From assembly GCA_947447975.1 (NCBI GenBank), contig CANFLU010000002.1:1-64000 (forward strand): a stretch of 64,000 nt of DNA. Reading direction: 5' to 3'. Position 1 is the stretch's first letter, and each line of letters opens with the position of its first letter. Below, piece by piece: positions 1-64,000 of this stretch. Source of the DNA: Comamonadaceae bacterium (lineage in GTDB: Bacteria > Pseudomonadota > Gammaproteobacteria > Burkholderiales > Burkholderiaceae_C). The notes beneath the pieces were generated by a model. The model was not told the DNA's origin and did not search any database. It saw nothing but the letters and a program-made list of their open reading frames with translations. The position numbers and the translations under genes are program-made.

Positions 1-1308
1 CACATAGACCTTGCCGTTTTTGTATTCCTTGGGCTTGGTGAACAGCTCGATCTGGGCGATCGTCTGGTTGGCAAAGCTCGAAGACATGACAAAGCTGGGG
101 TGGCCGGTGCCGCAACCCAGGTTCACCAAGCGGCCTTTGGCCAGCAAGATGATGCGCTTGCCAGGGGCTTTACCTTTGGCAGGGAAGATCACGTGGTCCA
201 CCTGGGGCTTGATTTCTTCCCAGGTGCATTTGGACAGGGATTCGACGTCGATCTCGTTGTCAAAGTGGCCGATGTTGCAGACGATGGCCTGGTCTTTCAT
301 GGCCTCCATGTGCTTGTAAGTGATGACGTTTTTGTTGCCGGTGGCGGACACGAAAATGTCGGCCTTGTCCGCAGCGTATTCCATGGTCACGACTTTGTAG
401 CCTTCCATAGCCGCTTGCAAGGCGTTGATCGGGTCGATCTCGGTCACCCAGACCTGGGCTGACAATGCGCGCAAAGCCTGGGCCGAGCCCTTGCCCACGT
501 CGCCGTAACCGGCCACCACCGCGACTTTGCCAGCGATCATCACGTCGGTGGCGCGCTTGATAGCGTCCACCAAAGACTCGCGGCAGCCGTATAGGTTGTC
601 AAACTTGCTCTTGGTCACCGAATCATTAACGTTGATGGCGCGGAAGGCCAGATCGCCACGGGCGGCCATTTCGTTCAAGCGCAACACGCCGGTGGTAGTC
701 TCTTCGGTCACACCGATGATGTTTTTCAGGCGGCGGCTGTACCAGGTCGGGTCCACCTTGAGCTTGGCTTTGATGGAGTTGAAGAGGCACACCTCTTCTT
801 CGCTACCTGGCTTGGCCAGCAGTTTGATGTTTTTCTCGGCCTTCGCACCCAGATGCATCAAGAGCGTGGCGTCGCCGCCGTCATCCAAAATCATGTTCGG
901 GCCTTCAGCCGCAGTGCCTTTTTTGCCGCCGAATTCAAAAATGCGGTGGGTGTAGTCCCAGTAGTCGGCCAGCGATTCGCCTTTGTAGGCAAATACCGGG
1001 GTACCGGCGGCCACCAGGGCAGCAGCAGCATGGTCTTGGGTCGAGTAGATATTGCAAGATGCCCAACGTACCTGCGCGCCCAATGCTTGCAGGGTTTCGA
1101 CCAGCACGCCGGTCTGGATAGTCATATGCAAGGAACCCGTGATACGCGCACCTTTCAGGGGCTGGGCTTTGGCGAATTCTTCACGAATCGCCATCAGCCC
1201 GGGCATTTCGGTTTGGGCGATGTTCAGTTCTTTGCGGCCCCAAGCGGCAAGGCTCAGGTCAGCAATTTCGTAGTCCTGGTTTTTGATAGGTTTCAATACA
1301 GCGTTCAT
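1..1308 (-). CDS. ahcY: Adenosylhomocysteinase, 3' end cut by window edge
   Basis: S-adenosylhomocysteine hydrolase splits SAH reversibly into adenosine and homocysteine in the cytosol, using bound NAD, and so relieves product inhibition of methyltransferases. The visible 436 codons start [18 protein letters not shown] and carry the NAD-binding GYGDVGKG motif near residue 266, followed by the VTEIDPI and [11 protein letters not shown] segments typical of the family. The start ATG at 1308 has a GGAG about ten bases upstream. Family members in betaproteobacteria are about 475-480 residues, so roughly 40 C-terminal residues lie outside the window. The leader carries an SAH riboswitch, so expression should rise when the enzyme's own substrate accumulates. 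The family assignment is close to certain. Confidence 0.97.
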
Positions 1309-1384
1309 GACAAAGGCTCCAAAAAGTACATTTTGAAAACCACTGGTGAACGGGGAGGAAGTGGACTCACCCCGCAGACATCAG

Positions 1385-1474
1385 TGGGTGAGCGCAGTTG
1401 AAACATGCAGGAGACAGGGCCCCTGTACCCCGAGCCTCATTCACTTTGCGTGAACTGCATCGCTCCTCGGGGTG
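1385..1474 (-). promoter_or_regulatory. SAH riboswitch in the ahcY leader
   Basis: Read on the minus strand, the leader begins CCCCGAGGAGCGATGCAGTT. It continues through a TTCAC-gcaaa-GTGAA hairpin to GAGGCTCGGGG, and ends with GTTTCAACTGCGCTCACC. CCCCGAG pairs with CTCGGGG (helix P1). The GAGCG and TGCAGTT segments face AACTGCGCTC further on, which would form the P2/pseudoknot part. This order of elements (GAGGAGCG-UGC, AGGCUCG, CAAC-GCGCUCA) is the consensus of the SAH riboswitch class known upstream of ahcY in proteobacteria. The aptamer ends about 75 bases before the ahcY start. SAH-bound aptamers of this class turn ahcY on. The fold is hand-drawn, not computed. Confidence 0.9.
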
Positions 1475-1528
1475 TACCGATGATACCAAACCTCGCCATG
1501 CGAATTGCGTGCAGTGCCCTTGCTGTGT

Positions 1529-1951
1529 TTAAAGGCTGACGATGTCGCGCACCCATTGCGGCAGCGGCATCGCCTTCTGGCTGGGAAAGTCCACCCAGAT
1601 GGTGGTCGCGCCGCCGGCTGCGTCGATCCGGCCGGGTTGGTCCGCCCGCTCCATGGTGACCCAGGACTCAAAGGTAGTACGCGCCGGATCGCTCACATAC
1701 ATTTTGACGCGCACATCCCCGGGGTAGCGCAGCTCCCGGTAAAAATTGCAAAACGCATTGACGATGATCGGGCCTTCGCCCAGCGCACTGGGCGCGCATC
1801 CGATGCGGCGCATCCAATCAATACGTGCCGTTTCCATGTAACGGAAATACACGGTGTTGTTGATGTGGCCCATGGCGTCCATATCACCCCAGCGCATGGG
1901 GATCAGCATCTCGTAGACAAGCTTTTTGAATTGCGGGATTTCGATACGCAT
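1529..1951 (-). CDS. Acyl-CoA thioesterase, 4HBT/YbgC-like hot-dog fold
   Basis: A 140-residue protein of the 4-hydroxybenzoyl-CoA thioesterase family, a small cytosolic single-hot-dog-domain enzyme that hydrolyses acyl-CoA thioesters. Residues 20-41 read RWGDMDAMGHINN followed by TVYFRYMETAR. This is the family signature, with Asp25 in the position of the catalytic acid and Gly28-His29 starting the long helix. A second conserved stretch (FCNFYRELRYPGDV) lies near residue 66. Length is normal for the family. The gene stands alone between the ahcY leader and the large lipoprotein gene, so context does not indicate a substrate. A short- or medium-chain acyl-CoA, or an aromatic acyl-CoA, is equally possible. 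Confidence 0.85.
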   Translation of the reverse strand: MRIEIPQFKKLVYEMLIPMRWGDMDAMGHINNTVYFRYMETARIDWMRRIGCAPSALGEGPIIVNAFCNFYRELRYPGDVRVKMYVSDPARTTFESWVTMERADQPGRIDAAGGATTIWVDFPSQKAMPLPQWVRDIVSL

Positions 1952-2031
1952 GAGGTAGAGGCCAGCGGAGACTCAAGCCTGATTGGATTGTCCGCCAGTG
2001 TAAACACCGAGCCGCTGGCAGCCCTAAGCGG

Positions 2032-5000
2032 CTAAGGGCTTCGCACTAAGCGAACAAATACCGCTTTGGTGGCGGCGTCCACGGTAGTTTCGCTGCCATC
2101 GTAAAAATTGACGATCCAGGCGGCCGAGCTATTGGGCACCAGAGTGCCCGTCCAAATGGCCTGTGGGAAGGGAGAGGTACTTCCCTGCGGGAACTTGGTC
2201 TGGTTTATCGCGCGCGCCGAATCCGCTGCGGAAATAGCCTCGCTGGTAATCACTTCTTTGGGTATGCCATCGGTCCAACCGGTGCTTTCTGGTGTGGGAT
2301 AGGCAAAGGTGCCACCTTTGGGTGTTCCTGGCGGCAGATCCCCCCTGAAAAACGCGTAGCCCGTCACCATGCCTTGCTTGGAAGACGTTGTAAGTAGTGG
2401 ATAGTCCGGCTGGGGCCTGAGGAAGCTGCCGCCTTTAGGGAAGGGGTCCAGTCCGGCCACGTACTGCCCGCGGAAAAAGGCTACACCGGTGACCTCGGTT
2501 CCAGCACTGGACACGCCGCCCACTTCGCCGCGAACAATGATGGCGGGCGAAGTAGTGCCCTCTCGCATGTACACATCGCTGCTCTTGGGCGGGAAATGCC
2601 AGCTCAGGCCATCGGCGCTGAACTGCAATTTGCTGTCGTCTTTGATTTGAACTGGCTCTGACCAAGCCGCCTCCTGGGTGCCTTTGCCGCTTAAGGTGAA
2701 AACGCGTTTGGTGTACCACAGTGGCGTTGCATCGTGCGGGGTCGGGTCACTGTCGAGTGGGTCCGGCGACACGCCATCGGTCCAACCATTGCCGGTTTCT
2801 CCAGCGATGCGAATCGCGGCGCCCTGGGGTGATTTTTTGCGCATATAGACATCGCCACTGGCGGCGGTATCGTGCCATGCTTTGCTATCCGTACTGAATT
2901 CCATTCCTTGGGTATCGACCAGCACCGGATTGCTCCACGAAGGCTCTTGCTCCCAGCCGGCGGTCACGGTAAAGAGGCGCGAAGTCATCCACAAACCGCT
3001 GGCTACGGTTTTGTATTTCCAAACGCCCGTGCATTTGCGGTCTACCAAGCTGGCGAGCTCATGCTTAGTAGGCAGGCGCCAGGGCTTTTTATCGGCGCCG
3101 GCCGCCGTTGCTGCCAGTGCCACGGCCTCGGACTGGGTAGCGGCTTTGGCTTGGCCGGTGCTGCATTTATCGCCGCTCAAACCCTCGACACATTGACGCC
3201 AAATCAACTTGGTCAGGCTGTCTGTGACTTCGCCTGCCGCAACAGTAAATCGCGTATCGGGCCGCGTGACCTCAATGGTGGGAATACAAGTTTCCGCATC
3301 TCTTTGCTTGGCTGTAGGCTTGGCGCCCACCACTACAAAATGCGGACCCACTACCTTCCAGTCGACATCGGTCGCCAAGGTGTTGATGGGCAAGCCAGAC
3401 TGCGCTTTCGACAGTTGAAATGTGGAGGTTTTGGCATCGGCCCCGACGGTGTAATAGCTTTCGAACTGGCTGAGCGTTTGCGGTAATGCACCAGCGGTGC
3501 GCAAACTAACCAGCTGATCAGAGGCGATAGGTGTTTTCGGACTGCTGTCCAAAGTCACCACGCCTTTGCTGGCCTCCGTGATTCCATAGTCTGTCACTTT
3601 GCTTCCATCGGTCTTGGTAGTGGTCGTGACTTTGACTGCATACGACTGTACCGGCAGCATCAGCCGAACCGGACGCGCGCTGGACTTCAGGCCATCGGCC
3701 ACCTTGCCAGTACCAAAATTAAAGGTCCAAGCGTAATTGCCCAGTGGATTGTTAGCGCTAGGGGTTCGCGTCCAAAACGCAGTACTGGCTGTGGGCTCGG
3801 ATCCCAGGTCTGGGAAGTAATCGGTATTGGCCAATACCGACGCGGCGTAGTTCAAAGGGAATTTTTGCAATTCATCGACACTGGGCACCACCCAAGTATC
3901 AAAACCACACAGTCTGTAGTTGTTCACCGATCTGGCGTAACTTTCTGTATTGCACTTTCCTGGATCACCCACGCCTTTACAGGTGGTATTCATTTCGACT
4001 CCGTCCGTACCGCCGTTTAATTTGTAGTTAACGGTGCTGGTTTTTTTGGTTGTTGCATCGGTCGTCTCGACCGCGGTGGTACTGCTATCAAACCAGGTGT
4101 ATTTGTGCCCTTTATGGCGCATGTGGTTGGGGTCGTTACGTTTGACTTCCCAATACACCTTGTTGACCGTGTCATGGACGCAATCCCATTGCGTGCCCGC
4201 TTGCTCGCTGCCGTTGTCTTGCCATGTCGCGAACTGGTTTTTCAAGGCCACGCCATTGCTGTCCAACTTCACCAGGGTAATGAGTTTTTCTTTACCCGTC
4301 AGAAGACTGGCATACACCAAGGCGTCGGTATCCATCACCTTGATGTTGTCTAGCAATTTGTCATAGGCATTACCGACATTGGTACACAATTTATTGCCCA
4401 CATAGGCCAATTGCACGCCGTCCTGGCTATTGCCTTTGGTGCTCATTGGCGTGCCACCTTTGACGTCAGAGAGCTTGAATTCATTACCCTTTGCGTTCGC
4501 GTCCACGACGTAATAGGTCTTGGTCTCGCTCAGGGCCTGAGGCAAAGTGCCTGAGGTTTTCAAGGTTACCGCCAGGTCATTGCTCGTGGTACCCACGCCG
4601 GTGAACTTAAATACCGCCGGGCTGTCCAGGGTAATGGTCACCTCGCCACCACAGTTATAGGCGGCATACAAGGGTTGCGTTAATGGTTCAGTTTGGATGG
4701 CACTGACATCAAAGCCATTGGCGATCAGGCCGCTCTTGATTTTCTCCCAGGCGGCCTGGATATTGGTGGTGGTGGCAAGCTGACTGAGGCTGGAAGCAGC
4801 CGCTTCATTGAAGGTATTGAAATAAGTCGTCAAATCGCTGGTTTCCACCAGTGTGGCCAGCAAAGCGTCGGTAAGCGGGGTGATGTTGGCCACGCCAAAC
4901 AAAGCCTGGGCGATGGAGTGCAACTTAGCGCCGTCTTTGGGTGAAATTTCAAGAATGCACGGTGCTTGCGCTTTGAAGTTGCCCAATGCATCGATCGCGA

Positions 5001-5535
5001 ACGTTCCCTTGGCATCGGTTTTCACCGTTCGTTCAATAATGCCACTCGGAACCACGGTATGAAATCCAGTTTGGGTGGCGCCGTTGGTACTAAGAATCGG
5101 AACACCGTCCGGTGAATTAGACAAATTAAATTGCGTCGCTTTGCCCGCCGCCTTGACCGTGTTGACGATAAAGTAGCTTTCGTACACATTGAGCGGTGGC
5201 GGCAACTTGCCTGTGCTTGCCAATGCGAGCACCTGGCCGTCAAAAATCGACGCATCCGATAAGGTGGTCGTCTCCAAGACGGTGACCACGGCCGGGTTGG
5301 CCGCGCTGATGGTGACGGAATAGCGCGCCCGCGTGGTACTTGGGCAGCGCACCCTTACATCCGCGTCGGGAAGGGCCAAGCCCACCGCCGCCGTGCCGCT
5401 CAGGGAATCGCCGGTAGGGCTCAAGGCCGCTAGCAAGTTATCGACGAGCGCGCTCGTGCTCCCGCCACCGCAGGCGCTTAAGAACAGGCACAAGGCCAGC
5501 CAAACAATACGCTTCATCGCAAGCATTCCAATCAT
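2032..5535 (-). CDS. Large mosaic lipoprotein with two Lcl/DUF1566 domains and phage-tail-like modules
   Basis: A 1167-residue predicted lipoprotein. A signal sequence ends in the lipobox LSAC with Cys22, followed by GGG. GGAG seven bases before the ATG at 5535 supports this start over Met7. Two Lcl C-terminal (DUF1566) domains are visible. The first is at about 430-627 (ending FNFGTGKVADG and RPVRLMLP). The second begins at about 760 (LTKLIWRQC, WRLPTKHELASLVD) and finishes only at about 1115-1167. Between its halves lies a ~275-residue insert with two similar ~85-residue repeats (FTVTAGWEQEPSWSNPV and FTLSGKGTQEAAWSEPV, each followed by DVYMR). Three copies of another module, recognised by GxLPxxLxxxxxYYxV, occur near 76-162, 297-380 and 657-730. 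I know such modules from phage tail and adhesin-like proteins. Function is unknown; a surface or outer-membrane role is inferred from the lipobox. Confidence 0.75.
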   Translation of the reverse strand: MIGMLAMKRIVWLALCLFLSACGGGSTSALVDNLLAALSPTGDSLSGTAAVGLALPDADVRVRCPSTTRARYSVTISAANPAVVTVLETTTLSDASIFDGQVLALASTGKLPPPLNVYESYFIVNTVKAAGKATQFNLSNSPDGVPILSTNGATQTGFHTVVPSGIIERTVKTDAKGTFAIDALGNFKAQAPCILEISPKDGAKLHSIAQALFGVANITPLTDALLATLVETSDLTTYFNTFNEAAASSLSQLATTTNIQAAWEKIKSGLIANGFDVSAIQTEPLTQPLYAAYNCGGEVTITLDSPAVFKFTGVGTTSNDLAVTLKTSGTLPQALSETKTYYVVDANAKGNEFKLSDVKGGTPMSTKGNSQDGVQLAYVGNKLCTNVGNAYDKLLDNIKVMDTDALVYASLLTGKEKLITLVKLDSNGVALKNQFATWQDNGSEQAGTQWDCVHDTVNKVYWEVKRNDPNHMRHKGHKYTWFDSSTTAVETTDATTKKTSTVNYKLNGGTDGVEMNTTCKGVGDPGKCNTESYARSVNNYRLCGFDTWVVPSVDELQKFPLNYAASVLANTDYFPDLGSEPTASTAFWTRTPSANNPLGNYAWTFNFGTGKVADGLKSSARPVRLMLPVQSYAVKVTTTTKTDGSKVTDYGITEASKGVVTLDSSPKTPIASDQLVSLRTAGALPQTLSQFESYYTVGADAKTSTFQLSKAQSGLPINTLATDVDWKVVGPHFVVVGAKPTAKQRDAETCIPTIEVTRPDTRFTVAAGEVTDSLTKLIWRQCVEGLSGDKCSTGQAKAATQSEAVALAATAAGADKKPWRLPTKHELASLVDRKCTGVWKYKTVASGLWMTSRLFTVTAGWEQEPSWSNPVLVDTQGMEFSTDSKAWHDTAASGDVYMRKKSPQGAAIRIAGETGNGWTDGVSPDPLDSDPTPHDATPLWYTKRVFTLSGKGTQEAAWSEPVQIKDDSKLQFSADGLSWHFPPKSSDVYMREGTTSPAIIVRGEVGGVSSAGTEVTGVAFFRGQYVAGLDPFPKGGSFLRPQPDYPLLTTSSKQGMVTGYAFFRGDLPPGTPKGGTFAYPTPESTGWTDGIPKEVITSEAISAADSARAINQTKFPQGSTSPFPQAIWTGTLVPNSSAAWIVNFYDGSETTVDAATKAVFVRLVRSP

Positions 5536-5917
5536 GACTCCACACAGAGTCCCCAGTGTCTGTACATCGACAGGTCCGGCGCATTATTGAAGGGTAGGGC
5601 GTCCGATTCGCAAAAAATCCTGTTCACCAGCTACCCACAGCCCCTTCGGTTCACACTTTTACCCACCCTTTAAGCCGGCGCGCAGCCACGGGTGCCCAAA
5701 GCGACAAATCACCAAAAATAAAAGCAAAGAATATGCCAACTTATTTTTGATGGACACCTGACAGTAGGCACTTCTTGACAGCCCGCAGGGTGTCGCGTAC
5801 TTCAACAGCGTCTTTTTGCCGGGCTGTTTGGACGAGGGCGGGCAACTTTGCCATCCGCGCCCCCCTAAAATCCCATCCTTCGCGCGTCCGGCGCAGCCCC
5901 ATCTGGAATCCCCCGTT
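5536..5917. other. Intergenic region between lipoprotein gene and prfC
   Basis: 382 bases with no supported gene; open frames on the minus strand here only continue as antisense to prfC. The central part (about 5690-5760) is noticeably richer in A and T than its surroundings, as expected for a divergent promoter region serving the lipoprotein gene (minus) and prfC (plus). A TTGACA sits at 5775-5780, but the hexamer 17 bases downstream (TACTTC) is a poor -10 box, so I do not call a promoter. Confidence 0.4.
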
Positions 5918-7549
5918 TTGTCCTTCGCCTCCGAAACCCGCCGCCGTCGCACCTTTGCGATCATTTCCCACCCCGACGCCGGTAAAACCACCTTGACTGA
6001 AAAGCTCTTGCTGTTTTCCGGTGCGATTCAGATTGCCGGTTCGGTCAAGGCGCGCAAGGCCTCGCGCCATGCGACATCGGACTGGATGGAAATTGAAAAA
6101 CAGCGCGGTATCTCGGTGGCATCCTCGGTGATGCAAATGGTCTACCGCGACCATGTGATCAACCTCTTGGACACCCCGGGGCACAAAGACTTTTCGGAAG
6201 ATACCTACCGCGTGCTCACCGCCGTGGATGCGGCGCTGATGGTGATTGACGCGGCAAATGGTGTGGAGGCGCAAACCCGGCGCCTGATCGAAGTCTGCCG
6301 CCAGCGCGATACACCCATCATCACCTTCGTCAACAAAATGGACCGCGAGGTGCGCGAGCCTTTGGATATTCTGGACGAGATCGAGCGCGAACTGGGCATG
6401 CCTTGCGTGCCCATGACCTGGCCGGTGGGCCAGGGCAAATTATTTGGCGGCATCATCAATTTGCGCACCGACACCATGACGGTGTTTGAAAGCGGCAGTG
6501 AACGCCTGCCGCAAGACTTTGACGCCATTGCCCTATCGCACCCCGAGGCCTTGCAAGAACGCTTTGGCAGCGAATGGACCAGCGCCGTCGACAGCATGGA
6601 ACTGGCCACTGGCGCATCGCCGGCCTGGGACCACGCGGCCTTTTTGGCAGGTAAGCAAACGCCCGTATTTTTCGGTTCGGGCGTGAACAACTTCGGCGTG
6701 ATGGAAGTGCTGGACGCTTTGGTCGATTTAGCGCCCTCGCCGCAAAGCCGTACCAGCACGGTGCAAGTCAACCGCCAGCCGGTGGTGCAGGAAGTGCAAC
6801 CTGAGGACAAGGCCTTTAGCGGCGTAGTGTTCAAGGTGCAAGCCAATATGGATGCCAACCACCGCGACCGCATCGCCTTTGTGCGCATGGCTTCGGGCAA
6901 GTACACGCCAGGCATGAAGCTCAAGGTCATGCGCACCGCCAAAGAGCTGCGTCCCACCAGCGTGGTCACCTTCATGAGCCAGCGCCGCGAGGCGGTGGAA
7001 GAAGCTTATGCCGGCGACATCGTGGGCTTTACCACCCACGGTGGCGTGCAATTGGGCGACACGATTACCGATGGCAGCATCAACCTGCAATACACCGGCC
7101 TGCCGTTTTTTGCCCCCGAGATGTTTATGACCGTGGTGCTGAAAAATCCGCTGCGCACCAAGCAATTGCAACAAGGCCTGGCGCAATTGGGTGAAGAAGG
7201 CGCCATCCAAGTTTTTAAGCCCGAGATGGGCGGCAATATGCTCTTGGGCGCGGTCGGGCAATTGCAGTTTGAAGTAGTGCAACACCGCCTCAAGGGCGAG
7301 TACGACGCCGACATCCGCCTAGAAGGCAGCCAATACACCGGCGCGCGCTGGATCAGCGCCGATAGCCCGGCCGAGCTGCGCGAGTTTGTGAACGCCTACC
7401 CACAGCGCATGGCCAAAGACGCGGCCGACACCCTGGCCTTTTTGTGCACCAGCCCCTATGACGTGCGCCTGGCGCAAGAACGTTTCCCGAAAATCCATTT
7501 CCACCCTTTGCGCGAGCATGCCGGCCTGAGCCTGGGCAGCGCGGGCTAA
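5918..7549 (+). CDS. prfC: Peptide chain release factor 3
   Basis: RF3 is the translational GTPase that recycles RF1 and RF2 from the ribosome after termination. Counting from a TTG at 5918, the protein has 543 residues and starts MSFASETRRRRTFAIISHPD. The P-loop is HPDAGKTT (18-25). The switch II DTPGH and NKMD motifs follow, and then the RF3-specific C-terminal region (FFAPEMFMTVVLKNPLR, GQLQFEVVQHRLKGEY). The frame stays open upstream to an ATG at 5816. That would add 34 Pro- and Arg-rich residues absent from family members, and the MSFASE-type N-terminus of relatives coincides with the TTG. No strong ribosome binding site is seen before it. The MFS gene follows after 11 bases. Confidence 0.93.
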   Translation: MSFASETRRRRTFAIISHPDAGKTTLTEKLLLFSGAIQIAGSVKARKASRHATSDWMEIEKQRGISVASSVMQMVYRDHVINLLDTPGHKDFSEDTYRVLTAVDAALMVIDAANGVEAQTRRLIEVCRQRDTPIITFVNKMDREVREPLDILDEIERELGMPCVPMTWPVGQGKLFGGIINLRTDTMTVFESGSERLPQDFDAIALSHPEALQERFGSEWTSAVDSMELATGASPAWDHAAFLAGKQTPVFFGSGVNNFGVMEVLDALVDLAPSPQSRTSTVQVNRQPVVQEVQPEDKAFSGVVFKVQANMDANHRDRIAFVRMASGKYTPGMKLKVMRTAKELRPTSVVTFMSQRREAVEEAYAGDIVGFTTHGGVQLGDTITDGSINLQYTGLPFFAPEMFMTVVLKNPLRTKQLQQGLAQLGEEGAIQVFKPEMGGNMLLGAVGQLQFEVVQHRLKGEYDADIRLEGSQYTGARWISADSPAELREFVNAYPQRMAKDAADTLAFLCTSPYDVRLAQERFPKIHFHPLREHAGLSLGSAG

Positions 7550-7560
7550 AGGCCGAGCTA

Positions 7561-8739
7561 GTGGCGGCGCATCGCGGTCTGATCGCCGTTTTCGGCTCCA
7601 CCTTATTTCAGTTGTGCGGCGTTTTTATGCTGCTGCCCTTGCTGCTGTTATTGCTTAAGCGCGCAGAGCTGAGCAACACCCTGGCCGGTTTGTTTGCTGC
7701 CACCGAATGGCTGGGTATCTTTATCGTGACGCCTTTTGCCTCTAGCATCGCTCGCGCCATGGGGCGGCGCAATGCGCTTTGGCTGGCCACGGTCACACCT
7801 TTGATGACCGCCTGCGGATTTTTGCTCACAGACCAACTGGCTGCATGGTTTGTGTTTTTGTTGTTGGGCGCTATGGCCGGTGGCATGCGCTGGGTTTTGG
7901 CCGAGGCCTTTATCGCCGAATTTTCACCGCCCCAGCACCGCGGCACCTGGATTGGCGCGTATGCCACTCTCATTGGCTTGACCATGGTGGTAGGCCCCGC
8001 ATTGCTGGCCTGGCTGGGCGCGGACGACCCAGCGGCGCTGCGCATGGTGATCGGCTTGATGCTTATTGGCCTGGCCTGGACCGCGTTCATCCCGCAGGTA
8101 CCGCAGGATGCGGACAGCGACAGCGCCCGCGTCGGCCTGGTCGGTCTGTGGCATGCCGTGCGGGCCAACCCGGTGGTAATGCTGGCCGGGTTTGTCGGTG
8201 GTTTTTTTGAAATGGGCTTGAGCTCAGTCTTGCCGATTTACGGCCTGAGCCTGGGCCTGCCTGCGGGCGATGCAGCGCTCTTGCTTTCGCTCAGCGGTCT
8301 GGGCGGCACGCTGTGCGCTATCCCAGCAGGCATGGTGGCCGACCGGTTTGCGTCACCCGAATTGGGGCGGCGCCGCGTCATGGTGCTGATGGCGGTGCTG
8401 CTGCTGATTTCCGGCGCGATGGTGCTGGCCGTGGCGCAGGTCACCGTGCTGGTGTGGGCGGTGGCGCTGCTCTGGGGCTCGGCAGGTGGCACGCTGTACA
8501 CCCTCACCATGTTTGACATTGGCAGCCGCGAAACCGGTATCACCTTGGTCAACAGTACGGCCGTGCTGGTACTGACCTACACCCTGGGCGCACTGCTGGC
8601 CTCTTCCGCTGCGGGGCTGATGCTGGACTGGTCGCCCGGTATGGGTCTGTCCCTGATGCTGGTAACGGTTGCTGGTGGCGGTGCGCTTGCGTTTGCGCGC
8701 AGTGCGCGGGCATTGGCTATGCAAACAGAACGCATGTAG
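7561..8739 (+). CDS. MFS transporter, probable drug/metabolite exporter
   Basis: A 392-residue major facilitator with about twelve hydrophobic segments, located in the inner membrane. The loop after the second segment has the MFS motif in the form ARAMGRRNALW, and the cytoplasmic loop of the second half reads ADRFASPELGRRRVMVL. The first half contains MRWVLAEAFIAEFSPPQHRG, which resembles the YcaD-like MFS branch of unknown substrate. The GTG start at 7561 lies 11 bases after prfC, so the two may be co-transcribed. The substrate cannot be deduced. Confidence 0.8.
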   Translation: MAAHRGLIAVFGSTLFQLCGVFMLLPLLLLLLKRAELSNTLAGLFAATEWLGIFIVTPFASSIARAMGRRNALWLATVTPLMTACGFLLTDQLAAWFVFLLLGAMAGGMRWVLAEAFIAEFSPPQHRGTWIGAYATLIGLTMVVGPALLAWLGADDPAALRMVIGLMLIGLAWTAFIPQVPQDADSDSARVGLVGLWHAVRANPVVMLAGFVGGFFEMGLSSVLPIYGLSLGLPAGDAALLLSLSGLGGTLCAIPAGMVADRFASPELGRRRVMVLMAVLLLISGAMVLAVAQVTVLVWAVALLWGSAGGTLYTLTMFDIGSRETGITLVNSTAVLVLTYTLGALLASSAAGLMLDWSPGMGLSLMLVTVAGGGALAFARSARALAMQTERM

Positions 8740-8815
8740 AAAATACCCCAGACTGCGAACCGGGTGCCAAAGCGGCGCCGCATGGCACAAGGGCTTGTTT
8801 AGCCACCCGGGCGCT

Positions 8816-9850
8816 TCATGCAAACGCTTGCAAGACGTTAACCACGTTGACACCCACCGCGTCCACCGCATAACCGCCTTCAAACACCAGCACGGTCGGT
8901 AAGCCCGCGTGTGCGATGCGCTCGCCCATGCGCAGATAGTCTTGGCTTTGCAGCGCAAAGCCAGAGATAGGGTCACCGGCAAAAGTATCCACGCCTAGTG
9001 ATACCACCAAGGCCTGCGCCCCGTAGTCGGTGATAGCGCTTAGCGCCAGTTCCAAGGCCTCCGACCAGCGCGTGTAGTCGCTGCCACGCGGCAGGGGGAA
9101 ATTAAGATTCAAGCCAAGTCCCGCGCCCTGCCCGCGTTCATCGGCATGGCCTAAATAGAACGGGTACTCGGTGCGCGGATCACCGTGGATACTGGCAAAA
9201 AACACGTCAGCGCGCGCATAAAAAATCGCCTGTGTGCCGTTACCGTGGTGGTAGTCCACATCTAACACCGCGACGCGCTCTAAGCCACTGTCGCGCAGGT
9301 ACTGCGCTGCCAGTGCCGCATTGTTTAAGAAACAGTAACCGCCGAAAAAATCCGCGCCCGCGTGGTGGCCCGGCGGACGGCTGAGCGCAAATGCGGCGTG
9401 ACCGCCTTGTGCAATATGTGCCGCCGCGCTGAGCGCGCAATCGGCGCCGCTGCGTGCCGCCTGCCAGGTGCCTGCCGTCAAAGGCGTACCGGCGTCAAAG
9501 GAATACAGGCCCATGCGGGCCGCAAAATTATCGGGCTCGACGTCCGTGCGAAAACTGCGCGTGGGCCAGACACTGGCGATGGCGTCCTGCGCCGCGTTGG
9601 CGGGGTCTAGCGCCAGCCATTGCTGCCAGGCGGTTTGCAGAAATCGCAGATAACGCGGACTGTGGATGCGGCTGAGCAGCGTGTCGTCAAAATGGTGGGG
9701 TATTTGCAAGTGCCCCAGCGCCCGCGCCTCCAATGCCGCAAACACCTGGTCTTGGCGCTGGGGCACTTCGTGGCAGGGCACCATGCGGCCACGGTACATC
9801 TCCAGCTTGCCTTGGTGGCCGGCATGGTCGGGGTTGTAAAAAGTCTGCAT
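8816..9850 (-). CDS. aphA: Acetylpolyamine amidohydrolase, HDAC superfamily
   Basis: A 344-residue zinc hydrolase that resembles acetylpolyamine amidohydrolase of Mycoplana over its whole length. That enzyme removes the acetyl group from acetylated putrescine, spermidine and similar amines. Visible elements are the N-terminal YNPDHAGHQGKLEMYRG, the tandem His motif RPPGHHAG (158-165), the zinc ligand motif LDVDYHHGNGTQ (Asp199, His201), Asp288 in SLGVDTF, and the catalytic Tyr327 in EGGY. The family's extra loop (PTRSFRTDVEPDN) that restricts the active site to small amines is present. The gene is single, facing the MFS gene. A second HDAC-family enzyme of a different subtype occurs at 55906-57024. 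Deacetylation of acetylpolyamines is a family-based inference. Confidence 0.9.
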   Translation of the reverse strand: MQTFYNPDHAGHQGKLEMYRGRMVPCHEVPQRQDQVFAALEARALGHLQIPHHFDDTLLSRIHSPRYLRFLQTAWQQWLALDPANAAQDAIASVWPTRSFRTDVEPDNFAARMGLYSFDAGTPLTAGTWQAARSGADCALSAAAHIAQGGHAAFALSRPPGHHAGADFFGGYCFLNNAALAAQYLRDSGLERVAVLDVDYHHGNGTQAIFYARADVFFASIHGDPRTEYPFYLGHADERGQGAGLGLNLNFPLPRGSDYTRWSEALELALSAITDYGAQALVVSLGVDTFAGDPISGFALQSQDYLRMGERIAHAGLPTVLVFEGGYAVDAVGVNVVNVLQAFA

Positions 9851-9940
9851 GGCGCAAGCCTACAGGAAGAAGCCCGTCTGCGGTCGCAGGAGACGGCGCG
9901 CAGACTTTAGGCAGGCCTATGCATCAAAGCCAATAGGCGC

Positions 9941-10219
9941 CTAACGCAAACGGCTGGCCACAATACCCAGGGTCAGCGGGTGGAAAAAAAACTCGCCATC
10001 CTCGCCTTTTTCATTCGTGCCCACCACCACATAGCAACCGGCCATATCGCCGATACGACGCACTTTATAGCCCTTGGTCTCGAGTAGCTTGGAGAGCTTG
10101 TCGGGGGCCGTCCAACCTGATTTCGGCCCGGAGTTGCACTTGGCCGGTGACTGGGCATAAGCGAGGCTGGCAAGCAGGCATGAAATGCCCATAAATACAA
10201 GGCGGCTCTGTTTGCGCAT
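9941..10219 (-). CDS. Small exported PepSY-like protein
   Basis: A 92-residue protein with a signal peptide ending at AYA-Q (about residue 22). The mature part is a single PepSY-like domain: LSKLLETKGYKVRRIGDM, then GCYVVVGTNEKGEDGEFFFHPLT. Small periplasmic PepSY proteins are common in proteobacteria, and their role is poorly known; inhibition of proteases or binding of metals has been proposed. The mature protein holds two cysteines (in PAKCNSG and AGCYVVV). The gene stands alone. Confidence 0.7.
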   Translation of the reverse strand: MRKQSRLVFMGISCLLASLAYAQSPAKCNSGPKSGWTAPDKLSKLLETKGYKVRRIGDMAGCYVVVGTNEKGEDGEFFFHPLTLGIVASRLR

Positions 10220-10386
10220 GGCGTCCTAGGAATTAATAGCGGTGCGCCATTGTGCACCGACGCCCATCCGGCACAAAAAAAAGCCGTTTTGCGCCTGCAG
10301 CGAAGGACTCCATGGCTAGGGGGTAACCACCTGTGCGGCGGCCCCTGGCAGCCCATGGGCGAGGGCAAGGCAGGCGATTTGCAGTT

Positions 10387-11088
10387 TCAGCCGCTCAGCA
10401 TCGGGTAGAGCGATATCAGCAGTGCAGCGGCCATGCTGCAATTGAATACCCGCATACGAAACGGATCTTGCAAATAGCTCCGCAGCGCGCTGCCAAAACC
10501 CACCCATACCGACGAACAGGGTAAGCCCAGCGCAACATACATCAGCCCCAGCGGCGCAATCTGCAGTAGACCGGCGCCCGGTGGCACATAAGCGCTCATG
10601 ATGGTGACCGCCATGACCCAGGCTTTGGGGTTGACCCACTGAAACAAAACCGCAGCCCAAAACCCTAAGGGCTTGGCCTCGTCTTGGGCACTGGGCAGGA
10701 ACTGCGGCCCATGGTGCGCGCCGGGCGCCGGTGTTGCCTGGGAGGGATGCGGCGTTTGGGCATTCGGCAAGCTAGCGTCCAGCGCAGCATGGGCAGGAAC
10801 ATGTGGACGCGCACTGGCCAAGCTCCAGGCCATCCAAACCATGTAGGCCGCGCCCGCAAAGCGCACCAGGTCATAAAAAGCAGGGAACTGCGCCAACACC
10901 GTGTGCAGGCCCAGGCCCACAGCGATCACCATAAAGCCAAAACCTAGCTGCACGCCCATCAGATGCGCCAGCGTGCGTCGGAAACCAAAATGCACGCCAG
11001 ACGCCATCAGCATGGTGTTATTCGGACCGGGCGTGATCGAACTGACCAGCATGAACAGCGCCACGCCCCACCAGTGCTCTGGCGTCAA
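10387..11088 (-). CDS. LysE/RhtB family amino-acid exporter
   Basis: A 233-residue inner-membrane exporter of the LysE/RhtB family, with the conserved SSITPGPNNTMLMASG motif in the first segment and QWVNPKAWVMA in the second half. The cytoplasmic loop (residues about 75-115) is unusually long and rich in Pro and His. The start is a TTG whose last bases overlap the stop of the upstream EamA gene (TTGA), so translation is probably coupled. It is the last gene of a run of three exporters transcribed leftwards. Substrate is unknown; homoserine, threonine or leucine export is typical of the family. Confidence 0.85.
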   Translation of the reverse strand: MTPEHWWGVALFMLVSSITPGPNNTMLMASGVHFGFRRTLAHLMGVQLGFGFMVIAVGLGLHTVLAQFPAFYDLVRFAGAAYMVWMAWSLASARPHVPAHAALDASLPNAQTPHPSQATPAPGAHHGPQFLPSAQDEAKPLGFWAAVLFQWVNPKAWVMAVTIMSAYVPPGAGLLQIAPLGLMYVALGLPCSSVWVGFGSALRSYLQDPFRMRVFNCSMAAALLISLYPMLSG

Positions 11089-12017
11089 TCCACCTTCTCC
11101 TCACGCACGGCGGCGGGCATGGTCGGCATGGACAAGCGCTTGCCCGCGAACACCACCACCACCACCGCGAGTGCAAAGCCCAGCGTCATCATCTCCAAAG
11201 ACTCGCCCAGCAAAGGAACCGCCACCAGGATCGAGAAAAACGGCTGCAGCAACTGCAACTGGCTGACGCGCAAAGCGCCGCCCATGGCCAGGCCACGGTA
11301 CCAGGCAAAAAATCCGGCCCACATCGAGAACACACCGACATAGCCCAGCGCCCACCAGGCCGTGGCGTGGATAGCCTGCTGCGGCCAATTCCATAAGGCG
11401 CCGGGCACCGTCATGGGCAAAGCCATCACGCAGACCCAGCAAATCACCCGCTCTGCACCCAGCGAAGGCGTCACTTGCGCGCCATAGACATAGCCCAGAG
11501 CCGCTGAAAGAATGGCGCCTAGCAGCAGCAAGTCAGCCCACTCGGGTACAAAACCCAAACCTTGTTGGTAGGCACGCAGCAATGAAAAAACCAACACCAA
11601 CGAAGCGCCCAGCACCGCACACACCCAAAACGCCAGGCGCGCGCGCAGGTGCAGCACCCAGGCCGACAAGGCAGCAGTGGCAAGTGGCAGTAAAGCGGTA
11701 AACACCGCTGCGTGGCCGGAGGTGACATGGCGTAAGGCAAAGCCCAGCAGTAGCGGGAAACCAATCACATTGCCCAGCAGCGCCAACAACAATGGCTTGC
11801 GCTGCGCCTTCGTGGGCCAGGGCGCGCGCGACAACAGCAAATAGGCGATCGACAAAGCGCCGGCCAGCGCGGCACGTGCGAAAGTAATAAACCACGCCGA
11901 GAGCTGGGGGTTATCGACGGTGCCGGTGGCCAAGCGTGTCATGGGCAAGGTGATGGCAAACACCACCACGCCCAAGAGGCCCAACCACATCCCCACGCTT
12001 TGCTCACGCTCGCTCAT
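11085..12017 (-). CDS. EamA-type DMT superfamily exporter
   Basis: A 310-residue protein with ten hydrophobic segments and two EamA repeats, the layout of drug/metabolite exporters such as RhaT, YdcZ and EamA. The first repeat has GLLGVVVFAITLPMTRLA and the second LGYVGVFSMWAGFFAWYRGL. The frame is open to 12032, but the ATG at 12017 forms an ATGA overlap with the stop of the upstream RhtB gene, so I prefer it. The gene lies between two LysE/RhtB genes with overlapping ends, suggesting one transcript devoted to efflux of amino acids or related metabolites. Confidence 0.85.
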   Translation of the reverse strand: MSEREQSVGMWLGLLGVVVFAITLPMTRLATGTVDNPQLSAWFITFARAALAGALSIAYLLLSRAPWPTKAQRKPLLLALLGNVIGFPLLLGFALRHVTSGHAAVFTALLPLATAALSAWVLHLRARLAFWVCAVLGASLVLVFSLLRAYQQGLGFVPEWADLLLLGAILSAALGYVYGAQVTPSLGAERVICWVCVMALPMTVPGALWNWPQQAIHATAWWALGYVGVFSMWAGFFAWYRGLAMGGALRVSQLQLLQPFFSILVAVPLLGESLEMMTLGFALAVVVVVFAGKRLSMPTMPAAVREEKVD

Positions 12018-12673
12018 ATGCGTGCCATCCACAGAGCCGTCAATACCAACAAAGTGGCCATGCAGCGGTTAAACCATTGCAAGCGCAAACCGGTCGCTAG
12101 GCCCTCGCGCAGGGGTCCGCTCAGCCATTGCCGCGCGAAGGAACCGAGCACGGCATACAACAAATTACTCACAAACCCGAAGGCGACCATCAAGGGCAGG
12201 ATGATGGCAAAGCGCTCCAATCCATCGTCCCGTCCAGCCAACCAACCAGCCACCACGGTGAGCGCCAACATCCAAGCCTTGATATTCACAAACTGCAAGA
12301 GCACACCCTGGCGAAAGTCCACGTTCAAGGCCGCTGCATCCGCTTGCGCCAGGCTTTTGGTACTGGCCAGCTTGAAGGCAAGCCACAGCAAATAGGCCAT
12401 GCCCAGGGCTTGAATGCCTAAGCGCAGTAGTGGCACGGCCAGCACCACCGCCCCCACACCAGCAGCGCACAAACTGAACAAAAGCCCCCAACCGACAGGC
12501 ACTGCGCAAACAAACTGCATCGCACGGCGCAACCCGAAATTGGCAGCCATTGCGGTGGACACCGTGGTATTGGGTCCGGGGGTGAAGCTGGTGACGGTCG
12601 ATAGCAACAACAAGGCAACAAATTCGGACTGGGGCATGTGTGCAAATGTAATCCCAATCCATGCGACCATCAT
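12014..12673 (-). CDS. LysE/RhtB family amino-acid exporter, first gene of exporter run
   Basis: A 219-residue LysE/RhtB exporter (LSTVTSFTPGPNTTVSTAMA near the N-terminus, QFVNIKAWMLALTVVAG in the middle). The frame opens with ATG at 12673, but the usual family N-terminus begins at MPQSEFVALLLL. An ATG at 12637 is therefore an equally likely start; neither has a clear ribosome binding site. It overlaps the EamA gene by four bases. It is divergent from the MFS gene at 12754, with only about 80-115 bases for both promoters. Its sequence differs clearly from the third gene of the run, so this is not a recent tandem duplication. Confidence 0.85.
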   Translation of the reverse strand: MMVAWIGITFAHMPQSEFVALLLLSTVTSFTPGPNTTVSTAMAANFGLRRAMQFVCAVPVGWGLLFSLCAAGVGAVVLAVPLLRLGIQALGMAYLLWLAFKLASTKSLAQADAAALNVDFRQGVLLQFVNIKAWMLALTVVAGWLAGRDDGLERFAIILPLMVAFGFVSNLLYAVLGSFARQWLSGPLREGLATGLRLQWFNRCMATLLVLTALWMARI

Positions 12674-12753
12674 CCAAGGCCCCCTACACTGCGCCCCTCC
12701 TGCGCTTGCCCTGGGCTATACCCGGGCCCTGTTGGCGCGCTTGCCCTTAGGTT

Positions 12754-14007
12754 TTGATTTTGTTTTTCTCCAACCCCCTTTTGCAAATACCCGGCTACCG
12801 CCGACTGTGGCTTTCCCTCCTGGTGAGCGGGCTGGGCGGTCAAATCACCATGCTGGCGCTGCCACTGACTGCGGTAGTGTTGCTGCAGGCCACGCCCAGC
12901 CAGATGGGCGTTATGACAGCCATGGAATTGCTGCCCTTTGTGTTGCTGTCTTTACCCGGCGGTGTCTTCCTGGACCGGCGGCGCAAGTTGCCCGTTTTTA
13001 TCGCAGGCGAATTATTGATGGGCGCTTTTTTGCTACTCATCCCCTTGGCCTGGTGGATGGGGATCTTGTCCATGCCTTTGATGTACGGGTTGGCTTTCTG
13101 CCTGGGCTGCGTGTACACCGTGGCAGGCTCTGCAGCGCAGATTGTGCTTACCCAGCTCGTCGGGCGCGACCAGCTGGTGCGGGCCAATGCGCAAAACGCG
13201 CTGGCCAGCTCGCTGGCCGAAGTCACAGGCCCGGGCCTGGCCGGAGCGCTGATTCGCATGTTGAGCGCGCCACTGGCCCTGGTCGCCGACGCCTGCTTGC
13301 TGGTGGGTTCTGTCGTGTTGTTGCGCGGTATCCGCATCGAAGAGCCTGTGCCCAAATTGACGCGGCGCTCGTTTCGGGCCGAATTGCTGGAAGGACTGCA
13401 CTTTGTGCGCACCCACCGCGTACTGGTGGAACTGGCCGCTATGCTGGGCAGTTGGCAGTTTTTTGCGCAGATGGCCTTGTCCGTCCAGATTGTGTACGCG
13501 GTGCGTGAATTGGGCCTGAGTGAGGACAGCACCGCCATGGCCTACATCGCCATGGGCGTCGGCTCGATCGCAGCGGGTACAGGCGGGTCAGGTCTGAGCC
13601 GCCGATGGGGCGTGGGCCGCTCTTTGCTGTTGGGCATGGGCTTGACTTCGGTGAGCTGGCTGGGGGCGCTCGCGCTGCGCGAATGGGTCGATGCAGTGCT
13701 TTTATTTAGCGCCATGCTGTTGTGCTTTAGCCTGGGTGCAACGCTGATGTTCATCAACATGATTTCGCTGCGCCAAAGCAGCACGCCGCAGCCCATGCTC
13801 GGGCGTATGAATTCCACGATGCGCTGGCTGGCCCTGCTTCCATCGGCTCCGGGCGCACTGATCGGTGGCTGGGTCGCCGAACACTGGGGCCTATCCTATG
13901 CACTGGGCATGGCCGGAGGCGGCTGCCTATTGGTGACCCTGGTCTTTAGCTTGCGCCCAGTGCTGCGCGCCATCTTGGTACTGCCCGATAGTGCGCAGGC
14001 CGCCTAG
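12754..14007 (+). CDS. MFS transporter, MFS_3/EntS-like
   Basis: A 417-residue inner-membrane protein of the MFS_3 branch (enterobactin exporter EntS, macrolide efflux). Typical features are the N-terminal IPGYRRLWLSLLVSGLGGQITMLAL-type segment, the loop LPGGVFLDRRRKLP, and the ANAQNALASSLAEVTGPGLAG stretch. About eleven or twelve hydrophobic segments are visible. The first in-frame start is a TTG at 12754 with no good ribosome binding site, so the exact N-terminus is uncertain. The gene is divergent from the three exporters at 10387-12673. The substrate is unknown; export of a hydrophobic compound or siderophore is the family's usual role. Confidence 0.82.
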   Translation: MILFFSNPLLQIPGYRRLWLSLLVSGLGGQITMLALPLTAVVLLQATPSQMGVMTAMELLPFVLLSLPGGVFLDRRRKLPVFIAGELLMGAFLLLIPLAWWMGILSMPLMYGLAFCLGCVYTVAGSAAQIVLTQLVGRDQLVRANAQNALASSLAEVTGPGLAGALIRMLSAPLALVADACLLVGSVVLLRGIRIEEPVPKLTRRSFRAELLEGLHFVRTHRVLVELAAMLGSWQFFAQMALSVQIVYAVRELGLSEDSTAMAYIAMGVGSIAAGTGGSGLSRRWGVGRSLLLGMGLTSVSWLGALALREWVDAVLLFSAMLLCFSLGATLMFINMISLRQSSTPQPMLGRMNSTMRWLALLPSAPGALIGGWVAEHWGLSYALGMAGGGCLLVTLVFSLRPVLRAILVLPDSAQAA

Positions 14008-14067
14008 GTGCTATGCGCATCGATATCCACTAGGCCCCTTACACATCGCGACCAAGCCGACAACCAT

Positions 14068-14778
14068 TTATACGCTTAGGCCCTGCCCCAAGCGGCCATC
14101 GATGACTTCAATCGTCCGATCGCAGCGCGCCGAAAGCTCTGGGTTGTGGGTAACGAACAAGACTGCTGTCGCATGCTCTTGGCACACACTGCGCAGCAAG
14201 GCAAAGACGCCGTCGGCGCTTTTGGAGTCCAGATTGCCGGTGGGCTCATCGGCCAATATCAGCGCCGGTTGCATCGCCAGCGCGCGCGCCACGGCCACAC
14301 GTTGCTGCTGACCGCCGGAGAGTCGATTGGCCGGCGCGTCTAGCCAGGGGCGCATACCCACACTGTCGAGCAAGTGCGTGGCCCGCGCGCGCATAGTGGC
14401 ATCCATAAAACCCTGGGCCGCATACATTGGCATCATCACGTTTTCCAGGGCGCTAAATGCGCTGAGCAAATGGTGGTACTGGAACACAAAGCCAATGCTG
14501 TGCCCGCGCAAATGCGTGCGCTGCGCGTCGCTAAGCTGCGTGGTCTCTAGGCCAGTGATGCGCAGACTGCCGCTGCTGGGTCTATCCAACAAGCCCACGG
14601 TATTGAGCAAGGTACTTTTGCCAGAACCCGAGGGCCCGACCACGGCACAAAAATCGCCGGGGTACAAGCGCATGTCAATACCGTGCAAAACTTCGATTTC
14701 ATTGTCCGCACCGACGTTGAATGATTTGCGTATGCCTTGCAACTCCAGCACCGGCACGGCTTGATGGGGTTCAGGCAC
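14068..14778 (-). CDS. ABC transporter ATPase, LolD/MacB type
   Basis: A 236-residue ABC ATPase of the LolD/MacB class. It has the Walker A motif GPSGSGKST (48-56), the signature [19 protein letters not shown], and the Walker B region [15 protein letters not shown], which is characteristic of this class. It should energise the FtsX-like permease encoded just upstream. A GTG start at 14778 overlaps the permease stop by eight bases. It is the last gene of the overlapping operon that begins with the 2-oxoacid dehydrogenase E1 genes at 19556. Such ATPase/permease/adaptor sets either extract lipoproteins or export peptides and antibiotics; no substrate is suggested by the sequence. Confidence 0.92.
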
Positions 14779-16003
14779 GGATAGCCACCACCGGGTCCAA
14801 ACGCGCAGCCCGCAACGCGGGGGCCAGTGCCGACAGCAGGCCGGTCAAACTCGCCAGCGCTAGCGCTTGCACAAACAATGCGCTGTCCATCACCATCGCA
14901 AACATGATGCTGCCATCGGCATTGCGCATATAACGCTGCCACAGCACCATGGACAGCGCACCGATCAAGGCACCCACCAGCGCCCCTGCCAAGCCAAGCA
15001 AGCCGCCTTGCAACAAAAACACCCGCATCACTTGCGCGCGGCGCACGCCCATGGCGCGCAAGATGCCGATCTCACGCGAGCGCTGCACCACTGACACCAC
15101 CAGCACACTGGCAATACCAAAGCCTACCGACAAAGCCACAAAAAAGCGGATGGCGGTATTGGCCGTGGTCTGTGCCCGCACCGCGGTAAAAAACTGCTCG
15201 TTGGTTTTGATCCAGCTATCGGCCTGCAAGCCGGTATGGCTTTGGATTTGCTGGGCTACACGCTCGGCGGCGTAGATATCGTGCAGCGTGAGGTCTAGGA
15301 TAGAGGCGCCACCGGCCAAGCCGAACAGGCTTTGCGCGGTACGCATGGCCATAAAGACATTGCGGCTGTTGGCACCTTTGTTGCCCAGATCAAAAATACC
15401 TGCCAGCTTGAGCGTCAACACCGTGCCGCTGACCGTGGCGATACGCAGCGGATCGCCCGGCACGACGCCCAGGTCGGCGGCTAGCTCGGTACCGATCAGC
15501 AAGGTATCGCTGCTGATATCGGGCGAGCCCTGCACCATTTTTTCACGCAGGGCGATGATTTGAAAATACAAGTCCGGCAGCATGCCGACCACCGACACCG
15601 AGCGACTGGCCTCGCCCCGCGTGACCAATGCCGCGCCCAGCACCGCGGGCGATACCAACTTGATCTCTGGCATGGCTTGCAATTGCAGCACCAGGCTTTG
15701 CCACTGGTCTATGCCTTTGACGCGTTGCAAGGGAATTTGCACGGTGGCCGCCTCCAGACTGTCGGGCTCCACGCCCTGGGCCCGTGCGCGCTCCTTGGAA
15801 GCCAGCACCTGGATATGCGCCTGCCCCGTCAGCACCCGATTTACAAAATTGGCCTGCAGTCCGTTGAGCAGGGCCGACATAAAAATAATCACGGCTACGC
15901 CAATGGCAATACCGACCACAATGAACAAAGTCTGGATACGCCCTTCGCGCAAAAAGCGCCAAGCCACCAGCACCTCGAAAGGCAGCCATGCGCGCTGCTT
16001 CAT
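14771..16003 (-). CDS. ABC permease, FtsX/MacB-type
   Basis: A 410-residue inner-membrane permease of the FtsX/LolCE/MacB class. It has one transmembrane segment near residues 20-42 ([19 protein letters not shown]), a periplasmic MacB-like core of about 230 residues, and three C-terminal segments, the first flanked by [18 protein letters not shown], a hallmark of the class. The frame is open a further 52 codons upstream. However, the ATG at 16003 forms a perfect ATGA overlap with the adaptor stop and matches the family N-terminus, so it is chosen. It works with the ATPase downstream and the adaptor upstream. Confidence 0.92.
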
Positions 16004-17250
16004 GGCTGCGCCTGCCGTATGCGATCGCCCTCGTGTACCGTGCTCTGCGCCACGGGCACCAATAAAGCGCCGACTTGCAAGCCGCTGAGCACCTCGACCC
16101 TGCCCTGGGCTTGCAGGCCCACACGCAGCGCCTGGCGCTGCGCCCGGCCATCGCGCCACAGCAAGACCCAGGGCGCAGCCTGGTTCACATCGTGCACTGC
16201 CGTTAAAGGAATATGCAGCGCCTGTGGCCGGCGCGCCACCTCAATATCCACCGACACCGTCATGTCCTGGCGCAGTTGCGCCACTGGGGCGCTCACGTCT
16301 AAACGCACCTCGATCGCGCCGCGCTGCGGATCCACCGCCGGGTTGATAAAGGCCACACGGGCGGCAAAAGTTTGCTCGGCAAATGCGTCGGCCGAAGCCT
16401 GGGCGTTTTGTCCGGTGTGCAACCACTTGAGGTTTTTTTCGTCAATTTGTAACACCAGCTGCATAGCGCCTTGTGGCGAAAGCACCAACAGCACTTTGCC
16501 CGGCTGCACACCGTCGCCAGCCTCCACATGGCGCGCCATCACGATGCCATCGACCGGGGCGCTGATGCGGCTGTAGCGCAAGCGCGCTTGGGCGGTTTGC
16601 CGTGCCGCTTGGGCCTGGCGCAAACTGGCTTGGGCGCTGGCAGTTTCTGCGCCCGCAGACTGCAGGCTAGCGCGTTGGTGTGCCGCTATGGTGAGCTGTG
16701 CCTGCGCCATGTCCAAGGCGCGTTGCGCCTCTTCGGCCGCAGCGGCGCCATAGAAGCCTTGGGCATGCAAGTCCTGCGCACGCGCTGCATTGCGCTGCGC
16801 GCTGCGCAGATTGAACTGGGCCTGCGCCACGGCCTGATCGGCCAGTGGCTGTTTCAGCTCGGACAGCACACGCAAATTGCTCGCTGCCAGTTGCTCAGCG
16901 GCAGCGGCCTGCGCCAGATTGGCCTGCCACTCGCTCGCGTCCATCTCCAATAGCAATTGCCCACGCTGGACCGCCTGGCCTTCAGCCACGAGCACTGTGC
17001 GCACCGTACCGGTAATTTGCGCGCCTAGGTTGATGCGGTGCGCGGTCTCTACGCGCCCGCTGGCCACGATGGTATGGACCAAGGTGCTTTGCACCACTGG
17101 CTCGAGCACGATTTGCGGACCCAAGGCCTGCCCGTAAGCCACATAGGCCAGTACGCCTGCCACGGTCGCACCGATGGCCCATCCAGCCAGCGCGCGCAAG
17201 CTCAAGGCCACAGCACCCAGCCCTCTGACCTGCACCTCATGGAGCTTCAA
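16000..17250 (-). CDS. Periplasmic adaptor (HlyD/MacA-like) of ABC exporter
   Basis: A 416-residue membrane-fusion protein. It has an N-terminal membrane anchor (about 19-40), a first biotinyl-lipoyl half (GAQITGTVRTVLVAEGQAVQ), a long Ala/Gln-rich coiled-coil hairpin (about 110-220), the second lipoyl half (ISAPVDGIVMARHVEAGDGVQ), and a beta-barrel. This is the build of MacA/HlyD adaptors that bridge an inner-membrane ABC transporter and an outer-membrane channel. The first start is a TTG at 17250, which overlaps the lipoyl gene by 14 bases without a ribosome binding site. A GTG 13 codons later, preceded by GAGGG, is an alternative. The gene's end overlaps the permease start by four bases. 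No TolC-like channel gene is nearby. Confidence 0.88.
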   Translation of the reverse strand: MKLHEVQVRGLGAVALSLRALAGWAIGATVAGVLAYVAYGQALGPQIVLEPVVQSTLVHTIVASGRVETAHRINLGAQITGTVRTVLVAEGQAVQRGQLLLEMDASEWQANLAQAAAAEQLAASNLRVLSELKQPLADQAVAQAQFNLRSAQRNAARAQDLHAQGFYGAAAAEEAQRALDMAQAQLTIAAHQRASLQSAGAETASAQASLRQAQAARQTAQARLRYSRISAPVDGIVMARHVEAGDGVQPGKVLLVLSPQGAMQLVLQIDEKNLKWLHTGQNAQASADAFAEQTFAARVAFINPAVDPQRGAIEVRLDVSAPVAQLRQDMTVSVDIEVARRPQALHIPLTAVHDVNQAAPWVLLWRDGRAQRQALRVGLQAQGRVEVLSGLQVGALLVPVAQSTVHEGDRIRQAQP

Positions 17251-17485
17251 AGCGCGCTAGCACGGTCCCTGCTGCAAAGCTTTCGCCGTCCTGCACGGCT
17301 ATCGACGTGATGTGCCCATTGTCGGGCGCCTCCACGTCGATAGCGGCTTTCACCAGCACGACCGTTGCCAGCACCTGCCCCTTGCGCACCGGCACACCCG
17401 GCGCCACCAGCCATTTGTCCAGTAGTGCATGCGCGTCCTCTTGCCCGCCCGTCCACACCGAGGCGGGCAATAGGATGTCCATCAT
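17237..17485 (-). CDS. Free-standing lipoyl-domain protein
   Basis: An 82-residue protein that is nothing but one lipoyl/biotinyl domain: an N-terminal strand MMDILLPASVW, a hairpin with VLVKAAIDVEAP and Lys46 at the position that is lipoylated, and a closing half GHITSIAVQDGESFAAG. Its ATG overlaps the stop of the E1 beta gene (ATGATG). In ordinary 2-oxoacid dehydrogenase complexes such a domain is the N-terminus of the E2 acyltransferase. Here no E1-binding or catalytic E2 domain follows. Biotinylation rather than lipoylation cannot be excluded, but the partner genes favour lipoyl, and the biotin motif (A/V)MKM is absent. It would carry the acyl group made by the E1 encoded upstream. Confidence 0.82.
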   Translation of the reverse strand: MMDILLPASVWTGGQEDAHALLDKWLVAPGVPVRKGQVLATVVLVKAAIDVEAPDNGHITSIAVQDGESFAAGTVLARFEAP

Positions 17486-18522
17486 GCCGCCACCGCTTTA
17501 GCCAGCTTGCCCACCAGCAAGGCCTGCGCGGCTTGCACGATGTCGGCCACTTGCGGAATCACAAACTGCTCTAAGGGTCGGCTGTAGGGGATCGGTACAT
17601 TGGGCACCGCCAGGCGCATCACCGGTGCTTTGAGGGAGACCGTGTCCAGGTTCTCAGCAATCAAAGCGGCGATCTCGCCGCTCAGTCCAAAGCCCAGGTA
17701 GTCTTCGTCGGCAATGAGCAAACGCCCCGTCTTGCGCACCGACTTGAGAATCGCCTCTTTGTCCAAAGGGACCAAGGTGCGCAAGTCCAGCACCTCGGCA
17801 TGGATGCTTTGGCCTTGCAGTGTCTGGGCGGCAAGCATGGCTTTTTGCACCATTTGGCTCAGGCTCACGATGGTCAGGTCTGCGCCCTCTTGCATAACCT
17901 TGGCCTGCCCCAGCGGGATGGTGTAGGCCTCCTCGGGCACGGCATTGCTGCTACCTTCCAGATAGGACATCCAGGGCAGACCCATGATGCCTTTGTGGTA
18001 CATGAACATCACCGGGTTGTCGTCCCGAATCGCTGCCGTCATCAAGCCTTTGGCGTCATAGGCATTCGATGGTACGACCACCTTGATGCCTGGCATGTGG
18101 GCGAAGGTCGAATACAAACATTGCGAATGCTGGGCCGCATCGCCGTAGCCACCGCCTATGGCCGTAGTGAGCACCACGGGCAATTTCACATGGCCGCCGG
18201 ACATATAGGTGTTCTTGGCCAGATGGTTGTAGATCTGGTCCATACAAACACCAAAAAAGTCCACGAACATCAGTTCCACCACCGGCCGCAAACCTGCCGC
18301 TGCCGCACCCGTAGCCGCACCAATGAAGGCGGTCTCCGAGATCGGGGTATCCATCACCCGCTCTTTGCCGAACTTGTCGAGCAAGCCACCGGTGGCACCA
18401 AAAATGCCCCCATAGCTGCCGATGTCCTCGCCCATCACAAACACCGTGCTATCGCGCGTCATCTCTTGCGCAATAGCTTCCGAGATGGCTTGCGCCATGG
18501 TCAATACACGTTCTGTTTTCAT
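17482..18522 (-). CDS. 2-oxoacid (acetoin-type) dehydrogenase E1 beta subunit
   Basis: A 346-residue transketolase-like beta subunit of a thiamine-diphosphate-dependent E1. It has the N-terminal motif VFVMGEDIGSYGGIFGATGGLLDKFG, the VMDTPISETAFIGAATGAAAAGLRPVVELMF block, and the C-terminal LIADEDYLGFGLSGEIAALI. It pairs with the alpha subunit just upstream (four-base overlap, GTATGA). Subunits of this subfamily occur in acetoin, pyruvate and branched-chain 2-oxoacid dehydrogenases. The aco-like gene order (alpha, beta, lipoyl domain) makes acetoin or a small 2-oxoacid likely, but the substrate cannot be fixed. Confidence 0.9.
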   Translation of the reverse strand: MKTERVLTMAQAISEAIAQEMTRDSTVFVMGEDIGSYGGIFGATGGLLDKFGKERVMDTPISETAFIGAATGAAAAGLRPVVELMFVDFFGVCMDQIYNHLAKNTYMSGGHVKLPVVLTTAIGGGYGDAAQHSQCLYSTFAHMPGIKVVVPSNAYDAKGLMTAAIRDDNPVMFMYHKGIMGLPWMSYLEGSSNAVPEEAYTIPLGQAKVMQEGADLTIVSLSQMVQKAMLAAQTLQGQSIHAEVLDLRTLVPLDKEAILKSVRKTGRLLIADEDYLGFGLSGEIAALIAENLDTVSLKAPVMRLAVPNVPIPYSRPLEQFVIPQVADIVQAAQALLVGKLAKAVAA

Positions 18523-19556
18523 ACCAATGCCCTCGCAGATGCCCGGTCTTGCACAAACACATCGGCCAGCGCGTCCTGTGCGTCGGGATAAGCGCTTGCG
18601 GCAGCAAAGGCAAATGCGCGCGTCACCCGCTGCTGCGCGCTCTGCACCATGGCCGACTCTTGGTCAGCGCTCATGAAACTGCGCTCTTTGAGTAACTTGG
18701 ACAACAAGCCAATCGGGTCGCGCTGTCGCAAGTGCGCTACCTCGTCTTTGGGCCGGTAACTTTCCGGGTCGCCCTGGAAATGCCCAAAGTAGCGGTCGGT
18801 ACGCACTTCTATCAAACTGGGGCCCTCGCCACGGCGGGCGCGCGCAATTGCGGGGGCCATGGCTTCGAAGACCGCTACGGCGTCGTTGTCGGCCACACGG
18901 ATACCGGGTATGCCGTAGCCCGCGGCGCGGTCAGTGACCCATTGCACCGACGTGGCCTTCGCCTTGGGCACCGAAATCGCCCACTGGTTGTCCTCGCACA
19001 CGAAGACCACTGGCAGCTTCCATACCGCTGCCAAATTCAGCGATTCGTGGAATGCACCTTGGTTGGCAGCGCCTTCACCAAAAAACGCGATAGACACCCA
19101 GTTTTTACCCAATTTTTTGGCGGCCAGTGCCGCGCCACAAGCGATTGGCATGCTCGCGCCGACGATACCGCTGCAACTGAATTTATGGGCGTTGTCAAAC
19201 AAGTGCATATGCCCGCCCTTGCCCTTGCCCAAGCCAGTGACTTTGCCAAACATTTCCGCCGTCATCGCATCGAGCGGGACGCCTTTGGCAATTGCAAAAT
19301 GGTGCGGCCTGTGCGTGCCCACGACGGTGTCATCATCGGTCAAGTGTGCACAAACGCCCACGGCCACTGGCTCCTGCCCGGCTGCCAAATGCATCTCGCC
19401 GGGCACCGGCCCGCCACCGATATCAAAGGCCAAACCTTTCTGAATCGAAGGGGGCAATTTACCCTCCATGTACACCGCCGCCATGGTCTCTTCGTAGTAG
19501 CGGATTTCGACCATTTTTTCGTACATCCACAATAGCTTTTCTTTGCCGATTTGCAT
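18519..19556 (-). CDS. 2-oxoacid (acetoin-type) dehydrogenase E1 alpha subunit
   Basis: A 345-residue thiamine-diphosphate-binding E1 alpha subunit. Visible are the N-terminal MYEKMVEIRYYEETMAAVY, the GGHMHLF motif, and the cofactor motif AFFGEGAANQGAFHESLNLA (GxG...N for ThDP and Mg). The region SYRPKDEVAHLRQRDPI marks the C-terminal part. Translation from ATG 19556 is supported by GGAGAG ten bases upstream; the frame is open further to 19673 but without such a site. It opens a six-gene overlapping operon ending at 14068. With the beta subunit it would decarboxylate a 2-oxoacid or cleave acetoin and reductively acylate a lipoyl arm. Confidence 0.9.
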   Translation of the reverse strand: MQIGKEKLLWMYEKMVEIRYYEETMAAVYMEGKLPPSIQKGLAFDIGGGPVPGEMHLAAGQEPVAVGVCAHLTDDDTVVGTHRPHHFAIAKGVPLDAMTAEMFGKVTGLGKGKGGHMHLFDNAHKFSCSGIVGASMPIACGAALAAKKLGKNWVSIAFFGEGAANQGAFHESLNLAAVWKLPVVFVCEDNQWAISVPKAKATSVQWVTDRAAGYGIPGIRVADNDAVAVFEAMAPAIARARRGEGPSLIEVRTDRYFGHFQGDPESYRPKDEVAHLRQRDPIGLLSKLLKERSFMSADQESAMVQSAQQRVTRAFAFAAASAYPDAQDALADVFVQDRASARALV

Positions 19557-19691
19557 GGGGACTCTCCGGGTTAAAAACCGTTCCCGTGTCGCGAAACCAT
19601 CACGCTTCGTAGGCAACGCCGGGAATGGCTTCATACTAGGGCGCTGGCTTTTCAGGTGCTTGATATGGGTCAAGCTTTGAAGCGCATGGCT

Positions 19692-20189
19692 TCAAGGTGA
19701 GGTGCGCTTTTCGCTTGCATGCTCGCCCGTTTGCAATTGCCGTAGCGTGTCAAGCTTGGCGTCAAAGTCAAAGCCCTCGGGCTCGTCAAACTCCACATAA
19801 GGCACCGCGCTGCCTTGGTCCGCCTGCATGGCGTGTTGGTGCTTCACGGGACAAAAATAGGCTTCGGTGGCCTGTATCACTGCAGAGGCAAATGCGGCTA
19901 CGCCCATGGCGTAGGCGCAATAGCTGCAATGCGCTTTGGATACCCAGTCCAGGTAACGCAAAGCCTGGCGGTCAAAGGCGTTGAACCGCACACGCTCTAT
20001 GCGTGGGATCTTGTAGATTGGAAAACATACAAACTGGTACACCCATACCGACAGGTCTAAGAAAACCAGCGGCACCACCATGCCGTAAATCAAGGGCCCG
20101 GTGATCAAGTTAATAGGTCGCAAGCGCAACACCAAGGCCCACAAGCCCAGCGCGTTATTGGCCGCTTGCGCCGGCACCTGCGTGTTCAC
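19692..20189 (-). CDS. Conserved membrane-associated protein with CxxC and CPxKH motifs
   Basis: A 165-residue protein with one or two hydrophobic segments near residues 25-62 (INLITGPLIYGMVVPLVFLDL, VYQFVCFPIY). It then has the motifs FPIYKIPRIERV, RYLDWVSKAHCSYCAY and YFCPVKHQH. I recognise these as a family of uncharacterised proteobacterial proteins in which three cysteines and a histidine are conserved, which suggests metal or iron-sulfur binding near the membrane. The start is GTG. It lies 12 bases downstream of the universal stress protein gene, in the same direction. No function can be assigned. Confidence 0.6.
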   Translation of the reverse strand: MNTQVPAQAANNALGLWALVLRLRPINLITGPLIYGMVVPLVFLDLSVWVYQFVCFPIYKIPRIERVRFNAFDRQALRYLDWVSKAHCSYCAYAMGVAAFASAVIQATEAYFCPVKHQHAMQADQGSAVPYVEFDEPEGFDFDAKLDTLRQLQTGEHASEKRTSP

Positions 20190-20201
20190 GCCCGCCTGCG
20201 C

Positions 20202-20627
20202 TTACTTGACCAGCGTCACCGGCAACTTACTCGCGCTGGCCACACGCTGCGATACCGAACCGAGCAAGAGGTCACCAAAGGTGGAACGCCCTTTGGCGCC
20301 CAACACGATCAAGTCAAACTTACCCGCCTTAGCGGTTTTGATTATTTCTTCTGCCACATGCCCGGTTTTGATCACCATGTCATGCGCTACCTCTGCCTTG
20401 TCGAGCAATTTGCGGGCTGATTGCAGGTCTTTGTCACTGAGCTCGCGCAAATAATCGGCCAGCGCACCTTTGGGCGTGAACTTCTTCATGTGCTTGAATG
20501 CGGTATCGTCGTGTACCGAAATAAGGGTGATTTTCGACTTGGCCCGTACTGCAGCGACCAATTGGGCCGCGTATTCGGTAGCGCGCAAGGCGCTGGGGGA
20601 GCCGTCAACGGCGACAAGAATCTTCAT
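20202..20627 (-). CDS. Universal stress protein, UspA family
   Basis: A 141-residue single-domain universal stress protein. It begins MKILVAVDGSPSALRATEYA and contains the ATP-binding signature VLGAKGRSTFGDLLLGSVSQRV (G-2x-G-9x-GS). AAGGA lies eight bases before the ATG at 20627, which decides the start over longer forms reaching 20684. These cytosolic nucleotide-binding proteins accumulate under starvation and oxidative or respiratory stress. It probably shares a transcript with the cysteine-rich membrane protein gene that follows. Confidence 0.93.
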   Translation of the reverse strand: MKILVAVDGSPSALRATEYAAQLVAAVRAKSKITLISVHDDTAFKHMKKFTPKGALADYLRELSDKDLQSARKLLDKAEVAHDMVIKTGHVAEEIIKTAKAGKFDLIVLGAKGRSTFGDLLLGSVSQRVASASKLPVTLVK

Positions 20628-20847
20628 AGTGCGGTCCTTCATTGCTTTAGAAGGCCCCAGCCTATACGCCAAAGCCTGACGCATCTATGCGCTAGATCAG
20701 ACAATTGGCCTTTGCGCAGCACGCCATGCTGGACCCAGCGCCACGTCAGACCCTGTGCTACAGGCAAGGGCAGCGCGGCCCACGACCATCCGGTACGCAC
20801 GGATGCGCAAGCTAGGATGCGCACTTTTCAGCCCTGCCCAAAAGCCC

Positions 20848-22374
20848 ATGCGCACCTCACCCAAGCCCCCCAACATCCTGTTCATCATGGCCGATCAAAT
20901 GGCCGCGCCTTTGCTGCCGCTGCACGACCCGGCGTCCATCATCCAGTTGCCGCACCTCAGTCGCCTGGCGCGCGAAGGCGTGGTGTTTGACTCGGCCTAC
21001 TGCAACAGCCCGCTGTGCGCGCCATCGCGCTTTAGCCTGGTGACCGGGCAGCTACCTTCGCGCATCGGCGGCTATGACAATGCTGCGGACCTGGCCGCCG
21101 ACATTCCCACTTATGCGCACTACTTGCGCAATTTGGGCTACCACACCGCATTGTCCGGAAAGATGCATTTTTGCGGGCCGGACCAGTTGCACGGCTATGA
21201 GCAGCGCCTGACCAGCGATATCTACCCGGCGGACTACGGTTGGACGGTGAACTGGGACGCATTGGAAACACGCCCTAGCTGGTACCACAATATGTCGTCG
21301 GTGCTGCAAGCAGGCCCCTGCGTGCGCACCAACCAGCTGGACTTCGACGAAGAAGTGGTGTTCAAGGCACGCCAGTACTTGTACGACCATGTGCGCAATA
21401 CGCCCACCCAGCCTTTTTGCCTGACTGTGTCCATGACACACCCGCACGACCCTTACACCATTCCCGCGGAGTTTTGGGATTTGTACGAGGGCGTGGACAT
21501 CCCCATGCCGCGCCATACGATAGCGCAAGACGCGCAGGACGCACATTCCCAACGCCTGCTCAAAGTGATGGATTTATGGGACAAGCCCTTGGCCGCCGAG
21601 GCGATTGCCCGCGCCCGCCGCGCCTACTTCGGCGCATGCAGCTATGTAGACAGCAAAGTGGGCGAGTTGCTCAAAACGCTGCAAGCGTGCGGCCTGGACC
21701 AGGACACCATCGTGGTCTTCTCTGGGGACCATGGCGATATGCTGGGCGAGCGCGGACTTTGGTACAAGATGCACTGGTTTGACATGGCCGCCCGCGTACC
21801 GCTGATCGTCCATGCCCCGGCGCACTTTGCGCCGCGCAAGGTGGCGCACAGTGTGTCCACTATCGACCTGTTGCCGACATTCGTCGCCCTAGCCGGTGGC
21901 GCGGTGGATGCGCAATTGCCATTAGATGGCCGCTCTTTGATGCCCCATTTGCAAGGGGCGGGCGGCCACGACGAAGCCATCGGTGAATACATGGCTGAGG
22001 GCAGCAAGACGCCACTCTTCATGGTCCGGCGCGGCCCCTGGAAATTTATCTACAGCCAGGACGATATCTGCATGCTCTACCACCTGCCGGATGACCCGCA
22101 AGAGTTGCACAACCTGGCGGGCAACGCTGCCCATGCGGATACCTTGCAAGGCTTTATGCAAGAAGTGGTGGCGCGCTGGGATATCCCCGTGTTGCATGCG
22201 CAAGTGCTGGCCAGCCAGCGGCGTCGGCGCTTGGTGGGCAGTGCGCTGGGCAAAGGCAAACGCACGTCCTGGGATCATCAGCCGCTGGTCGATGCGACGC
22301 AGCAATATATGCGTAACCACATGGACCTGGATGATCTGGAGCGGCGGGCGCGCTACCCGCAGGTCGGTAGTTAA
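20848..22374 (+). CDS. betC: Choline-sulfatase
   Basis: A 508-residue sulfatase that hydrolyses choline-O-sulfate to choline and sulfate, giving a carbon, nitrogen and sulfur source or a glycine betaine precursor. The formylglycine motif is CNSPLCAPSR, with Cys57 in C-x-P-S-R as the residue oxidised to the catalytic aldehyde. Metal-binding Asp16 is in IMADQMA. The blocks LSGKMHFCGPDQLHGYE, RPSWYHNMSSV and VRTNQLDFD are specific to BetC rather than general arylsulfatases. The ATG at 20848 fits the family N-terminus (PPNILFIMADQ), while the frame continues to 20755. No betA, betB, betI or choline transporter is adjacent, and no formylglycine-generating enzyme is in the window. Confidence 0.9.
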   Translation: MRTSPKPPNILFIMADQMAAPLLPLHDPASIIQLPHLSRLAREGVVFDSAYCNSPLCAPSRFSLVTGQLPSRIGGYDNAADLAADIPTYAHYLRNLGYHTALSGKMHFCGPDQLHGYEQRLTSDIYPADYGWTVNWDALETRPSWYHNMSSVLQAGPCVRTNQLDFDEEVVFKARQYLYDHVRNTPTQPFCLTVSMTHPHDPYTIPAEFWDLYEGVDIPMPRHTIAQDAQDAHSQRLLKVMDLWDKPLAAEAIARARRAYFGACSYVDSKVGELLKTLQACGLDQDTIVVFSGDHGDMLGERGLWYKMHWFDMAARVPLIVHAPAHFAPRKVAHSVSTIDLLPTFVALAGGAVDAQLPLDGRSLMPHLQGAGGHDEAIGEYMAEGSKTPLFMVRRGPWKFIYSQDDICMLYHLPDDPQELHNLAGNAAHADTLQGFMQEVVARWDIPVLHAQVLASQRRRRLVGSALGKGKRTSWDHQPLVDATQQYMRNHMDLDDLERRARYPQVGS

Positions 22375-22376
22375 GC

Positions 22377-22560
22377 GCAGGGTTTCGGCCTGTTGGCCAG
22401 CTTTTTTGCCTGCCGCAGGCCTCACTTTTCTTTGCTTCGTCAAAGAAAAGGTGAGCAAAAGAAGGCGAGGTTTTGAAGGCAGGGTTTCGGCCTGTTGGCC
22501 GCCTTACTTTTCTTTGCTTCGCCAAAGAAAAGTAAGCAAAAGAAAGGCGAGCCCAAGGCC
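22377..22560. repeat. Tandem ~102-bp repeat carrying TTTTCTTTG hairpins
   Basis: The 22-base word gcagggtttcggcctgttggcc begins at 22377 and again at 22479, so a unit of about 102 bases is present twice, diverged and slightly shortened in the second copy. Each unit contains a hairpin: CTTTTCTTTG / CAAAGAAAAG around 22425-22450, and a perfect 13-base stem TTACTTTTCTTTG / CAAAGAAAAGTAA at 22504-22516 and 22523-22535 with loop cttcgc. Both are followed by agcaaaagaa(a)ggcga. I associate this type of intergenic hairpin with Comamonadaceae genomes. It is not a CRISPR. Confidence 0.75.
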
Positions 22561-22980
22561 GTGCCCCTGCGGGGTCCCTTGCGCTACTCGCGCCGTCCGG
22601 GGCCGGGCGCAAACTCGCTACGCTCAAACAATCGCCCAACCTTATCCGTGCGCCGCTGCGTTGCTCAGCATGGCCAATGGCAAGTGGGGCAGCGCGTGCT
22701 CGTTCGCTTCTCTCACCTTGCACACGCCCGCGCGCCATCGCTGCCACTACCATCGCCATAGCCGACGCCTCACCCATTCGCAATCCGCAATCCTCAACCC
22801 ATTTACTACGACTGCCACGTCCACCAACCTGGGCGAACCAAGCTGCACCGCCACCTCTCGCACCAACGCCCCTATCCGGCACAAAAAACCAAATTGGCTG
22901 TTAAGGCTCCCCTTCACCCCGGCGGGGGTGAAGGGGCGGGGGGGAAGCGGGGGATATACAGCTAGAGCTTCTCTGCCTAC
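22561..22980. other. Gene-free intergenic stretch with GC-rich palindrome
   Basis: About 420 bases between the repeat and the asparaginase stop, without a believable coding frame. The right part holds a perfect 12-base inverted repeat, CCCCTTCACCCC at 22909-22920 and its complement at 22925-22936, with a four-base loop. It lies between convergent genes (betC plus, asparaginase minus), where a bidirectional terminator would be useful, but there is no adjacent T-tract on either strand. The left part is rich in CGCT-type words and may be a decayed extension of the repeat. Confidence 0.45.
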
Positions 22981-24090
22981 CTAAGCACGCCCTCGCAAAG
23001 CAAAGCAAGCGCTGCGCGCACCTACCGGTAGCCCGCGGGCATTGAGGATATCCGCGCCTCGCCACGCTTCGAGTTCTGCCGCTTGGACCTCGTCCATCCA
23101 GCCCAGTTGCTCGAGCACCGAGATGGTGGCCGCGTACAAAGCCGGCTTGTTGCCGTCGCTGATCTTGATGGCAAAGGCCTCACTGCGGCTTTTACTGGCC
23201 ACCACTTGCACGCCGTCTGCGCCTATCTTGCTGATCCAGTCGCCGCGCCCGGCGCGCATCAAGGCCAAGTCATTGCGGCCCGTGCCACTTACCAAGTCCG
23301 GGTGCGCCGTCATGGCCTCGCCCAGCAGTGCAAAACTGTCGCCAAACTCTGTGTCGGCCGCGCCCGTAGCCAGACGCGCATAGCCGTAGGCCAGGCGGGC
23401 TAGCGGCATGGCGTAATTGGGCGCCGAGCAGCCGTCTATGCCCATGGGCATATCCGCTTCGCGCATACCCACCGCCCGCGCCACCGCAGCGCGCACCGCA
23501 CGCTGCAAGGGATGGGCAGGCGCGGTGTAATCCTCTAGCGGCCAGCCTTGCTGTACGCACATCGCGACAAAACCTGCGTGTTTGCCGCTGCAATTGTGGT
23601 GCCGTTCGTCATAGACCAAACCCTCGGGCGGCGCTTTGTCCAGTAAGGTGAACAAACCCGGCACATGGCAGCCGCAGCGCAACACCCGGTAGTCCTGTCC
23701 GGCCTTGGCCAAGATGGACTCTGCCGTCTGCACATGCAGGGGTTCGCCGTTGTGGCTGGCACACAGCAAAGCCAATTCCGCTTGGGAAAGGCCCAAGTCC
23801 TTGGCGGCACCGGATTGCAGCAAAGGTAAGGCCTGTAAGGCTTTGAGCGTGGAGCGGGTAAAGCTCACCCCATGGGGATCACCCGCATGCGCCAAGACGC
23901 TGCCATGCCGGTCCACCACCGCCACCGCGCCAAAGTGCAAACATTCGCTGTGCCCGCCGCGTGTGAGTTCGACCAAAGGCGTCAGTTCAGCAGGAGACAC
24001 GGCGCGCACCATTTCTACCGGACAATCCGGCCCAAGCGGCACCCCTTTGGCGCCATTGCCTACGAGCATAACCGGCCCCCATGCCGCCAT
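22981..24090 (-). CDS. L-asparaginase, Rhizobium-type (AnsA/asparaginase II family)
   Basis: A 369-residue protein of the thermolabile Rhizobium etli-type asparaginase family, unrelated to E. coli AnsA/AnsB. It hydrolyses asparagine to aspartate and ammonia. Motifs: SFTRSTLKALQALPLL near 75-90, ASHNGEPLHV, HHNCSGKHAGFVAMC in the middle, MGIDGCSAPNYAMPLARLA, and DGNKPALYAATI near the C-terminus. The Ser-Lys and Cys zinc-site residues expected for this family are therefore present. The frame starts at 24090; a second ATG at 24012 (MVRAVSPAELTPLVE) is closer to the family N-terminus and may be the true start. The gene is divergent from the carboxyltransferase gene with a very short gap. Confidence 0.85.
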   Translation of the reverse strand: MAAWGPVMLVGNGAKGVPLGPDCPVEMVRAVSPAELTPLVELTRGGHSECLHFGAVAVVDRHGSVLAHAGDPHGVSFTRSTLKALQALPLLQSGAAKDLGLSQAELALLCASHNGEPLHVQTAESILAKAGQDYRVLRCGCHVPGLFTLLDKAPPEGLVYDERHHNCSGKHAGFVAMCVQQGWPLEDYTAPAHPLQRAVRAAVARAVGMREADMPMGIDGCSAPNYAMPLARLAYGYARLATGAADTEFGDSFALLGEAMTAHPDLVSGTGRNDLALMRAGRGDWISKIGADGVQVVASKSRSEAFAIKISDGNKPALYAATISVLEQLGWMDEVQAAELEAWRGADILNARGLPVGARSACFALRGRA

Positions 24091-24124
24091 GCCCCACCGA
24101 TTGCCAGCACGATGACCACTCGCT

Positions 24125-25996
24125 ATGACTGAACTGCGCTCCCCCCTACAAGCCCATATTGTTCAACTGCTGATCCAACCGGGCCAGGCGGTGCAGGCAG
24201 GCCAGTTGCTGCTGGTGCTCGAAGCCATGAAGATGGAACACGAAGTCTGCGCACCGAGTGCGGGCACGGTGCATGAACTTTTCTGCGCAGCGGGCGACAC
24301 CGTGCAAGCGGACGAGGTGCTGGCCTTGCTGGCGCTGGCACAAGCACAAAGCCCGGCTGCGACGTTGACGTCCATCAAAGCTGCGCCATCCCTACCAGCC
24401 GCCATGTCAACAGCCTCCAGCACGCCAATTACTGCCAAACACGACAAGCCCGAAGAAGGCGCGCCAGCCCGCCCGGACTTAGCGCGCGTGCAAGCGCGCC
24501 ATGTATTCACCCTGGACGCCAGCCGCCCCGAGGCCATGGCCAAGCGCCACGCACTTGGCTTGCGCAGCGCCCGCGAAAACATCGCTGACTTGATTGATGC
24601 AGGGAGCTTTTCTGAATATGGCGCGTTAGCCGTCGCAGCGCAAAGCCAGCGCCGCAGCGCCGAGGATCTGATGCGCAACACGCCCGCCGATGGCATGGTC
24701 TGCGGCACCGCCAGCGTCGATGGCCAGCCGTGCGTGGTGATGGCCTACGACGCCACCGTGCTGGCCGGCACGCAAGGCATGCGCAACCACCAAAAAACCG
24801 ACCGCATGCTGGGCATCGCCTTGGAGCACAGGCTTCCTGTGGTTTTATTTGCCGAAGGCGGCGGTGGGCGCCCGGGCGATGTGGATATGCCGATCCTGGC
24901 CGGTTTGCATGTGGCCACCTTCGCCAGCTTTGCCCGGCTCAACGGGCAAGTGCCAGTGATTGGCATCACCACCGGTCGCTGCTTTGCCGGCAATGCGGCG
25001 CTGCTGGGCTGCTGCGACCTCATCATTGCCACCGAGGCCAGCAACATCGGCATGGGCGGGCCGGCCATGGTGGAGGGCGGTGGCCTGGGGGTGTATCCGC
25101 CCGAAGCGATTGGGCCCAGCGCCGTACAGCATGCCAATGGCGTGATCGATATTTTGGTCGCGGACGAAGCGCAGGCGGTGTCCGCTGCCAAGCAGTACCT
25201 GGGCTTTTTTAACCCTGGGCGCACCGTGCATCACTGGCAAGCCCCCGACGCGCTGCGTCTGCGCGATGTCGTACCCGAAAACCGCCTGCGCGTCTACGAC
25301 AGCCGGGCAGCCATCGAAGGCATTGCCGATGCAGGCAGCGTGTTGATGCTACGCACCGGCTTTGGCGTTGGCATACACACGGCACTGCTGTGTATAGAAG
25401 GCAAGGCGCTGGGCTGCCTAGCCAACAACCCCCAACACCTGGGCGGCGCTATTGACGCCGATGCGGCCGACAAGGCGGCGCGCTTTATGCAGCTGTGCAA
25501 TGCCCACGGCCTGCCGCTGCTCAGCTTGGTGGACACGCCCGGCTTCATGGTGGGCCCGCAAGTCGAAAACCATGCCCAGGTGCGCCATGTCAGCCGCATG
25601 TTCGTGGCCGCGGCGCATTTGCGCGTGCCCTTTGTGAGCGTGGTCCTGCGCAAGGGCTACGGCCTGGGCGCTATGGCCATGACGGCCGGGGGCTTTCATG
25701 CACCGCTGTGCACCATCGCCTGGCCCAGCGGCGAGTTTGGTGCCATGGGACTGGAAGGCGCGGTGCGCCTGGGCTTTAAAAAAGAATTGGAGGCGCAGCC
25801 CGAAGGCGCGCAGCGTGAGGCCTTGTTTGCCCAACTGCTTGCCCAGCATGTGGACAAGGGTAGCGCCATGAACATGGCGGCCAGCCTGGAAATCGACGCC
25901 GTCATCGACCCCGCCCAGACCCGCGCTTGGCTCAGCCGTGCGCTGGCTGCTGGACACACCCGTCCCTTGCGCGGCGGCATGGTCGATACCTGGTAG
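24125..25996 (+). CDS. Biotinyl domain fused to acyl-CoA carboxyltransferase
   Basis: A 623-residue fusion. Residues 1-75 are a biotinyl carrier domain with EAMKMEHE, Lys36 being the biotin site. A Pro/Ala/Ser-rich linker follows to about 110. The remainder is a full carboxyltransferase of the propionyl/methylcrotonyl-CoA carboxylase beta family. It includes GTQGMRNHQKTDRMLGIA, the oxyanion blocks AEGGGGRPGD and GGPAMVEGGGLGVYPPE, the second-half GQ-region ending LVDTPGFMVGPQVE, and LRKGYGLGAMAM. It should move carboxyl from biotin to an acyl-CoA. No biotin carboxylase is encoded anywhere in the window, so the first half-reaction must be supplied from elsewhere. Domain order (carrier before transferase) is unusual for this family. 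Acyl-CoA specificity is unknown. Confidence 0.88.
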   Translation: MTELRSPLQAHIVQLLIQPGQAVQAGQLLLVLEAMKMEHEVCAPSAGTVHELFCAAGDTVQADEVLALLALAQAQSPAATLTSIKAAPSLPAAMSTASSTPITAKHDKPEEGAPARPDLARVQARHVFTLDASRPEAMAKRHALGLRSARENIADLIDAGSFSEYGALAVAAQSQRRSAEDLMRNTPADGMVCGTASVDGQPCVVMAYDATVLAGTQGMRNHQKTDRMLGIALEHRLPVVLFAEGGGGRPGDVDMPILAGLHVATFASFARLNGQVPVIGITTGRCFAGNAALLGCCDLIIATEASNIGMGGPAMVEGGGLGVYPPEAIGPSAVQHANGVIDILVADEAQAVSAAKQYLGFFNPGRTVHHWQAPDALRLRDVVPENRLRVYDSRAAIEGIADAGSVLMLRTGFGVGIHTALLCIEGKALGCLANNPQHLGGAIDADAADKAARFMQLCNAHGLPLLSLVDTPGFMVGPQVENHAQVRHVSRMFVAAAHLRVPFVSVVLRKGYGLGAMAMTAGGFHAPLCTIAWPSGEFGAMGLEGAVRLGFKKELEAQPEGAQREALFAQLLAQHVDKGSAMNMAASLEIDAVIDPAQTRAWLSRALAAGHTRPLRGGMVDTW

Positions 25997-26030
25997 TGCC
26001 GTCCTTCCACCAGCTACGGGCAGCAAGCCC

Positions 26031-26726
26031 TCAAACGAGGTGTTTGGCCGCTTCACGGCGCGTGAGGCCCGAGAACACTTGGCCGTGTTGTGCCAAAAAA
26101 GCGCGAATCACCTCGGGGCGGGTGCGCGCATAGTCGCGCAAAGCCCAGCCAATTGCTTTGCGGATAAAAAAGTCGGGCTCACTGGCCAAGCGCAGCGCGT
26201 AAGTCAGCAAGCGGCTTTCATCGGTTTGCTCCTTCCAGCCCAATTGGTGCAACATCGCCACGCGGCGCACCCATACATTGCTATGGCCAAGACAGCTATC
26301 CATGGTGTGCTGGCCATCATGCCCCTGCTGGCGTGCCTGCAGCAAGATATCGCCCACCACACCCGCTAAAGCATCGACGCTGTCCCACCAGGACTTGCGC
26401 TGCACCAAGGCGATCAGGGACGGCAGGCTCTGCAGGTCTAGCTGGCGGTGGTACTTGGCGAGCAAGTCCACCGCCGCGTACTGAAACTCACGCTCTGGCA
26501 AGGCCCACAAGGCTTTGGCCAGCGCCAACAAGGCAGGGGCCGTCCAATCCTTCAAGCCAGGCAGCGCGCGCAAGGCTTGTCGGCGCGGGGTTGCGTGGAT
26601 ACCTAAGAATGCAAACTGGTCCTGCATATAGGCGCGCATGGGCTGGGCTTGCTGTGCATCGGCCAGCGCACGCAAGGCACCTTCAATTTGCGCCAGCAGC
26701 GCAAAGACCTTCGGCTGGTTAGACAT
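26031..26726 (-). CDS. DNA alkylation repair protein, AlkD-like
   Basis: A 231-residue all-helical HEAT-like repeat protein of the AlkD/AlkC family of DNA glycosylases. Supporting stretches are FLGIHATPRRQALRAL at the N-terminal third, EREFQYAAVDLLAKY, WWDSVDALAG (the Trp and Asp of the catalytic cleft), VWVRRVAML and FFIRKAIGWALRDYARTRPE. AlkD enzymes excise 3- and 7-alkylated purines. Start is the ATG at 26726 (MSNQPKVFALLAQI); the frame is open to 26765. It follows the aminotransferase gene in the same direction after about 40 bases. There is no adaptive-response regulator nearby. Confidence 0.88.
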   Translation of the reverse strand: MSNQPKVFALLAQIEGALRALADAQQAQPMRAYMQDQFAFLGIHATPRRQALRALPGLKDWTAPALLALAKALWALPEREFQYAAVDLLAKYHRQLDLQSLPSLIALVQRKSWWDSVDALAGVVGDILLQARQQGHDGQHTMDSCLGHSNVWVRRVAMLHQLGWKEQTDESRLLTYALRLASEPDFFIRKAIGWALRDYARTRPEVIRAFLAQHGQVFSGLTRREAAKHLV

Positions 26727-26765
26727 GGGCGCGCTGTAGCAAGTTCGACGGGCCAGCGCTAGCAA

Positions 26766-27953
26766 TCAGCCCTTGGTGGAGCTGTGGCGCAGCCACTCGC
26801 GCAAGCGTTCCACGCCCTGTGTGAGTCGACCGAGGTCTTTGGAGGCAAAGCACCAGCGCAGCCAGCTAGCAGCCTCGGGCGCAAAGGCTAGGCCAGGGGC
26901 CAGCCCCAGGCCGGCCTCGGCCACCAAGCGCTTGGCCGTCGCCAGTGAATCGCCGTGGCCTGGCAACTCAAAAAACGCGTACATGCCGCCCTGGGGACTG
27001 GCCACTTGCAAGCCGGGGATAGATTGCAGCGCTGGCACCAGGGTGTCGCGGCAGGCTTGCAAATGGCGCACCACGCGTGGCGTAACTTCATCGCGCCGCT
27101 GCACAGCCACCAGGCCCGCGCGCTGGGTGAAGACGCTGGCGCAGGAGGTGTTGAATTCAATGAGTTTGCCCATGGCGGCCGTCGCGGACGGTGGCAGCAC
27201 CAGCCAGCCCAAACGCCAGCCGGTCATGAGGTAGCTTTTTGAAAAACTATGCGCCACCATGAGCTTGTCTGCTGGCTCAGCGATGTCTAAAAAACTGGGC
27301 GCGCAGGCATTGCTGGACGGCGCGAAATACAGGTTTTCATACACCTCGTCGGCCAGTATCCAGGTGCCGGTGCGGCGGCAATGCGACAAGATGGCGCTTT
27401 GCTCCTCACGGCTGAGGGTCCAGCCCGTGGGGTTGTTGGGCGCGTTAACGATTAGCAGTTTGGTGCGCGGGGTGATGGCCGCTAGCAAGGCGTCCAGATC
27501 CAAGGTCCAGGCCCCGGCCTGTGGGCGCAAAGCCACGGTCCGCAAATGCGCGCCCAGGATCAGCGGCTGCGCGGTCAGGTTGGGCCAGACCGGGGTGACG
27601 GCGACCACTTCGTCGCCGGCATCGACCACCGCTTGCACCGCCAGCATCAGGGCATTGACGCCGCCCGAGGTGATGGCAATACGTTCGGCGCCTAGAGGCG
27701 CACTGCCGGGCGCGCCCGCGTGCTTGGCGGCCATGGCCTGGGCCACTGCGTCGCGCAATGCGGGCAGCCCCAGGTTATGGCTGTAAAAGGTCTCGCCCGA
27801 TTGCAGTGATTCGATAGCCGCCTGGCGTATGAAATCGGGCGTGACTTCGTCGCTCTCGCCAAACCAAAAAGCCAGCACATCGCTGCGGCCCATGCCGGCA
27901 TTGGCCACTTCGCGAATTTTCGATTCTTCGAGGTTTTGAATCGCTTGGCGCAT
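26766..27953 (-). CDS. PLP-dependent class I/II aminotransferase
   Basis: A 395-residue fold-type I aminotransferase. It has NAPNNPTGWTLSREEQ for the substrate/PLP contact, ILADEVYENLYF with the pyridine-binding Asp and Tyr, and HSFSKSYLMTGWRLGW with the PLP lysine. The N-terminal EVANAGMGRSDVLAFWFGESDEVTPDFIRQAA marks the subgroup of broad-range amino acid aminotransferases near aspartate/tyrosine enzymes. It ends just before the AlkD-like gene and starts ten bases after the malonyl-CoA synthetase gene, so it may be co-transcribed with that gene, though a functional link is not obvious. Confidence 0.88.
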   Translation of the reverse strand: MRQAIQNLEESKIREVANAGMGRSDVLAFWFGESDEVTPDFIRQAAIESLQSGETFYSHNLGLPALRDAVAQAMAAKHAGAPGSAPLGAERIAITSGGVNALMLAVQAVVDAGDEVVAVTPVWPNLTAQPLILGAHLRTVALRPQAGAWTLDLDALLAAITPRTKLLIVNAPNNPTGWTLSREEQSAILSHCRRTGTWILADEVYENLYFAPSSNACAPSFLDIAEPADKLMVAHSFSKSYLMTGWRLGWLVLPPSATAAMGKLIEFNTSCASVFTQRAGLVAVQRRDEVTPRVVRHLQACRDTLVPALQSIPGLQVASPQGGMYAFFELPGHGDSLATAKRLVAEAGLGLAPGLAFAPEAASWLRWCFASKDLGRLTQGVERLREWLRHSSTKG

Positions 27954-27962
27954 AGCGGCCGC

Positions 27963-29507
27963 TTAGGCGGTGAACAGGTTCTGGTACTGCTGGCGCAGCA
28001 AGTTTTTTTGCACCTTGCCCATGGCGTTACGCGGTAACTCGGACAAGACAAAACAGCGCTTGGGAATTTTGAAATTCGCCAAATTGGCTTTCAGCGATTG
28101 AACGATGGCATTGGCATCTGGCGCAGCGCCGGGCTTGGCAATGACCACGGCCACGCCGACCTCGCCAAAGTCTGGGTGCGGCACGCCAACCAGCGCGCTT
28201 TCGGCCACACCGGGCATGGCGTTGATATAGCCTTCGATCTCGGCGGGATAGACGTTGTAGCCGCCGCTGATGATGAGGTCTTTGCTGCGGCCCACAATGC
28301 TGACGTAGCCGCGTGCATCGACCATGCCGACGTCACCCGTTTTGAAGTAGCCGTCTTGGGTAAATTCTTCGGCGGTTTTTTCGGGCATGCGCCAGTAGCC
28401 ACTAAATACATTGGGGCCACGCACTTCGATATTTCCGACCTCGCCCACCGCGCAGGGCTTGCCACCTTCTGCACTGACGCGCAATTGCACGCCAGGAAGT
28501 GGGAAGCCCACCGTGCCGCCGCGACGTTCTGACTGGCCGCCGTGGCGCGCATCGGGCGCATAGGGGTTGGACGCGAGCATGACGGTTTCGCTCATGCCGT
28601 AGCGCTCCAAAATCGTGTGTCCGGTGCGTGCAGTCCAATCCTGGAACGTCTCTAACAGCAAAGGCGCCGAACCCGCCACAAATAAACGCATATTCGCGCA
28701 GGCTTGTGGCGTGAGACCCGCTTCTCCGAGAAGGCGCACATACAAAGTGGGCACGCCCATAAAGACCGTGGCTTGCGGCAAACAATACAGCACCTGCTTG
28801 GGATCAAAGCGCGCCATCCACAGCATCTTGCTGCCATTGAGCAGCGCGCCATGCAGGGCTGCAAACAAGCCGTGCACATGGAAAATAGGCAGACAGTGGA
28901 TGAGCACGTCGCCTTTGCGCCAGCCCCAGTAGTCTTTGAGCACCTTGGCGTTGCTAAGCAAATTGCCATGGCTGAGCATGGCGCCTTTGCTGCGACCCGT
29001 AGTACCACTGGTGTAAACCATGGCGGCCAGATCGTCCGCCTGACAGCTGGCAATGGTATGCACGTCGCTATGCTGCGCCGCGCGTTCGAGCAAGCTGCCC
29101 TGGCGCTGATCGTCCAAGGTGAACACATACTGCGTACCTGCCTGAAACGCCAACTTGTTGGCCCAGCCAAAATCGCGCGGACAACAGACCAGCACTGCCG
29201 GCTCGGCATTGCCTAGAAAGTACTGCAACTCGGCGCTTTGGTAGGCCACATTGAGTGGCAAGTACACATAGCCGGCCCGCAGCGTGGCCAGGTAGAGCAA
29301 CATGGCTTCCACCGATTTATCCACATGCGCGGCGATCCGACTGCCTGCGGGCAAATCCAGCGATTGCAACAAATTGGCCAACATGGCCGTGGCGCGGTCC
29401 AGGTCGCGCCAAGAGTAGCACAAACCGGTTTCCGTCTGCACCGCCGTCTGGTCCAGATCGCGCGGAAAAGCGGCGCGCAGCGCAGAAAAAAGATTGTGTT
29501 GGGACAT
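27963..29507 (-). CDS. matB: Malonyl-CoA synthetase (acyl-CoA synthetase family)
   Basis: A 514-residue AMP-forming ligase. Motifs: P-loop MVYTSGTTGRSKGAMLSHGNL, the core LERYGMSETVMLASNPY, and the hinge and C-terminal GYFKTGDVGMVDARGYVSIVGRSKDLIISGGYNVYPAEIE with PRNAMGKVQKNLLR (catalytic Lys). The blocks CLPIFHVHGLF and TVGFPLPGVQLRV resemble MatB malonyl-CoA synthetases more than acetyl- or long-chain-acyl-CoA ligases. It would activate malonate to malonyl-CoA. The Bug receptor gene directly upstream may deliver the dicarboxylate. No malonyl-CoA decarboxylase is in the window. Methylmalonate or another short acid is an alternative substrate. Confidence 0.85.
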   Translation of the reverse strand: MSQHNLFSALRAAFPRDLDQTAVQTETGLCYSWRDLDRATAMLANLLQSLDLPAGSRIAAHVDKSVEAMLLYLATLRAGYVYLPLNVAYQSAELQYFLGNAEPAVLVCCPRDFGWANKLAFQAGTQYVFTLDDQRQGSLLERAAQHSDVHTIASCQADDLAAMVYTSGTTGRSKGAMLSHGNLLSNAKVLKDYWGWRKGDVLIHCLPIFHVHGLFAALHGALLNGSKMLWMARFDPKQVLYCLPQATVFMGVPTLYVRLLGEAGLTPQACANMRLFVAGSAPLLLETFQDWTARTGHTILERYGMSETVMLASNPYAPDARHGGQSERRGGTVGFPLPGVQLRVSAEGGKPCAVGEVGNIEVRGPNVFSGYWRMPEKTAEEFTQDGYFKTGDVGMVDARGYVSIVGRSKDLIISGGYNVYPAEIEGYINAMPGVAESALVGVPHPDFGEVGVAVVIAKPGAAPDANAIVQSLKANLANFKIPKRCFVLSELPRNAMGKVQKNLLRQQYQNLFTA

Positions 29508-29581
29508 AGAAAAACGCGTGCTACACCGGATGCGGCCTCAAACCAGGCAGCCGCCCGCGGCGGCCGCCTTGGCAAGAATGC

Positions 29582-30589
29582 CTAGTCGAGCTTGGCGCCC
29601 GAGGCTTTGACCACCTTGGACCACTTTGCCAGCTCAGCTTTGATGAATCCATCAAACTGTGCGCCAGCAAGGTTGGGGAAATCTGCCCCTTGGTTGGCCC
29701 AGGTGGTCTTGGCTTCGTCGGTCTGGCAGGCGCGGCGGATTTCTTCTATGGCCCGCGCCTGGATGTCCGCTGGCGTACCTTTGGGCGCCCAAATACCGTA
29801 CCAGGTGCTGACGGTGTAGTCGGGCAAACCCAATTCGGTGGAACAGGGCACATCTGGGAAAGCCGGGTTGCGCTTGGTGCCCGACACCATCAAAGCCTTG
29901 ATGCGTCCACCCTTGATGTGCGCCGCTGACGAGCCCAGGCCGTCGAACATCATGTCCACATTGCCGGCAATCAGGTCTTGCAGCGCGGGACCGGCACCGC
30001 GGTAAGGGATGTGCGTGATAAAAGTATTGGTCTGTAGTTTGAACAACTCACCGGCCAGGTGGTGCGAGGTGCCGCCGCCGGCCGAGCCAAAGTTGAGCTT
30101 GCCGGGGTTTTTGCGGACAAAGGCCAAAAATTCTGCATAGTTGGTAGCCGGCACTTTTTTCGGATTGACCACCAAGACCTGCGGTACGCTGGCCACCATG
30201 ATGAGGGGGACAAAGTCACGCTCCAGGTCGTAGTCGAGCTTGGGGTACATGCTGGGGGCGATGGTGTGGTGTACCGCGCCCATGAACAAGGTATAGCCAT
30301 CAGGCGCTGCTTTAGACGCAACAGCAGCGCCCAGTGTCCCACCCGCACCGCCCTTGTTGTCGATGATCAGCTGTTTCTCGGTCAAGCGCGCAAACTGGGC
30401 GGACATGGGGCGCGCAAAGGCGTCGGTTCCACCACCGGCAGGGAAGGGCACAACCAGGGTCACCGGCTTGGCCGGCCAGGCCGATTGCGCCCGGGCAGGA
30501 AGCGCCAGGCTTGCCACACCGGCCGCAGCGGCTTGCAGCAGGGTACGACGGCCCAATGGCTGGGGGGAACGGGTTTGCAAATGGGTCAC
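29582..30589 (-). CDS. Tripartite tricarboxylate transporter receptor (Bug/TctC)
   Basis: A 335-residue periplasmic solute-binding protein of the Bug family. The N-terminus has a twin-arginine-like sequence LGRRTLLQAAAAGVASLALPARAQS. The mature part carries the family blocks PVTLVVPFPAGGGTDAFARP, VIDNKGGAGG-type (IIDNKGGAGGTLGAA), APDGYTLFMG, NFGSAGGGTSHHLAGELFK and HIPYRGAGPALQDLIAGNVDMMFD. Such receptors bind carboxylates and are very abundant in Burkholderiales, often without local TctAB membrane genes, as here. Adjacency to the malonyl-CoA synthetase suggests malonate or a related acid. Confidence 0.92.
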   Translation of the reverse strand: MTHLQTRSPQPLGRRTLLQAAAAGVASLALPARAQSAWPAKPVTLVVPFPAGGGTDAFARPMSAQFARLTEKQLIIDNKGGAGGTLGAAVASKAAPDGYTLFMGAVHHTIAPSMYPKLDYDLERDFVPLIMVASVPQVLVVNPKKVPATNYAEFLAFVRKNPGKLNFGSAGGGTSHHLAGELFKLQTNTFITHIPYRGAGPALQDLIAGNVDMMFDGLGSSAAHIKGGRIKALMVSGTKRNPAFPDVPCSTELGLPDYTVSTWYGIWAPKGTPADIQARAIEEIRRACQTDEAKTTWANQGADFPNLAGAQFDGFIKAELAKWSKVVKASGAKLD

Positions 30590-30779
30590 AGCGGGGTCTC
30601 CTTTTTGTTAGATCCGAACACGCGGTTTAGCGCGGCCTGGGGGGGGGCCACGCCTAGGCCAAGCTGAGGCGCAATTGTCACGCAAAGTCCGCAAGCCAGC
30701 CTTGGCAGGCCTTTTGCACAAGCGGGAGGCGCGGTTGTGCCCTGCCAGTGCAAGAACCAGACCGCTTCCAAGCTAGCAC

Positions 30780-32282
30780 TTAAAACCGCGGCAGGTCGGG
30801 GTGTTTGCGCTGGCCCCCGCGCACCAGTTCTTTGCCGTATTCGGCGCAGCGCTGCAGCGTGGGGATCACTTTGCCGGGGTTGAGCAGGCCTTGGGGATCA
30901 AACGCGCGCTTGACGGCAAACATTTGCGCATTTTCAGCGGCGCTGAACTGCACGCACATGGAGTTGAGTTTTTCCACCCCCACGCCATGCTCGCCGGTGA
31001 CGGTGCCGCCCATGGCGACACTGGTCTCCAAAATGTCGGCCCCAAACAGCTCGCAGCGGCGCAACTGGTCCGGGTCATTGGCATCAAACAGAATCAGCGG
31101 GTGCAAATTGCCGTCGCCCGCGTGGAACACGTTGGCACAGCGCAACTGGTATTTTTTTTCCATCTCAGCAATGGCCAGCAGGATGTCGGCCAGGCGCTTG
31201 CGCGGAATCGTGCTGTCCATGCACATGTAGTCCGGGCTGATGCGGCCACTGGCGGGGAAAGCGTTTTTGCGGCCACTCCAAAAGCGCAGGCGCTCGGCCT
31301 CGCTTTGGCTCACTGCAATCGCGGTCGCGCCATGGCGGCTCAGCACCTCGCTCATGCGGGCGATCTCTTCTTCTACTTCCTCGGGCGTACCGTCGCTTTC
31401 GCATAGCAGTATGGCCTCGGCGCTCAGGTCGTAACCGGCATGCACAAAGTCTTCCACGGCAGCGGTCATGGGTTTGTCCATCATTTCCAAGCCAGCCGGA
31501 ATGATGCCTGCGGCAATCACAGCGGCGACGGCGTCGCCGGCTTTGCGCACATCGTCAAAGCTGGCCATGATGCAGCGCGCCAGCTGCGGCTTGGGTACCA
31601 GCTTGACCAATACTTCGATAGTGACGGCCAGCATGCCTTCGCTGCCCACCGCCAGACTGAGCAAGTCGTAGCCCGGCGTGTCCAGCGCTTCTGCGCCAAA
31701 GGTGATGGGCTCGCCCTGGGCCGTAAAGCCGCGCACTTGCAAGACGTTATGCAAGGTCAGGCCGTATTTGAGGCAATGCACGCCACCGGAGTTTTCTGCC
31801 ACATTGCCGCCAATGGTGCAGGCGATCTGGCTGCTCGGGTCCGGCGCGTAATACAGGCCCAGTGGCGCCGCCGCTTCGCTAATGGCCAGGTTGCGCACGC
31901 CGCATTGCACATGGGCGGTGCGCGCTAGCGGGTCTATTTTCAGGATTTTGTTGAATTTGGCCAAAGACAGCGTGACGCCAAGGGCATGTGGCATCGCGCC
32001 GCCGGACAGGCCCGTGCCCGCCCCGCGCGCCACCACCGGCACGCCCAGCGCATGGCAGCTGCGCAACACCGCCTGCACCTGCGCCTCGGTCTCGGGCAAG
32101 GCCACTACCAGCGGACGCTGGCGGTAGGCGGTCAGGCCGTCGCATTCATAAGGTGTGGTGTCTTCAGTTTGGTAGAGCAGCGCATGCGCGGGCAGGTGCT
32201 GGACCAAGGCTTGCACCACGCGCGCCTGCAAGGCGGCACGGCTGACGGCGTCCTGCGAGCTGGCATTCAAGGGGGCATTCAT
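30780..32282 (-). CDS. glcD: FAD-linked oxidase, glycolate oxidase GlcD/D-lactate dehydrogenase type
   Basis: A 500-residue FAD protein of the GlcD family. The PCMH-type FAD domain has VPVVARGAGTGLSGGAMPH and DPSSQIACTIGGNVAENSGGVHCLKYG. The C-terminal cap domain has NVFHAGDGNLHPLILFD and ends with GTVTGEHGVGVEKL and FDPQGLLNPGKV. It oxidises glycolate or another 2-hydroxy acid at the membrane or in the cytosol. ATG 32282 (MNAPLNASSQDAVSRA) is preferred over a further 17 codons upstream. The GlcE and GlcF subunits, normally encoded next to glcD, do not follow in this window, so it may work as a single-subunit dehydrogenase; the gene symbol is therefore by family only. Confidence 0.85.
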   Translation of the reverse strand: MNAPLNASSQDAVSRAALQARVVQALVQHLPAHALLYQTEDTTPYECDGLTAYRQRPLVVALPETEAQVQAVLRSCHALGVPVVARGAGTGLSGGAMPHALGVTLSLAKFNKILKIDPLARTAHVQCGVRNLAISEAAAPLGLYYAPDPSSQIACTIGGNVAENSGGVHCLKYGLTLHNVLQVRGFTAQGEPITFGAEALDTPGYDLLSLAVGSEGMLAVTIEVLVKLVPKPQLARCIMASFDDVRKAGDAVAAVIAAGIIPAGLEMMDKPMTAAVEDFVHAGYDLSAEAILLCESDGTPEEVEEEIARMSEVLSRHGATAIAVSQSEAERLRFWSGRKNAFPASGRISPDYMCMDSTIPRKRLADILLAIAEMEKKYQLRCANVFHAGDGNLHPLILFDANDPDQLRRCELFGADILETSVAMGGTVTGEHGVGVEKLNSMCVQFSAAENAQMFAVKRAFDPQGLLNPGKVIPTLQRCAEYGKELVRGGQRKHPDLPRF

Positions 32283-32525
32283 GGCCTGCACTCTAGCGCA
32301 GGGTGGCAACCCCGGCCATGAAGAAACTTGCAAGGCGCTGTGAATTCAAGGCGGCAGGGGCAGCTGGCGATTCACGGCAACACCCCAATCCCCCCAGGGC
32401 ACGCGCCAACATTTGCCACGATAAGCCCAGCGATTTGACGCCAAGCAGGCTAATGCTTGTTATGAATCAAATGCCTGGGTGCCACTGCGAAGCGTGGGGC
32501 ACTGGCGCAACAATGCAAACCTTGC

Positions 32526-33413
32526 CTAGGCCAGCACCTGCTTGAGCCACTCGGCAAAGGCGGCGCATTCCCAACGGTCCATCATGCCGGTGCGCCAGCA
32601 CAGGTAGTGGGCGTGCGGGCTGGGCACGTTGCTGGTAAAGACCTCGCTGGATCCCAGTCGCACCAGTGAGCCGGTTTCCAGCCAGGGCGCGCCGAGCTTG
32701 AGCCGCACCGGGGCGATGCCCATGCCGGCGGCGGCGGCATCACACATCAGGCCAATGTCGTTGAACTGCGAGCCGTCGACCGGCTCGGGCCAGTCCAGCC
32801 GGTGCGCTGCGAACCAGGTGCGCCAGGGCTCCAAGGGGCTGCGCAGCAGGGGTTGGTTAGCCAGGTCCTGCGCGGTTTCAAAAGGGCCGTGCTCGCGCAC
32901 AAAAGCCGGTGAGGCCATGGGCGTCACCACGTCTTTGGTCAGGCATAGGTACTCGAGGTCGGCATAGCGGCCAGCACCAAACCGCACCGTCAGGTCGGCG
33001 TCTTCGGCCACCACGTCCAAAAGCGGGATGGTGACCTGCATGGTCAGATCAATTTCCGGGTAGGCCTCTGTAAATTCCCGCAGACGCGGAATCACGACCG
33101 AGCGGGCAAAGGTGGGCGTGAGCGCGAGGCGCAGCTTGCGCTTGCCGGGCGCGGCACTGGACGTGGGGAATTTTTGCAACGTGGACAGGCCTTCGCGCAC
33201 ATGGGCCAGGTATTCGCTGCCCTCGGTGGTGAGGGAAAAATCGGCGCGGCCAAAGAGTTTGGTGCCTATGATTTGCTCTAGCTGGCGCACCCGGTGGCTG
33301 ACCGCACTGGGCGTGACGCACAGTTCTTCGGAGGCCTGGGTGACGCTGCGCAAGCGGGCCAGAGCCTCGAAGGTCAGCAGGCATTGAATGGGAGGGATGC
33401 GCGCAGTGCTCAT
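32526..33413 (-). CDS. LysR-family transcriptional regulator, GcvA-like
   Basis: A 295-residue LysR regulator. The N-terminal helix-turn-helix is IQCLLTFEALARLRSVTQASEELCVTPSAVSHRVRQLEQIIG, shortened here to its key part SVTQASEELCVTPSAVS at about 22-38. An inducer-binding domain follows. The sequence is of the GcvA/AmpR-like branch (FEALARL, LFGRADFSLTTEGSEYL). The start at 33413 (MSTARIPPIQ) gives the normal family length; the frame continues open to 33680 across the psd promoter. It is divergent from psd, and downstream are 110 bases and then glcD transcribed the same way, so a role in 2-hydroxyacid or acid uptake genes is possible. Confidence 0.9.
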   Translation of the reverse strand: MSTARIPPIQCLLTFEALARLRSVTQASEELCVTPSAVSHRVRQLEQIIGTKLFGRADFSLTTEGSEYLAHVREGLSTLQKFPTSSAAPGKRKLRLALTPTFARSVVIPRLREFTEAYPEIDLTMQVTIPLLDVVAEDADLTVRFGAGRYADLEYLCLTKDVVTPMASPAFVREHGPFETAQDLANQPLLRSPLEPWRTWFAAHRLDWPEPVDGSQFNDIGLMCDAAAAGMGIAPVRLKLGAPWLETGSLVRLGSSEVFTSNVPSPHAHYLCWRTGMMDRWECAAFAEWLKQVLA

Positions 33414-33425
33414 AGGAGTGCTTAC

Positions 33426-33431
33426 TATAAT
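33426..33431 (+). promoter_or_regulatory. Possible -10 box upstream of psd
   Basis: A perfect TATAAT hexamer lies 68 bases before the psd start, in the short divergent gap with the LysR gene. No TTGACA-like element is found at 16-18 bases upstream, so this is only a candidate. Confidence 0.35.
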
Positions 33432-33498
33432 CCGCCGCTTTACGCAGGGCTGACAACCTGCGGCGCTGGGCAAAATTTTCATCCAACCGGGAGAGGCC

Positions 33499-34356
33499 AT
33501 GGCAGACCGATGGGCGGCGCGCATAGCAGTCTGGCCGCAATACCTGTTGCCCAAGCAGGCCCTGACAGCCTTTGGCGGCTGGGTCGCCACCCGGCGTTGG
33601 GGCCCAGCCACGACGCGGCTGATCGCCTGGTTCGTCCGCAAATACCAAGTCGATATGGCAGAGGCCGCGCAGCCAGACATCGCCGCCTACTCCAGCTTCA
33701 ACGATTTTTTCACCCGTGCGTTGCGCAGCGATGCCCGCCCGCTGGCGCCTGCGCGCTGGCTGTGCCCGGTGGACGGCGCCATCAGCCAGTTTGGTGCTAT
33801 CGATGCCGGGCAGGTCTACCAGGCCAAAGGCCACTCCTACAGTGCAACTGCCCTGGTCGGCGGCGATAGCGCGCTGGCGGCGCAGTTCGACCAGGGCAGT
33901 TTTGCCACCTTGTACCTGAGCCCGCGCGACTACCACCGCATCCACATGCCTTGCGCCGGGACGCTGCGCCAGATGGTGTACGTGCCCGGCGATTTGTTCT
34001 CGGTGAACCCGACGACTGCGCGGGGCGTGCCGGGCCTGTTTGCGCGCAATGAGCGCGTGGTGTGCGTGTTTGACACCGCGCATGGCCCCATGGTGCTGGT
34101 ACTGGTGGGCGCCACTATTGTGGGCAGTATGGCTACCGTCTGGCACGGCGTGGTGAACCCGCCACGCACCGGACGCATCAGCCGCCACGACTATCCGCCG
34201 GGTCAGGTGCAGCTAGCCCAAGGCGAGGAAATGGGACGTTTTTTACTGGGCTCCACCGTGGTGCTGCTACTGCCCGAAGCGCTACCCGGCTGGAACCCAG
34301 ACTGGCAGCCCGGTGGCCCGGTGCGCATGGGCCAGCCCATGGCGGGGGCGACTTAG
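33499..34356 (+). CDS. psd: Phosphatidylserine decarboxylase proenzyme
   Basis: A 285-residue pyruvoyl-dependent decarboxylase that makes phosphatidylethanolamine from phosphatidylserine at the inner membrane. Features: FNDFFTRALRSDARP, LCPVDGAISQFGAID (conserved Asp), LSPRDYHRIHMPCAGTL (catalytic DYHR/H), VNP and FARNERVVC blocks. The self-cleavage motif is LGST, with Ser252 becoming the pyruvoyl group of a 34-residue alpha chain. All catalytic residues are present and the length is typical. The 3' end overlaps the convergent XdhC-family gene by four bases. Confidence 0.96.
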   Translation: MADRWAARIAVWPQYLLPKQALTAFGGWVATRRWGPATTRLIAWFVRKYQVDMAEAAQPDIAAYSSFNDFFTRALRSDARPLAPARWLCPVDGAISQFGAIDAGQVYQAKGHSYSATALVGGDSALAAQFDQGSFATLYLSPRDYHRIHMPCAGTLRQMVYVPGDLFSVNPTTARGVPGLFARNERVVCVFDTAHGPMVLVLVGATIVGSMATVWHGVVNPPRTGRISRHDYPPGQVQLAQGEEMGRFLLGSTVVLLLPEALPGWNPDWQPGGPVRMGQPMAGAT

Positions 34357-35384
34357 GCAGAGACCACGTTGGGCACGGCACAGGACGAGACGCTGTGCGT
34401 GCTGGCGAGTTCTGCATTTTTAAGCTGCACGATTTCAGCCAAGATGGAGACGGCAATTTCCGCCGGGGTTTTGGCCCCTAACTTCAGACCTACCGGGCCG
34501 TGCAGGCGGGCCAACTCGGCGTCTGTCATCTCAAAGTGCTCTGCCAGGCGCTGCTTGCGCGTGGCCTGGGTACGCGAGGAGCCCAACGCCCCGACATAAA
34601 AGGCCTCGGATTTGAGCGCCTCCAAGAGGGCCATATCGTCCAGCTTGGGGTCGTGCGTCAGGGCGACGATGGCGGTATGGGCGTCGGGCAGCATCTCGCG
34701 CACTACATCGTCGGGCATACCCATGAGGCGCTGCACGCCCACCATGTCCAGGCCGGCGCTGTATTCCTCGCGCGGGTCGCAGACCAAGACCTCAAAGTCC
34801 AGCATGCCCGCCATCTGCGCCACCGCCTGCGACAACTGCCCGGCGCCGATCAGCAGCAATCGCCATTTCGGGCCGAACACCGTGCGCAGCACCCCGCTCT
34901 CGTAGGCCAGCGCCTGGCCGCGCTGGGCTTCTGACAAATGCACCGCACCCGTGGCCATGGTCAGGCTGCGCGTCACCAGCTGGTGGCGCGCGGTGCGATC
35001 CAATAGCTCGGCAACCCAGGCGCTGTCCCGCAAGGGCTCATGCACCAGCAGCAAGGTACCGCCACATGGCAGGCCAAAGCGTGCCGCTTCTTCTTTGCTA
35101 ACGCCATAAACAATTTCACTGGGAAGCTTCGCGCTGCCTGCGCTGGGCACGGTGGAGGCAGCTAGCGCGCCAAAGGCCGCTTTGGCGCGGGCAATCAGGT
35201 CTTCTTCGACACAGCCACCGGATACCGAGCCGCTGACACGCCCGTCATCGCGCACCGCCAGCAAGGCGCCGGGAGGGCGCGGCGCGCTGCCCCAAGTTTG
35301 CACCACGGTAACCAGCGTGACCGCATGGCCGGCACGGTGCCAATCGAGTGCATCACCGAGCACCCGTAAATCCAGACTGTCCAT
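34353..35384 (-). CDS. XdhC/CoxI-family molybdenum hydroxylase maturation protein
   Basis: A 343-residue protein with both XdhC domains. The N-terminal part has WGSAPRPPGALLAVRDDGRV and the cysteine motif SGSVSGGCVEEDLIARAK. The C-terminal Rossmann part begins LLLIGAGQLSQAVAQMAG and includes DPREEYS, IVALTHDPKLDDMAL and YVGALGSSRTQATR. XdhC-type proteins bind molybdopterin cofactor and insert its sulfur or, in CO dehydrogenases, help build the Mo-Cu site (CoxF/CoxI). The gene is co-directional with the membrane protein gene (three-base gap) and divergent from rcoM-coxMSL, which places it in the CO dehydrogenase locus. Whether it corresponds to CoxF or CoxI is not decided. Confidence 0.9.
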   Translation of the reverse strand: MDSLDLRVLGDALDWHRAGHAVTLVTVVQTWGSAPRPPGALLAVRDDGRVSGSVSGGCVEEDLIARAKAAFGALAASTVPSAGSAKLPSEIVYGVSKEEAARFGLPCGGTLLLVHEPLRDSAWVAELLDRTARHQLVTRSLTMATGAVHLSEAQRGQALAYESGVLRTVFGPKWRLLLIGAGQLSQAVAQMAGMLDFEVLVCDPREEYSAGLDMVGVQRLMGMPDDVVREMLPDAHTAIVALTHDPKLDDMALLEALKSEAFYVGALGSSRTQATRKQRLAEHFEMTDAELARLHGPVGLKLGAKTPAEIAVSILAEIVQLKNAELASTHSVSSCAVPNVVSA

Positions 35385-35387
35385 GTT

Positions 35388-36071
35388 CTACTCCCAGGGC
35401 TGTGCGCGCAAACGCCAGGCGAAAAAAGCGCGGTACAAGGCCACACTCAGCACCATACCCCAGGTCATTCCAACAAACATGCCGCCGAGCATGGCAGTGA
35501 GGCTGGAGTTGCCCAGGGCAACTTGCCAACGCACCAACCAAATAGCCCCAGCTGTCATTCCCAGCAGCATCCAGCCCGAGCAGAGCAGATTTTGCGTCAG
35601 CACCGAGCACAAATAGCGCCCGCAATGCTGGCGCAATAGACGCAGGCTGGGAATGGCCAGCAGGCCACCGGTAAGCATACCCGCATGCATGGCTGGTAAA
35701 AACGCCATATGCAATTGCAGGCTGTCAAAAAAGTCTAGGGGCGCCGCTTGGTTACACAGACTGGCCAAACGGGCCGGACCCGCTTGCATCACATCGACCA
35801 GCAAGCCAATAAGCATGCCGCCAAATCCCAAAGACAACATGATGTAGGGCGGCGACAAACCTGCGCGCTGTGGCCGCACCATGGACAAAGCGGCGCAGCC
35901 CGCCGCCACCAGCGCCAACGACACCAGAATCACCGCCACTTGCGACAGTCCGGGCATGCTGCCGGGCGCACCCAAGCCCCACAAAGTGGCGCCCACCGCA
36001 AGCAGCAAAACGCCCGGCGTGACAGCGGCCGAACCCGCGCCACGCGCCAGCCAGTGGGGTGCCGTTTTCAT
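35388..36071 (-). CDS. Polytopic membrane protein in the cox locus
   Basis: A 227-residue protein with about six hydrophobic segments and no recognised family. Met-, His- and Cys-containing stretches stand out: QLHMAFLPAMHAGMLTGG (His121, His129), LRQHCGRYLCSVLTQNLLCSG, and GGMFVGMTWGM. His and Met residues within membrane helices could bind haem or copper. Start is ATG 36071, eight bases after a GGGGG run; the frame is open to 36434 but that part has no membrane-protein character. It lies three bases upstream of the XdhC-family gene and is divergent from rcoM, so it is probably under the same CO control. Some cox loci encode extra membrane proteins (CoxC, CoxH, CoxK), but similarity to them is not evident. 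Confidence 0.6.
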   Translation of the reverse strand: MKTAPHWLARGAGSAAVTPGVLLLAVGATLWGLGAPGSMPGLSQVAVILVSLALVAAGCAALSMVRPQRAGLSPPYIMLSLGFGGMLIGLLVDVMQAGPARLASLCNQAAPLDFFDSLQLHMAFLPAMHAGMLTGGLLAIPSLRLLRQHCGRYLCSVLTQNLLCSGWMLLGMTAGAIWLVRWQVALGNSSLTAMLGGMFVGMTWGMVLSVALYRAFFAWRLRAQPWE

Positions 36072-36335
36072 GCCTGACCCCCGTGCTGACGGTTGGCTAG
36101 GTAGGTATAAACCCCATAGCCAATGGGGCCGGAGTCTGTAAAAGTGCCCTTCCCCGTGCACAAATGGTGTCGGTCGGCTATGGTGCGCGTCCAAGCGTTC
36201 ATGCGCCGCACTGTAGCGATCTGCAGGGCTTCGCGCAGACTGGTGAACGAAGCGCGCTTGTATTGCATGAATTTCCGTTTGGCGGCACGAGAAGTAAAGC
36301 CGCGACCCGCAACTCTGATTAAAAGAAAAACGACG
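36072..36335. promoter_or_regulatory. Divergent control region between membrane protein gene and rcoM
   Basis: 264 bases without a supported gene, placed to hold both promoters of the divergent cox locus. A short inverted repeat GCTTCG...CGAAGC lies at about 36229-36252. The stretch before rcoM (36320-36335, attaaaagaaaaacgacg) is purine-rich but lacks a clean GGAG. No -35/-10 pair is convincing by eye. Confidence 0.4.
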
Positions 36336-37148
36336 ATGAGCAAAAGCTGCCCCTTTCCCGCCGAACAAAACGCCAGCGCCGCGTCTAGTTCCTGGTTGTA
36401 CTTGTTGGAGCGCTTTGATGTCGGCGTGGTGCACCTAGACAATGCGTTGCACGTGGTGGGCATGAACGATTACGCCCGCCGCGCGCTGCCGGTGCAAGAC
36501 AAATTGCCGTTTGGGAAAATCGTGACCGACTTCCACCCCGAAGCGGCCAAAGCCAAAGTGAAATTTTTGCTCGGCCAGGCCGAGTGCCCCGTCAACAATG
36601 CGCCGCCCATGGCCATGATGATCAATATCCCTGAGCGGGTGCTCTTGATCAAGGTTTCGAAAATTGGCGATATGCAAGGCGCCACCACCGGCTACACGCT
36701 GGTGTTTTATGACATTACCGAAGTGGTCAGCAAGGAAAGTAGTACGCAAGCCAAGCGCAAAGGCGCCGAGGCCGCAGAAAAGCGCCAGTTGCGCAAAATC
36801 CCCACCATCAAACAAAACCGCGTGATGCTGGTGGATGTGCCTAGTGTGGCCTTTATCCGCTCCGAAGGCCATTACACCTGGGTGCATACCGCGCAGGGCG
36901 GCCAGTTTTGCAATATCACCATCGGCGATCTCGAAAGCCGCCTAGACCCGCACCTGTTTTTGCGCGTACACCGCAGCTATATCGTCAATCTGGCGCAGGT
37001 CGATGAAATCGTGCGCGACGACGGACGCATGTCGCTGCGCATGATGGGTTCGACACCGGTGGAAATACCGGTGGCGCGTTCTAGTATGGGCAAGCTGCTC
37101 GACCAGTTGGGCCTGACCGACGCGGTACCCGTCAAAAACAGCCACTGA
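36336..37148 (+). CDS. rcoM: CO-sensing transcriptional activator RcoM (PAS-LytTR)
   Basis: A 270-residue one-component regulator. The N-terminal PAS domain (about 20-130) contains LLERFDVGVVHLDNALHVVGMND, FHPEAAKAKVKFLL and VFYDITEVVS. A short charged linker joins it to a LytTR DNA-binding domain (about 160-262: VPSVAFIRSEGHYTWVHT, LFLRVHRSYIVNLAQVDEI). This is the architecture of RcoM from Burkholderia xenovorans, a haem protein that binds CO and activates cox genes. His67, Cys84 and Met94 fall at spacings that match the known haem ligands (His74, Cys94, Met104) if three residues are missing between the first two. That alignment is by eye. It stands directly upstream of coxM. Confidence 0.88.
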   Translation: MSKSCPFPAEQNASAASSSWLYLLERFDVGVVHLDNALHVVGMNDYARRALPVQDKLPFGKIVTDFHPEAAKAKVKFLLGQAECPVNNAPPMAMMINIPERVLLIKVSKIGDMQGATTGYTLVFYDITEVVSKESSTQAKRKGAEAAEKRQLRKIPTIKQNRVMLVDVPSVAFIRSEGHYTWVHTAQGGQFCNITIGDLESRLDPHLFLRVHRSYIVNLAQVDEIVRDDGRMSLRMMGSTPVEIPVARSSMGKLLDQLGLTDAVPVKNSH

Positions 37149-37152
37149 AAGA

Positions 37153-37200
37153 TTCGTGCAACGCACCTGCACTTCGTGCGGGAATTGCACCGCTTGATTG
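37153..37200 (+). promoter_or_regulatory. Candidate RcoM/LytTR binding repeats upstream of coxM
   Basis: Two identical heptamers TTCGTGC occur at 37153-37159 and 37173-37179, exactly 20 bases apart. A looser copy CTTGATTG follows at 37193-37200, about 21 bases on. LytTR proteins bind direct repeats spaced by about two helical turns, and RcoM sites are described as TT-n3-G-type repeats. The array begins just after the rcoM stop and lies 83-130 bases before the coxM start. Binding is inferred. Confidence 0.5.
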
Positions 37201-37282
37201 TTTTCCCTGCGCAAATGCGCAAGGCCTCGCTACATTGCGGCGAGTTCGTTTGTTCACGCCACTTAGAAATGAAGGAGACAAC

Positions 37283-38146
37283 GTGATCCCACCGGCATTT
37301 GACTACCACGCCCCGCGCACCATCGCGGAGGCCATTTCCCTGCTCTCCAGTTTGGGCGATGACGCCAAGTTGCTGGCAGGCGGCCACAGCCTGCTGCCCA
37401 TGATGAAACTGCGCTTTGCGCAGCCGGGCACGCTGATCGACATCAATCGCATCCCTGAGTTGCGCGGCATCAGTGAAAGCGGCGGCGTCATCCGCATCGG
37501 CGCGATGACCAGTGAAAACGAGCTGATCGCCTCGCCACTCTTACAAAAACACCTGCCCCTGCTGCCCGAAGCGGCGCTGCTGATCGCCGATCCGCAGGTG
37601 CGCAACCGCGGCACCATCGGCGGCGATATCGCCCATGGCGACCCGGGCAATGACCATCCGGCCATCGCCATGGCGCTCGATGCCACTTTTGAATTGCAAG
37701 GCCCTAAGGGCACGCGCCAAGTCAAAGCGGTGGACTTTTTCCATGGTACGTATATGACAGCCCTGGCCGAAGACGAAATCCTGACGGCGATTTTGGTCGC
37801 GCCATTTGCCGCCGGCACTGGCTATGCCTACCAAAAGCTCAAGCGCAAAACCGGCGATTGGGCCACTGCTGGTGCTGCCGTCATTCTTCGTTTGGCTTCT
37901 GGCAAAGTAACGCACGCCAGCATTGGCCTGACCAATGTGGCGCCCACGGCGCTACGCGCCAGTGCCGCCGAGGCGGCCTTGGTAGGCCAGCCCCTGACCG
38001 ATGCCACTATCAACTTGGCCGCTGCTGCGGTGCGCTCTATTTGCGACCCAGCCGAAGACTTGCGCGGTGATGTGGAATACAAAACCGCCATGGCCGGCGA
38101 GATGTGCAAGCGCGCCATTCGCGCCGCTGCCGCCCGCTGCGCCTAA
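37283..38146 (+). CDS. coxM: Aerobic CO dehydrogenase medium subunit (FAD)
   Basis: A 287-residue flavoprotein subunit of aerobic carbon monoxide dehydrogenase. It takes electrons from the iron-sulfur subunit to FAD and hands them to the quinone pool. FAD motifs [13 protein letters not shown] (32-44) and [17 protein letters not shown] are present, as is the C-terminal [13 protein letters not shown]. The start is GTG at 37283 with GAAGGAG six bases upstream. It is the first gene of the structural operon; coxS follows after 26 bases. Confidence 0.95.
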
Positions 38147-38172
38147 ACCCCACCGATTCGGAGAACACTGCT

Positions 38173-38664
38173 ATGAGCAAAAAAATCGTATCCCTTCACG
38201 TCAATGGAAAACAAGTGGAAGAGGCGGTCGAGCCGCGCACCTTGCTGGTTCACTTTCTACGTGAAAAAATGAACCTCACCGGCGCGCATATCGGCTGCGA
38301 GACCAGCCACTGCGGCGCTTGCACCGTGGACATCGACGGCCAGTCGGTCAAGTCCTGCACCCACCTGACGGTGCAGTGCGAAGGCAGCGAAGTCAAAACC
38401 GTCGAAGGCCTGGCCAGCGGCGGCGTGCTGCATGCCTTGCAAGATGGTTTCTACAAAGAGCATGGCCTGCAATGCGGCTTTTGCACGCCGGGCATGTTGA
38501 TGCGCGCCTACCGCCTGTTGCAGGACAACCCGAACCCCACCGAGCAGGAAGTGCGCGTGGGCATGTCGGGCAATTTGTGCCGCTGCACCGGCTACCAGAA
38601 CATCGTCAAAGCAGTTTTGCATGCGGCCGCCACGCTGCGCAATGCCCAAGCCGTCGCCGCTTAA
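38173..38664 (+). CDS. coxS: Aerobic CO dehydrogenase small subunit (2x[2Fe-2S])
   Basis: A 163-residue iron-sulfur subunit with two [2Fe-2S] sites. The plant-ferredoxin-type cluster uses Cys42, 47, 50 and 62 (CETSHCGAC...C). The helical-domain cluster uses Cys101, 104, 136 and 138 (CGFC...CRC). It wires the molybdenum site of CoxL to the FAD of CoxM. ATG 38173 with GGAGAA upstream fixes the start. The position between coxM and coxL is the classical M-S-L order. All eight cluster ligands are intact. Confidence 0.96.
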
Positions 38665-38688
38665 AACCACACACCGAAGGAGACCTTC

Positions 38689-41091
38689 ATGAACGCACCC
38701 CTGAGTGACCGCGAAAAAGCCCTGATGGGCATGGGCGATTCACGCCTGCGCAAGGAAGACGCCCGCTTTATCCAAGGCAAGGGCAATTACGTCGATGACA
38801 TCAAGCTGCCTGGCATGGTGCACATGGATATCGTGCGCGCCTCGGTGGCGCATGCACGGATCAAGCGCATCAACAAAGAAGCCGCGCTCAAGATTCCGGG
38901 CGTGATCGCGGTCTTGACGGCTGACGATTTGAAGCCGCTCAAACTGCACTGGATGCCGACCTTGGCCGGTGATGTGCAAGCCGTATTGGCCGATGAAAAA
39001 GTGCACTTCCAGATGCAGGAAGTCGCCGTGGTGATCGCCGAAGACCGCTACAGCGCGGCCGATGGCGTGGAAGCCGTAGAAGTCGAATACGAAGAACTCG
39101 AAGCGGTGGTAGACCCCTTCGAAGCACTCAAGCCCGGCGCACCCGTGCTACGCGAGGACCTGGCCGGTAAAACCGAAGGCGCGCACGGCAAGCGCTACCA
39201 CCACAACCATATCTTTACCTGGGAAGCGGGCGACCAAGCCGCTACCGATGCGGTGTTTGCCAGCGCCGCCGTGACGGTGTCGCAAGACATGCATTACCCC
39301 CGCGTGCACCCCTGCCCGCTGGAGACCTGCGGCGCGGTCGCGTCTTTTGACCCGATTCGCGGCGAACTCACCACCTACCTCACCAGCCAGGCGCCGCACA
39401 TTGTGCGCACCGTGGTGTCCATGCTCTCGGGCATCCCTGAATCCAAAGTGCGCATTGTCTCGCCCGACATCGGTGGCGGCTTTGGCAACAAAGTGCCGAT
39501 TTACCCCGGCTACGTCTGCGCTATCGTGGCCTCGATCGTGCTGGGCCGCCCGGTCAAGTGGGTGGAAGACCGCATCGAGAATTTGTCCTCCACCGGCTTT
39601 GCCCGTGACTACCATATGACAGGCGAACTGGCCGCGACCGCCGACGGCAAGATTTTGGCGCTGCGCACCAATGTCATCGCCGACCACGGCGCCTTTGACG
39701 CCTGTGCCGACCCGACCAAATTCCCAGCGGGCATGTTCCATATCTGCACCGGCAGCTATGACATCGCCAACGCCTATTGCAAGGTCGATGGCGTCTATAC
39801 CAATAAAGCACCTGGTGGCGTGGCCTACCGCTGCTCCTTCCGTGTCACCGAAGCGGTGTACCTGGTCGAACGCATGGTCGATGTGCTGGCGCAAAAACTG
39901 GGCATGGACAAAGCCGAGATCCGCGCGAAAAACTTTATCAAGCGCGAACAGTTCCCCTACCACTCCGCCTTGGGCTTCGAATACGATTCGGGCGACTACC
40001 AAACCGCGCTGGACAAAGTGCTCGACGCGGTGGACTACAAGGCACTACGCGCCGAGCAAGCCGTCAAACGCGCCGACCCCAATTGCCCCACGCTCATGGG
40101 CATCGGCCTGGTGACCTTTACCGAAGTGGTGGGCGCCGGTCCATCCAAGATGTGTGACATCTTGGGTGTGGGCATGTTTGACTCCTGCGAAATTCGCGTA
40201 CACCCCACCGGCAGCGCGATTGCGCGCATGGGCACGATTTCGCAAGGCCAGGGTCACCAAACTACTTATGCGCAAATCATCGCCACCGAGCTGGGTATTT
40301 CTTCGGAAATCATCCAGGTCGAAGAAGGCGATACCAGCACCGCGCCTTATGGCCTGGGCACCTATGGCTCACGTTCGACACCGGTAGCCGGTGCGGCGAT
40401 TGCTATAGCGGCGCGCAAAATCCACGCAAAGGCCAAGAAGATTGCGGCGCATTTGATGGAAGTGAGCGAGGCGGATTTGGAGTGGGAAATCGACCGCTTC
40501 AAAGTGCGCGGCGACGACGCCAAGTACAAGACTATGACGCAAATCGCCTGGGCCGCTTACAACAGCCCGCCCCCCGGCCTAGAGCCAGGGCTGGAAGCGG
40601 TGCATTACTACGACCCGCCTAACTTCACTTTCCCCTTTGGTATTTACCTGTGCGTGGTAGACATCGACAAGGGCACGGGAGAGACCAAAATCCGGCGTTT
40701 TTATGCGCTAGACGATTGCGGCACCCGCATCAACCCCATGATCATCGACGGCCAAATCCACGGTGGCTTGACCGAAGGTTTTGCGGTTGCGATGGGACAG
40801 CTCCTGTCGTTCGACAAACAGGGCAACATCCAGGGCAATTCGCTGATGGACTATTTCCTGCCCACCGCCGTCGAGACCCCGCATTGGGAAACTGACCACA
40901 CGGTAACGCCTTCGCCACACCACCCTATCGGTGCCAAAGGCGTGGCCGAATCCCCCCACGTGGGCAGCATCCCTACTTTTACCAGCGCCATGGTCGATGC
41001 CTTTGCGCACTTAGGCGTGACGCACTTCAATATGCCGCACACCGCTTACCGCGTTTGGCAGCAACTGAAGAAAGCGGGCCTTAACACCTGA
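38689..41091 (+). CDS. coxL: Aerobic CO dehydrogenase large subunit, form I
   Basis: An 800-residue molybdenum hydroxylase subunit that oxidises CO to CO2 at a Mo-S-Cu site. The active-site loop reads AYRCSFR at residues 379-385, with Cys382 as the copper ligand. This AYxCSFR sequence defines form I, the genuine CO dehydrogenase, as opposed to form II (AYxGAGR). The catalytic Glu is Glu754 in GAKGVAESPHVG. Other molybdopterin contacts are GGGFGNK and TISQGQGHQTTYAQI. The length matches the Oligotropha enzyme. The ATG has GAAGGAGA upstream. With CoxM and CoxS it forms an (LMS)2 complex at the inner face of the membrane. Confidence 0.97.
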   Translation: MNAPLSDREKALMGMGDSRLRKEDARFIQGKGNYVDDIKLPGMVHMDIVRASVAHARIKRINKEAALKIPGVIAVLTADDLKPLKLHWMPTLAGDVQAVLADEKVHFQMQEVAVVIAEDRYSAADGVEAVEVEYEELEAVVDPFEALKPGAPVLREDLAGKTEGAHGKRYHHNHIFTWEAGDQAATDAVFASAAVTVSQDMHYPRVHPCPLETCGAVASFDPIRGELTTYLTSQAPHIVRTVVSMLSGIPESKVRIVSPDIGGGFGNKVPIYPGYVCAIVASIVLGRPVKWVEDRIENLSSTGFARDYHMTGELAATADGKILALRTNVIADHGAFDACADPTKFPAGMFHICTGSYDIANAYCKVDGVYTNKAPGGVAYRCSFRVTEAVYLVERMVDVLAQKLGMDKAEIRAKNFIKREQFPYHSALGFEYDSGDYQTALDKVLDAVDYKALRAEQAVKRADPNCPTLMGIGLVTFTEVVGAGPSKMCDILGVGMFDSCEIRVHPTGSAIARMGTISQGQGHQTTYAQIIATELGISSEIIQVEEGDTSTAPYGLGTYGSRSTPVAGAAIAIAARKIHAKAKKIAAHLMEVSEADLEWEIDRFKVRGDDAKYKTMTQIAWAAYNSPPPGLEPGLEAVHYYDPPNFTFPFGIYLCVVDIDKGTGETKIRRFYALDDCGTRINPMIIDGQIHGGLTEGFAVAMGQLLSFDKQGNIQGNSLMDYFLPTAVETPHWETDHTVTPSPHHPIGAKGVAESPHVGSIPTFTSAMVDAFAHLGVTHFNMPHTAYRVWQQLKKAGLNT

Positions 41092-41174
41092 GTCGCTGCA
41101 TTGCGCAGCCCCGGGGCCGGTGCGCGCAAGCGTGCCCGCCCTTTTCCTTTTTTTAAACAGCAGAAAGTACATGC

Positions 41175-41831
41175 ATGGAAGTCGTGATTGAAAAGCAGTA
41201 CCCGGTCAGTGCCGGCATTCCCGCGGCCTGGGCCGTGTTATCGGATATGCATGCGCTGGCCACGTGCATGCCCGGCGCGCAAATTACCGAGGACATAGAC
41301 GCGACCCATTTCATGGGCAGCGTGCGCGTGAAAGTCGGGCCCGCCGTGGCCGCATTTGCCGGAACGATTGAAATTTTGGCGCTGGATGCAGCCACGCACA
41401 CGCTGAAGATGCTGGGCAAAGGCGCAGACAAGGGCGGCTCATCTGCGTCCATGGAATTGACCGCATCCTTGCTGCCCGGCGAAAACGGGCACTGCGTTCT
41501 GGCTGGCCATGCGGCGGTCATCGTGAACGGCAAATTCGCCCAGTTTGGCGGGCGCATGATGAACTCGGTGTCCGACATGATCCTGGCGCAGTTTGCTGAG
41601 GTGTTTTCGCAAAAAGCGCAGGCCTTGCAAGCCAGTGCGCCTGCGGGTGCGGCGGACGCGGGCGGCTCGCCCGCCACTGGCGATCAGGTACATCAAGCCA
41701 GCCCGGGGGCTGCAGCGCCTAGCGCGCCGACCGCGCCCGTCGTGGCGACAGAGTTCAATGCGCTAGGCCTGGTCTGGTCCTTGGTCAAGCAATTTTTTGC
41801 CGGCCTGTTCGGCAAAAAGCCCAAAGCATGA
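41175..41831 (+). CDS. coxG: CoxG-like SRPBCC membrane-recruitment protein
   Basis: A 218-residue protein with an N-terminal SRPBCC/CoxG domain (IPAAWAVLSDMHALATCMPGAQ, FMGSVRVKVGPAVAAFAGTIE). An Ala/Pro-rich linker (about 150-190) leads to a hydrophobic, Lys-ended C-terminus (LGLVWSLVKQFFAGLFGKKPK). CoxG proteins anchor CO dehydrogenase to the membrane and can mediate electron transfer to quinone. The C-terminal tail here fits a membrane-contacting helix. It follows coxL by 83 bases and overlaps coxD by ATGA. Confidence 0.9.
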   Translation: MEVVIEKQYPVSAGIPAAWAVLSDMHALATCMPGAQITEDIDATHFMGSVRVKVGPAVAAFAGTIEILALDAATHTLKMLGKGADKGGSSASMELTASLLPGENGHCVLAGHAAVIVNGKFAQFGGRMMNSVSDMILAQFAEVFSQKAQALQASAPAGAADAGGSPATGDQVHQASPGAAAPSAPTAPVVATEFNALGLVWSLVKQFFAGLFGKKPKA

Positions 41832-42784
41832 GTCAGGCGCCTGTGCCGCCTAGCCCCCAGGGCTTGCGCGAGCAATTATTTGGCGCTGGCTATATCGCCG
41901 ACGAGGATGTGGCCAGCCTGGTCTGGATGGCTTTGTCGCTGGAGCGGCCCATGCTGATCGAGGGTGAGGCCGGCGTGGGCAAGACGGCCATTGCTGCTGC
42001 TTGTGCACGCGCTTTGGGCCGACCGCTGCTGCGCCTGCAATGCTATGAGGGCCTAGATCTGGGGCAAGCGGTGTATGAGTGGAATTACAGCCGCCAGCTG
42101 TTGGAGATCCGCCTCACCGAAGCGGGCTCTGGCAGCGCGGCAGGTGCTGCCGGTAGCGGGCAAGAGGCTTTGCGCAGTAATTTGTTTTCTGAGGCCTTTT
42201 TGCTGCAACGCCCTTTGCTGCAAGCCATACGCAGCGAAGTGCCTTGCGTCTTGCTGATTGACGAAATCGACCGCGCGGACGAGGCTTTTGAAGCGTTTTT
42301 GCTGGAAATGCTGTCGGAGTTTCAGATCAGCATTCCCGAATTAGGCACCTTAAGCGCGCGCAGCAAACCGCTGGTGGTGCTGACCAGCAATGGCACACGC
42401 GATTTGTCGGATGCGCTGCGCCGCCGCTGCCTGTTTCATTACCTGGACTTTCCCAGCCTGGCGCGTGAAATGCACATTGTGCGCACCCTGGTGCCCGAAG
42501 CAGCCAGCCGCCTGGTGGAAGAAGCGGTGGCCTTTGTGCAGCGCCTGCGTAAAGAAGACTTAGACAAAACGCCGGGCATTGCCGAAACCCTGGACTGGGT
42601 GCGCGTGCTCTTCAAACTCGGGCTGCAAGAACTGCCGCAAGACCCTGCACTGCTGAGCCATTCTCTGGCCGCGCTGCTGAAAACGCGCAACGACCGTTGG
42701 GGCGTGACGCCCGAACGCGTGGCCAAGCTGATAGACGGCCCGCGTATCGGCCAGGACGTGGGCGTGGCTGGCGGCTTCAAGTAA
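41828..42784 (+). CDS. coxD: CoxD-like MoxR AAA+ ATPase
   Basis: A 318-residue MoxR-type AAA+ ATPase. The Walker A is IEGEAGVGKT near residue 45, the Walker B is VLLIDEIDRADEAFEAFLLE, sensor 1 is VVLTSNGTRDLSDALRRRCLFHY, and a lid domain follows. In Oligotropha CoxD acts with CoxE to build the sulfur-copper part of the Mo site in apo-CO dehydrogenase. The ATG overlaps the coxG stop by four bases. The residues needed for ATP hydrolysis are all visible. Confidence 0.93.
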   Translation: MSQAPVPPSPQGLREQLFGAGYIADEDVASLVWMALSLERPMLIEGEAGVGKTAIAAACARALGRPLLRLQCYEGLDLGQAVYEWNYSRQLLEIRLTEAGSGSAAGAAGSGQEALRSNLFSEAFLLQRPLLQAIRSEVPCVLLIDEIDRADEAFEAFLLEMLSEFQISIPELGTLSARSKPLVVLTSNGTRDLSDALRRRCLFHYLDFPSLAREMHIVRTLVPEAASRLVEEAVAFVQRLRKEDLDKTPGIAETLDWVRVLFKLGLQELPQDPALLSHSLAALLKTRNDRWGVTPERVAKLIDGPRIGQDVGVAGGFK

Positions 42785-42798
42785 GCACTTGCCCGGCC

Positions 42799-44007
42799 AT
42801 GCAGCCCACCGCGACCGACCCGCGCCAGCAATTGGCTGACTTCGCGCACTACTTGCGCGAACACGGCTTTGCCTTGGGTTTTGCCGAAATCAATTTGATG
42901 CTGCGCGCCGCCAGTGCCCTGCCGCTAACGCAATGGAAACGCACCGAGGCCTTGTGGCGCGCGATTGCCAGCGGCAGCCAGGCGCAATGGGCCAAGTACC
43001 CCGACCTACACCAGGCCTTTTGGTTCCCGCACAAAGTGCGTGGCACGGCCCGCACCTCGGGCTTGCAACACAAGCCACGTCATTTGCAGCAACTGGTGCA
43101 GCAAATGCATCAGGACATGGCGCAGCAAGCCGGCAACACGCCGCCGGGCCAGCCACAAAGCAGTTTGGGCCAGGCTGACGATGCGGCAGTAGGCGACAGC
43201 GAGACCGGCAGCGAAAGCCAGCGCGCCCAAGCCGGTGCCAGCCGCAATGCCGCGCCCGATGAACGCGATTTTGCGGACTGGCTGCCCGGCGATCTGGATC
43301 GCTTTGAACCCTTGGTGCGTGCGCTCAAAAGGCGTATGCACACCCAACTCACACGCCGTCGCCAGCACGAATTACACGCCGGATCAGTCCACCTGCGCCG
43401 CTCCATGCGCGCAGCCCTGGCCAGCGGCGGCGAGCTGATTGCCCTGCACCGCACCCAGCCGCGCCGCCGCACACCACGGGTGGCGGTATTGGTAGATGTC
43501 AGCCGCTCGATGGAAGTACATGCGCAATTTTTTCTGCGCCTGAGCCGCGCTTTTGTGGAAGTGCTGCAAGCGCGGGCCTTTGTGTTTCATACCCGCTTGG
43601 CCGAAGTCACGCCTCTCATGAAGCAGCGCAGCGAGCGCGTACAAGAAAAAATCAATGCCGTCACCTTTGGCTTTGGCGGCGGCACGCGCATCGCGTCCTG
43701 CTTGCAGGAAGCCGTGGACTTGCACATGGGCCGCTGGTTGCGCCGGAGCGATGTGTTTTTAGTCTTTAGCGATGGTTACGACACCGACCCACCGCAGGCC
43801 TTAGGGCAATTGCTGGCATGCCTGCATGCGCGCGGCGTGCGCGTGTGCTGGTTGCACCCGACCAAGGCATTGCCCCAATCCGAGGCCATGCAAGGCGCAC
43901 TGCCTTTTATCTACCGCGCCATGCCGGCCCATAATCTGGCCAGTCTTGCGCGCCTGCCCGATTTGCTGCGCAGCACCATTTTTTCCAACCACACACACAA
44001 GGCCTAA
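42799..44007 (+). CDS. coxE: CoxE-like VWA-domain protein
   Basis: A 402-residue partner of CoxD with a C-terminal von Willebrand factor A domain. The MIDAS motif is DVSRSM, starting at Asp233, and the FGGGTRIASCLQ segment supplies the conserved Thr. Ahead of it is a Gln/Ala/Ser-rich low-complexity part (about 95-165) and an N-terminal helical domain (FAHYLREHGFALGFAEINLML). MoxR/VWA pairs form chaperone complexes; this one should insert copper and sulfur into CoxL. Start is ATG 42799, 15 bases after coxD; an upstream in-frame extension into coxD is rejected. Confidence 0.92.
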   Translation: MQPTATDPRQQLADFAHYLREHGFALGFAEINLMLRAASALPLTQWKRTEALWRAIASGSQAQWAKYPDLHQAFWFPHKVRGTARTSGLQHKPRHLQQLVQQMHQDMAQQAGNTPPGQPQSSLGQADDAAVGDSETGSESQRAQAGASRNAAPDERDFADWLPGDLDRFEPLVRALKRRMHTQLTRRRQHELHAGSVHLRRSMRAALASGGELIALHRTQPRRRTPRVAVLVDVSRSMEVHAQFFLRLSRAFVEVLQARAFVFHTRLAEVTPLMKQRSERVQEKINAVTFGFGGGTRIASCLQEAVDLHMGRWLRRSDVFLVFSDGYDTDPPQALGQLLACLHARGVRVCWLHPTKALPQSEAMQGALPFIYRAMPAHNLASLARLPDLLRSTIFSNHTHKA

Positions 44008-44009
44008 GC

Positions 44010-44690
44010 ATGGGATGTTTACTCAAACAAGGTGGCGGACTTTATGCTCGCTTGCGCATTGGCGCCGTGCTGCTGGCCGCTGGCCAGGGCAGCCGCATGG
44101 GCGGTGTCGCCAAGTCGCTGATCACGCTGCAAGGCGTGCCCCTCATCAAGCGCCAATTGATTGCGCTGAGCGGCGCCGGGGTTGATGAGGTGGTGGTGGT
44201 CACTGGTTATGCGCGCGATGCGGTGGAGGCCAGTATTGCCTCCTTTCCCGTGACCCTGGCCCATAACCCGGACTTTGCACTGGGCCAGCAAAGCTCGGTG
44301 CGTTGTGGCCTGCATGCTTTGCGCGGCAATTTTGACGCGGTGCTGGTAGCCCTGGCGGATCAACCGCTTTTAGGCGCTGCCGATTTGACGGAGTTGATCG
44401 CCGCCTTCAAAAAGCGCGCCAGCGGCCATGTGCTGGTGCCTATGGTCGACGGGCAGCGCGGCAACCCCTTGGTGATGGACGAGGTAGCGCTGGCCGACAT
44501 CCGCGCCAGTGACGTCAATCTGGCCTGCCGCCACTTTGTCGAAAACCAGCCGTCTTTGGTGCATCTGCACCACACCAGCAACACGCGCTTTGTCACCGAC
44601 CTGGACACGCTGCAAGACATCGAGGCCCTGGCCACGCGCACCGGCTGGAAGCTGGAATTGCCGCAAGCGCTGGTCGGCGCGCACGCATGA
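44010..44690 (+). CDS. mocA: Molybdenum cofactor cytidylyltransferase, MocA-like
   Basis: A 226-residue NTP transferase of the MobA/MocA family. The nucleotide motif is GAVLLAAGQGSRMGGVAKSL, followed by NPDFALGQQSSVRCGL and LVALADQPLLGAADL. MocA makes molybdopterin cytosine dinucleotide, which CO dehydrogenase needs. Placement two bases after coxE makes a dedicated supply for this enzyme likely. The start is the ATG at 44010 although the first ~16 residues precede the usual family start. Confidence 0.9.
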   Translation: MGCLLKQGGGLYARLRIGAVLLAAGQGSRMGGVAKSLITLQGVPLIKRQLIALSGAGVDEVVVVTGYARDAVEASIASFPVTLAHNPDFALGQQSSVRCGLHALRGNFDAVLVALADQPLLGAADLTELIAAFKKRASGHVLVPMVDGQRGNPLVMDEVALADIRASDVNLACRHFVENQPSLVHLHHTSNTRFVTDLDTLQDIEALATRTGWKLELPQALVGAHA

Positions 44691-44721
44691 GCGGGGCCTG
44701 AGAGCTGACCGGCATGAGGCC

Positions 44722-45426
44722 ATGAAAGAGGACATAAGCAAGGCCTTCACCGGCCAATGGCCGGTGCCCATGGGGCGGCACCGCTTTGCCGGCGCGGCCG
44801 ATATCAACCCGGTGCTCTCGCGCGTTTTTGCCAGTATGCGCGCCACCGATGTAGCCCTGCACCCGGAGCGCGCTGGTGCGTTTTATGCCAGCGAGGATGA
44901 TTTGCTCAACCGGGTGGACGTGCCCGAGTTCCGCGCCTTGGTGCAGTTCATCGTGCAGTCCTTGCAGGACACCGCACAACGCGCCAACGCCCAGGTCTGG
45001 CCACCGGGCCAGCAACCGCTGCAATTGCTGCTGAGCGGCGTATGGTTTCAGATCCAAAACGGCGCCGCTTTTCATGATGTGCACACCCACGGTAATTGCT
45101 CTTGGTCTGGCGTGTATTACCTGCAAATCGACCCACCGGAACAACGCGCCAAGCACGCGCAGTGGGGCGCGCACAACGGCGTGACGCGCTTTTACAGCCC
45201 CATGTTCCCGCTGTTGGGCGGTGCGCACATGGACATGGGCAATGCCTTCATGCAAAACGCCACGCTAGACATCAGCCCGCAAGAAGGCGAGCTGATACTT
45301 TTCCCTGCATTTCTGCCGCACAAAGCCATGCCCTATCAGGGCGAGCGCGAGCGCATCATCCTATCCTTCAACGCGCAAATCCACGCGCCACAAGGCAATC
45401 AGATTTACCGCTACACGGGGACTTGA
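44722..45426 (+). CDS. Putative 2OG-Fe(II) oxygenase (TIGR02466-like) at the end of the cox operon
   Basis: A 234-residue protein with a C-terminal double-stranded beta-helix resembling the TIGR02466 group of putative 2-oxoglutarate/Fe(II) oxygenases. Candidate iron and 2OG ligands are in FHDVHTHGNCSWSGVYYLQ (His/Asp) and LILFPAFLPHKAMPYQGER with RIILSFN (His, Arg). It begins 31 bases after mocA in the same direction and ends the cox run, before the convergent alcohol dehydrogenase gene. ATG 44722 is preferred because the open frame upstream lies inside mocA. Substrate is unknown; it may simply be a passenger. Confidence 0.7.
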   Translation: MKEDISKAFTGQWPVPMGRHRFAGAADINPVLSRVFASMRATDVALHPERAGAFYASEDDLLNRVDVPEFRALVQFIVQSLQDTAQRANAQVWPPGQQPLQLLLSGVWFQIQNGAAFHDVHTHGNCSWSGVYYLQIDPPEQRAKHAQWGAHNGVTRFYSPMFPLLGGAHMDMGNAFMQNATLDISPQEGELILFPAFLPHKAMPYQGERERIILSFNAQIHAPQGNQIYRYTGT

Positions 45427-45559
45427 TGCGGGCGGCGCGATCGCGCTGCTTCTTTCGCTTTCACTCCAAATTTTCGGTCTTTGCGCGCCACCCTAAAGCG
45501 CGCCATACCGCATCGCAGGGCCGTGGTGCGCCACCGCTATTCCTGCCTGACTTCGCAGC

Positions 45560-46702
45560 TCACATCGAAGCGTCAAGCAGGGCGTGGTAATCGTCGCTGC
45601 TGGCCAAGCGTGGATTCATCTTGTGGCAATGGTCGGCCAGTGCGCCTTCGATCACCCGGGCAAAGTCGCCGCTGCCCACGCCCATGGCGCCCAGGCCTGT
45701 GGGCAAGCCCAAACGCGCATTCATCTCGCGCACGGCCTCGGCCACGTCGCCAGCGCTGCCACCCTTCAGGCCCATGGCCTGGGCCATGCGGGACAGACGG
45801 TTTTCTCTCTGCACATTCTCGGCATCGGCGTTGAAGCGGATCACCGCTGGCAGGAACATCGCGTTGAGCGTGCCATGGTGCAGACGCGGGTTGACGCCGC
45901 CCAGGCTGTGGCTGAGCGAATGCACGCAGCCCAAGCCTTTTTGAAAGGCCATCGCCCCTTGCATAGAGGCACTCATCATATTCAGGCGGGCCTCGCGGTC
46001 CGTGCCGTCGCGGGTGGCCCGCTCGATATGGGCCCAAGCGCGCTGCAAGCCGTCGAGCGCAATGCCATCGGCCGGCGGGTTAAACGGCGCAGCCATAAAG
46101 GTTTCCATGCAGTGGGCAATGGCGTCCATGCCGGTGGCTGCGGTCAGGCCGGCGGGCAGGCCCAGCGTGAGTTCGGGGTCGCATATCGCCGACTTGGGCA
46201 CGATGTGCCAGGAATGAAAGCCCAGCTTGCGGCCGTCGTCGATGATGAGGATGGCGCCACGCGCCACCTCGCTGCCGGTACCGGCGGTGGTGGGTACCGC
46301 GATCAGCGGCACCGCGAGCTCGGTGATCTTGGGCGAACCGCCTTCGATGGTGGCATAGGTTTTCAGCGGGCCCTCATGGGTGGCGGCAATAGCCACACCT
46401 TTGGCGCAGTCGATGGCCGAGCCGCCGCCCAGGGCGATTAGCCCGTCGCAGGTACCGGCCCGGTAGGCCTGCACTGCTGCGCGCACCGCGGCCTCAGTCG
46501 GGTTGGAAGGGGTTTGGTCAAACACCGAGACCGGCCAGCTGGGCAGGGCGGCCAGTGCGCGTTCGAGGATGCCTGCCGCCTTGACACCTGCGTCGGTGAC
46601 GATCAGCGGCCGGCTGATACCCAAGCGCTGGCACTCGGCCGGCAGGCTGCGCAGGGCGCCAAAGTCAATTTGAATCTGCGTGATGTAGTGGATCAAGGCC
46701 AA
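45560..46702 (-). CDS. Iron-containing alcohol dehydrogenase
   Basis: A 380-residue group III (Fe-dependent) alcohol dehydrogenase. The NAD-binding motif is ALGGGSAIDCAKG. Metal ligands are in TGMDAIAHCME, CVHSLSHSLGG and LHHGTLNA, and VPTTAGTGSEVARGAI is the family signature. The start is a TTG at 46702 preceded by AAAGGAG at seven bases, an excellent ribosome binding site. It may reduce aldehydes or oxidise an alcohol; maleylacetate-reductase-like activity is a more distant option. It stands between the cox locus and the LysR-amidase island, convergent with the former. Confidence 0.9.
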   Translation of the reverse strand: MALIHYITQIQIDFGALRSLPAECQRLGISRPLIVTDAGVKAAGILERALAALPSWPVSVFDQTPSNPTEAAVRAAVQAYRAGTCDGLIALGGGSAIDCAKGVAIAATHEGPLKTYATIEGGSPKITELAVPLIAVPTTAGTGSEVARGAILIIDDGRKLGFHSWHIVPKSAICDPELTLGLPAGLTAATGMDAIAHCMETFMAAPFNPPADGIALDGLQRAWAHIERATRDGTDREARLNMMSASMQGAMAFQKGLGCVHSLSHSLGGVNPRLHHGTLNAMFLPAVIRFNADAENVQRENRLSRMAQAMGLKGGSAGDVAEAVREMNARLGLPTGLGAMGVGSGDFARVIEGALADHCHKMNPRLASSDDYHALLDASM

Positions 46703-46932
46703 GGCAAGCTCCTTTAAGCAATGCCTGCATTCTCAGGCAAAAGCCGTGGCGTAGCGCACTTGTACCAGCCGCGCCATAGGGCAAGCGTCTGCGCCAATTC
46801 GCGCACCGCGGGCCCAGGCTATACGCCCTACATCAAGCGTAGATTCCCGCGGGGCAGTGATGCTGTTTATGAGCGGCTAAGCGTGGAGCGTGGCTTGCGC
46901 TCCAGACACCGTAAAGGTGCATGCGCTTGCGC

Positions 46933-47904
46933 TCAGGCGTTTTTACTAAAGTCAAACAGCCCATTGCTGCGCTCAGCGGTCACTATCGCAAAGCCCTTAG
47001 GGCCCAAGCTTAGAAAATACTGGCGCAGCATCTGCGTCAGTATTTTGACGAACTGTGGTTTGGAGGAACCGTAGATATCTGCCACCACTAAGTGGGGCGC
47101 CGGAACCGCATCGGTCAGCGGCCGTCTGACCAAATGCGAAGCATCAGCCATGGCGTGTCCCGTAGGACGCATATTGAGAATGGACACCCCAAAACCAGCG
47201 GCCACCGCCGAGCGTACAGTCTCATAAGAACGCGTAGTCAGACTGATTTTCGGGCGGTCACCCAGCACCTCAAATAGTGTCATCAAGTAAGTGGAAGTTT
47301 GCGGTAAATCCAGCAACACCAAGGGGTACTTGGCTAAGTCCGCAATGGAAATTTGCGGCTGTTGTGCCAGGGGGTTGTCAGCAGGCAAGATCGCATGGGG
47401 AGGCACTTTGCAAATAGCCGTATAGGTATCGCCTCCAAAGCTGGTGCCTATGTTGTAAGTGATGACCATATCTACGGCACCCGTGTTTAACCAATCATGC
47501 AATTGATTTTGGTCACCTTCGAGCAATTGGATGCCCATGAGGCCAACAGCATCTGCGTACTCCTTTAGTAATTCAGCAAGAAATAAGGAGCCGAAGGGCT
47601 GAAAGCATCCAACGCGAATGGTCTGCGGTGAGCCTTTGGACAAGCCGTTGACCATCCGGCCAAACTCCAGGTTGGCTTCTAACAAAACGCGTGCAGCAAG
47701 CACAAAGCGCTCTCCAGCAGGCGTAATTTGCACGCCACGTGCAGGTCGTCGATCAAAGATAGTGGCATTGAGCTCATCCTCGGCCAAGGTGATCGCTGCC
47801 AGCACAGAAGACTGGGAAATATGCAGGCTTGTACAGGCAGCTCGGATGCTGCCGAGCTTGGCAACCTCGCATACGTAACGAATTTGTCGGAGTGATAGAT
47901 TCAA
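46933..47904 (-). CDS. LysR-family regulator divergent from amidase operon
   Basis: A 323-residue LysR-type regulator. Its N-terminal helix-turn-helix region reads LRQIRYVCEVAKLGSIRAAC then LHISQSSVLAAITLAEDEL, followed by LFDRR-like IFDRRPARGVQITPAGERF and a periplasmic-binding-protein-like effector domain (IRVGCFQPFGSLFLAELL). The start is TTG at 47904; no upstream ATG fits. It is transcribed away from the amidase gene across 123 AT-rich bases, the standard layout for a LysR regulator of the adjacent catabolic operon. The effector is probably the substrate or an intermediate of that pathway. Confidence 0.9.
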   Translation of the reverse strand: MNLSLRQIRYVCEVAKLGSIRAACTSLHISQSSVLAAITLAEDELNATIFDRRPARGVQITPAGERFVLAARVLLEANLEFGRMVNGLSKGSPQTIRVGCFQPFGSLFLAELLKEYADAVGLMGIQLLEGDQNQLHDWLNTGAVDMVITYNIGTSFGGDTYTAICKVPPHAILPADNPLAQQPQISIADLAKYPLVLLDLPQTSTYLMTLFEVLGDRPKISLTTRSYETVRSAVAAGFGVSILNMRPTGHAMADASHLVRRPLTDAVPAPHLVVADIYGSSKPQFVKILTQMLRQYFLSLGPKGFAIVTAERSNGLFDFSKNA

Positions 47905-48027
47905 TTTTATTAATTATTTATACAATAAATATACTTATTTGTACTACACAATGCATTTTACACATCAATAAAGTTGCTGCAACATTCAGTAAAGAGGAAT
48001 AAAACCTCAAGAACCAGAGACATCACC
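47905..48027. promoter_or_regulatory. AT-rich divergent promoter region with LysR operator candidate
   Basis: The 123 bases between the LysR gene and the amidase are strikingly AT-rich compared with everything around. At 47921-47943 an interrupted palindrome TACAA-N13-TTGTA is seen. Its inner part AATAAATA/TACTTATT is itself complementary with one mismatch. It contains T-N11-A spacings as in LysR boxes and sits 17 bases from the regulator start. Sigma-70 boxes are not clear. Confidence 0.6.
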
Positions 48028-49458
48028 ATGAGCCTCAAATTGGGTCAAGCCCCCCTATCTAGCGCGCCTGAGCTTTGCAAAATGGGCACGGTCGAATTGG
48101 CGCAACAGTTCCGCTCGGGCGCTCTTTCGCCGGTTGAGGTGACGCAATCGGTTTTGCAACAAGCACAAGATGTGCAGACGCACTTCAATGCCTTTACCTT
48201 AATCGACCATCAAGGCGCATTAGATTTGGCTCGGGCATCAGAGAAGCGGTGGCGCCAGGGTGCCCCTTTGTCGCCCATTGATGGCGTATCCACCACGATC
48301 AAGGATTTGGTCTGGCTTAAAGGCAAAAGCATTCGTTATGGCAGCCTGACCTCGGCGCCAGACCCTTGCGCAGAGGACGCACCCTGCGTGACCAATCTGC
48401 GCGCTAATGGCGCGGTTTTTATCGGGGTCACCACCTCCCCCGAAATGGGGTGGAAAGCGGTGACCGACAGCAAAGCCTTTGGTATCACCCGTAACCCCTG
48501 GGATCCGGAGATGACGGCTGGAGGGTCATCCGGTGGGGCGGCCGTGGCGGCCGCCACCGGCGCGGGTGTGTTGCATGTAGGAACGGATGGTGGAGGCTCG
48601 ATCCGTATCCCTGCGTCTTTTTGTGGCATCGTTGGACACAAACCGACTTTCGGTACCGTGCCTGCTTTTCCTGCCAGTGCATTCGGCACGGTTGCGCATG
48701 TGGGTCCTATGGCAAGAAACGTAGCGGATGTGGCCGCCATGTTGAGCGCCATGTCAGGTCGCGATCTACGCGATTGGACACAGGGTTGGAATACCGTCAT
48801 CGATTTTGATTTAAAGCACGTTCAGCTAGCCCAGCTACGCATTGGATATTGGTCTAGACCGCCCGGAGGCGACGTGGACCCTGATGTGTCCCGCGCCATC
48901 GCTTTGGCACTGGATCACCTGCGGGCCGCGGGAGCCAGCATAAAAGCGGCTTCATTACCCGAAGAGGACCTGCATGCGGTATTCCAGGCGCATTGGTTTG
49001 CGGGTGCCGCTAACCGCCTAAGCCCTATTGCGTCAGCGCATTACCCCGACATGGATGAGGGACTGGTGCATGTCGCACAAATTGGCGCGCGTATGTCGGC
49101 CCCGCAATTGGTCGCTCACCAGGTCCGCAGAGCCAACTTCGGTGCCGCCATGGACCGCCTGCTATCTCAATTTGATGTGCTGATTTCACCTGCCGTGTCG
49201 GTGTTGCCGTTTCAGGCAGGTTTGGAGGTTCCTGGCGGCAGTGGTTTACAGCGATGGACCGAGTGGGCTGGGTTTAGTTACCCCTTGAACCTCAGTCAAC
49301 AACCCGCTTGTGTCATCCCTTGCGGGCGCAAGCGGCTCCATTCAGGGAGCACTTTACCCATCGGCATGCAAATTGTTGGCGCGCGCGGCGCTGACGCCCA
49401 TGTTCTGTCTATCGCTCAAGCTATTGAGCGTATGGACTTGGAACACATTCTTGTTTGA
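48028..49458 (+). CDS. Amidase, amidase-signature family
   Basis: A 476-residue amidase-signature hydrolase, cytosolic, converting an amide to an acid plus ammonia or an amine. The Ser-cisSer-Lys triad is visible: Lys92 in TTIKDLVW, Ser167 in TAGGSSGGAAVA, and nucleophile Ser191 in GTDGGGSIRIPASFCGIVGHKP. ATG 48028 is chosen; the open frame extends to 47974 inside the operator region. It opens the plus-strand operon that continues with the ABC importer, suggesting that the imported compound is an amide. A close functional relative cannot be named from the sequence. Confidence 0.9.
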   Translation: MSLKLGQAPLSSAPELCKMGTVELAQQFRSGALSPVEVTQSVLQQAQDVQTHFNAFTLIDHQGALDLARASEKRWRQGAPLSPIDGVSTTIKDLVWLKGKSIRYGSLTSAPDPCAEDAPCVTNLRANGAVFIGVTTSPEMGWKAVTDSKAFGITRNPWDPEMTAGGSSGGAAVAAATGAGVLHVGTDGGGSIRIPASFCGIVGHKPTFGTVPAFPASAFGTVAHVGPMARNVADVAAMLSAMSGRDLRDWTQGWNTVIDFDLKHVQLAQLRIGYWSRPPGGDVDPDVSRAIALALDHLRAAGASIKAASLPEEDLHAVFQAHWFAGAANRLSPIASAHYPDMDEGLVHVAQIGARMSAPQLVAHQVRRANFGAAMDRLLSQFDVLISPAVSVLPFQAGLEVPGGSGLQRWTEWAGFSYPLNLSQQPACVIPCGRKRLHSGSTLPIGMQIVGARGADAHVLSIAQAIERMDLEHILV

Positions 49459-49480
49459 TCAATCAATTTAAGGAGACAAC

Positions 49481-50779
49481 ATGGTCAATAGACGATCGGT
49501 ATTGGGTTCAACACTCGCGGCAGGCGCGGCGGGTGCGGGCCTGCTGTCCAGCCTCAACCAGTCCGCGCACGCCGCAGACAGCAAGACCATCACGGTGGGA
49601 TCTGCGCTGCCTATGTCGGGTTTCGCTGCCGCCGATGGCATTGAATTTAAACGCGGCCTCGAAATGGCCGCGGAAGAGATCAATGCAGCGGGGGGCTTAC
49701 TCGGGCAAATGCTCGAAATCAAAGTCGAGGACACCAAGGAAATGGGAGCCGATGTTGTGACCCAGGCAATGCAGCGGCTGATCGACCGGAACAAAGCACC
49801 GGTGATCATCAATGGCTACAACCTCGGGACCAATATGGTCGAAATGGATGTGGCTGCCGATAGCCATGTGATGTTCCTGCACTACAACACCGTGCTCTCC
49901 CACGACAATAAATTTAACAGCAAACCGGAGCGCTATTACAGTTGTTTTCAAGGCGATCCTGCTGAATATTGGTACGGCCAGGGCGTATTGAATTTTTTCA
50001 AGCAGTTAACGGATTCCAAACAGTGGACACCTGCAAATAAAAAACTCGCCATTATTGCGTCTGCTGATGAATACCCCATCACGATTGCCAATGCCATCAA
50101 GGCCAAGGCGGCTGAATATGGTTGGGAAATCAGCTTGTTTGAAACGGTGCCATTTCCGACGACGCAATGGGGGCCGACGCTGGCCAAGCTTCGCCAAAAC
50201 CCGCCCGCCGCGATTGCGATCACCCACTTTTTGCCGCAAGACTTGGCACAATTCATGTTGCAATTCTCGCGGCAGCCGACCAAGAGTTTGGTCTATATGC
50301 AATACGGCCCTTCGCTGCCCCCTTTCCGCGAAATTGGCGGGTCATCGGTCAACGGTGTGATTTATTCGACTGTGGTTGGATGTTTACCCGATGCTTTTTC
50401 CGCCGCGTTTCGGGCCAACTACCGTAAGAAGTTTGGACCCAATGCAGCCTACCTGACAGGCTCCCAAACCTATGACGGATTGTGGCATTGGGCCTTATCC
50501 GCAGCCATTGCTGGAGGAGCGAGTGAGCCTGGAAATAAAAAAGGCATACAACGTGTCGCAGCCGCCATGCGCCGACTCATTTACCGTGGTGTCAACGGAA
50601 CTTGCCGATACAACCCCGCGGGACAGTCTGCGTACTGCTTTCCAACGCAAACCAATGATCCGTCACTGGGAATGCCGCACCAATTTCTGCAGCATCAAGA
50701 TTTCAAAGCCGATGCTAAGTTAATTGCACCGGCCTTGTACGCGTCCAATGCCTTTGTCATGCCACCATGGATGAAGTGA
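49481..50779 (+). CDS. Branched-chain-type ABC importer, substrate-binding protein
   Basis: A 432-residue periplasmic binding protein of the Leu/Ile/Val-amide-urea family (type I fold). A twin-arginine-type N-terminus RRSVLGSTLAAGAAGAGLL leads to cleavage near SAHA-ADSK. The mature protein starts ITVGSALPMSGFAAADGIEFKRGLEMAAEEINAAGG, the family hallmark. Then come INGYNLGTNM and GSQTYDGLWHWALSAAI. The relation to amide-binding AmiC/UrtA proteins is general. A strong AAGGAGA lies before the ATG. The next gene overlaps its end by 13 bases. Confidence 0.92.
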   Translation: MVNRRSVLGSTLAAGAAGAGLLSSLNQSAHAADSKTITVGSALPMSGFAAADGIEFKRGLEMAAEEINAAGGLLGQMLEIKVEDTKEMGADVVTQAMQRLIDRNKAPVIINGYNLGTNMVEMDVAADSHVMFLHYNTVLSHDNKFNSKPERYYSCFQGDPAEYWYGQGVLNFFKQLTDSKQWTPANKKLAIIASADEYPITIANAIKAKAAEYGWEISLFETVPFPTTQWGPTLAKLRQNPPAAIAITHFLPQDLAQFMLQFSRQPTKSLVYMQYGPSLPPFREIGGSSVNGVIYSTVVGCLPDAFSAAFRANYRKKFGPNAAYLTGSQTYDGLWHWALSAAIAGGASEPGNKKGIQRVAAAMRRLIYRGVNGTCRYNPAGQSAYCFPTQTNDPSLGMPHQFLQHQDFKADAKLIAPALYASNAFVMPPWMK

Positions 50780-51603
50780 GGCACGGTGTTGCGGCCACCT
50801 CGGGTCAGAAACCCGAGGTGGTTTTCAAATGTGAAGGCGTCTCCAAACACTTTGGCTCGCTGACGGCTGTGGACAATTTTTCGCTCGAGGTCGCGGCCGG
50901 CAGTGTGCTGGGTATCGGCGGCCCCAATGGGGCCGGTAAAACCACTTTTTTTGACGTCGTCACTGGCATCACTGCGGCTTCAGCGGGGCGGGTCTGGTTC
51001 GGCGGGCAAGACATCAGTGGCTTGAGCGCCGATCGTATTTGCCAAATGGGTATGGCCCGCACCTTCCAACTCAATGCCACCTTTGAGGGTATGAGCGTAC
51101 AAGAAAATGTTCAAGTGGCAGCTTGCTATGGGCGTTCAAGGAGAATCTTGCCCCCTTGGAAGCTAGACTTTGCAACAAAGGCAAGCGTCACGCAGGCACT
51201 GGAATTTGTTGGCCTGTCCCACAAGGCAAAGCACGCCGCCAGCAGCCTCACGGTTCTTGAACGCAAATTGCTGATGTTGGCCGGTGCCATCGCCACCGAG
51301 CCACGGGTGCTATTTTTGGATGAACCCGTTGGTGGTTTGGCTGCCGATGAGATTGATCAGATCATGGGACTGGTCAAACAAATACAAGCCACCGGCGTGA
51401 CCATTGTTTTGATCGAGCACGTGATGCGTTTTTTGCTTGAGCTGTCAGACAAAGTCATCATCATGCACCACGGCGGCAAGTTGTTTGAAGGTTTGCCACA
51501 CGATGTTGCCAAGGACCCGACGGTAGTCGATACCTACCTAGGCGAAGGCACGAGCCAGCGCCTCAATCAATTTTTCGAGAAGCGTCACCATGCGACAGCC
51601 TAA
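50767..51603 (+). CDS. ABC importer ATPase, LivG type
   Basis: A 278-residue ATPase with Walker A GGPNGAGKTT, the Liv-type ADRICQMGMARTFQ block, and Walker B VLFLDEPVGGLAADEI followed by IEHVMRFLLELSDKVIIMHHGGKL. The signature segment is LTVLERKLLMLA rather than LSGGQ, a variation seen in some LivG paralogues. It overlaps the binding-protein gene by 13 bases and livF-like by 14, so translation is coupled. It powers uptake together with the second ATPase. Confidence 0.92.
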   Translation: MDEVRHGVAATSGQKPEVVFKCEGVSKHFGSLTAVDNFSLEVAAGSVLGIGGPNGAGKTTFFDVVTGITAASAGRVWFGGQDISGLSADRICQMGMARTFQLNATFEGMSVQENVQVAACYGRSRRILPPWKLDFATKASVTQALEFVGLSHKAKHAASSLTVLERKLLMLAGAIATEPRVLFLDEPVGGLAADEIDQIMGLVKQIQATGVTIVLIEHVMRFLLELSDKVIIMHHGGKLFEGLPHDVAKDPTVVDTYLGEGTSQRLNQFFEKRHHATA

Positions 51604-52318
51604 GCCAGCGGCCGCCTTGGTACTGGATGGTGTCACAGCCGGATATGGCGGCCTCACCATTCTTCGCGATATCTCTTTGCGTTTGCTCCCCGGTCACATG
51701 GTGACTGTGGTCGGCCCCAATGGCCACGGCAAATCAACGTTGCTCAAAACCATCTCGGGCATGACGCAGCAAAGCAGTGGGCGCATTTGGATCGGTGAGC
51801 ATGAAATCACCAGCTTGCCCGCACACGCCATTGCAGGCCTGGGCGTGGCCCACATTCCGCAAGGCGACTTGCTCTTTCCTGAAATGACGGTCGAGGAAAA
51901 CTTGTTGATGGGCGCGTATTTGACCACTGAACAAGCACAAATTGAACAGCGCTTTGATGAGGTCTATCGCCTCTTCCCGAAATTGGCGGGTCGGCGCGAT
52001 CAAACTGCTTCGACCCTTTCGGGCGGCGAGCGGCGCATGGTGGGCATAGGGCGCGGCCTGATGATGGGCACACAACTGTTACTCATTGACGAACCATCTT
52101 TGGGCTTGGCACCGCTGGTCATTGATCAAATTTACGAAGCCATAGGCGCACTCAAAGCTTCAGGGCGCAGTATTTTGCTGGTGGAGGAAAACCCGGCGCG
52201 GGTTGCTGAGCTTGCCAATGAAATGCATTTGCTCGATGACGGGCACATCATTTGGTCAGGACCTCCCGATGAACTTTTAAGGCGCGATGAATTGCTCGCG
52301 ACCTATTTGGGGGGGTAG
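51590..52318 (+). CDS. ABC importer ATPase, LivF type
   Basis: A 242-residue ATPase of the LivF class. Walker A is GPNGHGKST, with His in place of the usual Ala, a common variant. The signature is LSGGERRMVGIGRGLM, and Walker B is LLLIDEPSLGLAPLVIDQIYEAI. The C-terminal LVEENPARVAELANEMHLLDDGHI is as in LivF/UrtE. It partners the LivG-type ATPase and two permeases of this operon. Confidence 0.93.
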   Translation: MRQPKPAAALVLDGVTAGYGGLTILRDISLRLLPGHMVTVVGPNGHGKSTLLKTISGMTQQSSGRIWIGEHEITSLPAHAIAGLGVAHIPQGDLLFPEMTVEENLLMGAYLTTEQAQIEQRFDEVYRLFPKLAGRRDQTASTLSGGERRMVGIGRGLMMGTQLLLIDEPSLGLAPLVIDQIYEAIGALKASGRSILLVEENPARVAELANEMHLLDDGHIIWSGPPDELLRRDELLATYLGG

Positions 52319-52324
52319 CCAGAC

Positions 52325-53212
52325 ATGGTGGATATATTTTTCTCTATCGCGCTTTCGGGCCTGACCTCTGGTGCCCTATACGCGCTGGCCACCTTGGGTT
52401 TATCCTTGGTGTGGGGTTCGATGGGCATGCTCAACATGGCGCACGGGGCCATGTTGACGCTGGGCGGTTATGCGGCCTTTGCCGTAGTGATGCAGTGGGG
52501 TATGCCCGGTCCGCTGGGCTTTGTGGCGGCCCTGGGCGTTGGGGCCTTGGTCGGAGCACTTTTATATGTGCTTGTCGTCAGGCCCTTGCTGCGTGCAGAG
52601 GTGGCCAGCTTTGAAACTGCCGTGTTGATGGCCACGGTCGGTCTGGGGACCGCGCTGGAAAATGGCATCTTGCTGACCTTTGGCGGCCAACCTTTGTCCC
52701 AGCCGGTTAAATCCGATGGCATGCTGCAGATAGGGCAGCAAGGCGTGCCGTATCAAAGCATGGTGGTGATTGGGGTGGCTTTGATATTGATGGGCATAAC
52801 CGCCTATGTACTCAAACACACCCGTGCTGGGCGCGCCATCCGTGCGACGACACAAAACCGCGACGCGGCCCAGTTGCTTGGCATTCCGGTAGGACGTGTC
52901 TATCTGCAGGTACTGATGTTTTCTGGCGCATTGGCGGGCATTTGCGGTTGCTTGGTCAGCTCCATCACGCAGTTGTCGCCCTCTTTAGGGGCTGACCCCA
53001 TGCTCAAAGCTTTCATCATGTGTGTAGTTGCCGGTCTTGGGAATTTACCAGGGGCAGTGTTAGCGGCATTTGCACTGGCATTCATAGAAGCCATGGTTCA
53101 GTACGTATTTGGCGGACGCTGGGGCTTTCCGGTGCTGTTAACGCTGGTCATATTGGTCCTAGTTTGGCGTCCTACAGGCCTATTTGGTCGTGCGCAGATA
53201 CGCCGTTTGTAA
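52325..53212 (+). CDS. ABC importer permease, LivH type
   Basis: A 295-residue inner-membrane permease with about eight segments. Characteristic stretches are ALSGLTSGALYALATLGLSLVWG, MLNMAHGAMLTLGGYAAF, GRAIRATTQNRDAAQLLGIPV and GLGNLPGAVLAAFALAFIEA. It forms the channel with the LivM-type permease. It starts six bases after the LivF-type gene. Confidence 0.93.
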   Translation: MVDIFFSIALSGLTSGALYALATLGLSLVWGSMGMLNMAHGAMLTLGGYAAFAVVMQWGMPGPLGFVAALGVGALVGALLYVLVVRPLLRAEVASFETAVLMATVGLGTALENGILLTFGGQPLSQPVKSDGMLQIGQQGVPYQSMVVIGVALILMGITAYVLKHTRAGRAIRATTQNRDAAQLLGIPVGRVYLQVLMFSGALAGICGCLVSSITQLSPSLGADPMLKAFIMCVVAGLGNLPGAVLAAFALAFIEAMVQYVFGGRWGFPVLLTLVILVLVWRPTGLFGRAQIRRL

Positions 53213-53236
53213 TTGAGGCATGCCAAAAGAGCCACT

Positions 53237-54298
53237 ATGAAATCATCTATTCAACATAGTTCACCGCTGCAGATGAAGCTATCCGCGACGAGAAATACCG
53301 ATGTGTGGATTGCAGTCGGTTTGGCGTTTATCTTGGCGGTCTTACCGCTGATGATTGACAGCCGCTACATCATTGGACAAGTCATCTTGGCGATGTTTTA
53401 CGCCATCATCGCGACACAGTGGAACTTATTGTTTGGTTTTGCAGGCATTTTTTCACTGGCACAAATGGCGATTTTTGCACTCGGGGGCTACGCCACAGCC
53501 ATGCTGTGTAGCTACCTGGCCTGGCCCATGGCGCTGGCTATTGCAGCGGCAGCACTTGGCACCGCTTTTATCTCCGTTCTGATCGGTGTTGCCTGCTTGC
53601 GGCTTGCAGGGGTTTACGTCTCATTGTTGACACTCGCCATTGCACAGGCGATGCATGTCATGATCGTGTCGGATACGGAGTGCTTCACCATGGTGGCAAA
53701 CCAGTGCAGGCAGTTCACTGGCGGTGCAGTGGGTTTTGCTCGGTTTGGCGATTTAGGCATGCGTGAGCTATTGGGGGATCATTGGCTGTGGGGTAATTAC
53801 GCCATAGTGTTTGGACTATTTGCAGTGTGCAGTGGGTTTACCTACTTCATCATCCACAGTCCAATGGGTTTGGCCTTCAAAGCTTTGCGTGACAACCCGG
53901 GATATGCGATTGCCCGTGGCGTCAATCGTTTTCAATCGCAATTGCTGGTATTTGGCTTTTCGGCGTTTTTTACCGGACTGGCCGGTGGCATCTATGCCGC
54001 GCATTTCCAAGCGATTGGTCCCAGCATCCTTTCTTGGTCCCAGTTCAATTTCATCATTGCCATAACAGTCGTCGGTGGTACTGGCAATTTTTGGGGTCCG
54101 ATCGTGGGGACTCTGATCTTGATGTCCGCAGATGAGTTGATGCGCGAAATGGGCGAGTTCCGAACATTGGGTCTGGGACTCATCATTGCGGCTTCAGTGG
54201 TCTGGATGCCTCAAGGTTTATTGGGTCGATTGCGAGGTCTGCAGCAATGGTGGTTGCGGCGCGCGCATCCGCTGCAAACGCCTGTCAGACCCACTTGA
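53237..54298 (+). CDS. ABC importer permease, LivM type
   Basis: A 353-residue inner-membrane permease with about ten segments: QVILAMFYAIIATQWNLLFGFAGIFSLAQMA near the N-terminus, AFKALRDNPGYAIARGVNRF in the conserved cytoplasmic loop, and VVGGTGNFWGPIVGTLIL. ATG 53237 (MKSSIQHSSPLQ) is the first clear start; an upstream in-frame TTG at 53213 is less likely. The loop after segment five is somewhat longer than usual and has two Cys (DTECFTMVANQCRQF). It completes a five-gene importer. Confidence 0.92.
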   Translation: MKSSIQHSSPLQMKLSATRNTDVWIAVGLAFILAVLPLMIDSRYIIGQVILAMFYAIIATQWNLLFGFAGIFSLAQMAIFALGGYATAMLCSYLAWPMALAIAAAALGTAFISVLIGVACLRLAGVYVSLLTLAIAQAMHVMIVSDTECFTMVANQCRQFTGGAVGFARFGDLGMRELLGDHWLWGNYAIVFGLFAVCSGFTYFIIHSPMGLAFKALRDNPGYAIARGVNRFQSQLLVFGFSAFFTGLAGGIYAAHFQAIGPSILSWSQFNFIIAITVVGGTGNFWGPIVGTLILMSADELMREMGEFRTLGLGLIIAASVVWMPQGLLGRLRGLQQWWLRRAHPLQTPVRPT

Positions 54299-54340
54299 AC
54301 GCATTGAACGCAACTTTATTTTTTGACGAAGGAGGTCAGC

Positions 54341-55855
54341 ATGAGCATCGCTGTCAACGCAGCCCCAAAAACCAGCTTGGATTGGCACCAATGGGCGGAG
54401 CGCTTGCACTTAGAGGGTCGCCACTTTATCGATGGGCAATTTGTTCACGCGAAGGGAAGCGGCGTATTTCCCACGGTTAACCCGGCCAATCAGCAGATTT
54501 TGACGCAAGTTGCACGAGGCCAAAGCGCGGATGTAGATACCGCCGTCCAAGCCGCACGCGTGGCTTTTCAAAAGGGGGCCTGGTCGCGGATGGCACCGCG
54601 TGCGCGCATGGCGGTCATGCTCCGCTGGGCTGAGTTGATCGAGAAACACAGCGATGAGTTTGCCTTGCTCGATACCTTGGACATGGGCAAGCCCATTTCT
54701 GAAATGCTCCAAGTCGATATTCCCTTGGGCTTGCTGTGTCTGCGTTTTACCGCAGAGTGCATTGACAAATTGAGCGGCCGTGTCGGAGCCACGCCCAGCC
54801 ATGTTTTGAGCTATGTACTGCATCAACCCTTGGGGGTGGTGGCCTGTATCGTGCCCTGGAACTACCCTTTCCTGATGACCCTGTGGAAAATTGCCCCCGC
54901 CTTGGCTGCAGGCAATTCGGTGGTCTTGAAACCCGCAGAACAGGCGCCCTTGAGTGCCGCATTGCTGGCACGCTTGTTCGTCGAAGCGGGCGGGCCGCCG
55001 GGCGTCTTCAACGTGGTGCAAGGCTTGGGCGAAGAATGTGGGAAAGCCCTCGCATTGCACATGGATGTGGACAAAATCGCCTTCACCGGTTCGGGTGAAG
55101 TGGGCAAGCTCATGCAAATTTATGCAGGGCAATCGAACATGAAAAAGGTGACCACCGAATGCGGCGGTAAATCGCCGCATGTGGTCATGGCCGATGTCAA
55201 AGACTTAGATTTGGCAGCGACTTGGGCCGCTATGGGCGTGTTTGGCAATCAGGGCGAGGTGTGCTGTGCCGGTTCACGCCTGATCGTCGAGCGCGGCATC
55301 GAAAAAGAGTTCGTTGAAGCCCTGCGTCGCAAAGCCCATGCACTGCACCAGCCAGGGGACCCCTTGGACCCCCTTACCCAAATGGGCCCACTGGTGACCC
55401 GAGAACATCAGCAGCGCGTGCTGGGGTATATCGATATTGCCCGCAAAGAGGGTGCTCAGTGTGAGTTGGGTGGTGATGTACCGCAGGGCATGGAAGCGGG
55501 CGCGTATGTCAGCCCCACCATTTTCAGCCAAGTGAACAATTCGATGCGCGTAGCCCAAGAAGAAATTTTTGGTCCCGTCGCCTGTGTGATGGTGGCCGAT
55601 GATTTTGACGATGCCCTGCGCATTGCCAACAACAGCCGCTTTGGTTTGGCGGCCGGCATTTGGACACGCGATGTGGACAAAGCACTGCGCTTTGCGCGTG
55701 ATGTGGAGTGCGGCATGGTGTATGTCAACAGCTATATGGATGGTGACATGCAAATGCCCTTTGGCGGCTGGAAAGAGTCAGGCAATGGCCGCGACAAGTG
55801 CATGGAGGCCATCGTGTCCTACACCCAATCAAAAGGTGTTTGGATCACCTTGTAA
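54341..55855 (+). CDS. NAD(P)-dependent aldehyde dehydrogenase
   Basis: A 504-residue aldehyde dehydrogenase. The cofactor motif FTGSGEVGKLM, the general base Glu in TTECGGKSPHVV and the nucleophile Cys in GNQGEVCCAGSRL are intact, and EEIFGPVACVM and FGGWKESGNGRDKCMEAI close the fold. The overall pattern resembles gamma-glutamyl-gamma-aminobutyraldehyde (PuuC-like) and aminoaldehyde dehydrogenases, which oxidise aldehydes formed from amines. AAGGAGG six bases before ATG 54341 fixes the start. In the operon it would oxidise the aldehyde released by the aminotransferase. Confidence 0.92.
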   Translation: MSIAVNAAPKTSLDWHQWAERLHLEGRHFIDGQFVHAKGSGVFPTVNPANQQILTQVARGQSADVDTAVQAARVAFQKGAWSRMAPRARMAVMLRWAELIEKHSDEFALLDTLDMGKPISEMLQVDIPLGLLCLRFTAECIDKLSGRVGATPSHVLSYVLHQPLGVVACIVPWNYPFLMTLWKIAPALAAGNSVVLKPAEQAPLSAALLARLFVEAGGPPGVFNVVQGLGEECGKALALHMDVDKIAFTGSGEVGKLMQIYAGQSNMKKVTTECGGKSPHVVMADVKDLDLAATWAAMGVFGNQGEVCCAGSRLIVERGIEKEFVEALRRKAHALHQPGDPLDPLTQMGPLVTREHQQRVLGYIDIARKEGAQCELGGDVPQGMEAGAYVSPTIFSQVNNSMRVAQEEIFGPVACVMVADDFDDALRIANNSRFGLAAGIWTRDVDKALRFARDVECGMVYVNSYMDGDMQMPFGGWKESGNGRDKCMEAIVSYTQSKGVWITL

Positions 55856-55905
55856 AGCCGGGTCCACGGCTTGCCATCAGATATTAAAAAAGGGGAGATG
55901 AAACA

Positions 55906-57024
55906 ATGAAAACGGGTTATGTATTTCATGAGTACTACCTGTGGCACGACACAGGTACCGGTGCGCAAATGGTTCCGACGGGCGATTTTGTGGAACCGGG
56001 CCTGCACGTAGAGGCGCCGGGCACCAAGCGGCGCTTCAACAGTTTGGTGCACGTCAGCGGCCTTGCGCGGCAACTGCAGATGATCGAGCCCATCGCGGTC
56101 AGCACCGAGGATGTGCTGCGTGTACATACCCCGCGTTATCTCAAGCACATCCAAGACCTCAGCAAAATTGGCGGTATGGATGCGGGTCCATTCACACCTA
56201 TTGGGCGCGGGAGCTACGAAATTGCCCTGTTGTCTGCGGGGGGTACCTATCAAGCTTTCAACGCGGTGATGCAAGGCCAGGTGAAAAATTGTTATGCCTT
56301 GGTGCGTCCGCCGGGTCATCATGCCGAACCCGATGCGGCTTCTGGCTACTGCCTATTTGGCAACGCGCCCATCGCCATACGCCGCTTGCAAGCAGAGGGC
56401 AAAGTGGAGCGCGTGGCGGTGGTGGATTGGGATGTGCACCACGGCAATGGCACGCAAGCCATGTTTTATGAGGACCCATCCGTCCTGACCATCTCGGTGC
56501 ACCAAGACAATTTGTTTCCAGTCAACAGCGGCCCCATCACCGATACCGGGCGTGGCCCAGGGGATGGCTTCAACATCAACATCCCCTTGCCGCCCGGCAG
56601 TGGCACAGGCGCTTACGAGGCCACGTTTGACCGCGTCGTACTGCCCGCCTTGGACGCCTTCAAACCGGATCTGATCGTCGTGACCTCAGGATTTGATGCC
56701 TCAGGCTGGGACCCTATGGGCATGATGATGCTCAACAGCGGCTGCTACCGCCGCTTGGCGCAGCGCATGGTGGACGCCGCCAACCGTTTGTGTGGCGGAC
56801 GATTGGCCATGACCCACGAGGGCGGGTATTCGGAAGGCTACGTTCCCTTTTGCGGCTTGGCCGTTCTAGAGACGCTCTCGGGTATCCGCACCAGCGTGGT
56901 AGACCCTATGTCTGACCACATGGATTTATGGGGTGGGCAGGCATTGCAGCCACATCAAGACAGCCTGATCCGCAGCGCTGAAGAATTAGTTACCCATTTA
57001 AAGAAGCGTTTGAACGCACGCTGA
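55906..57024 (+). CDS. HDAC-family (class II-like) amidohydrolase
   Basis: A 372-residue zinc amidohydrolase similar to bacterial HDAH (class II histone-deacetylase-like amidohydrolase). Tandem His are in LVRPPGHHAEPDAASGYCLFGN (His138, His139), zinc ligands Asp176 and His178 in VDWDVHHGNGTQ and Asp264 in SGFDASGWDP, and catalytic Tyr308 in EGGYSEGYVPFCGLAV. The N-terminal GYVFHEYYLWHDTGTG is typical of the HDAH group. It would remove an acyl group from an amine. It follows the aldehyde dehydrogenase after 50 bases with a GGGGAGATG ribosome binding site. It differs clearly in sequence from the acetylpolyamine amidohydrolase at 8816-9850. Confidence 0.92.
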   Translation: MKTGYVFHEYYLWHDTGTGAQMVPTGDFVEPGLHVEAPGTKRRFNSLVHVSGLARQLQMIEPIAVSTEDVLRVHTPRYLKHIQDLSKIGGMDAGPFTPIGRGSYEIALLSAGGTYQAFNAVMQGQVKNCYALVRPPGHHAEPDAASGYCLFGNAPIAIRRLQAEGKVERVAVVDWDVHHGNGTQAMFYEDPSVLTISVHQDNLFPVNSGPITDTGRGPGDGFNINIPLPPGSGTGAYEATFDRVVLPALDAFKPDLIVVTSGFDASGWDPMGMMMLNSGCYRRLAQRMVDAANRLCGGRLAMTHEGGYSEGYVPFCGLAVLETLSGIRTSVVDPMSDHMDLWGGQALQPHQDSLIRSAEELVTHLKKRLNAR

Positions 57025-57053
57025 ATTGAGTTTTACTTGACGAGAGATTGAAA

Positions 57054-58433
57054 ATGAACACACGCGACATGCAACTTGAAGCACACCATGACACCCGTCA
57101 TATGCTCTACCCCTTTGCGAACCAAACCCACTTGGCCAAAAGCCCGCCCTTGGTGATTGAGAGAGGCGAAGGCGTTTATGTGTATGACCGAAATGGCAAG
57201 CGTTACCTCGATGGCCAAGGGGGTTTGTGGAATGTGAATGTTGGCCATGACCGCCCCGAGATCAAGGAGGCGATTCGCCAACAACTTGACCGCATCAGTT
57301 TTTACTCCATCTTTGGCGGCACCAGCAACCAACCCGCCATTGATTTGTCCCATGTGTTGTGCCGCTGGACAGCACAAGAAGGCATGGAGCGGGCTTTTTA
57401 TTCGTCGGGCGGTTCTGAGGCCAATGAGGCTGCTTTCAAACTGGCACGCCAATATTGGCGCCAGGTGGGGCAAGCCACGCGCCACAAAATCATTTCCTTA
57501 AAGCGCGCTTACCACGGGGTGACCTTAGGGGCCTTGTCGGCCAACGGGACACCGGCCTACCGCTCTCCTTACGAGCCCCTATTGGCTGGCTTTGTCCAGG
57601 TCGAAACGCCCTACACCTATCGAAACCCATTCACCAACGATCCTGAGGAATTGGGGCGACTGTGCGCCGCCTTGCTGGAGCGGGAAATTGAATACCAAGG
57701 CCCATCCTCTGTGGCGGCGTTTGTGGCTGAACCCGTACAGGGCGCGGGTGGCGTGATTGTCCCGCCGGCCAATTTTTGGCCGCTGGTTCGCGAGGTCTGT
57801 GATCGCCATGGTGTGCTGTTGATCTCTTACGAAGTGGTCACCGGTTTTGGCCGGATTGGCTCGGAAATGGGCTGTCGCCATTGGGGTGTGAAGCCCGACA
57901 TGATGGTGTTTGCCAAGGGCATCAACAGTGGCTATATCCCGCTGGGCGCGACCATGGCCAATGCCCGAATATGCGACGCCTTTGTGACCAAAGACGATGC
58001 CCAATTCAGCACCTCAGCGTTCTACCATGGCAACACCTACGCCGGCCATCCACTGGCCTGCGTGGCGGCCATTGCGAATTTGGAAATCACAGAAAAAGAA
58101 CAACTGCATCTGAATGCCAGAGAGGTGGGCACTTATTTCATTGACCGCCTCAAATCCATTCAAGACAAGCACCGCTATATGGGTGAGGTGCGCGGGCAGG
58201 GTTTGATGATCGCGATTGAATTGGTAGCGGACAAAAAGACCAAGGCGCCCCTTGATCTTTCGCTTAATGTGGGGGCCCGAATTTCCGACGAGTGCCGCAA
58301 GTCAGGCGTGTTGATTCGCAACCTGGCAGACACCTTCATCATTTCCCCGCCCTTGACATTTTCAAAGGCCAATGCCGACGAGATTGTCGAAGCGATTGAC
58401 AAAGCCATGGCGAAACTCGATGAAAAGAATTAG
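57054..58433 (+). CDS. Class III aminotransferase with Asp-to-Tyr change at the PLP site
   Basis: A 459-residue omega-amino acid/diamine:pyruvate-type aminotransferase. Features: GVYVYDRNGKRYLDGQGGLWNVNVGH, FYSSGGSEANEAAFKLARQY, AYHGVTLGALSANG, AEPVQGAGGVIVPP, the PLP lysine Lys288 in FAKGINSGYIPLGA, and YAGHPLACVAAIANLEI. The normally invariant Asp of the LxxDEVxTGFGR motif is Tyr259 here (LISYEVVTGFGRIG; codon TAC at 57828-57830). That Asp binds the PLP ring nitrogen, so activity may be altered. The rest of the gene is intact, with no frameshift. ATG 57054 with GAGAGA upstream is the start. It is the last gene of the operon. Confidence 0.9.
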   Translation: MNTRDMQLEAHHDTRHMLYPFANQTHLAKSPPLVIERGEGVYVYDRNGKRYLDGQGGLWNVNVGHDRPEIKEAIRQQLDRISFYSIFGGTSNQPAIDLSHVLCRWTAQEGMERAFYSSGGSEANEAAFKLARQYWRQVGQATRHKIISLKRAYHGVTLGALSANGTPAYRSPYEPLLAGFVQVETPYTYRNPFTNDPEELGRLCAALLEREIEYQGPSSVAAFVAEPVQGAGGVIVPPANFWPLVREVCDRHGVLLISYEVVTGFGRIGSEMGCRHWGVKPDMMVFAKGINSGYIPLGATMANARICDAFVTKDDAQFSTSAFYHGNTYAGHPLACVAAIANLEITEKEQLHLNAREVGTYFIDRLKSIQDKHRYMGEVRGQGLMIAIELVADKKTKAPLDLSLNVGARISDECRKSGVLIRNLADTFIISPPLTFSKANADEIVEAIDKAMAKLDEKN

Positions 58434-58604
58434 CGTTTCTGAATCCTCAGCAATGTGTGGCAGATGACAAAATTGCCAGACGCCGCTTGTACGATGACCG
58501 GGCTGCCAAAGAATTTAATCGACTTGGGGGTGACGAAGTCATTGCGCTTGTCACCCCTATTCGCTTAAGCTTTGCGCTCACCAAAATGCACCCTTGCTAA
58601 GTTC
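58434..58604 (+). terminator. Possible terminator hairpin after the amidase-aminotransferase operon
   Basis: Within this 171-base gap a perfect eight-base inverted repeat GGGGTGAC (58527-58534) and GTCACCCC (58550-58557) encloses a 15-base loop. It lies about 95 bases after the aminotransferase stop. The following bases (tattcgctt) contain only scattered T, so it is a weak or factor-aided terminator candidate. Nothing else is identified in the gap. Confidence 0.4.
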
Positions 58605-59009
58605 ATGGCGCTCTTGCTGCCGTTGTTGCTATTTGTCCTGATGCTGAACACGCAGCTGCCGGCCAGGGACTTTCCTCCAATCACCCGCATCGACGCCATC
58701 GCGGTGCAGTCGCAGGTGTTTGAAGCGACGTCGCCCAGGCGCCCGGTGCTTATCCGTTCGGCACAGGAGGCCGCTGATTATTTCCCAGTATCCGATCTCG
58801 CTCGCTTATGCAGCGAGGTTGACTTTTCTAGGCAAGTCGTGCTTTTGTTTGCTTGGCGAGGGTCGGGGCAGGACCGCTTGGAACCTGTGGAGGATGATTC
58901 ACCGCCCGGTGGGCTCGTATTTGTATTTAGCCCCGGCCGAACGCGCGACCTGGTGGCACACCACCAGGTGTTTGTCTTGCGCTCAGATGTGGCCTGGAGC
59001 ATCCGGTGA
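58605..59009 (+). CDS. Small exported protein with WRGSGQD motif, function unknown
   Basis: A 134-residue protein with a hydrophobic N-terminus (MALLLPLLLFVLMLN) that may be a signal peptide or anchor. The body holds VDFSRQVVLLFAWRGSGQDRLEP and FVFSPGRTRDLVAHHQVFVLRSDV. I recall related conserved stretches (FAWRGSGQD, GRTRDL) in uncharacterised proteins of planctomycete-like bacteria, and the core loosely resembles PrcB-type domains. This is from memory only. An in-frame TTG at 58572 is an alternative start. It is alone between two operons. Confidence 0.55.
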   Translation: MALLLPLLLFVLMLNTQLPARDFPPITRIDAIAVQSQVFEATSPRRPVLIRSAQEAADYFPVSDLARLCSEVDFSRQVVLLFAWRGSGQDRLEPVEDDSPPGGLVFVFSPGRTRDLVAHHQVFVLRSDVAWSIR

Positions 59010-59048
59010 GCAGGACCGAAGCCCTAAGCCCTTCGCGGTGCAGAGCGC

Positions 59049-59390
59049 TCAGTGAATGACAACTGGGTTTTGCGCCAGCCCAGCGTACTGCTCTAGGGTT
59101 TCCTCGACCTCTTCTTGGGTCGGCATATTGACCTGCCAGGCGACGATGTGCTGCTGAAACAACTCGGCCCAGGAGCCGTCCAGATAGACCTCTTTGCCCG
59201 AACGCTTGTCCACAATTTCAAAGCCATGGCGTGCCAGCATGGGTACGCCCTGCGGGTACTGTTCGGTTTTGACGTCGCTCAAGGTGGTATTGCCCTGGCC
59301 CAGGAAAGCGGCACTGTTCTCACTTTGCGCCTGTGCGTTGGCCAGCATATGGGTCACGGTAAAGCTGTCAGAGTCGTAAAGCGTGTTCAT
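59049..59390 (-). CDS. DUF3567 family protein
   Basis: A 113-residue acidic protein of the betaproteobacterial DUF3567 family: MNTLYDSDSFTVTHML at the N-terminus, ARHGFEIVDKRSGKEVYLDGSWAELFQQHI in the middle, and PTQEEVEETLEQYAGLAQNPVVIH at the end. The protein is cytosolic and its function is not known. The family is largely confined to Burkholderiales and so supports the taxonomic placement. Confidence 0.88.
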   Translation of the reverse strand: MNTLYDSDSFTVTHMLANAQAQSENSAAFLGQGNTTLSDVKTEQYPQGVPMLARHGFEIVDKRSGKEVYLDGSWAELFQQHIVAWQVNMPTQEEVEETLEQYAGLAQNPVVIH

Positions 59391-59463
59391 GCGGTGGCTG
59401 CGGTGGCAAGGAAGTGCTTAGGGTAACAGGATTTACGCCAGGCCCGCCGAGGAGGGCCCCATT

Positions 59464-60717
59464 TCAAGGGTTTTTACTGCGGGTCCAGACCATATCGATT
59501 TCATCGCCGCTGGTCTGCGTTAGGCGGATGCGCAAGGGCATACCCGCCAGCTCGGGAGATAGCCACAATTCTGCCCGGGTGTCGTATTCGGCCCGGTGCT
59601 CACGCACCAATTTGTAGGCCATCCATTCTTTACCTTGTATTTTCAGGCGCTCGGGCGGTTCAACCAAAAAATCCCAGTCTTCTGCACCGCGTGGCCCCAC
59701 AGTCTGGAATATGAGCTTGCTGCCGGGCACCATAGCCTGGCCATCAGCCGCAAAGATAGCGGCAAGCTGCACAAAAATACTGACTTGGTCTTGCGCCAGC
59801 GGCATCAACGGCGAATCCGGCGTGTTCGCGCTAAAGCTGATCTTGCCTTTTTCACGCTCGAAATGCGCCGCCACTTCGCTGCGCACTTTTTCGCCATAAC
59901 GTATCGGCTCCAGGCCGCGCGGTGTGATGGCGCCTTTGCTGGTCTGCACCTTGGAGCCCAACAAGAAGTGGCTGATTTCTAGGCGTGCGGTGTAGTTGCT
60001 GCCGTCATGCAGCCACGACAATTCGCCCGAAACAAAATACTTGAAGCCTTTGATGATGCCAAAGACGTCGTATTTCAAGCGCACCGAAGGCGGGAATACA
60101 TAGTTGTAAGCCGGCGGGGCTGGTCCTTTAGCGGTACTGGCTTGGTCGGCACGCACAGGCGCATCCAAAGCCGCTGTCTCAGTGGTAGCCGCCGAAGCAG
60201 AGAGGGGTAGGGGCGCAGCCACCGCACTTGCGGCCATGCTGAGCGGCAGCGCTTCGGAGTGGGCGGCGCTGACTGCCGTGGCCGCGCCCGAGGCGGTTGT
60301 AGCCGGCTGCCCGGTGGCGGCTTCTGCCTTTGGGGCAGGGCCGGGCACTGCGTCGGCCAAGAAGCTGATGGAATTACCTTGGGGCGCGTTCGGCGGAGCA
60401 TCGGGTGGCGCAATCGGCGCAGCAGAGGGCTCAGGCGCTTTGGCTTTGCCTGGGGACAATTGCGCAATATTCGCGTGCTCGCGATTTTCAATGCGGATGC
60501 TGCGTGTACTGAAAACGCGTCCACCCTCATCGCCCGCCATGCCTTGCGGTATGTCGGGCAATAGGCGTGATACGCCATGTAAAAAAAGCACATGCAGCAA
60601 CGATACCAATAACAGCGTCAACAGCGCACCACGCCAGGCGCGCCCGCGCACAGGGGCGCTGTCGCCCTGCGGACTGCGTGCGGCGCCTGCGCCGCCCAAG
60701 CTGGCTGCGGCTGACAT
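59464..60717 (-). CDS. DUF3108 domain protein with N-terminal membrane anchor
   Basis: A 417-residue protein. A membrane segment (LLTLLLVSLLHVLFLHGVSRLLP, about 32-54) anchors it. A long Ala/Pro-rich low-complexity linker (about 90-215) carries the C-terminal DUF3108 domain into the periplasm (YNYVFPPSVRLKYDVFGIIKG, YTARLEISHFLLGSKVQTSKG, LSPELAGMPLRIRLTQTSGDEIDMVW). DUF3108 proteins resemble lipoprotein-carrier folds and are of unknown function. Its start lies one base after the stop of the small gene upstream, so the two form an operon. Confidence 0.85.
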   Translation of the reverse strand: MSAAASLGGAGAARSPQGDSAPVRGRAWRGALLTLLLVSLLHVLFLHGVSRLLPDIPQGMAGDEGGRVFSTRSIRIENREHANIAQLSPGKAKAPEPSAAPIAPPDAPPNAPQGNSISFLADAVPGPAPKAEAATGQPATTASGAATAVSAAHSEALPLSMAASAVAAPLPLSASAATTETAALDAPVRADQASTAKGPAPPAYNYVFPPSVRLKYDVFGIIKGFKYFVSGELSWLHDGSNYTARLEISHFLLGSKVQTSKGAITPRGLEPIRYGEKVRSEVAAHFEREKGKISFSANTPDSPLMPLAQDQVSIFVQLAAIFAADGQAMVPGSKLIFQTVGPRGAEDWDFLVEPPERLKIQGKEWMAYKLVREHRAEYDTRAELWLSPELAGMPLRIRLTQTSGDEIDMVWTRSKNP

Positions 60718-60718
60718 G

Positions 60719-61042
60719 TCAGGGCTCGGAAGTCTGCCAGGCCGGCGCCGGCCATTGCATCAGTTCGGCCAGGCGACATACCACCCAGCGCGCCTGGTTT
60801 TCCTCCATCACTGCGTCAGCGCCGCACAGTCCGTCCAAACAGTGTTGCAAGACCTCGGCGCTACCGGCGTCACTGCGCAATTGAATTTCCGTGGCAGTAA
60901 CGCTGAGCATCTGCGCCAGATCCTCACACAACTCATAGTGCGCTGCAACCTGGGCCTGGGAAGCCGAAGGTTTGTGCGCGCCAGGGGCCATATACAAGGC
61001 CAAAAACGTGGGCGGGATAAATAACTGGTTGCCTTCAGACAT
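60719..61042 (-). CDS. Small conserved protein upstream of DUF3108 gene, unknown
   Basis: A 107-residue cytosolic protein (MSEGNQLFIPPTFLALYM start), predicted largely helical, with several Cys (YELCEDLAQ, QHCLDGLCGADAV, WVVCRLAELMQW). No known domain is recognised. AGGTGGA eight bases before ATG 61042 supports this start; an in-frame GTG at 61051 is the alternative. It sits immediately upstream of the DUF3108 gene and 25 bases downstream of the helicase gene in the same direction. Confidence 0.65.
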   Translation of the reverse strand: MSEGNQLFIPPTFLALYMAPGAHKPSASQAQVAAHYELCEDLAQMLSVTATEIQLRSDAGSAEVLQHCLDGLCGADAVMEENQARWVVCRLAELMQWPAPAWQTSEP

Positions 61043-61066
61043 GCTGTCCACCTGGGGGTCGCAGGT

Positions 61067-62341
61067 TCACGCCACCACAGCCTGCGCAGCGGCGGCGCGC
61101 AGCTTGTCTTTTTTACTCGGGCGCTTGCCCTTGATCCCGCCATGCGGGTCCAAGGCGCTGGGCGAACCAAGATCGGGGACTTTCGGCGCCAAGGCGGTAG
61201 CTTCAAATCCGGGTTCGGTCTCCAAGCTGATGGAAAGCGAATGGCGTTTAACAATCAGTTGCCAGTGGGGCTGTGTATCCGGGCAGACAAAGCTGATCGC
61301 CAGCCCACTTTCACCCGCGCGCCCGGTGCGGCCTATACGGTGGGTGTAGTCCTGGGCGGAGCGTGGCAGGTCGTAGTTCACCACCACCGGCAGTTGGATG
61401 ACATCGATGCCGCGCGCTGCCAAATCGGTAGCAACGACCACGCGGATGCGGCCCGCCTTGAAGTCCTCCAGCACCTGGCTGCGCTTGCCCTGGCTCAGGT
61501 GGCCATGCAAGGGCTCGGCGCGCAGACCGGCCTTGCGCAATTTATCAGCCACGATTTCTGCCGCGTATTGGGTGGCGACAAAAACCAGCACCCGGCTCCA
61601 GTGCGCGTCGGCCATTAAATGGCGCAGCAAGCGCGTGCGCTTTGCGCTGTCCACCGCAAAAGCTCGCTGGGCGATGGTGGTCTGTTCAGCGGCGGCCTGG
61701 CCCAAGTCCACGCGCACCGGCTGCTGCAATAACGCCAGGGCCCAGCCACTGACCGCCGGGGCGAAGGTAGCGGATAAAAACAGGCGCTGGCATGGCAGAG
61801 GAATGTGCCCCAAAATAGCCTGCACCTCGTCGGCAAAGCCTTGGTCGAGCATGCGGTCGGCTTCGTCCAGCACCAGGGTGCGCACGCTGGACAGGGGCAG
61901 CGCGTTGTGGGCCATCACGTCCAACAATCGGCCTGGCGTGGCCACCACGATATCGGTACCGCTGCGCAAGCCGCGCAACTGGGGCAGGATGGACACGCCG
62001 CCAAAAATAACACTCACTTTGACGCCATAGGGCAGGCGCTGGGCCAGGCCCTTGAATACTTCGCCGACTTGGACTGCCAGCTCGCGCGTGGGCACCAGCA
62101 CCAAGGTGGCGGCCAGTTTGGCGCCTTTGGCATTGCGCTGCGCGCCTTTGGCCGCCGCATTGAGCAGCGGCAGAACATAGGCCAGGGTTTTGCCCGTACC
62201 TGTGGGTGCGCAAACCCATACGTCCTGACCCTGCAGTATGGGCTCTATGCTGCGGCCCTGTACCTCGGTCGCGCTAAGCAGACCAGCATCGCGAGCAGCG
62301 GCCTGCAAGGCCGGGGAAAGAGCAGAAAAGTTGGGGTCCAT
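61067..62341 (-). CDS. DEAD-box RNA helicase, RhlE-like
   Basis: A 424-residue RNA helicase. Motifs in order: Q-motif region LLSATEVQGRSIEPIL, Walker A CAPTGTGKT, PTRELAVQ, TPGRLLD, LVLDEADRMLDQGF (DEAD), SAT, then the second domain with VLVFVATQYAAEIVADKL, ATDLAARGIDV and HRIGRTGRAGESG. A basic Ala/Lys-rich tail (KGKRPSKKDKLRAAAAQ) ends it. ATG 62341 (MDPNFSALSPALQAAARDAG) is chosen; the open frame further upstream crosses the HiPIP gene in another frame. RhlE-type helicases remodel ribosome assembly intermediates and mRNA. Confidence 0.93.
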   Translation of the reverse strand: MDPNFSALSPALQAAARDAGLLSATEVQGRSIEPILQGQDVWVCAPTGTGKTLAYVLPLLNAAAKGAQRNAKGAKLAATLVLVPTRELAVQVGEVFKGLAQRLPYGVKVSVIFGGVSILPQLRGLRSGTDIVVATPGRLLDVMAHNALPLSSVRTLVLDEADRMLDQGFADEVQAILGHIPLPCQRLFLSATFAPAVSGWALALLQQPVRVDLGQAAAEQTTIAQRAFAVDSAKRTRLLRHLMADAHWSRVLVFVATQYAAEIVADKLRKAGLRAEPLHGHLSQGKRSQVLEDFKAGRIRVVVATDLAARGIDVIQLPVVVNYDLPRSAQDYTHRIGRTGRAGESGLAISFVCPDTQPHWQLIVKRHSLSISLETEPGFEATALAPKVPDLGSPSALDPHGGIKGKRPSKKDKLRAAAAQAVVA

Positions 62342-62447
62342 GGCGGGTCTGAAAAAAGCGGGCGCCAAGTAGGCTCGCCATGGCACGATTGTTCGTCCAG
62401 ACCCGGTGCAGCGCGCGTGCGCTGGCCGGTCTGGGTCAAAAAAAGCC

Positions 62448-62753
62448 TTAGGCTTTCTTGGCGTATGCGCTGCACCAGCCCGCAGCTGCGACTTGTTTGC
62501 CAGCAAACAAGGGGCAACCACCGGCGGCATCGCCCGCTTTACCTTGGAACAATGCGCAGCTGCCGCACTGCTGACCCGCGGCGTATTTGGGAAATTTGGT
62601 TTTGTCCACCTTGGTGGCGTCGGCTTTGTAGCCCAAGCTTGCTGCATTGCCATCGGCCTCTGCCACCATCGGCGCGGCAGCGAACACCGCACCCGACACC
62701 AGCGCGCTAGCGCCTACACCCAACTGGACCACGAATTCACGACGATTTGACAT
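62448..62753 (-). CDS. hip: High-potential iron-sulfur protein, Tat-exported
   Basis: A 101-residue HiPIP precursor. A twin-arginine signal SNRREFVVQLGVGASALVSG leads the protein to the periplasm already folded. The [4Fe-4S] ligands are Cys63, Cys66, Cys80 and Cys94 (QCGSC, GGCPLF, GWCSAY), with the spacing of HiPIPs. It carries single electrons at high potential, for example between the bc1 complex and terminal oxidases or, in phototrophs, a reaction centre. Start ATG 62753 has GGGAAC about nine bases upstream. No respiratory complex genes are adjacent. Confidence 0.94.
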   Translation of the reverse strand: MSNRREFVVQLGVGASALVSGAVFAAAPMVAEADGNAASLGYKADATKVDKTKFPKYAAGQQCGSCALFQGKAGDAAGGCPLFAGKQVAAAGWCSAYAKKA

Positions 62754-62897
62754 GTAAAGTTCCCAAAAAAAATAAAAATAGCCTACGCACAGTGCGCGGC
62801 CCCGATTGTCTTGCCAAATCACTAAGCGCAGCTTGACGCGAACGCATACCCTGCAAGACTACTCAGCTAAACGCGGCAGACACGCGATAGGTGCACA

Positions 62898-64000
62898 TCA
62901 GGCCGCAGCCCGGCGTGCCAGTATTTCAAAGGCAGGCAGGGTTTTGCCCTCCAGTACCTCCAAAAATGCGCCGCCGCCTGTGGAAATATAGCCCACTTGC
63001 GCCTCTATGCCGTATTTGGCGATCGCAGCCAGCGTGTCGCCCCCGCCGGCAATGCTAAAAGCGCTGGAGGCGGCAATGGCCTGCGCAATGGTTTTGGTGC
63101 CCTGCTCAAAAGCCGGAAACTCAAACACGCCCACCGGGCCGTTCCAGACAATCGTCCCTGCCCGCATTAACTGGTCGGCTAGTAACTGGGCAGTTTGTGG
63201 GCCGATGTCCAGAATCAAGTCGTCGTCTTCCACTGCGTTGGCGGCTTTGGTGCTAGCAGGCGCATCAGCGGCAAAGGTTTTGGCAGTAAGGACATCGGTG
63301 GGAATAGGCACGGCGGCACCGCGCGCGCGCATGGCTTCGATGACGGCGCGCGCTTCGTCCAATAAATCGGGCTCGGCCAGGCTTTTGCCGATGTTCAAAC
63401 CGGCTGCCAACATAAAGGTGTTGGCAATGCCGCCGCCAACAATAAGCTGGTCCACCTTGGCCGCCAGACTTTTGAGAATCGTAAGTTTGGTGGAGACTTT
63501 GGAGCCGGCCACGATAGCCACCAGAGGCCTGCGCGGCGCCAGCAAGGCCTTGGAAATGGCATCCATTTCAGCGGCCAGCAAAGGCCCGGCACACGCCACG
63601 GTGGCAAACTGGGCGATACCGTAAGTGCTGGCTTCGGCCCGATGGGCGGTACCAAAAGCATCGTGCACGAAAATATCACAAAGCTGTGCCATTTTGCGCG
63701 CCAATGCTTCGTCGTTTTTCTTTTCACCGACATTGACACGGCAGTTTTCCAGTAGCACAACTTCCCCGCGACGCACTGCAACGCCATTGACCCAGTCGCG
63801 CAGCAAGGGCACCGGGCGGCCCAATAGTTCAGACAGGCGTTGCGCCACCGGTGCCAGCGAGTCTTCGGGGCGCAAATGGCCCTCGGTAGGTCGGCCTAGG
63901 TGCGAGGTCAACATCACCGCCGCCCCTGCCTCCAGAGCCATACGGATACAAGGAATGCTGGCCCGAATACGCGTGTCTTCGGTAATGGCGCCACTGGCAT
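62898..64000 (-). CDS. pgk: Phosphoglycerate kinase, 5' end beyond window
   Basis: About 367 C-terminal codons of phosphoglycerate kinase, which transfers phosphate between 1,3-bisphosphoglycerate and ADP in glycolysis and the Calvin cycle. At the window edge the frame reads [14 protein letters not shown], the conserved N-terminal block. Then come the substrate-binding [26 protein letters not shown] and the C-terminal [12 protein letters not shown] and [19 protein letters not shown]. Only about 25-30 residues and the start codon are missing. Confidence 0.97.

Follow-up and report, generated by a model that had tools for sequence, protein, structure and literature searches.

Which compound would a bacterium take up and break down with a full branched-chain-type ABC importer, two different C-N hydrolases, an aldehyde dehydrogenase and an aminotransferase, all placed beside a LysR-type regulator? 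This question is raised by a locus in a stretch of 64,000 nucleotides from a Comamonadaceae bacterium (GenBank assembly GCA_947447975.1, contig CANFLU010000002.1, positions 1 to 64,000), hereafter the window. We consider it probable that, under LysR control, the cassette lets the cell take up a small organic amide and break it down; the likeliest candidate is a primary amine or amino alcohol in N-acylated form.

Gene set and regulatory region

The gene set named in the original prediction (LysR, amidase, full branched-chain-type importer, aldehyde dehydrogenase, HDAC and aminotransferase; 46933-58433) held up. At the predicted coordinates each of the ten genes forms an open reading frame and passes its Pfam cut-off (LysR, Amidase, Peripla_BP_6, ABC_tran twice, BPD_transp_2 twice, Aldedh, Hist_deacetyl and Aminotran_3). 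Nine are co-directional (48028-58433); neighbours overlap or are separated by no more than 50 bases, a layout that suits one operon.

46933..47904, - strand: LysR-type regulator, divergent (Pfam LysR_substrate and HTH_1 over cut-off)
47950..47962, + strand: conserved element AATGCATTTTACA in the LysR-amidase intergenic region (motif shared with relatives)
48028..49458, + strand: amidase-signature amidohydrolase of PRK06169 type (Pfam PF01425, 4e-85; NCBIfam PRK06169)
49481..50779, + strand: periplasmic binding protein with twin-arginine-like N-terminus (Pfam Peripla_BP_6)
50767..51603, + strand: importer ATPase 1, LivG/UrtD type (Pfam, NCBIfam)
51590..52318, + strand: importer ATPase 2, LivF/UrtE type (Pfam, NCBIfam)
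52325..53212, + strand: importer permease 1, LivH/UrtB type (Pfam, NCBIfam)
53213..54298, + strand: importer permease 2, LivM/UrtC type (Pfam, NCBIfam)
54323..55855, + strand: aldehyde dehydrogenase, PuuC/KauB-like (Pfam Aldedh; NCBIfam PuuC below cut-off)
55906..57024, + strand: class II HDAC-like zinc amidohydrolase (Pfam PF00850, 6e-83)
57048..58433, + strand: class III aminotransferase, PRK07481 subfamily, with Tyr for the Asp of the xDEV motif (NCBIfam PRK07481)

The LysR protein, whose homologues in relatives are 41-58% identical, would regulate the cassette. AATRCATTTT occurs in 14 of 18 aligned intergenic regions (the window included) and a relaxed form in all 18, against a mean fraction of 0.0003 in single-base shuffles; AATRCATTTTRYR has a single match in the window, where 0.07 are expected. 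Judging by this conservation, the element at 47950..47962 is probably a LysR site or an activator-dependent promoter element. A perfect inverted repeat in the intergenic region (TATTTAT-ACA-ATAAATA) was set aside because relatives lack it.

A variant of a conserved cassette

We compared the window with 40 close loci, in which the binding protein is at least 60% identical (38 of them at least 12 kb long), with 47 more distant loci (41 of them long) and with 40 control stretches from 21 genomes, each around another Peripla_BP_6 protein and not matched by taxon. The locus scans used differing thresholds and their counts differ slightly; ORF calling in one of them overlooked some real genes, the HDAC gene of locus L156 among them. 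We define the cassette as a 3h5l-type binding protein and its four ABC subunits, with a class II HDAC gene no more than 10 kb away, and the window carries all of these.

Among the close loci a GMC alcohol oxidoreductase gene is present in 35/40, the HDAC-like gene in 32/40, the amidase in 31/40 and LysR in 28/40. Considering only long loci, the HDAC gene occurs in 32/38 close and 22/41 more distant ones, against 0/40 controls. Some amide hydrolase occurs in 38/38, 34/41 and 6/40, respectively, although most queries for the non-HDAC hydrolases came from these same loci, which makes hits easier to obtain there than in the controls. No HDAC gene lies in reach in six of the 38 long close loci, and no recognised amide hydrolase was found in nine of the 47 more distant loci, two of the nine being shorter than 12 kb.

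These figures bear on the idea that the HDAC-like gene encodes a protein lysine deacetylase that sits in a transport operon by chance. Related enzymes, KpHdaH and VsHdaH, do deacetylate lysine peptides (accessible text of PMC11532494), and PA3774 is active on acetyl-lysine substrates (accessible text of PMC4784309). Nonetheless, the recurrence of the HDAC gene with the importer, in several gene orders and in none of the controls, makes such a coincidence highly improbable.

Independent shuffling of the genes is not borne out for importer, HDAC and amidase, whose association is conserved, whereas the aminotransferase (6/40 close loci) and the aldehyde dehydrogenase (9/40; homologues 64-71% identical) behave as modules. 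The exact set of the window (LysR, amidase, aldehyde dehydrogenase, HDAC and aminotransferase, with no GMC) recurs in 0/40 close loci, and no GMC gene was found in the island with a GMC query and Pfam. As read from these comparisons, the island holds a variant form of a conserved cassette, relatives of which occur in many soil bacteria. That the usual partner is a GMC alcohol oxidoreductase was beyond the reach of the original prediction.

The closest parallel in layout is a rhizobial LysR-amidase-ABC-GMC-(ALDH)-HDAC cassette on plasmid p1 of Shinella sp. H4-D48 (MNR02_RS18110-18155), which is annotated gene by gene and for which we found no study. LysR, amidase, binding protein, two ATPases, two permeases, aldehyde dehydrogenase and HDAC follow in the same order as in the window at 54-71% identity, and the intergenic motif is common to both; in the Shinella cassette, however, a GMC oxidoreductase gene separates permease from aldehyde dehydrogenase, and there is no aminotransferase. 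An aminotransferase homologue (67-70%) adjoins the same importer, together with HDAC and in another gene order, in six other loci, five from Bradyrhizobium and one from a Deltaproteobacteria MAG. The Bradyrhizobium cassette (L012-L014, L020, L021) resembles the window in aminotransferase (67-68%), HDAC (60-62%) and binding protein (69-70%), but has a TetR-type gene upstream, a GMC gene, a different order and no LysR-linked amidase. In the MAG an alanine dehydrogenase gene (471 bits, cut-off 392) comes after the importer, as would suit an aminotransferase that forms alanine.

Four other Burkholderiales genomes among 250 gave a strong HDAC match. In two (L157, L159) a PRK07481 aminotransferase lies near the HDAC gene, in one of them with an aldehyde dehydrogenase; in the tree the L157 HDAC belongs to the other HDAC clade and that of L159 is weakly placed. 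No aminotransferase partner was seen in the loci L156 (the one whose HDAC gene escaped ORF calling) and L158. The window HDAC itself sits on a long branch, sister to an HDAC linked to a peptide-type importer and outside the Bradyrhizobium and Shinella groups. The cassette may therefore be a composite, and its substrates may not be the same everywhere. We found no description of the gene set in the open-licence literature, which by itself carries little weight.

Horizontal acquisition

45430..59045, no strand: inserted segment relative to sister genomes, approximate ends (breaks in flank homology)
45560-46702, - strand: Fe-alcohol dehydrogenase inside the inserted segment (genus-typical)
58572-59009, + strand: orphan ORF inside the inserted segment

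The original prediction took low GC content as a hint of acquisition. The island is indeed less GC-rich (0.54-0.58 in 2-kb windows) than the sequence directly outside (0.60-0.63), but GC also drops below 0.60 elsewhere in the window (1-6 kb, 18-21 kb), so that composition by itself is a weak sign. Synteny is what bears out the acquisition. Three sister genomes (L129, L130 and L131) have both flanks on a single contig; in these, homology to the left flank stops at window positions 45422-45439 and resumes on the right at 59040-59049; the flanks are 649, 1137 and 24 bases apart there, against 13.6 kb in the window. In L135, a fourth genome, where only the left flank is represented, the homology extends to 45501. 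The island is thus a horizontally acquired insertion, with an empty site in three sister genomes.

Additionally, the binding protein was present in 1/300 genomes of the order, 1/299 of the family and 1/100 of the genus (E limits 1e-60, 1e-80 and 1e-60; up to five candidates scored per genome in the order and family searches), each time in the window's own genome; at the E limit of 1e-60 no copy was found in the 99 other genus genomes. The Fe-alcohol dehydrogenase has homologues (73-79%) in 17/20 other genus genomes and is therefore a native-type gene, and we rejected it as an island member. We found no long flanking repeats at the island ends, no tRNA in the window and, by Pfam scan of the ten genes and six neighbouring proteins, no transposase or integrase domains. 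The cassette would have entered a Burkholderiales genome horizontally, together with its own regulator and probable operator.

Importer and binding protein

UrtABCDE urea importers are of the same type as the window importer, whose ATPases and permeases weakly match UrtD, UrtE, UrtB and UrtC, but the window proteins score far under the urea cut-offs. The binding protein belongs to the 3h5l family (closest solved chain 3h5l, E 3e-127); it scores well under the urea and Liv models, with a weak match to UrtA (5e-8; 32.1 bits, NCBIfam cut-off 492.75). A Ser in the first ligand loop, which we take to be a ligand contact of Peripla_BP_6 proteins, is present in 20/20 control proteins, urea-type included, and absent from the window protein and eight relatives. 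The pocket therefore differs from that of ordinary Peripla_BP_6 proteins, a difference that leaves the identity of the ligand aside. Kin of the binding protein elsewhere adjoin N,N-dimethylformamidase-type genes (six loci), nitrile hydratase and amidase genes, and hydantoinase genes; FmdDEF, presumably a short-chain amide importer, is of the same type. A twin-arginine-like motif (NRRSVLG, placed by eye) may indicate the export route of the protein.

The hydrolases and the acetylpolyamine analogy

The HDAC-like enzyme, a bacterial relative of human histone deacetylases, has propanil hydrolase (PrpH), dimethoate hydrolase (DmhA) and HDAH as its nearest solved chains (E 3e-98 to 6e-113); acetylpolyamine amidohydrolase 6phr follows at E 2.7e-39, last among the best 60 of 137 matches. 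RPPGHH, DWDVHHGNGT, SGFDA and EGGY are all present, leaving the zinc ligands, the catalytic His/His/Tyr and the RPP and XGGY motifs intact, and of 54 homologues in the loci 51-53 have the same zinc and catalytic residues. PrpH, DmhA and HDAH/PA3774 are the best solved relatives and share the RPPGHH and EGGY motifs. By sequence the enzyme is of HDAH/propanil-hydrolase type and does not group with acetylpolyamine amidohydrolases. The amidase reaches 536.5 bits with NCBIfam PRK06169 (cut-off 506) and has intact Lys and Ser motifs.

Catabolism of an acetylpolyamine such as acetylputrescine, with deacetylation by the HDAC, transamination to 4-aminobutanal and oxidation to GABA by the aldehyde dehydrogenase, was the analogy first drawn for this locus. 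The aldehyde dehydrogenase is nearest the PuuC/KauB type (top NCBIfam PuuC, 561 bits, under the cut-off of 850; closest chains 5iuu, 7jso and KauB 6b4r; catalytic Cys and Glu motifs present). On plasmid pBVIE01 of Burkholderia vietnamiensis G4, moreover, a class II HDAC gene (54%) adjoins glutamine-synthetase, aldehyde dehydrogenase and class-I amidotransferase genes, which we take to resemble the Puu route. Pseudomonas aeruginosa likewise deacylates acetylpolyamines before amine catabolism, but with PA0321 and PA1409, by sequence of another HDAC group than the window enzyme. According to the accessible text of PMC4784309, PA1409 reaches 24.5 nmol per mg per s on acetylcadaverine and 39.3 on acetylputrescine; HDAH has low activity (0.18 and 0.13), PA3774, of HDAH type, is reported not to deacetylate acetylpolyamines, and there is no known natural substrate for HDAH and no known role for PA3774. 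In the gatekeeper region (placed by eye) the window has DPMG and its relatives mostly DPLG; the HDAC10-type Glu gatekeeper and the PIS motif of bacterial acetylpolyamine enzymes (motifs as given in the accessible text of PMC11532494) are both absent. The same source assigns PrpH and DmhA to cluster 1b, and 'ABC transporter' is absent from its main text as accessible. The acetylpolyamine route also leaves the GMC partner of most relatives unexplained, and we consider it improbable.

The aminotransferase

The aminotransferase reaches 683.8 bits with NCBIfam PRK07481 (cut-off 575) and has the PLP lysine (FAKG). A residue change in its xDEV motif had been missed by the original prediction: the Asp position, presumably acting at the cofactor ring, is occupied by Tyr. 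As this Asp is kept in 14/14 aligned relatives (six close, eight distant), the enzyme may be impaired or misassembled. The island could accordingly be decaying, its aminotransferase already non-functional and the pathway incomplete here, as the missing GMC gene and the confinement of the binding protein to one genus genome would also suggest. However, the ten reading frames are open, the other catalytic motifs that were checked are intact, and a single residue in a draft assembly of 107 contigs may be an assembly error. We regard decay as rather unlikely but worth keeping in mind; it would be compatible with the explanation for the family given below.

Proposed pathway

In the pathway that we infer, the amide would enter through the ABC importer and its C-N amide bonds would be cut by the HDAC-like zinc enzyme, with the serine amidase acting on part of the substrate range. 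The class III aminotransferase would oxidatively deaminate the freed primary amine to an aldehyde, with pyruvate as the probable acceptor, and the aldehyde dehydrogenase would turn this aldehyde into an acid. Most close relatives would instead obtain the aldehyde from an alcohol, through the GMC oxidoreductase. Given that the window lacks GMC but has an aminotransferase, alcohol and amine entry probably converge: both forms of one carbon skeleton would meet at one aldehyde. The dedicated importer with C-N hydrolases and the amine-to-aldehyde-to-acid chemistry of the original prediction are thereby retained, while its acetylputrescine analogy is weakened; a substrate with two amide bonds is conceivable but not required.

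Could the substrates be narrowed down further? N-acylated aryl-alkylamines (tyramine, phenethylamine or tryptamine type) and the matching alcohols would lead to an aryl-acetic acid, the amidase acting on the aryl-acetamide, which gives amidase, HDAC, aminotransferase, GMC and aldehyde dehydrogenase a single logic. Class II HDAC genes lie beside the monoamine regulon of Klebsiella aerogenes (as annotated) and adjoin hpa genes in Pantoea and Agrobacterium, but these HDACs belong to a clade other than that of the window (100/100). In Bacillus badius a gene of the 4-hydroxyphenylacetate hydroxylase family lies near those for HDAC, aminotransferase and aldehyde dehydrogenase, yet the aminotransferase there is just 33% identical. 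In the bacterium's own genome (about 90% complete) no homogentisate dioxygenase domain was found, and PaaA_PaaC gave one marginal match (28.4, or 29.4 with neighbours; cut-off 28.5). We therefore regard this narrower form as unlikely.

Three further ideas were set aside. Vitamin B6 breakdown, which uses a GMC pyridoxine oxidase and an aminotransferase, was an idea only. Breakdown of caprolactam or nylon-type compounds fits the aminotransferase and the aldehyde dehydrogenase but not GMC. Pantothenate or panthenol breakdown, again an idea only, would account for GMC and aldehyde dehydrogenase; the pantothenase gene is called unidentified in the accessible text of PMC10393543.

Implications

For the family as a whole, we tentatively propose, at somewhat less than an even chance, that the class II HDAC-like enzymes linked to this importer are deacylases dedicated to catabolism. 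Their substrate would be a natural N-acyl amine or amino alcohol that is common in soil and the rhizosphere and for which no degradation pathway is known, and interchangeable aminotransferase and GMC modules would handle its amine and alcohol forms towards one aldehyde. If so, the physiological role of an orphan family of bacterial class II HDACs would lie in the catabolism of small molecules and not in protein deacetylation. As HDAC is frequently linked to one importer family, the ligand of the binding protein would point to the substrate of the enzyme. The window would represent an amine-handling variant of the cassette, transferred into a Burkholderiales lineage.

Island boundaries and acquisition

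The island segment is an insertion. Its flanking genes are retained in sister genomes, and in three of these (L129, L130 and L131) both flanks lie on one contig, separated by 649, 1137 and 24 bases, respectively. Homology to these genomes ends on the left at window positions 45422-45439 and restarts on the right at 59040-59049; in a fourth sister genome (L135), represented by the left flank alone, it reaches 45501. This empty site, together with the confinement of the binding protein to the window's own genome among the genomes searched (300 from the order, 299 from the family and 100 from the genus, in overlapping sets), bears out the acquisition that had been suspected from base composition (island GC 0.54-0.58). 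Long repeats were sought at the ends of the insert and none were found. The segment comprises:

45560-46702: genus-typical Fe-alcohol dehydrogenase within the inserted segment, missing there in three sister genomes
46933-47904, minus strand: divergent LysR gene
48028-58433, plus strand: nine co-directional genes
58572-59009: orphan ORF of 145 aa located at the insert's right-hand end, with an N-terminus that appears signal-like by eye

Since 17 out of 20 further genomes of the genus carry homologues of the Fe-alcohol dehydrogenase at 73-79%, the dehydrogenase is taken as a native gene that would have been relocated into the segment. The orphan ORF had no match in Pfam and PHROGs searches.

Gene content

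All ten reading frames of the original prediction proved genuine, at the coordinates it had proposed, in an ORF check, and the nine co-directional genes overlap or are spaced by at most 50 bases. Pfam families above cut-off were LysR, amidase, Peripla_BP_6, ABC ATPase (twice), branched-chain-type permease (twice), aldehyde dehydrogenase, Hist_deacetyl and class III aminotransferase. Among the NCBIfam matches listed, the amidase (PRK06169) and the aminotransferase (PRK07481) exceeded the cut-off; no model did so for the LysR protein, binding protein, importer subunits or aldehyde dehydrogenase, and none matched the class II HDAC-like zinc amidohydrolase (HDAC).

A variant of a conserved cassette

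A six-sequence binding-protein alignment, scanned against 84,980 species genomes, picked up 162 stretches encoding a relative; the 80 best were retained. We examined 87 loci: eight on plasmids (L002-L009, chosen from 41 records) and 79 of the best 80, L030 being a duplicate record of L002. The 40 close loci (binding protein at least 60% identical) carry a GMC alcohol oxidoreductase in 35 cases, HDAC in 32, amidase in 31 and LysR in 28, with an aldehyde dehydrogenase and an aminotransferase at 50% identity or more in nine and six. An HDAC gene is found in 32 of the 38 close stretches of at least 12 kb and some amide hydrolase in all 38; for the 41 long stretches among the remaining 47 loci the figures are 22 and 34. 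By comparison, of 40 control stretches that surround Peripla_BP_6 proteins in 21 of 60 phylum genomes, none held HDAC and six held any amide hydrolase; the HDAC count is the sounder figure, because queries for the other hydrolases came mostly from the examined loci and the controls were not taxon-matched. Relatives of the binding protein also adjoin N,N-dimethylformamidase-type genes at six loci (one tested with Pfam), including the annotated Aminobacter niigataensis DMFA1 gene, as well as nitrile hydratase with amidase, and hydantoinase genes. Given this enrichment and these neighbours, the family reads as a putative amide importer, and the island, judged by gene content, as a variant of a conserved cassette.

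Of 18 aligned regions between LysR and amidase, the window's among them, 14 contain the motif AATRCATTTT and all 18 a relaxed form of it, a count that overstates independence because the rhizobial sequences share ancestry. The motif lies 39-57 bases from the LysR start (80 in one), and single-base shuffles gave a fraction of 0.0003. The alignment took 18 of 27 regions (the window and 26 others), the nine omitted being mostly from genera already represented.

Gene order and the aminotransferase

The order met most often, chiefly in rhizobia, runs LysR-amidase-importer-GMC-(aldehyde dehydrogenase)-HDAC. In Bradyrhizobium it is aminotransferase-HDAC-importer-GMC, in a Deltaproteobacteria MAG aminotransferase-HDAC-importer-alanine dehydrogenase, and in the window aldehyde dehydrogenase-HDAC-aminotransferase without GMC; the window's exact gene set recurs in none of the 40 close loci. 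The window aminotransferase is 67-70% identical to six from the Bradyrhizobium loci and the MAG, and 141 plasmid records matched it, all below 60% (best among the matches listed, 53%). That a single aminotransferase subfamily has been recruited in differing gene orders supports a shared function. GMC would convert an alcohol, and the aminotransferase an amine, to an aldehyde, so that the two look like interchangeable ways of carrying out one step. Among solved structures, the GMC protein of the Shinella plasmid locus is closest to a choline dehydrogenase, to alcohol oxidases and to a chloramphenicol-inactivating oxidoreductase.

At codon 57828-57830 the aminotransferase has Tyr in the xDEV motif, in place of an Asp, usually the one at the cofactor ring, that is shared by all 14 aligned relatives (six of them close, the other eight at 27-36%). 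The enzyme may be impaired; assembly error, decay and real change are each possible, and inseparable because the genome is a draft.

Substrate of the cassette

By sequence comparison the HDAC-like enzyme belongs to the HDAH/propanil hydrolase type, and all motifs checked in it are intact. The analogy with acetylputrescine breakdown, as originally drawn, is mildly favoured by the low activity of HDAH on acetylcadaverine and acetylputrescine tabulated in PMC4784309; the same paper, however, describes PA3774, of this type, as inactive on acetylpolyamines and without a known role. Propanil and dimethoate hydrolases fall in cluster 1b of PMC11532494 and are there said to have diverged from lysine deacetylases.

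Class II HDAC matches occur in 28 plasmid records. In the 15 whose surroundings were inspected besides the Shinella and Roseovarius loci, a transport gene immediately adjoins the HDAC gene in nine, monoamine or hpa genes lie near in three, and a Puu-like set and a polyketide cluster in one each; no transporter was listed among the neighbours at the Leisingera methylohalidivorans and Novosphingobium loci. In the HDAC tree the monoamine/hpa-linked enzymes form a clade apart from the window's, with importer-linked Ruegeria, Variovorax and Martelella enzymes and that of L157 (another Burkholderiales locus), and thus inform the family rather than the window's subclade. The window enzyme sits on a long branch, of a kind the tree tool warns about, beside a Pseudorhizobium enzyme tied to a peptide-type importer.

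Other HDAC neighbourhoods were noted. Klebsiella aerogenes hdaH (L169:18363-26547), with a permease, adjoins an annotated monoamine-regulon regulator, arylsulfatase and MoaEF, surroundings that suggest an N-acyl monoamine substrate. An HDAC-aminotransferase pair in another Burkholderiales genome (L159:8943-12871) adjoins a sulfatase and a peptide-type importer; a Micromonospora plasmid gene (L095:7754-10125) lies right behind an annotated histidine decarboxylase gene; and that of Burkholderia vietnamiensis G4 plasmid pBVIE01 (L093:9986-17980) accompanies a symporter and Puu-like genes.

A loop Ser that 20 of 20 controls retain is missing from the binding protein; as these controls include urea-type proteins, its absence points to an unusual pocket rather than to a particular ligand. 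In its tree the protein is an early branch of its clade, a position without firm support. A search of the window's own genome gave a single marginal PaaA/PaaC match and nothing for the homogentisate dioxygenase domain; this lends no support to an aromatic substrate, though it is not decisive.

Amide import and breakdown is the likely mechanism class. On comparative genomic grounds, we regard the island as a real acquired cassette for putative amide import and breakdown, a member of a conserved type with its genes in a new arrangement.
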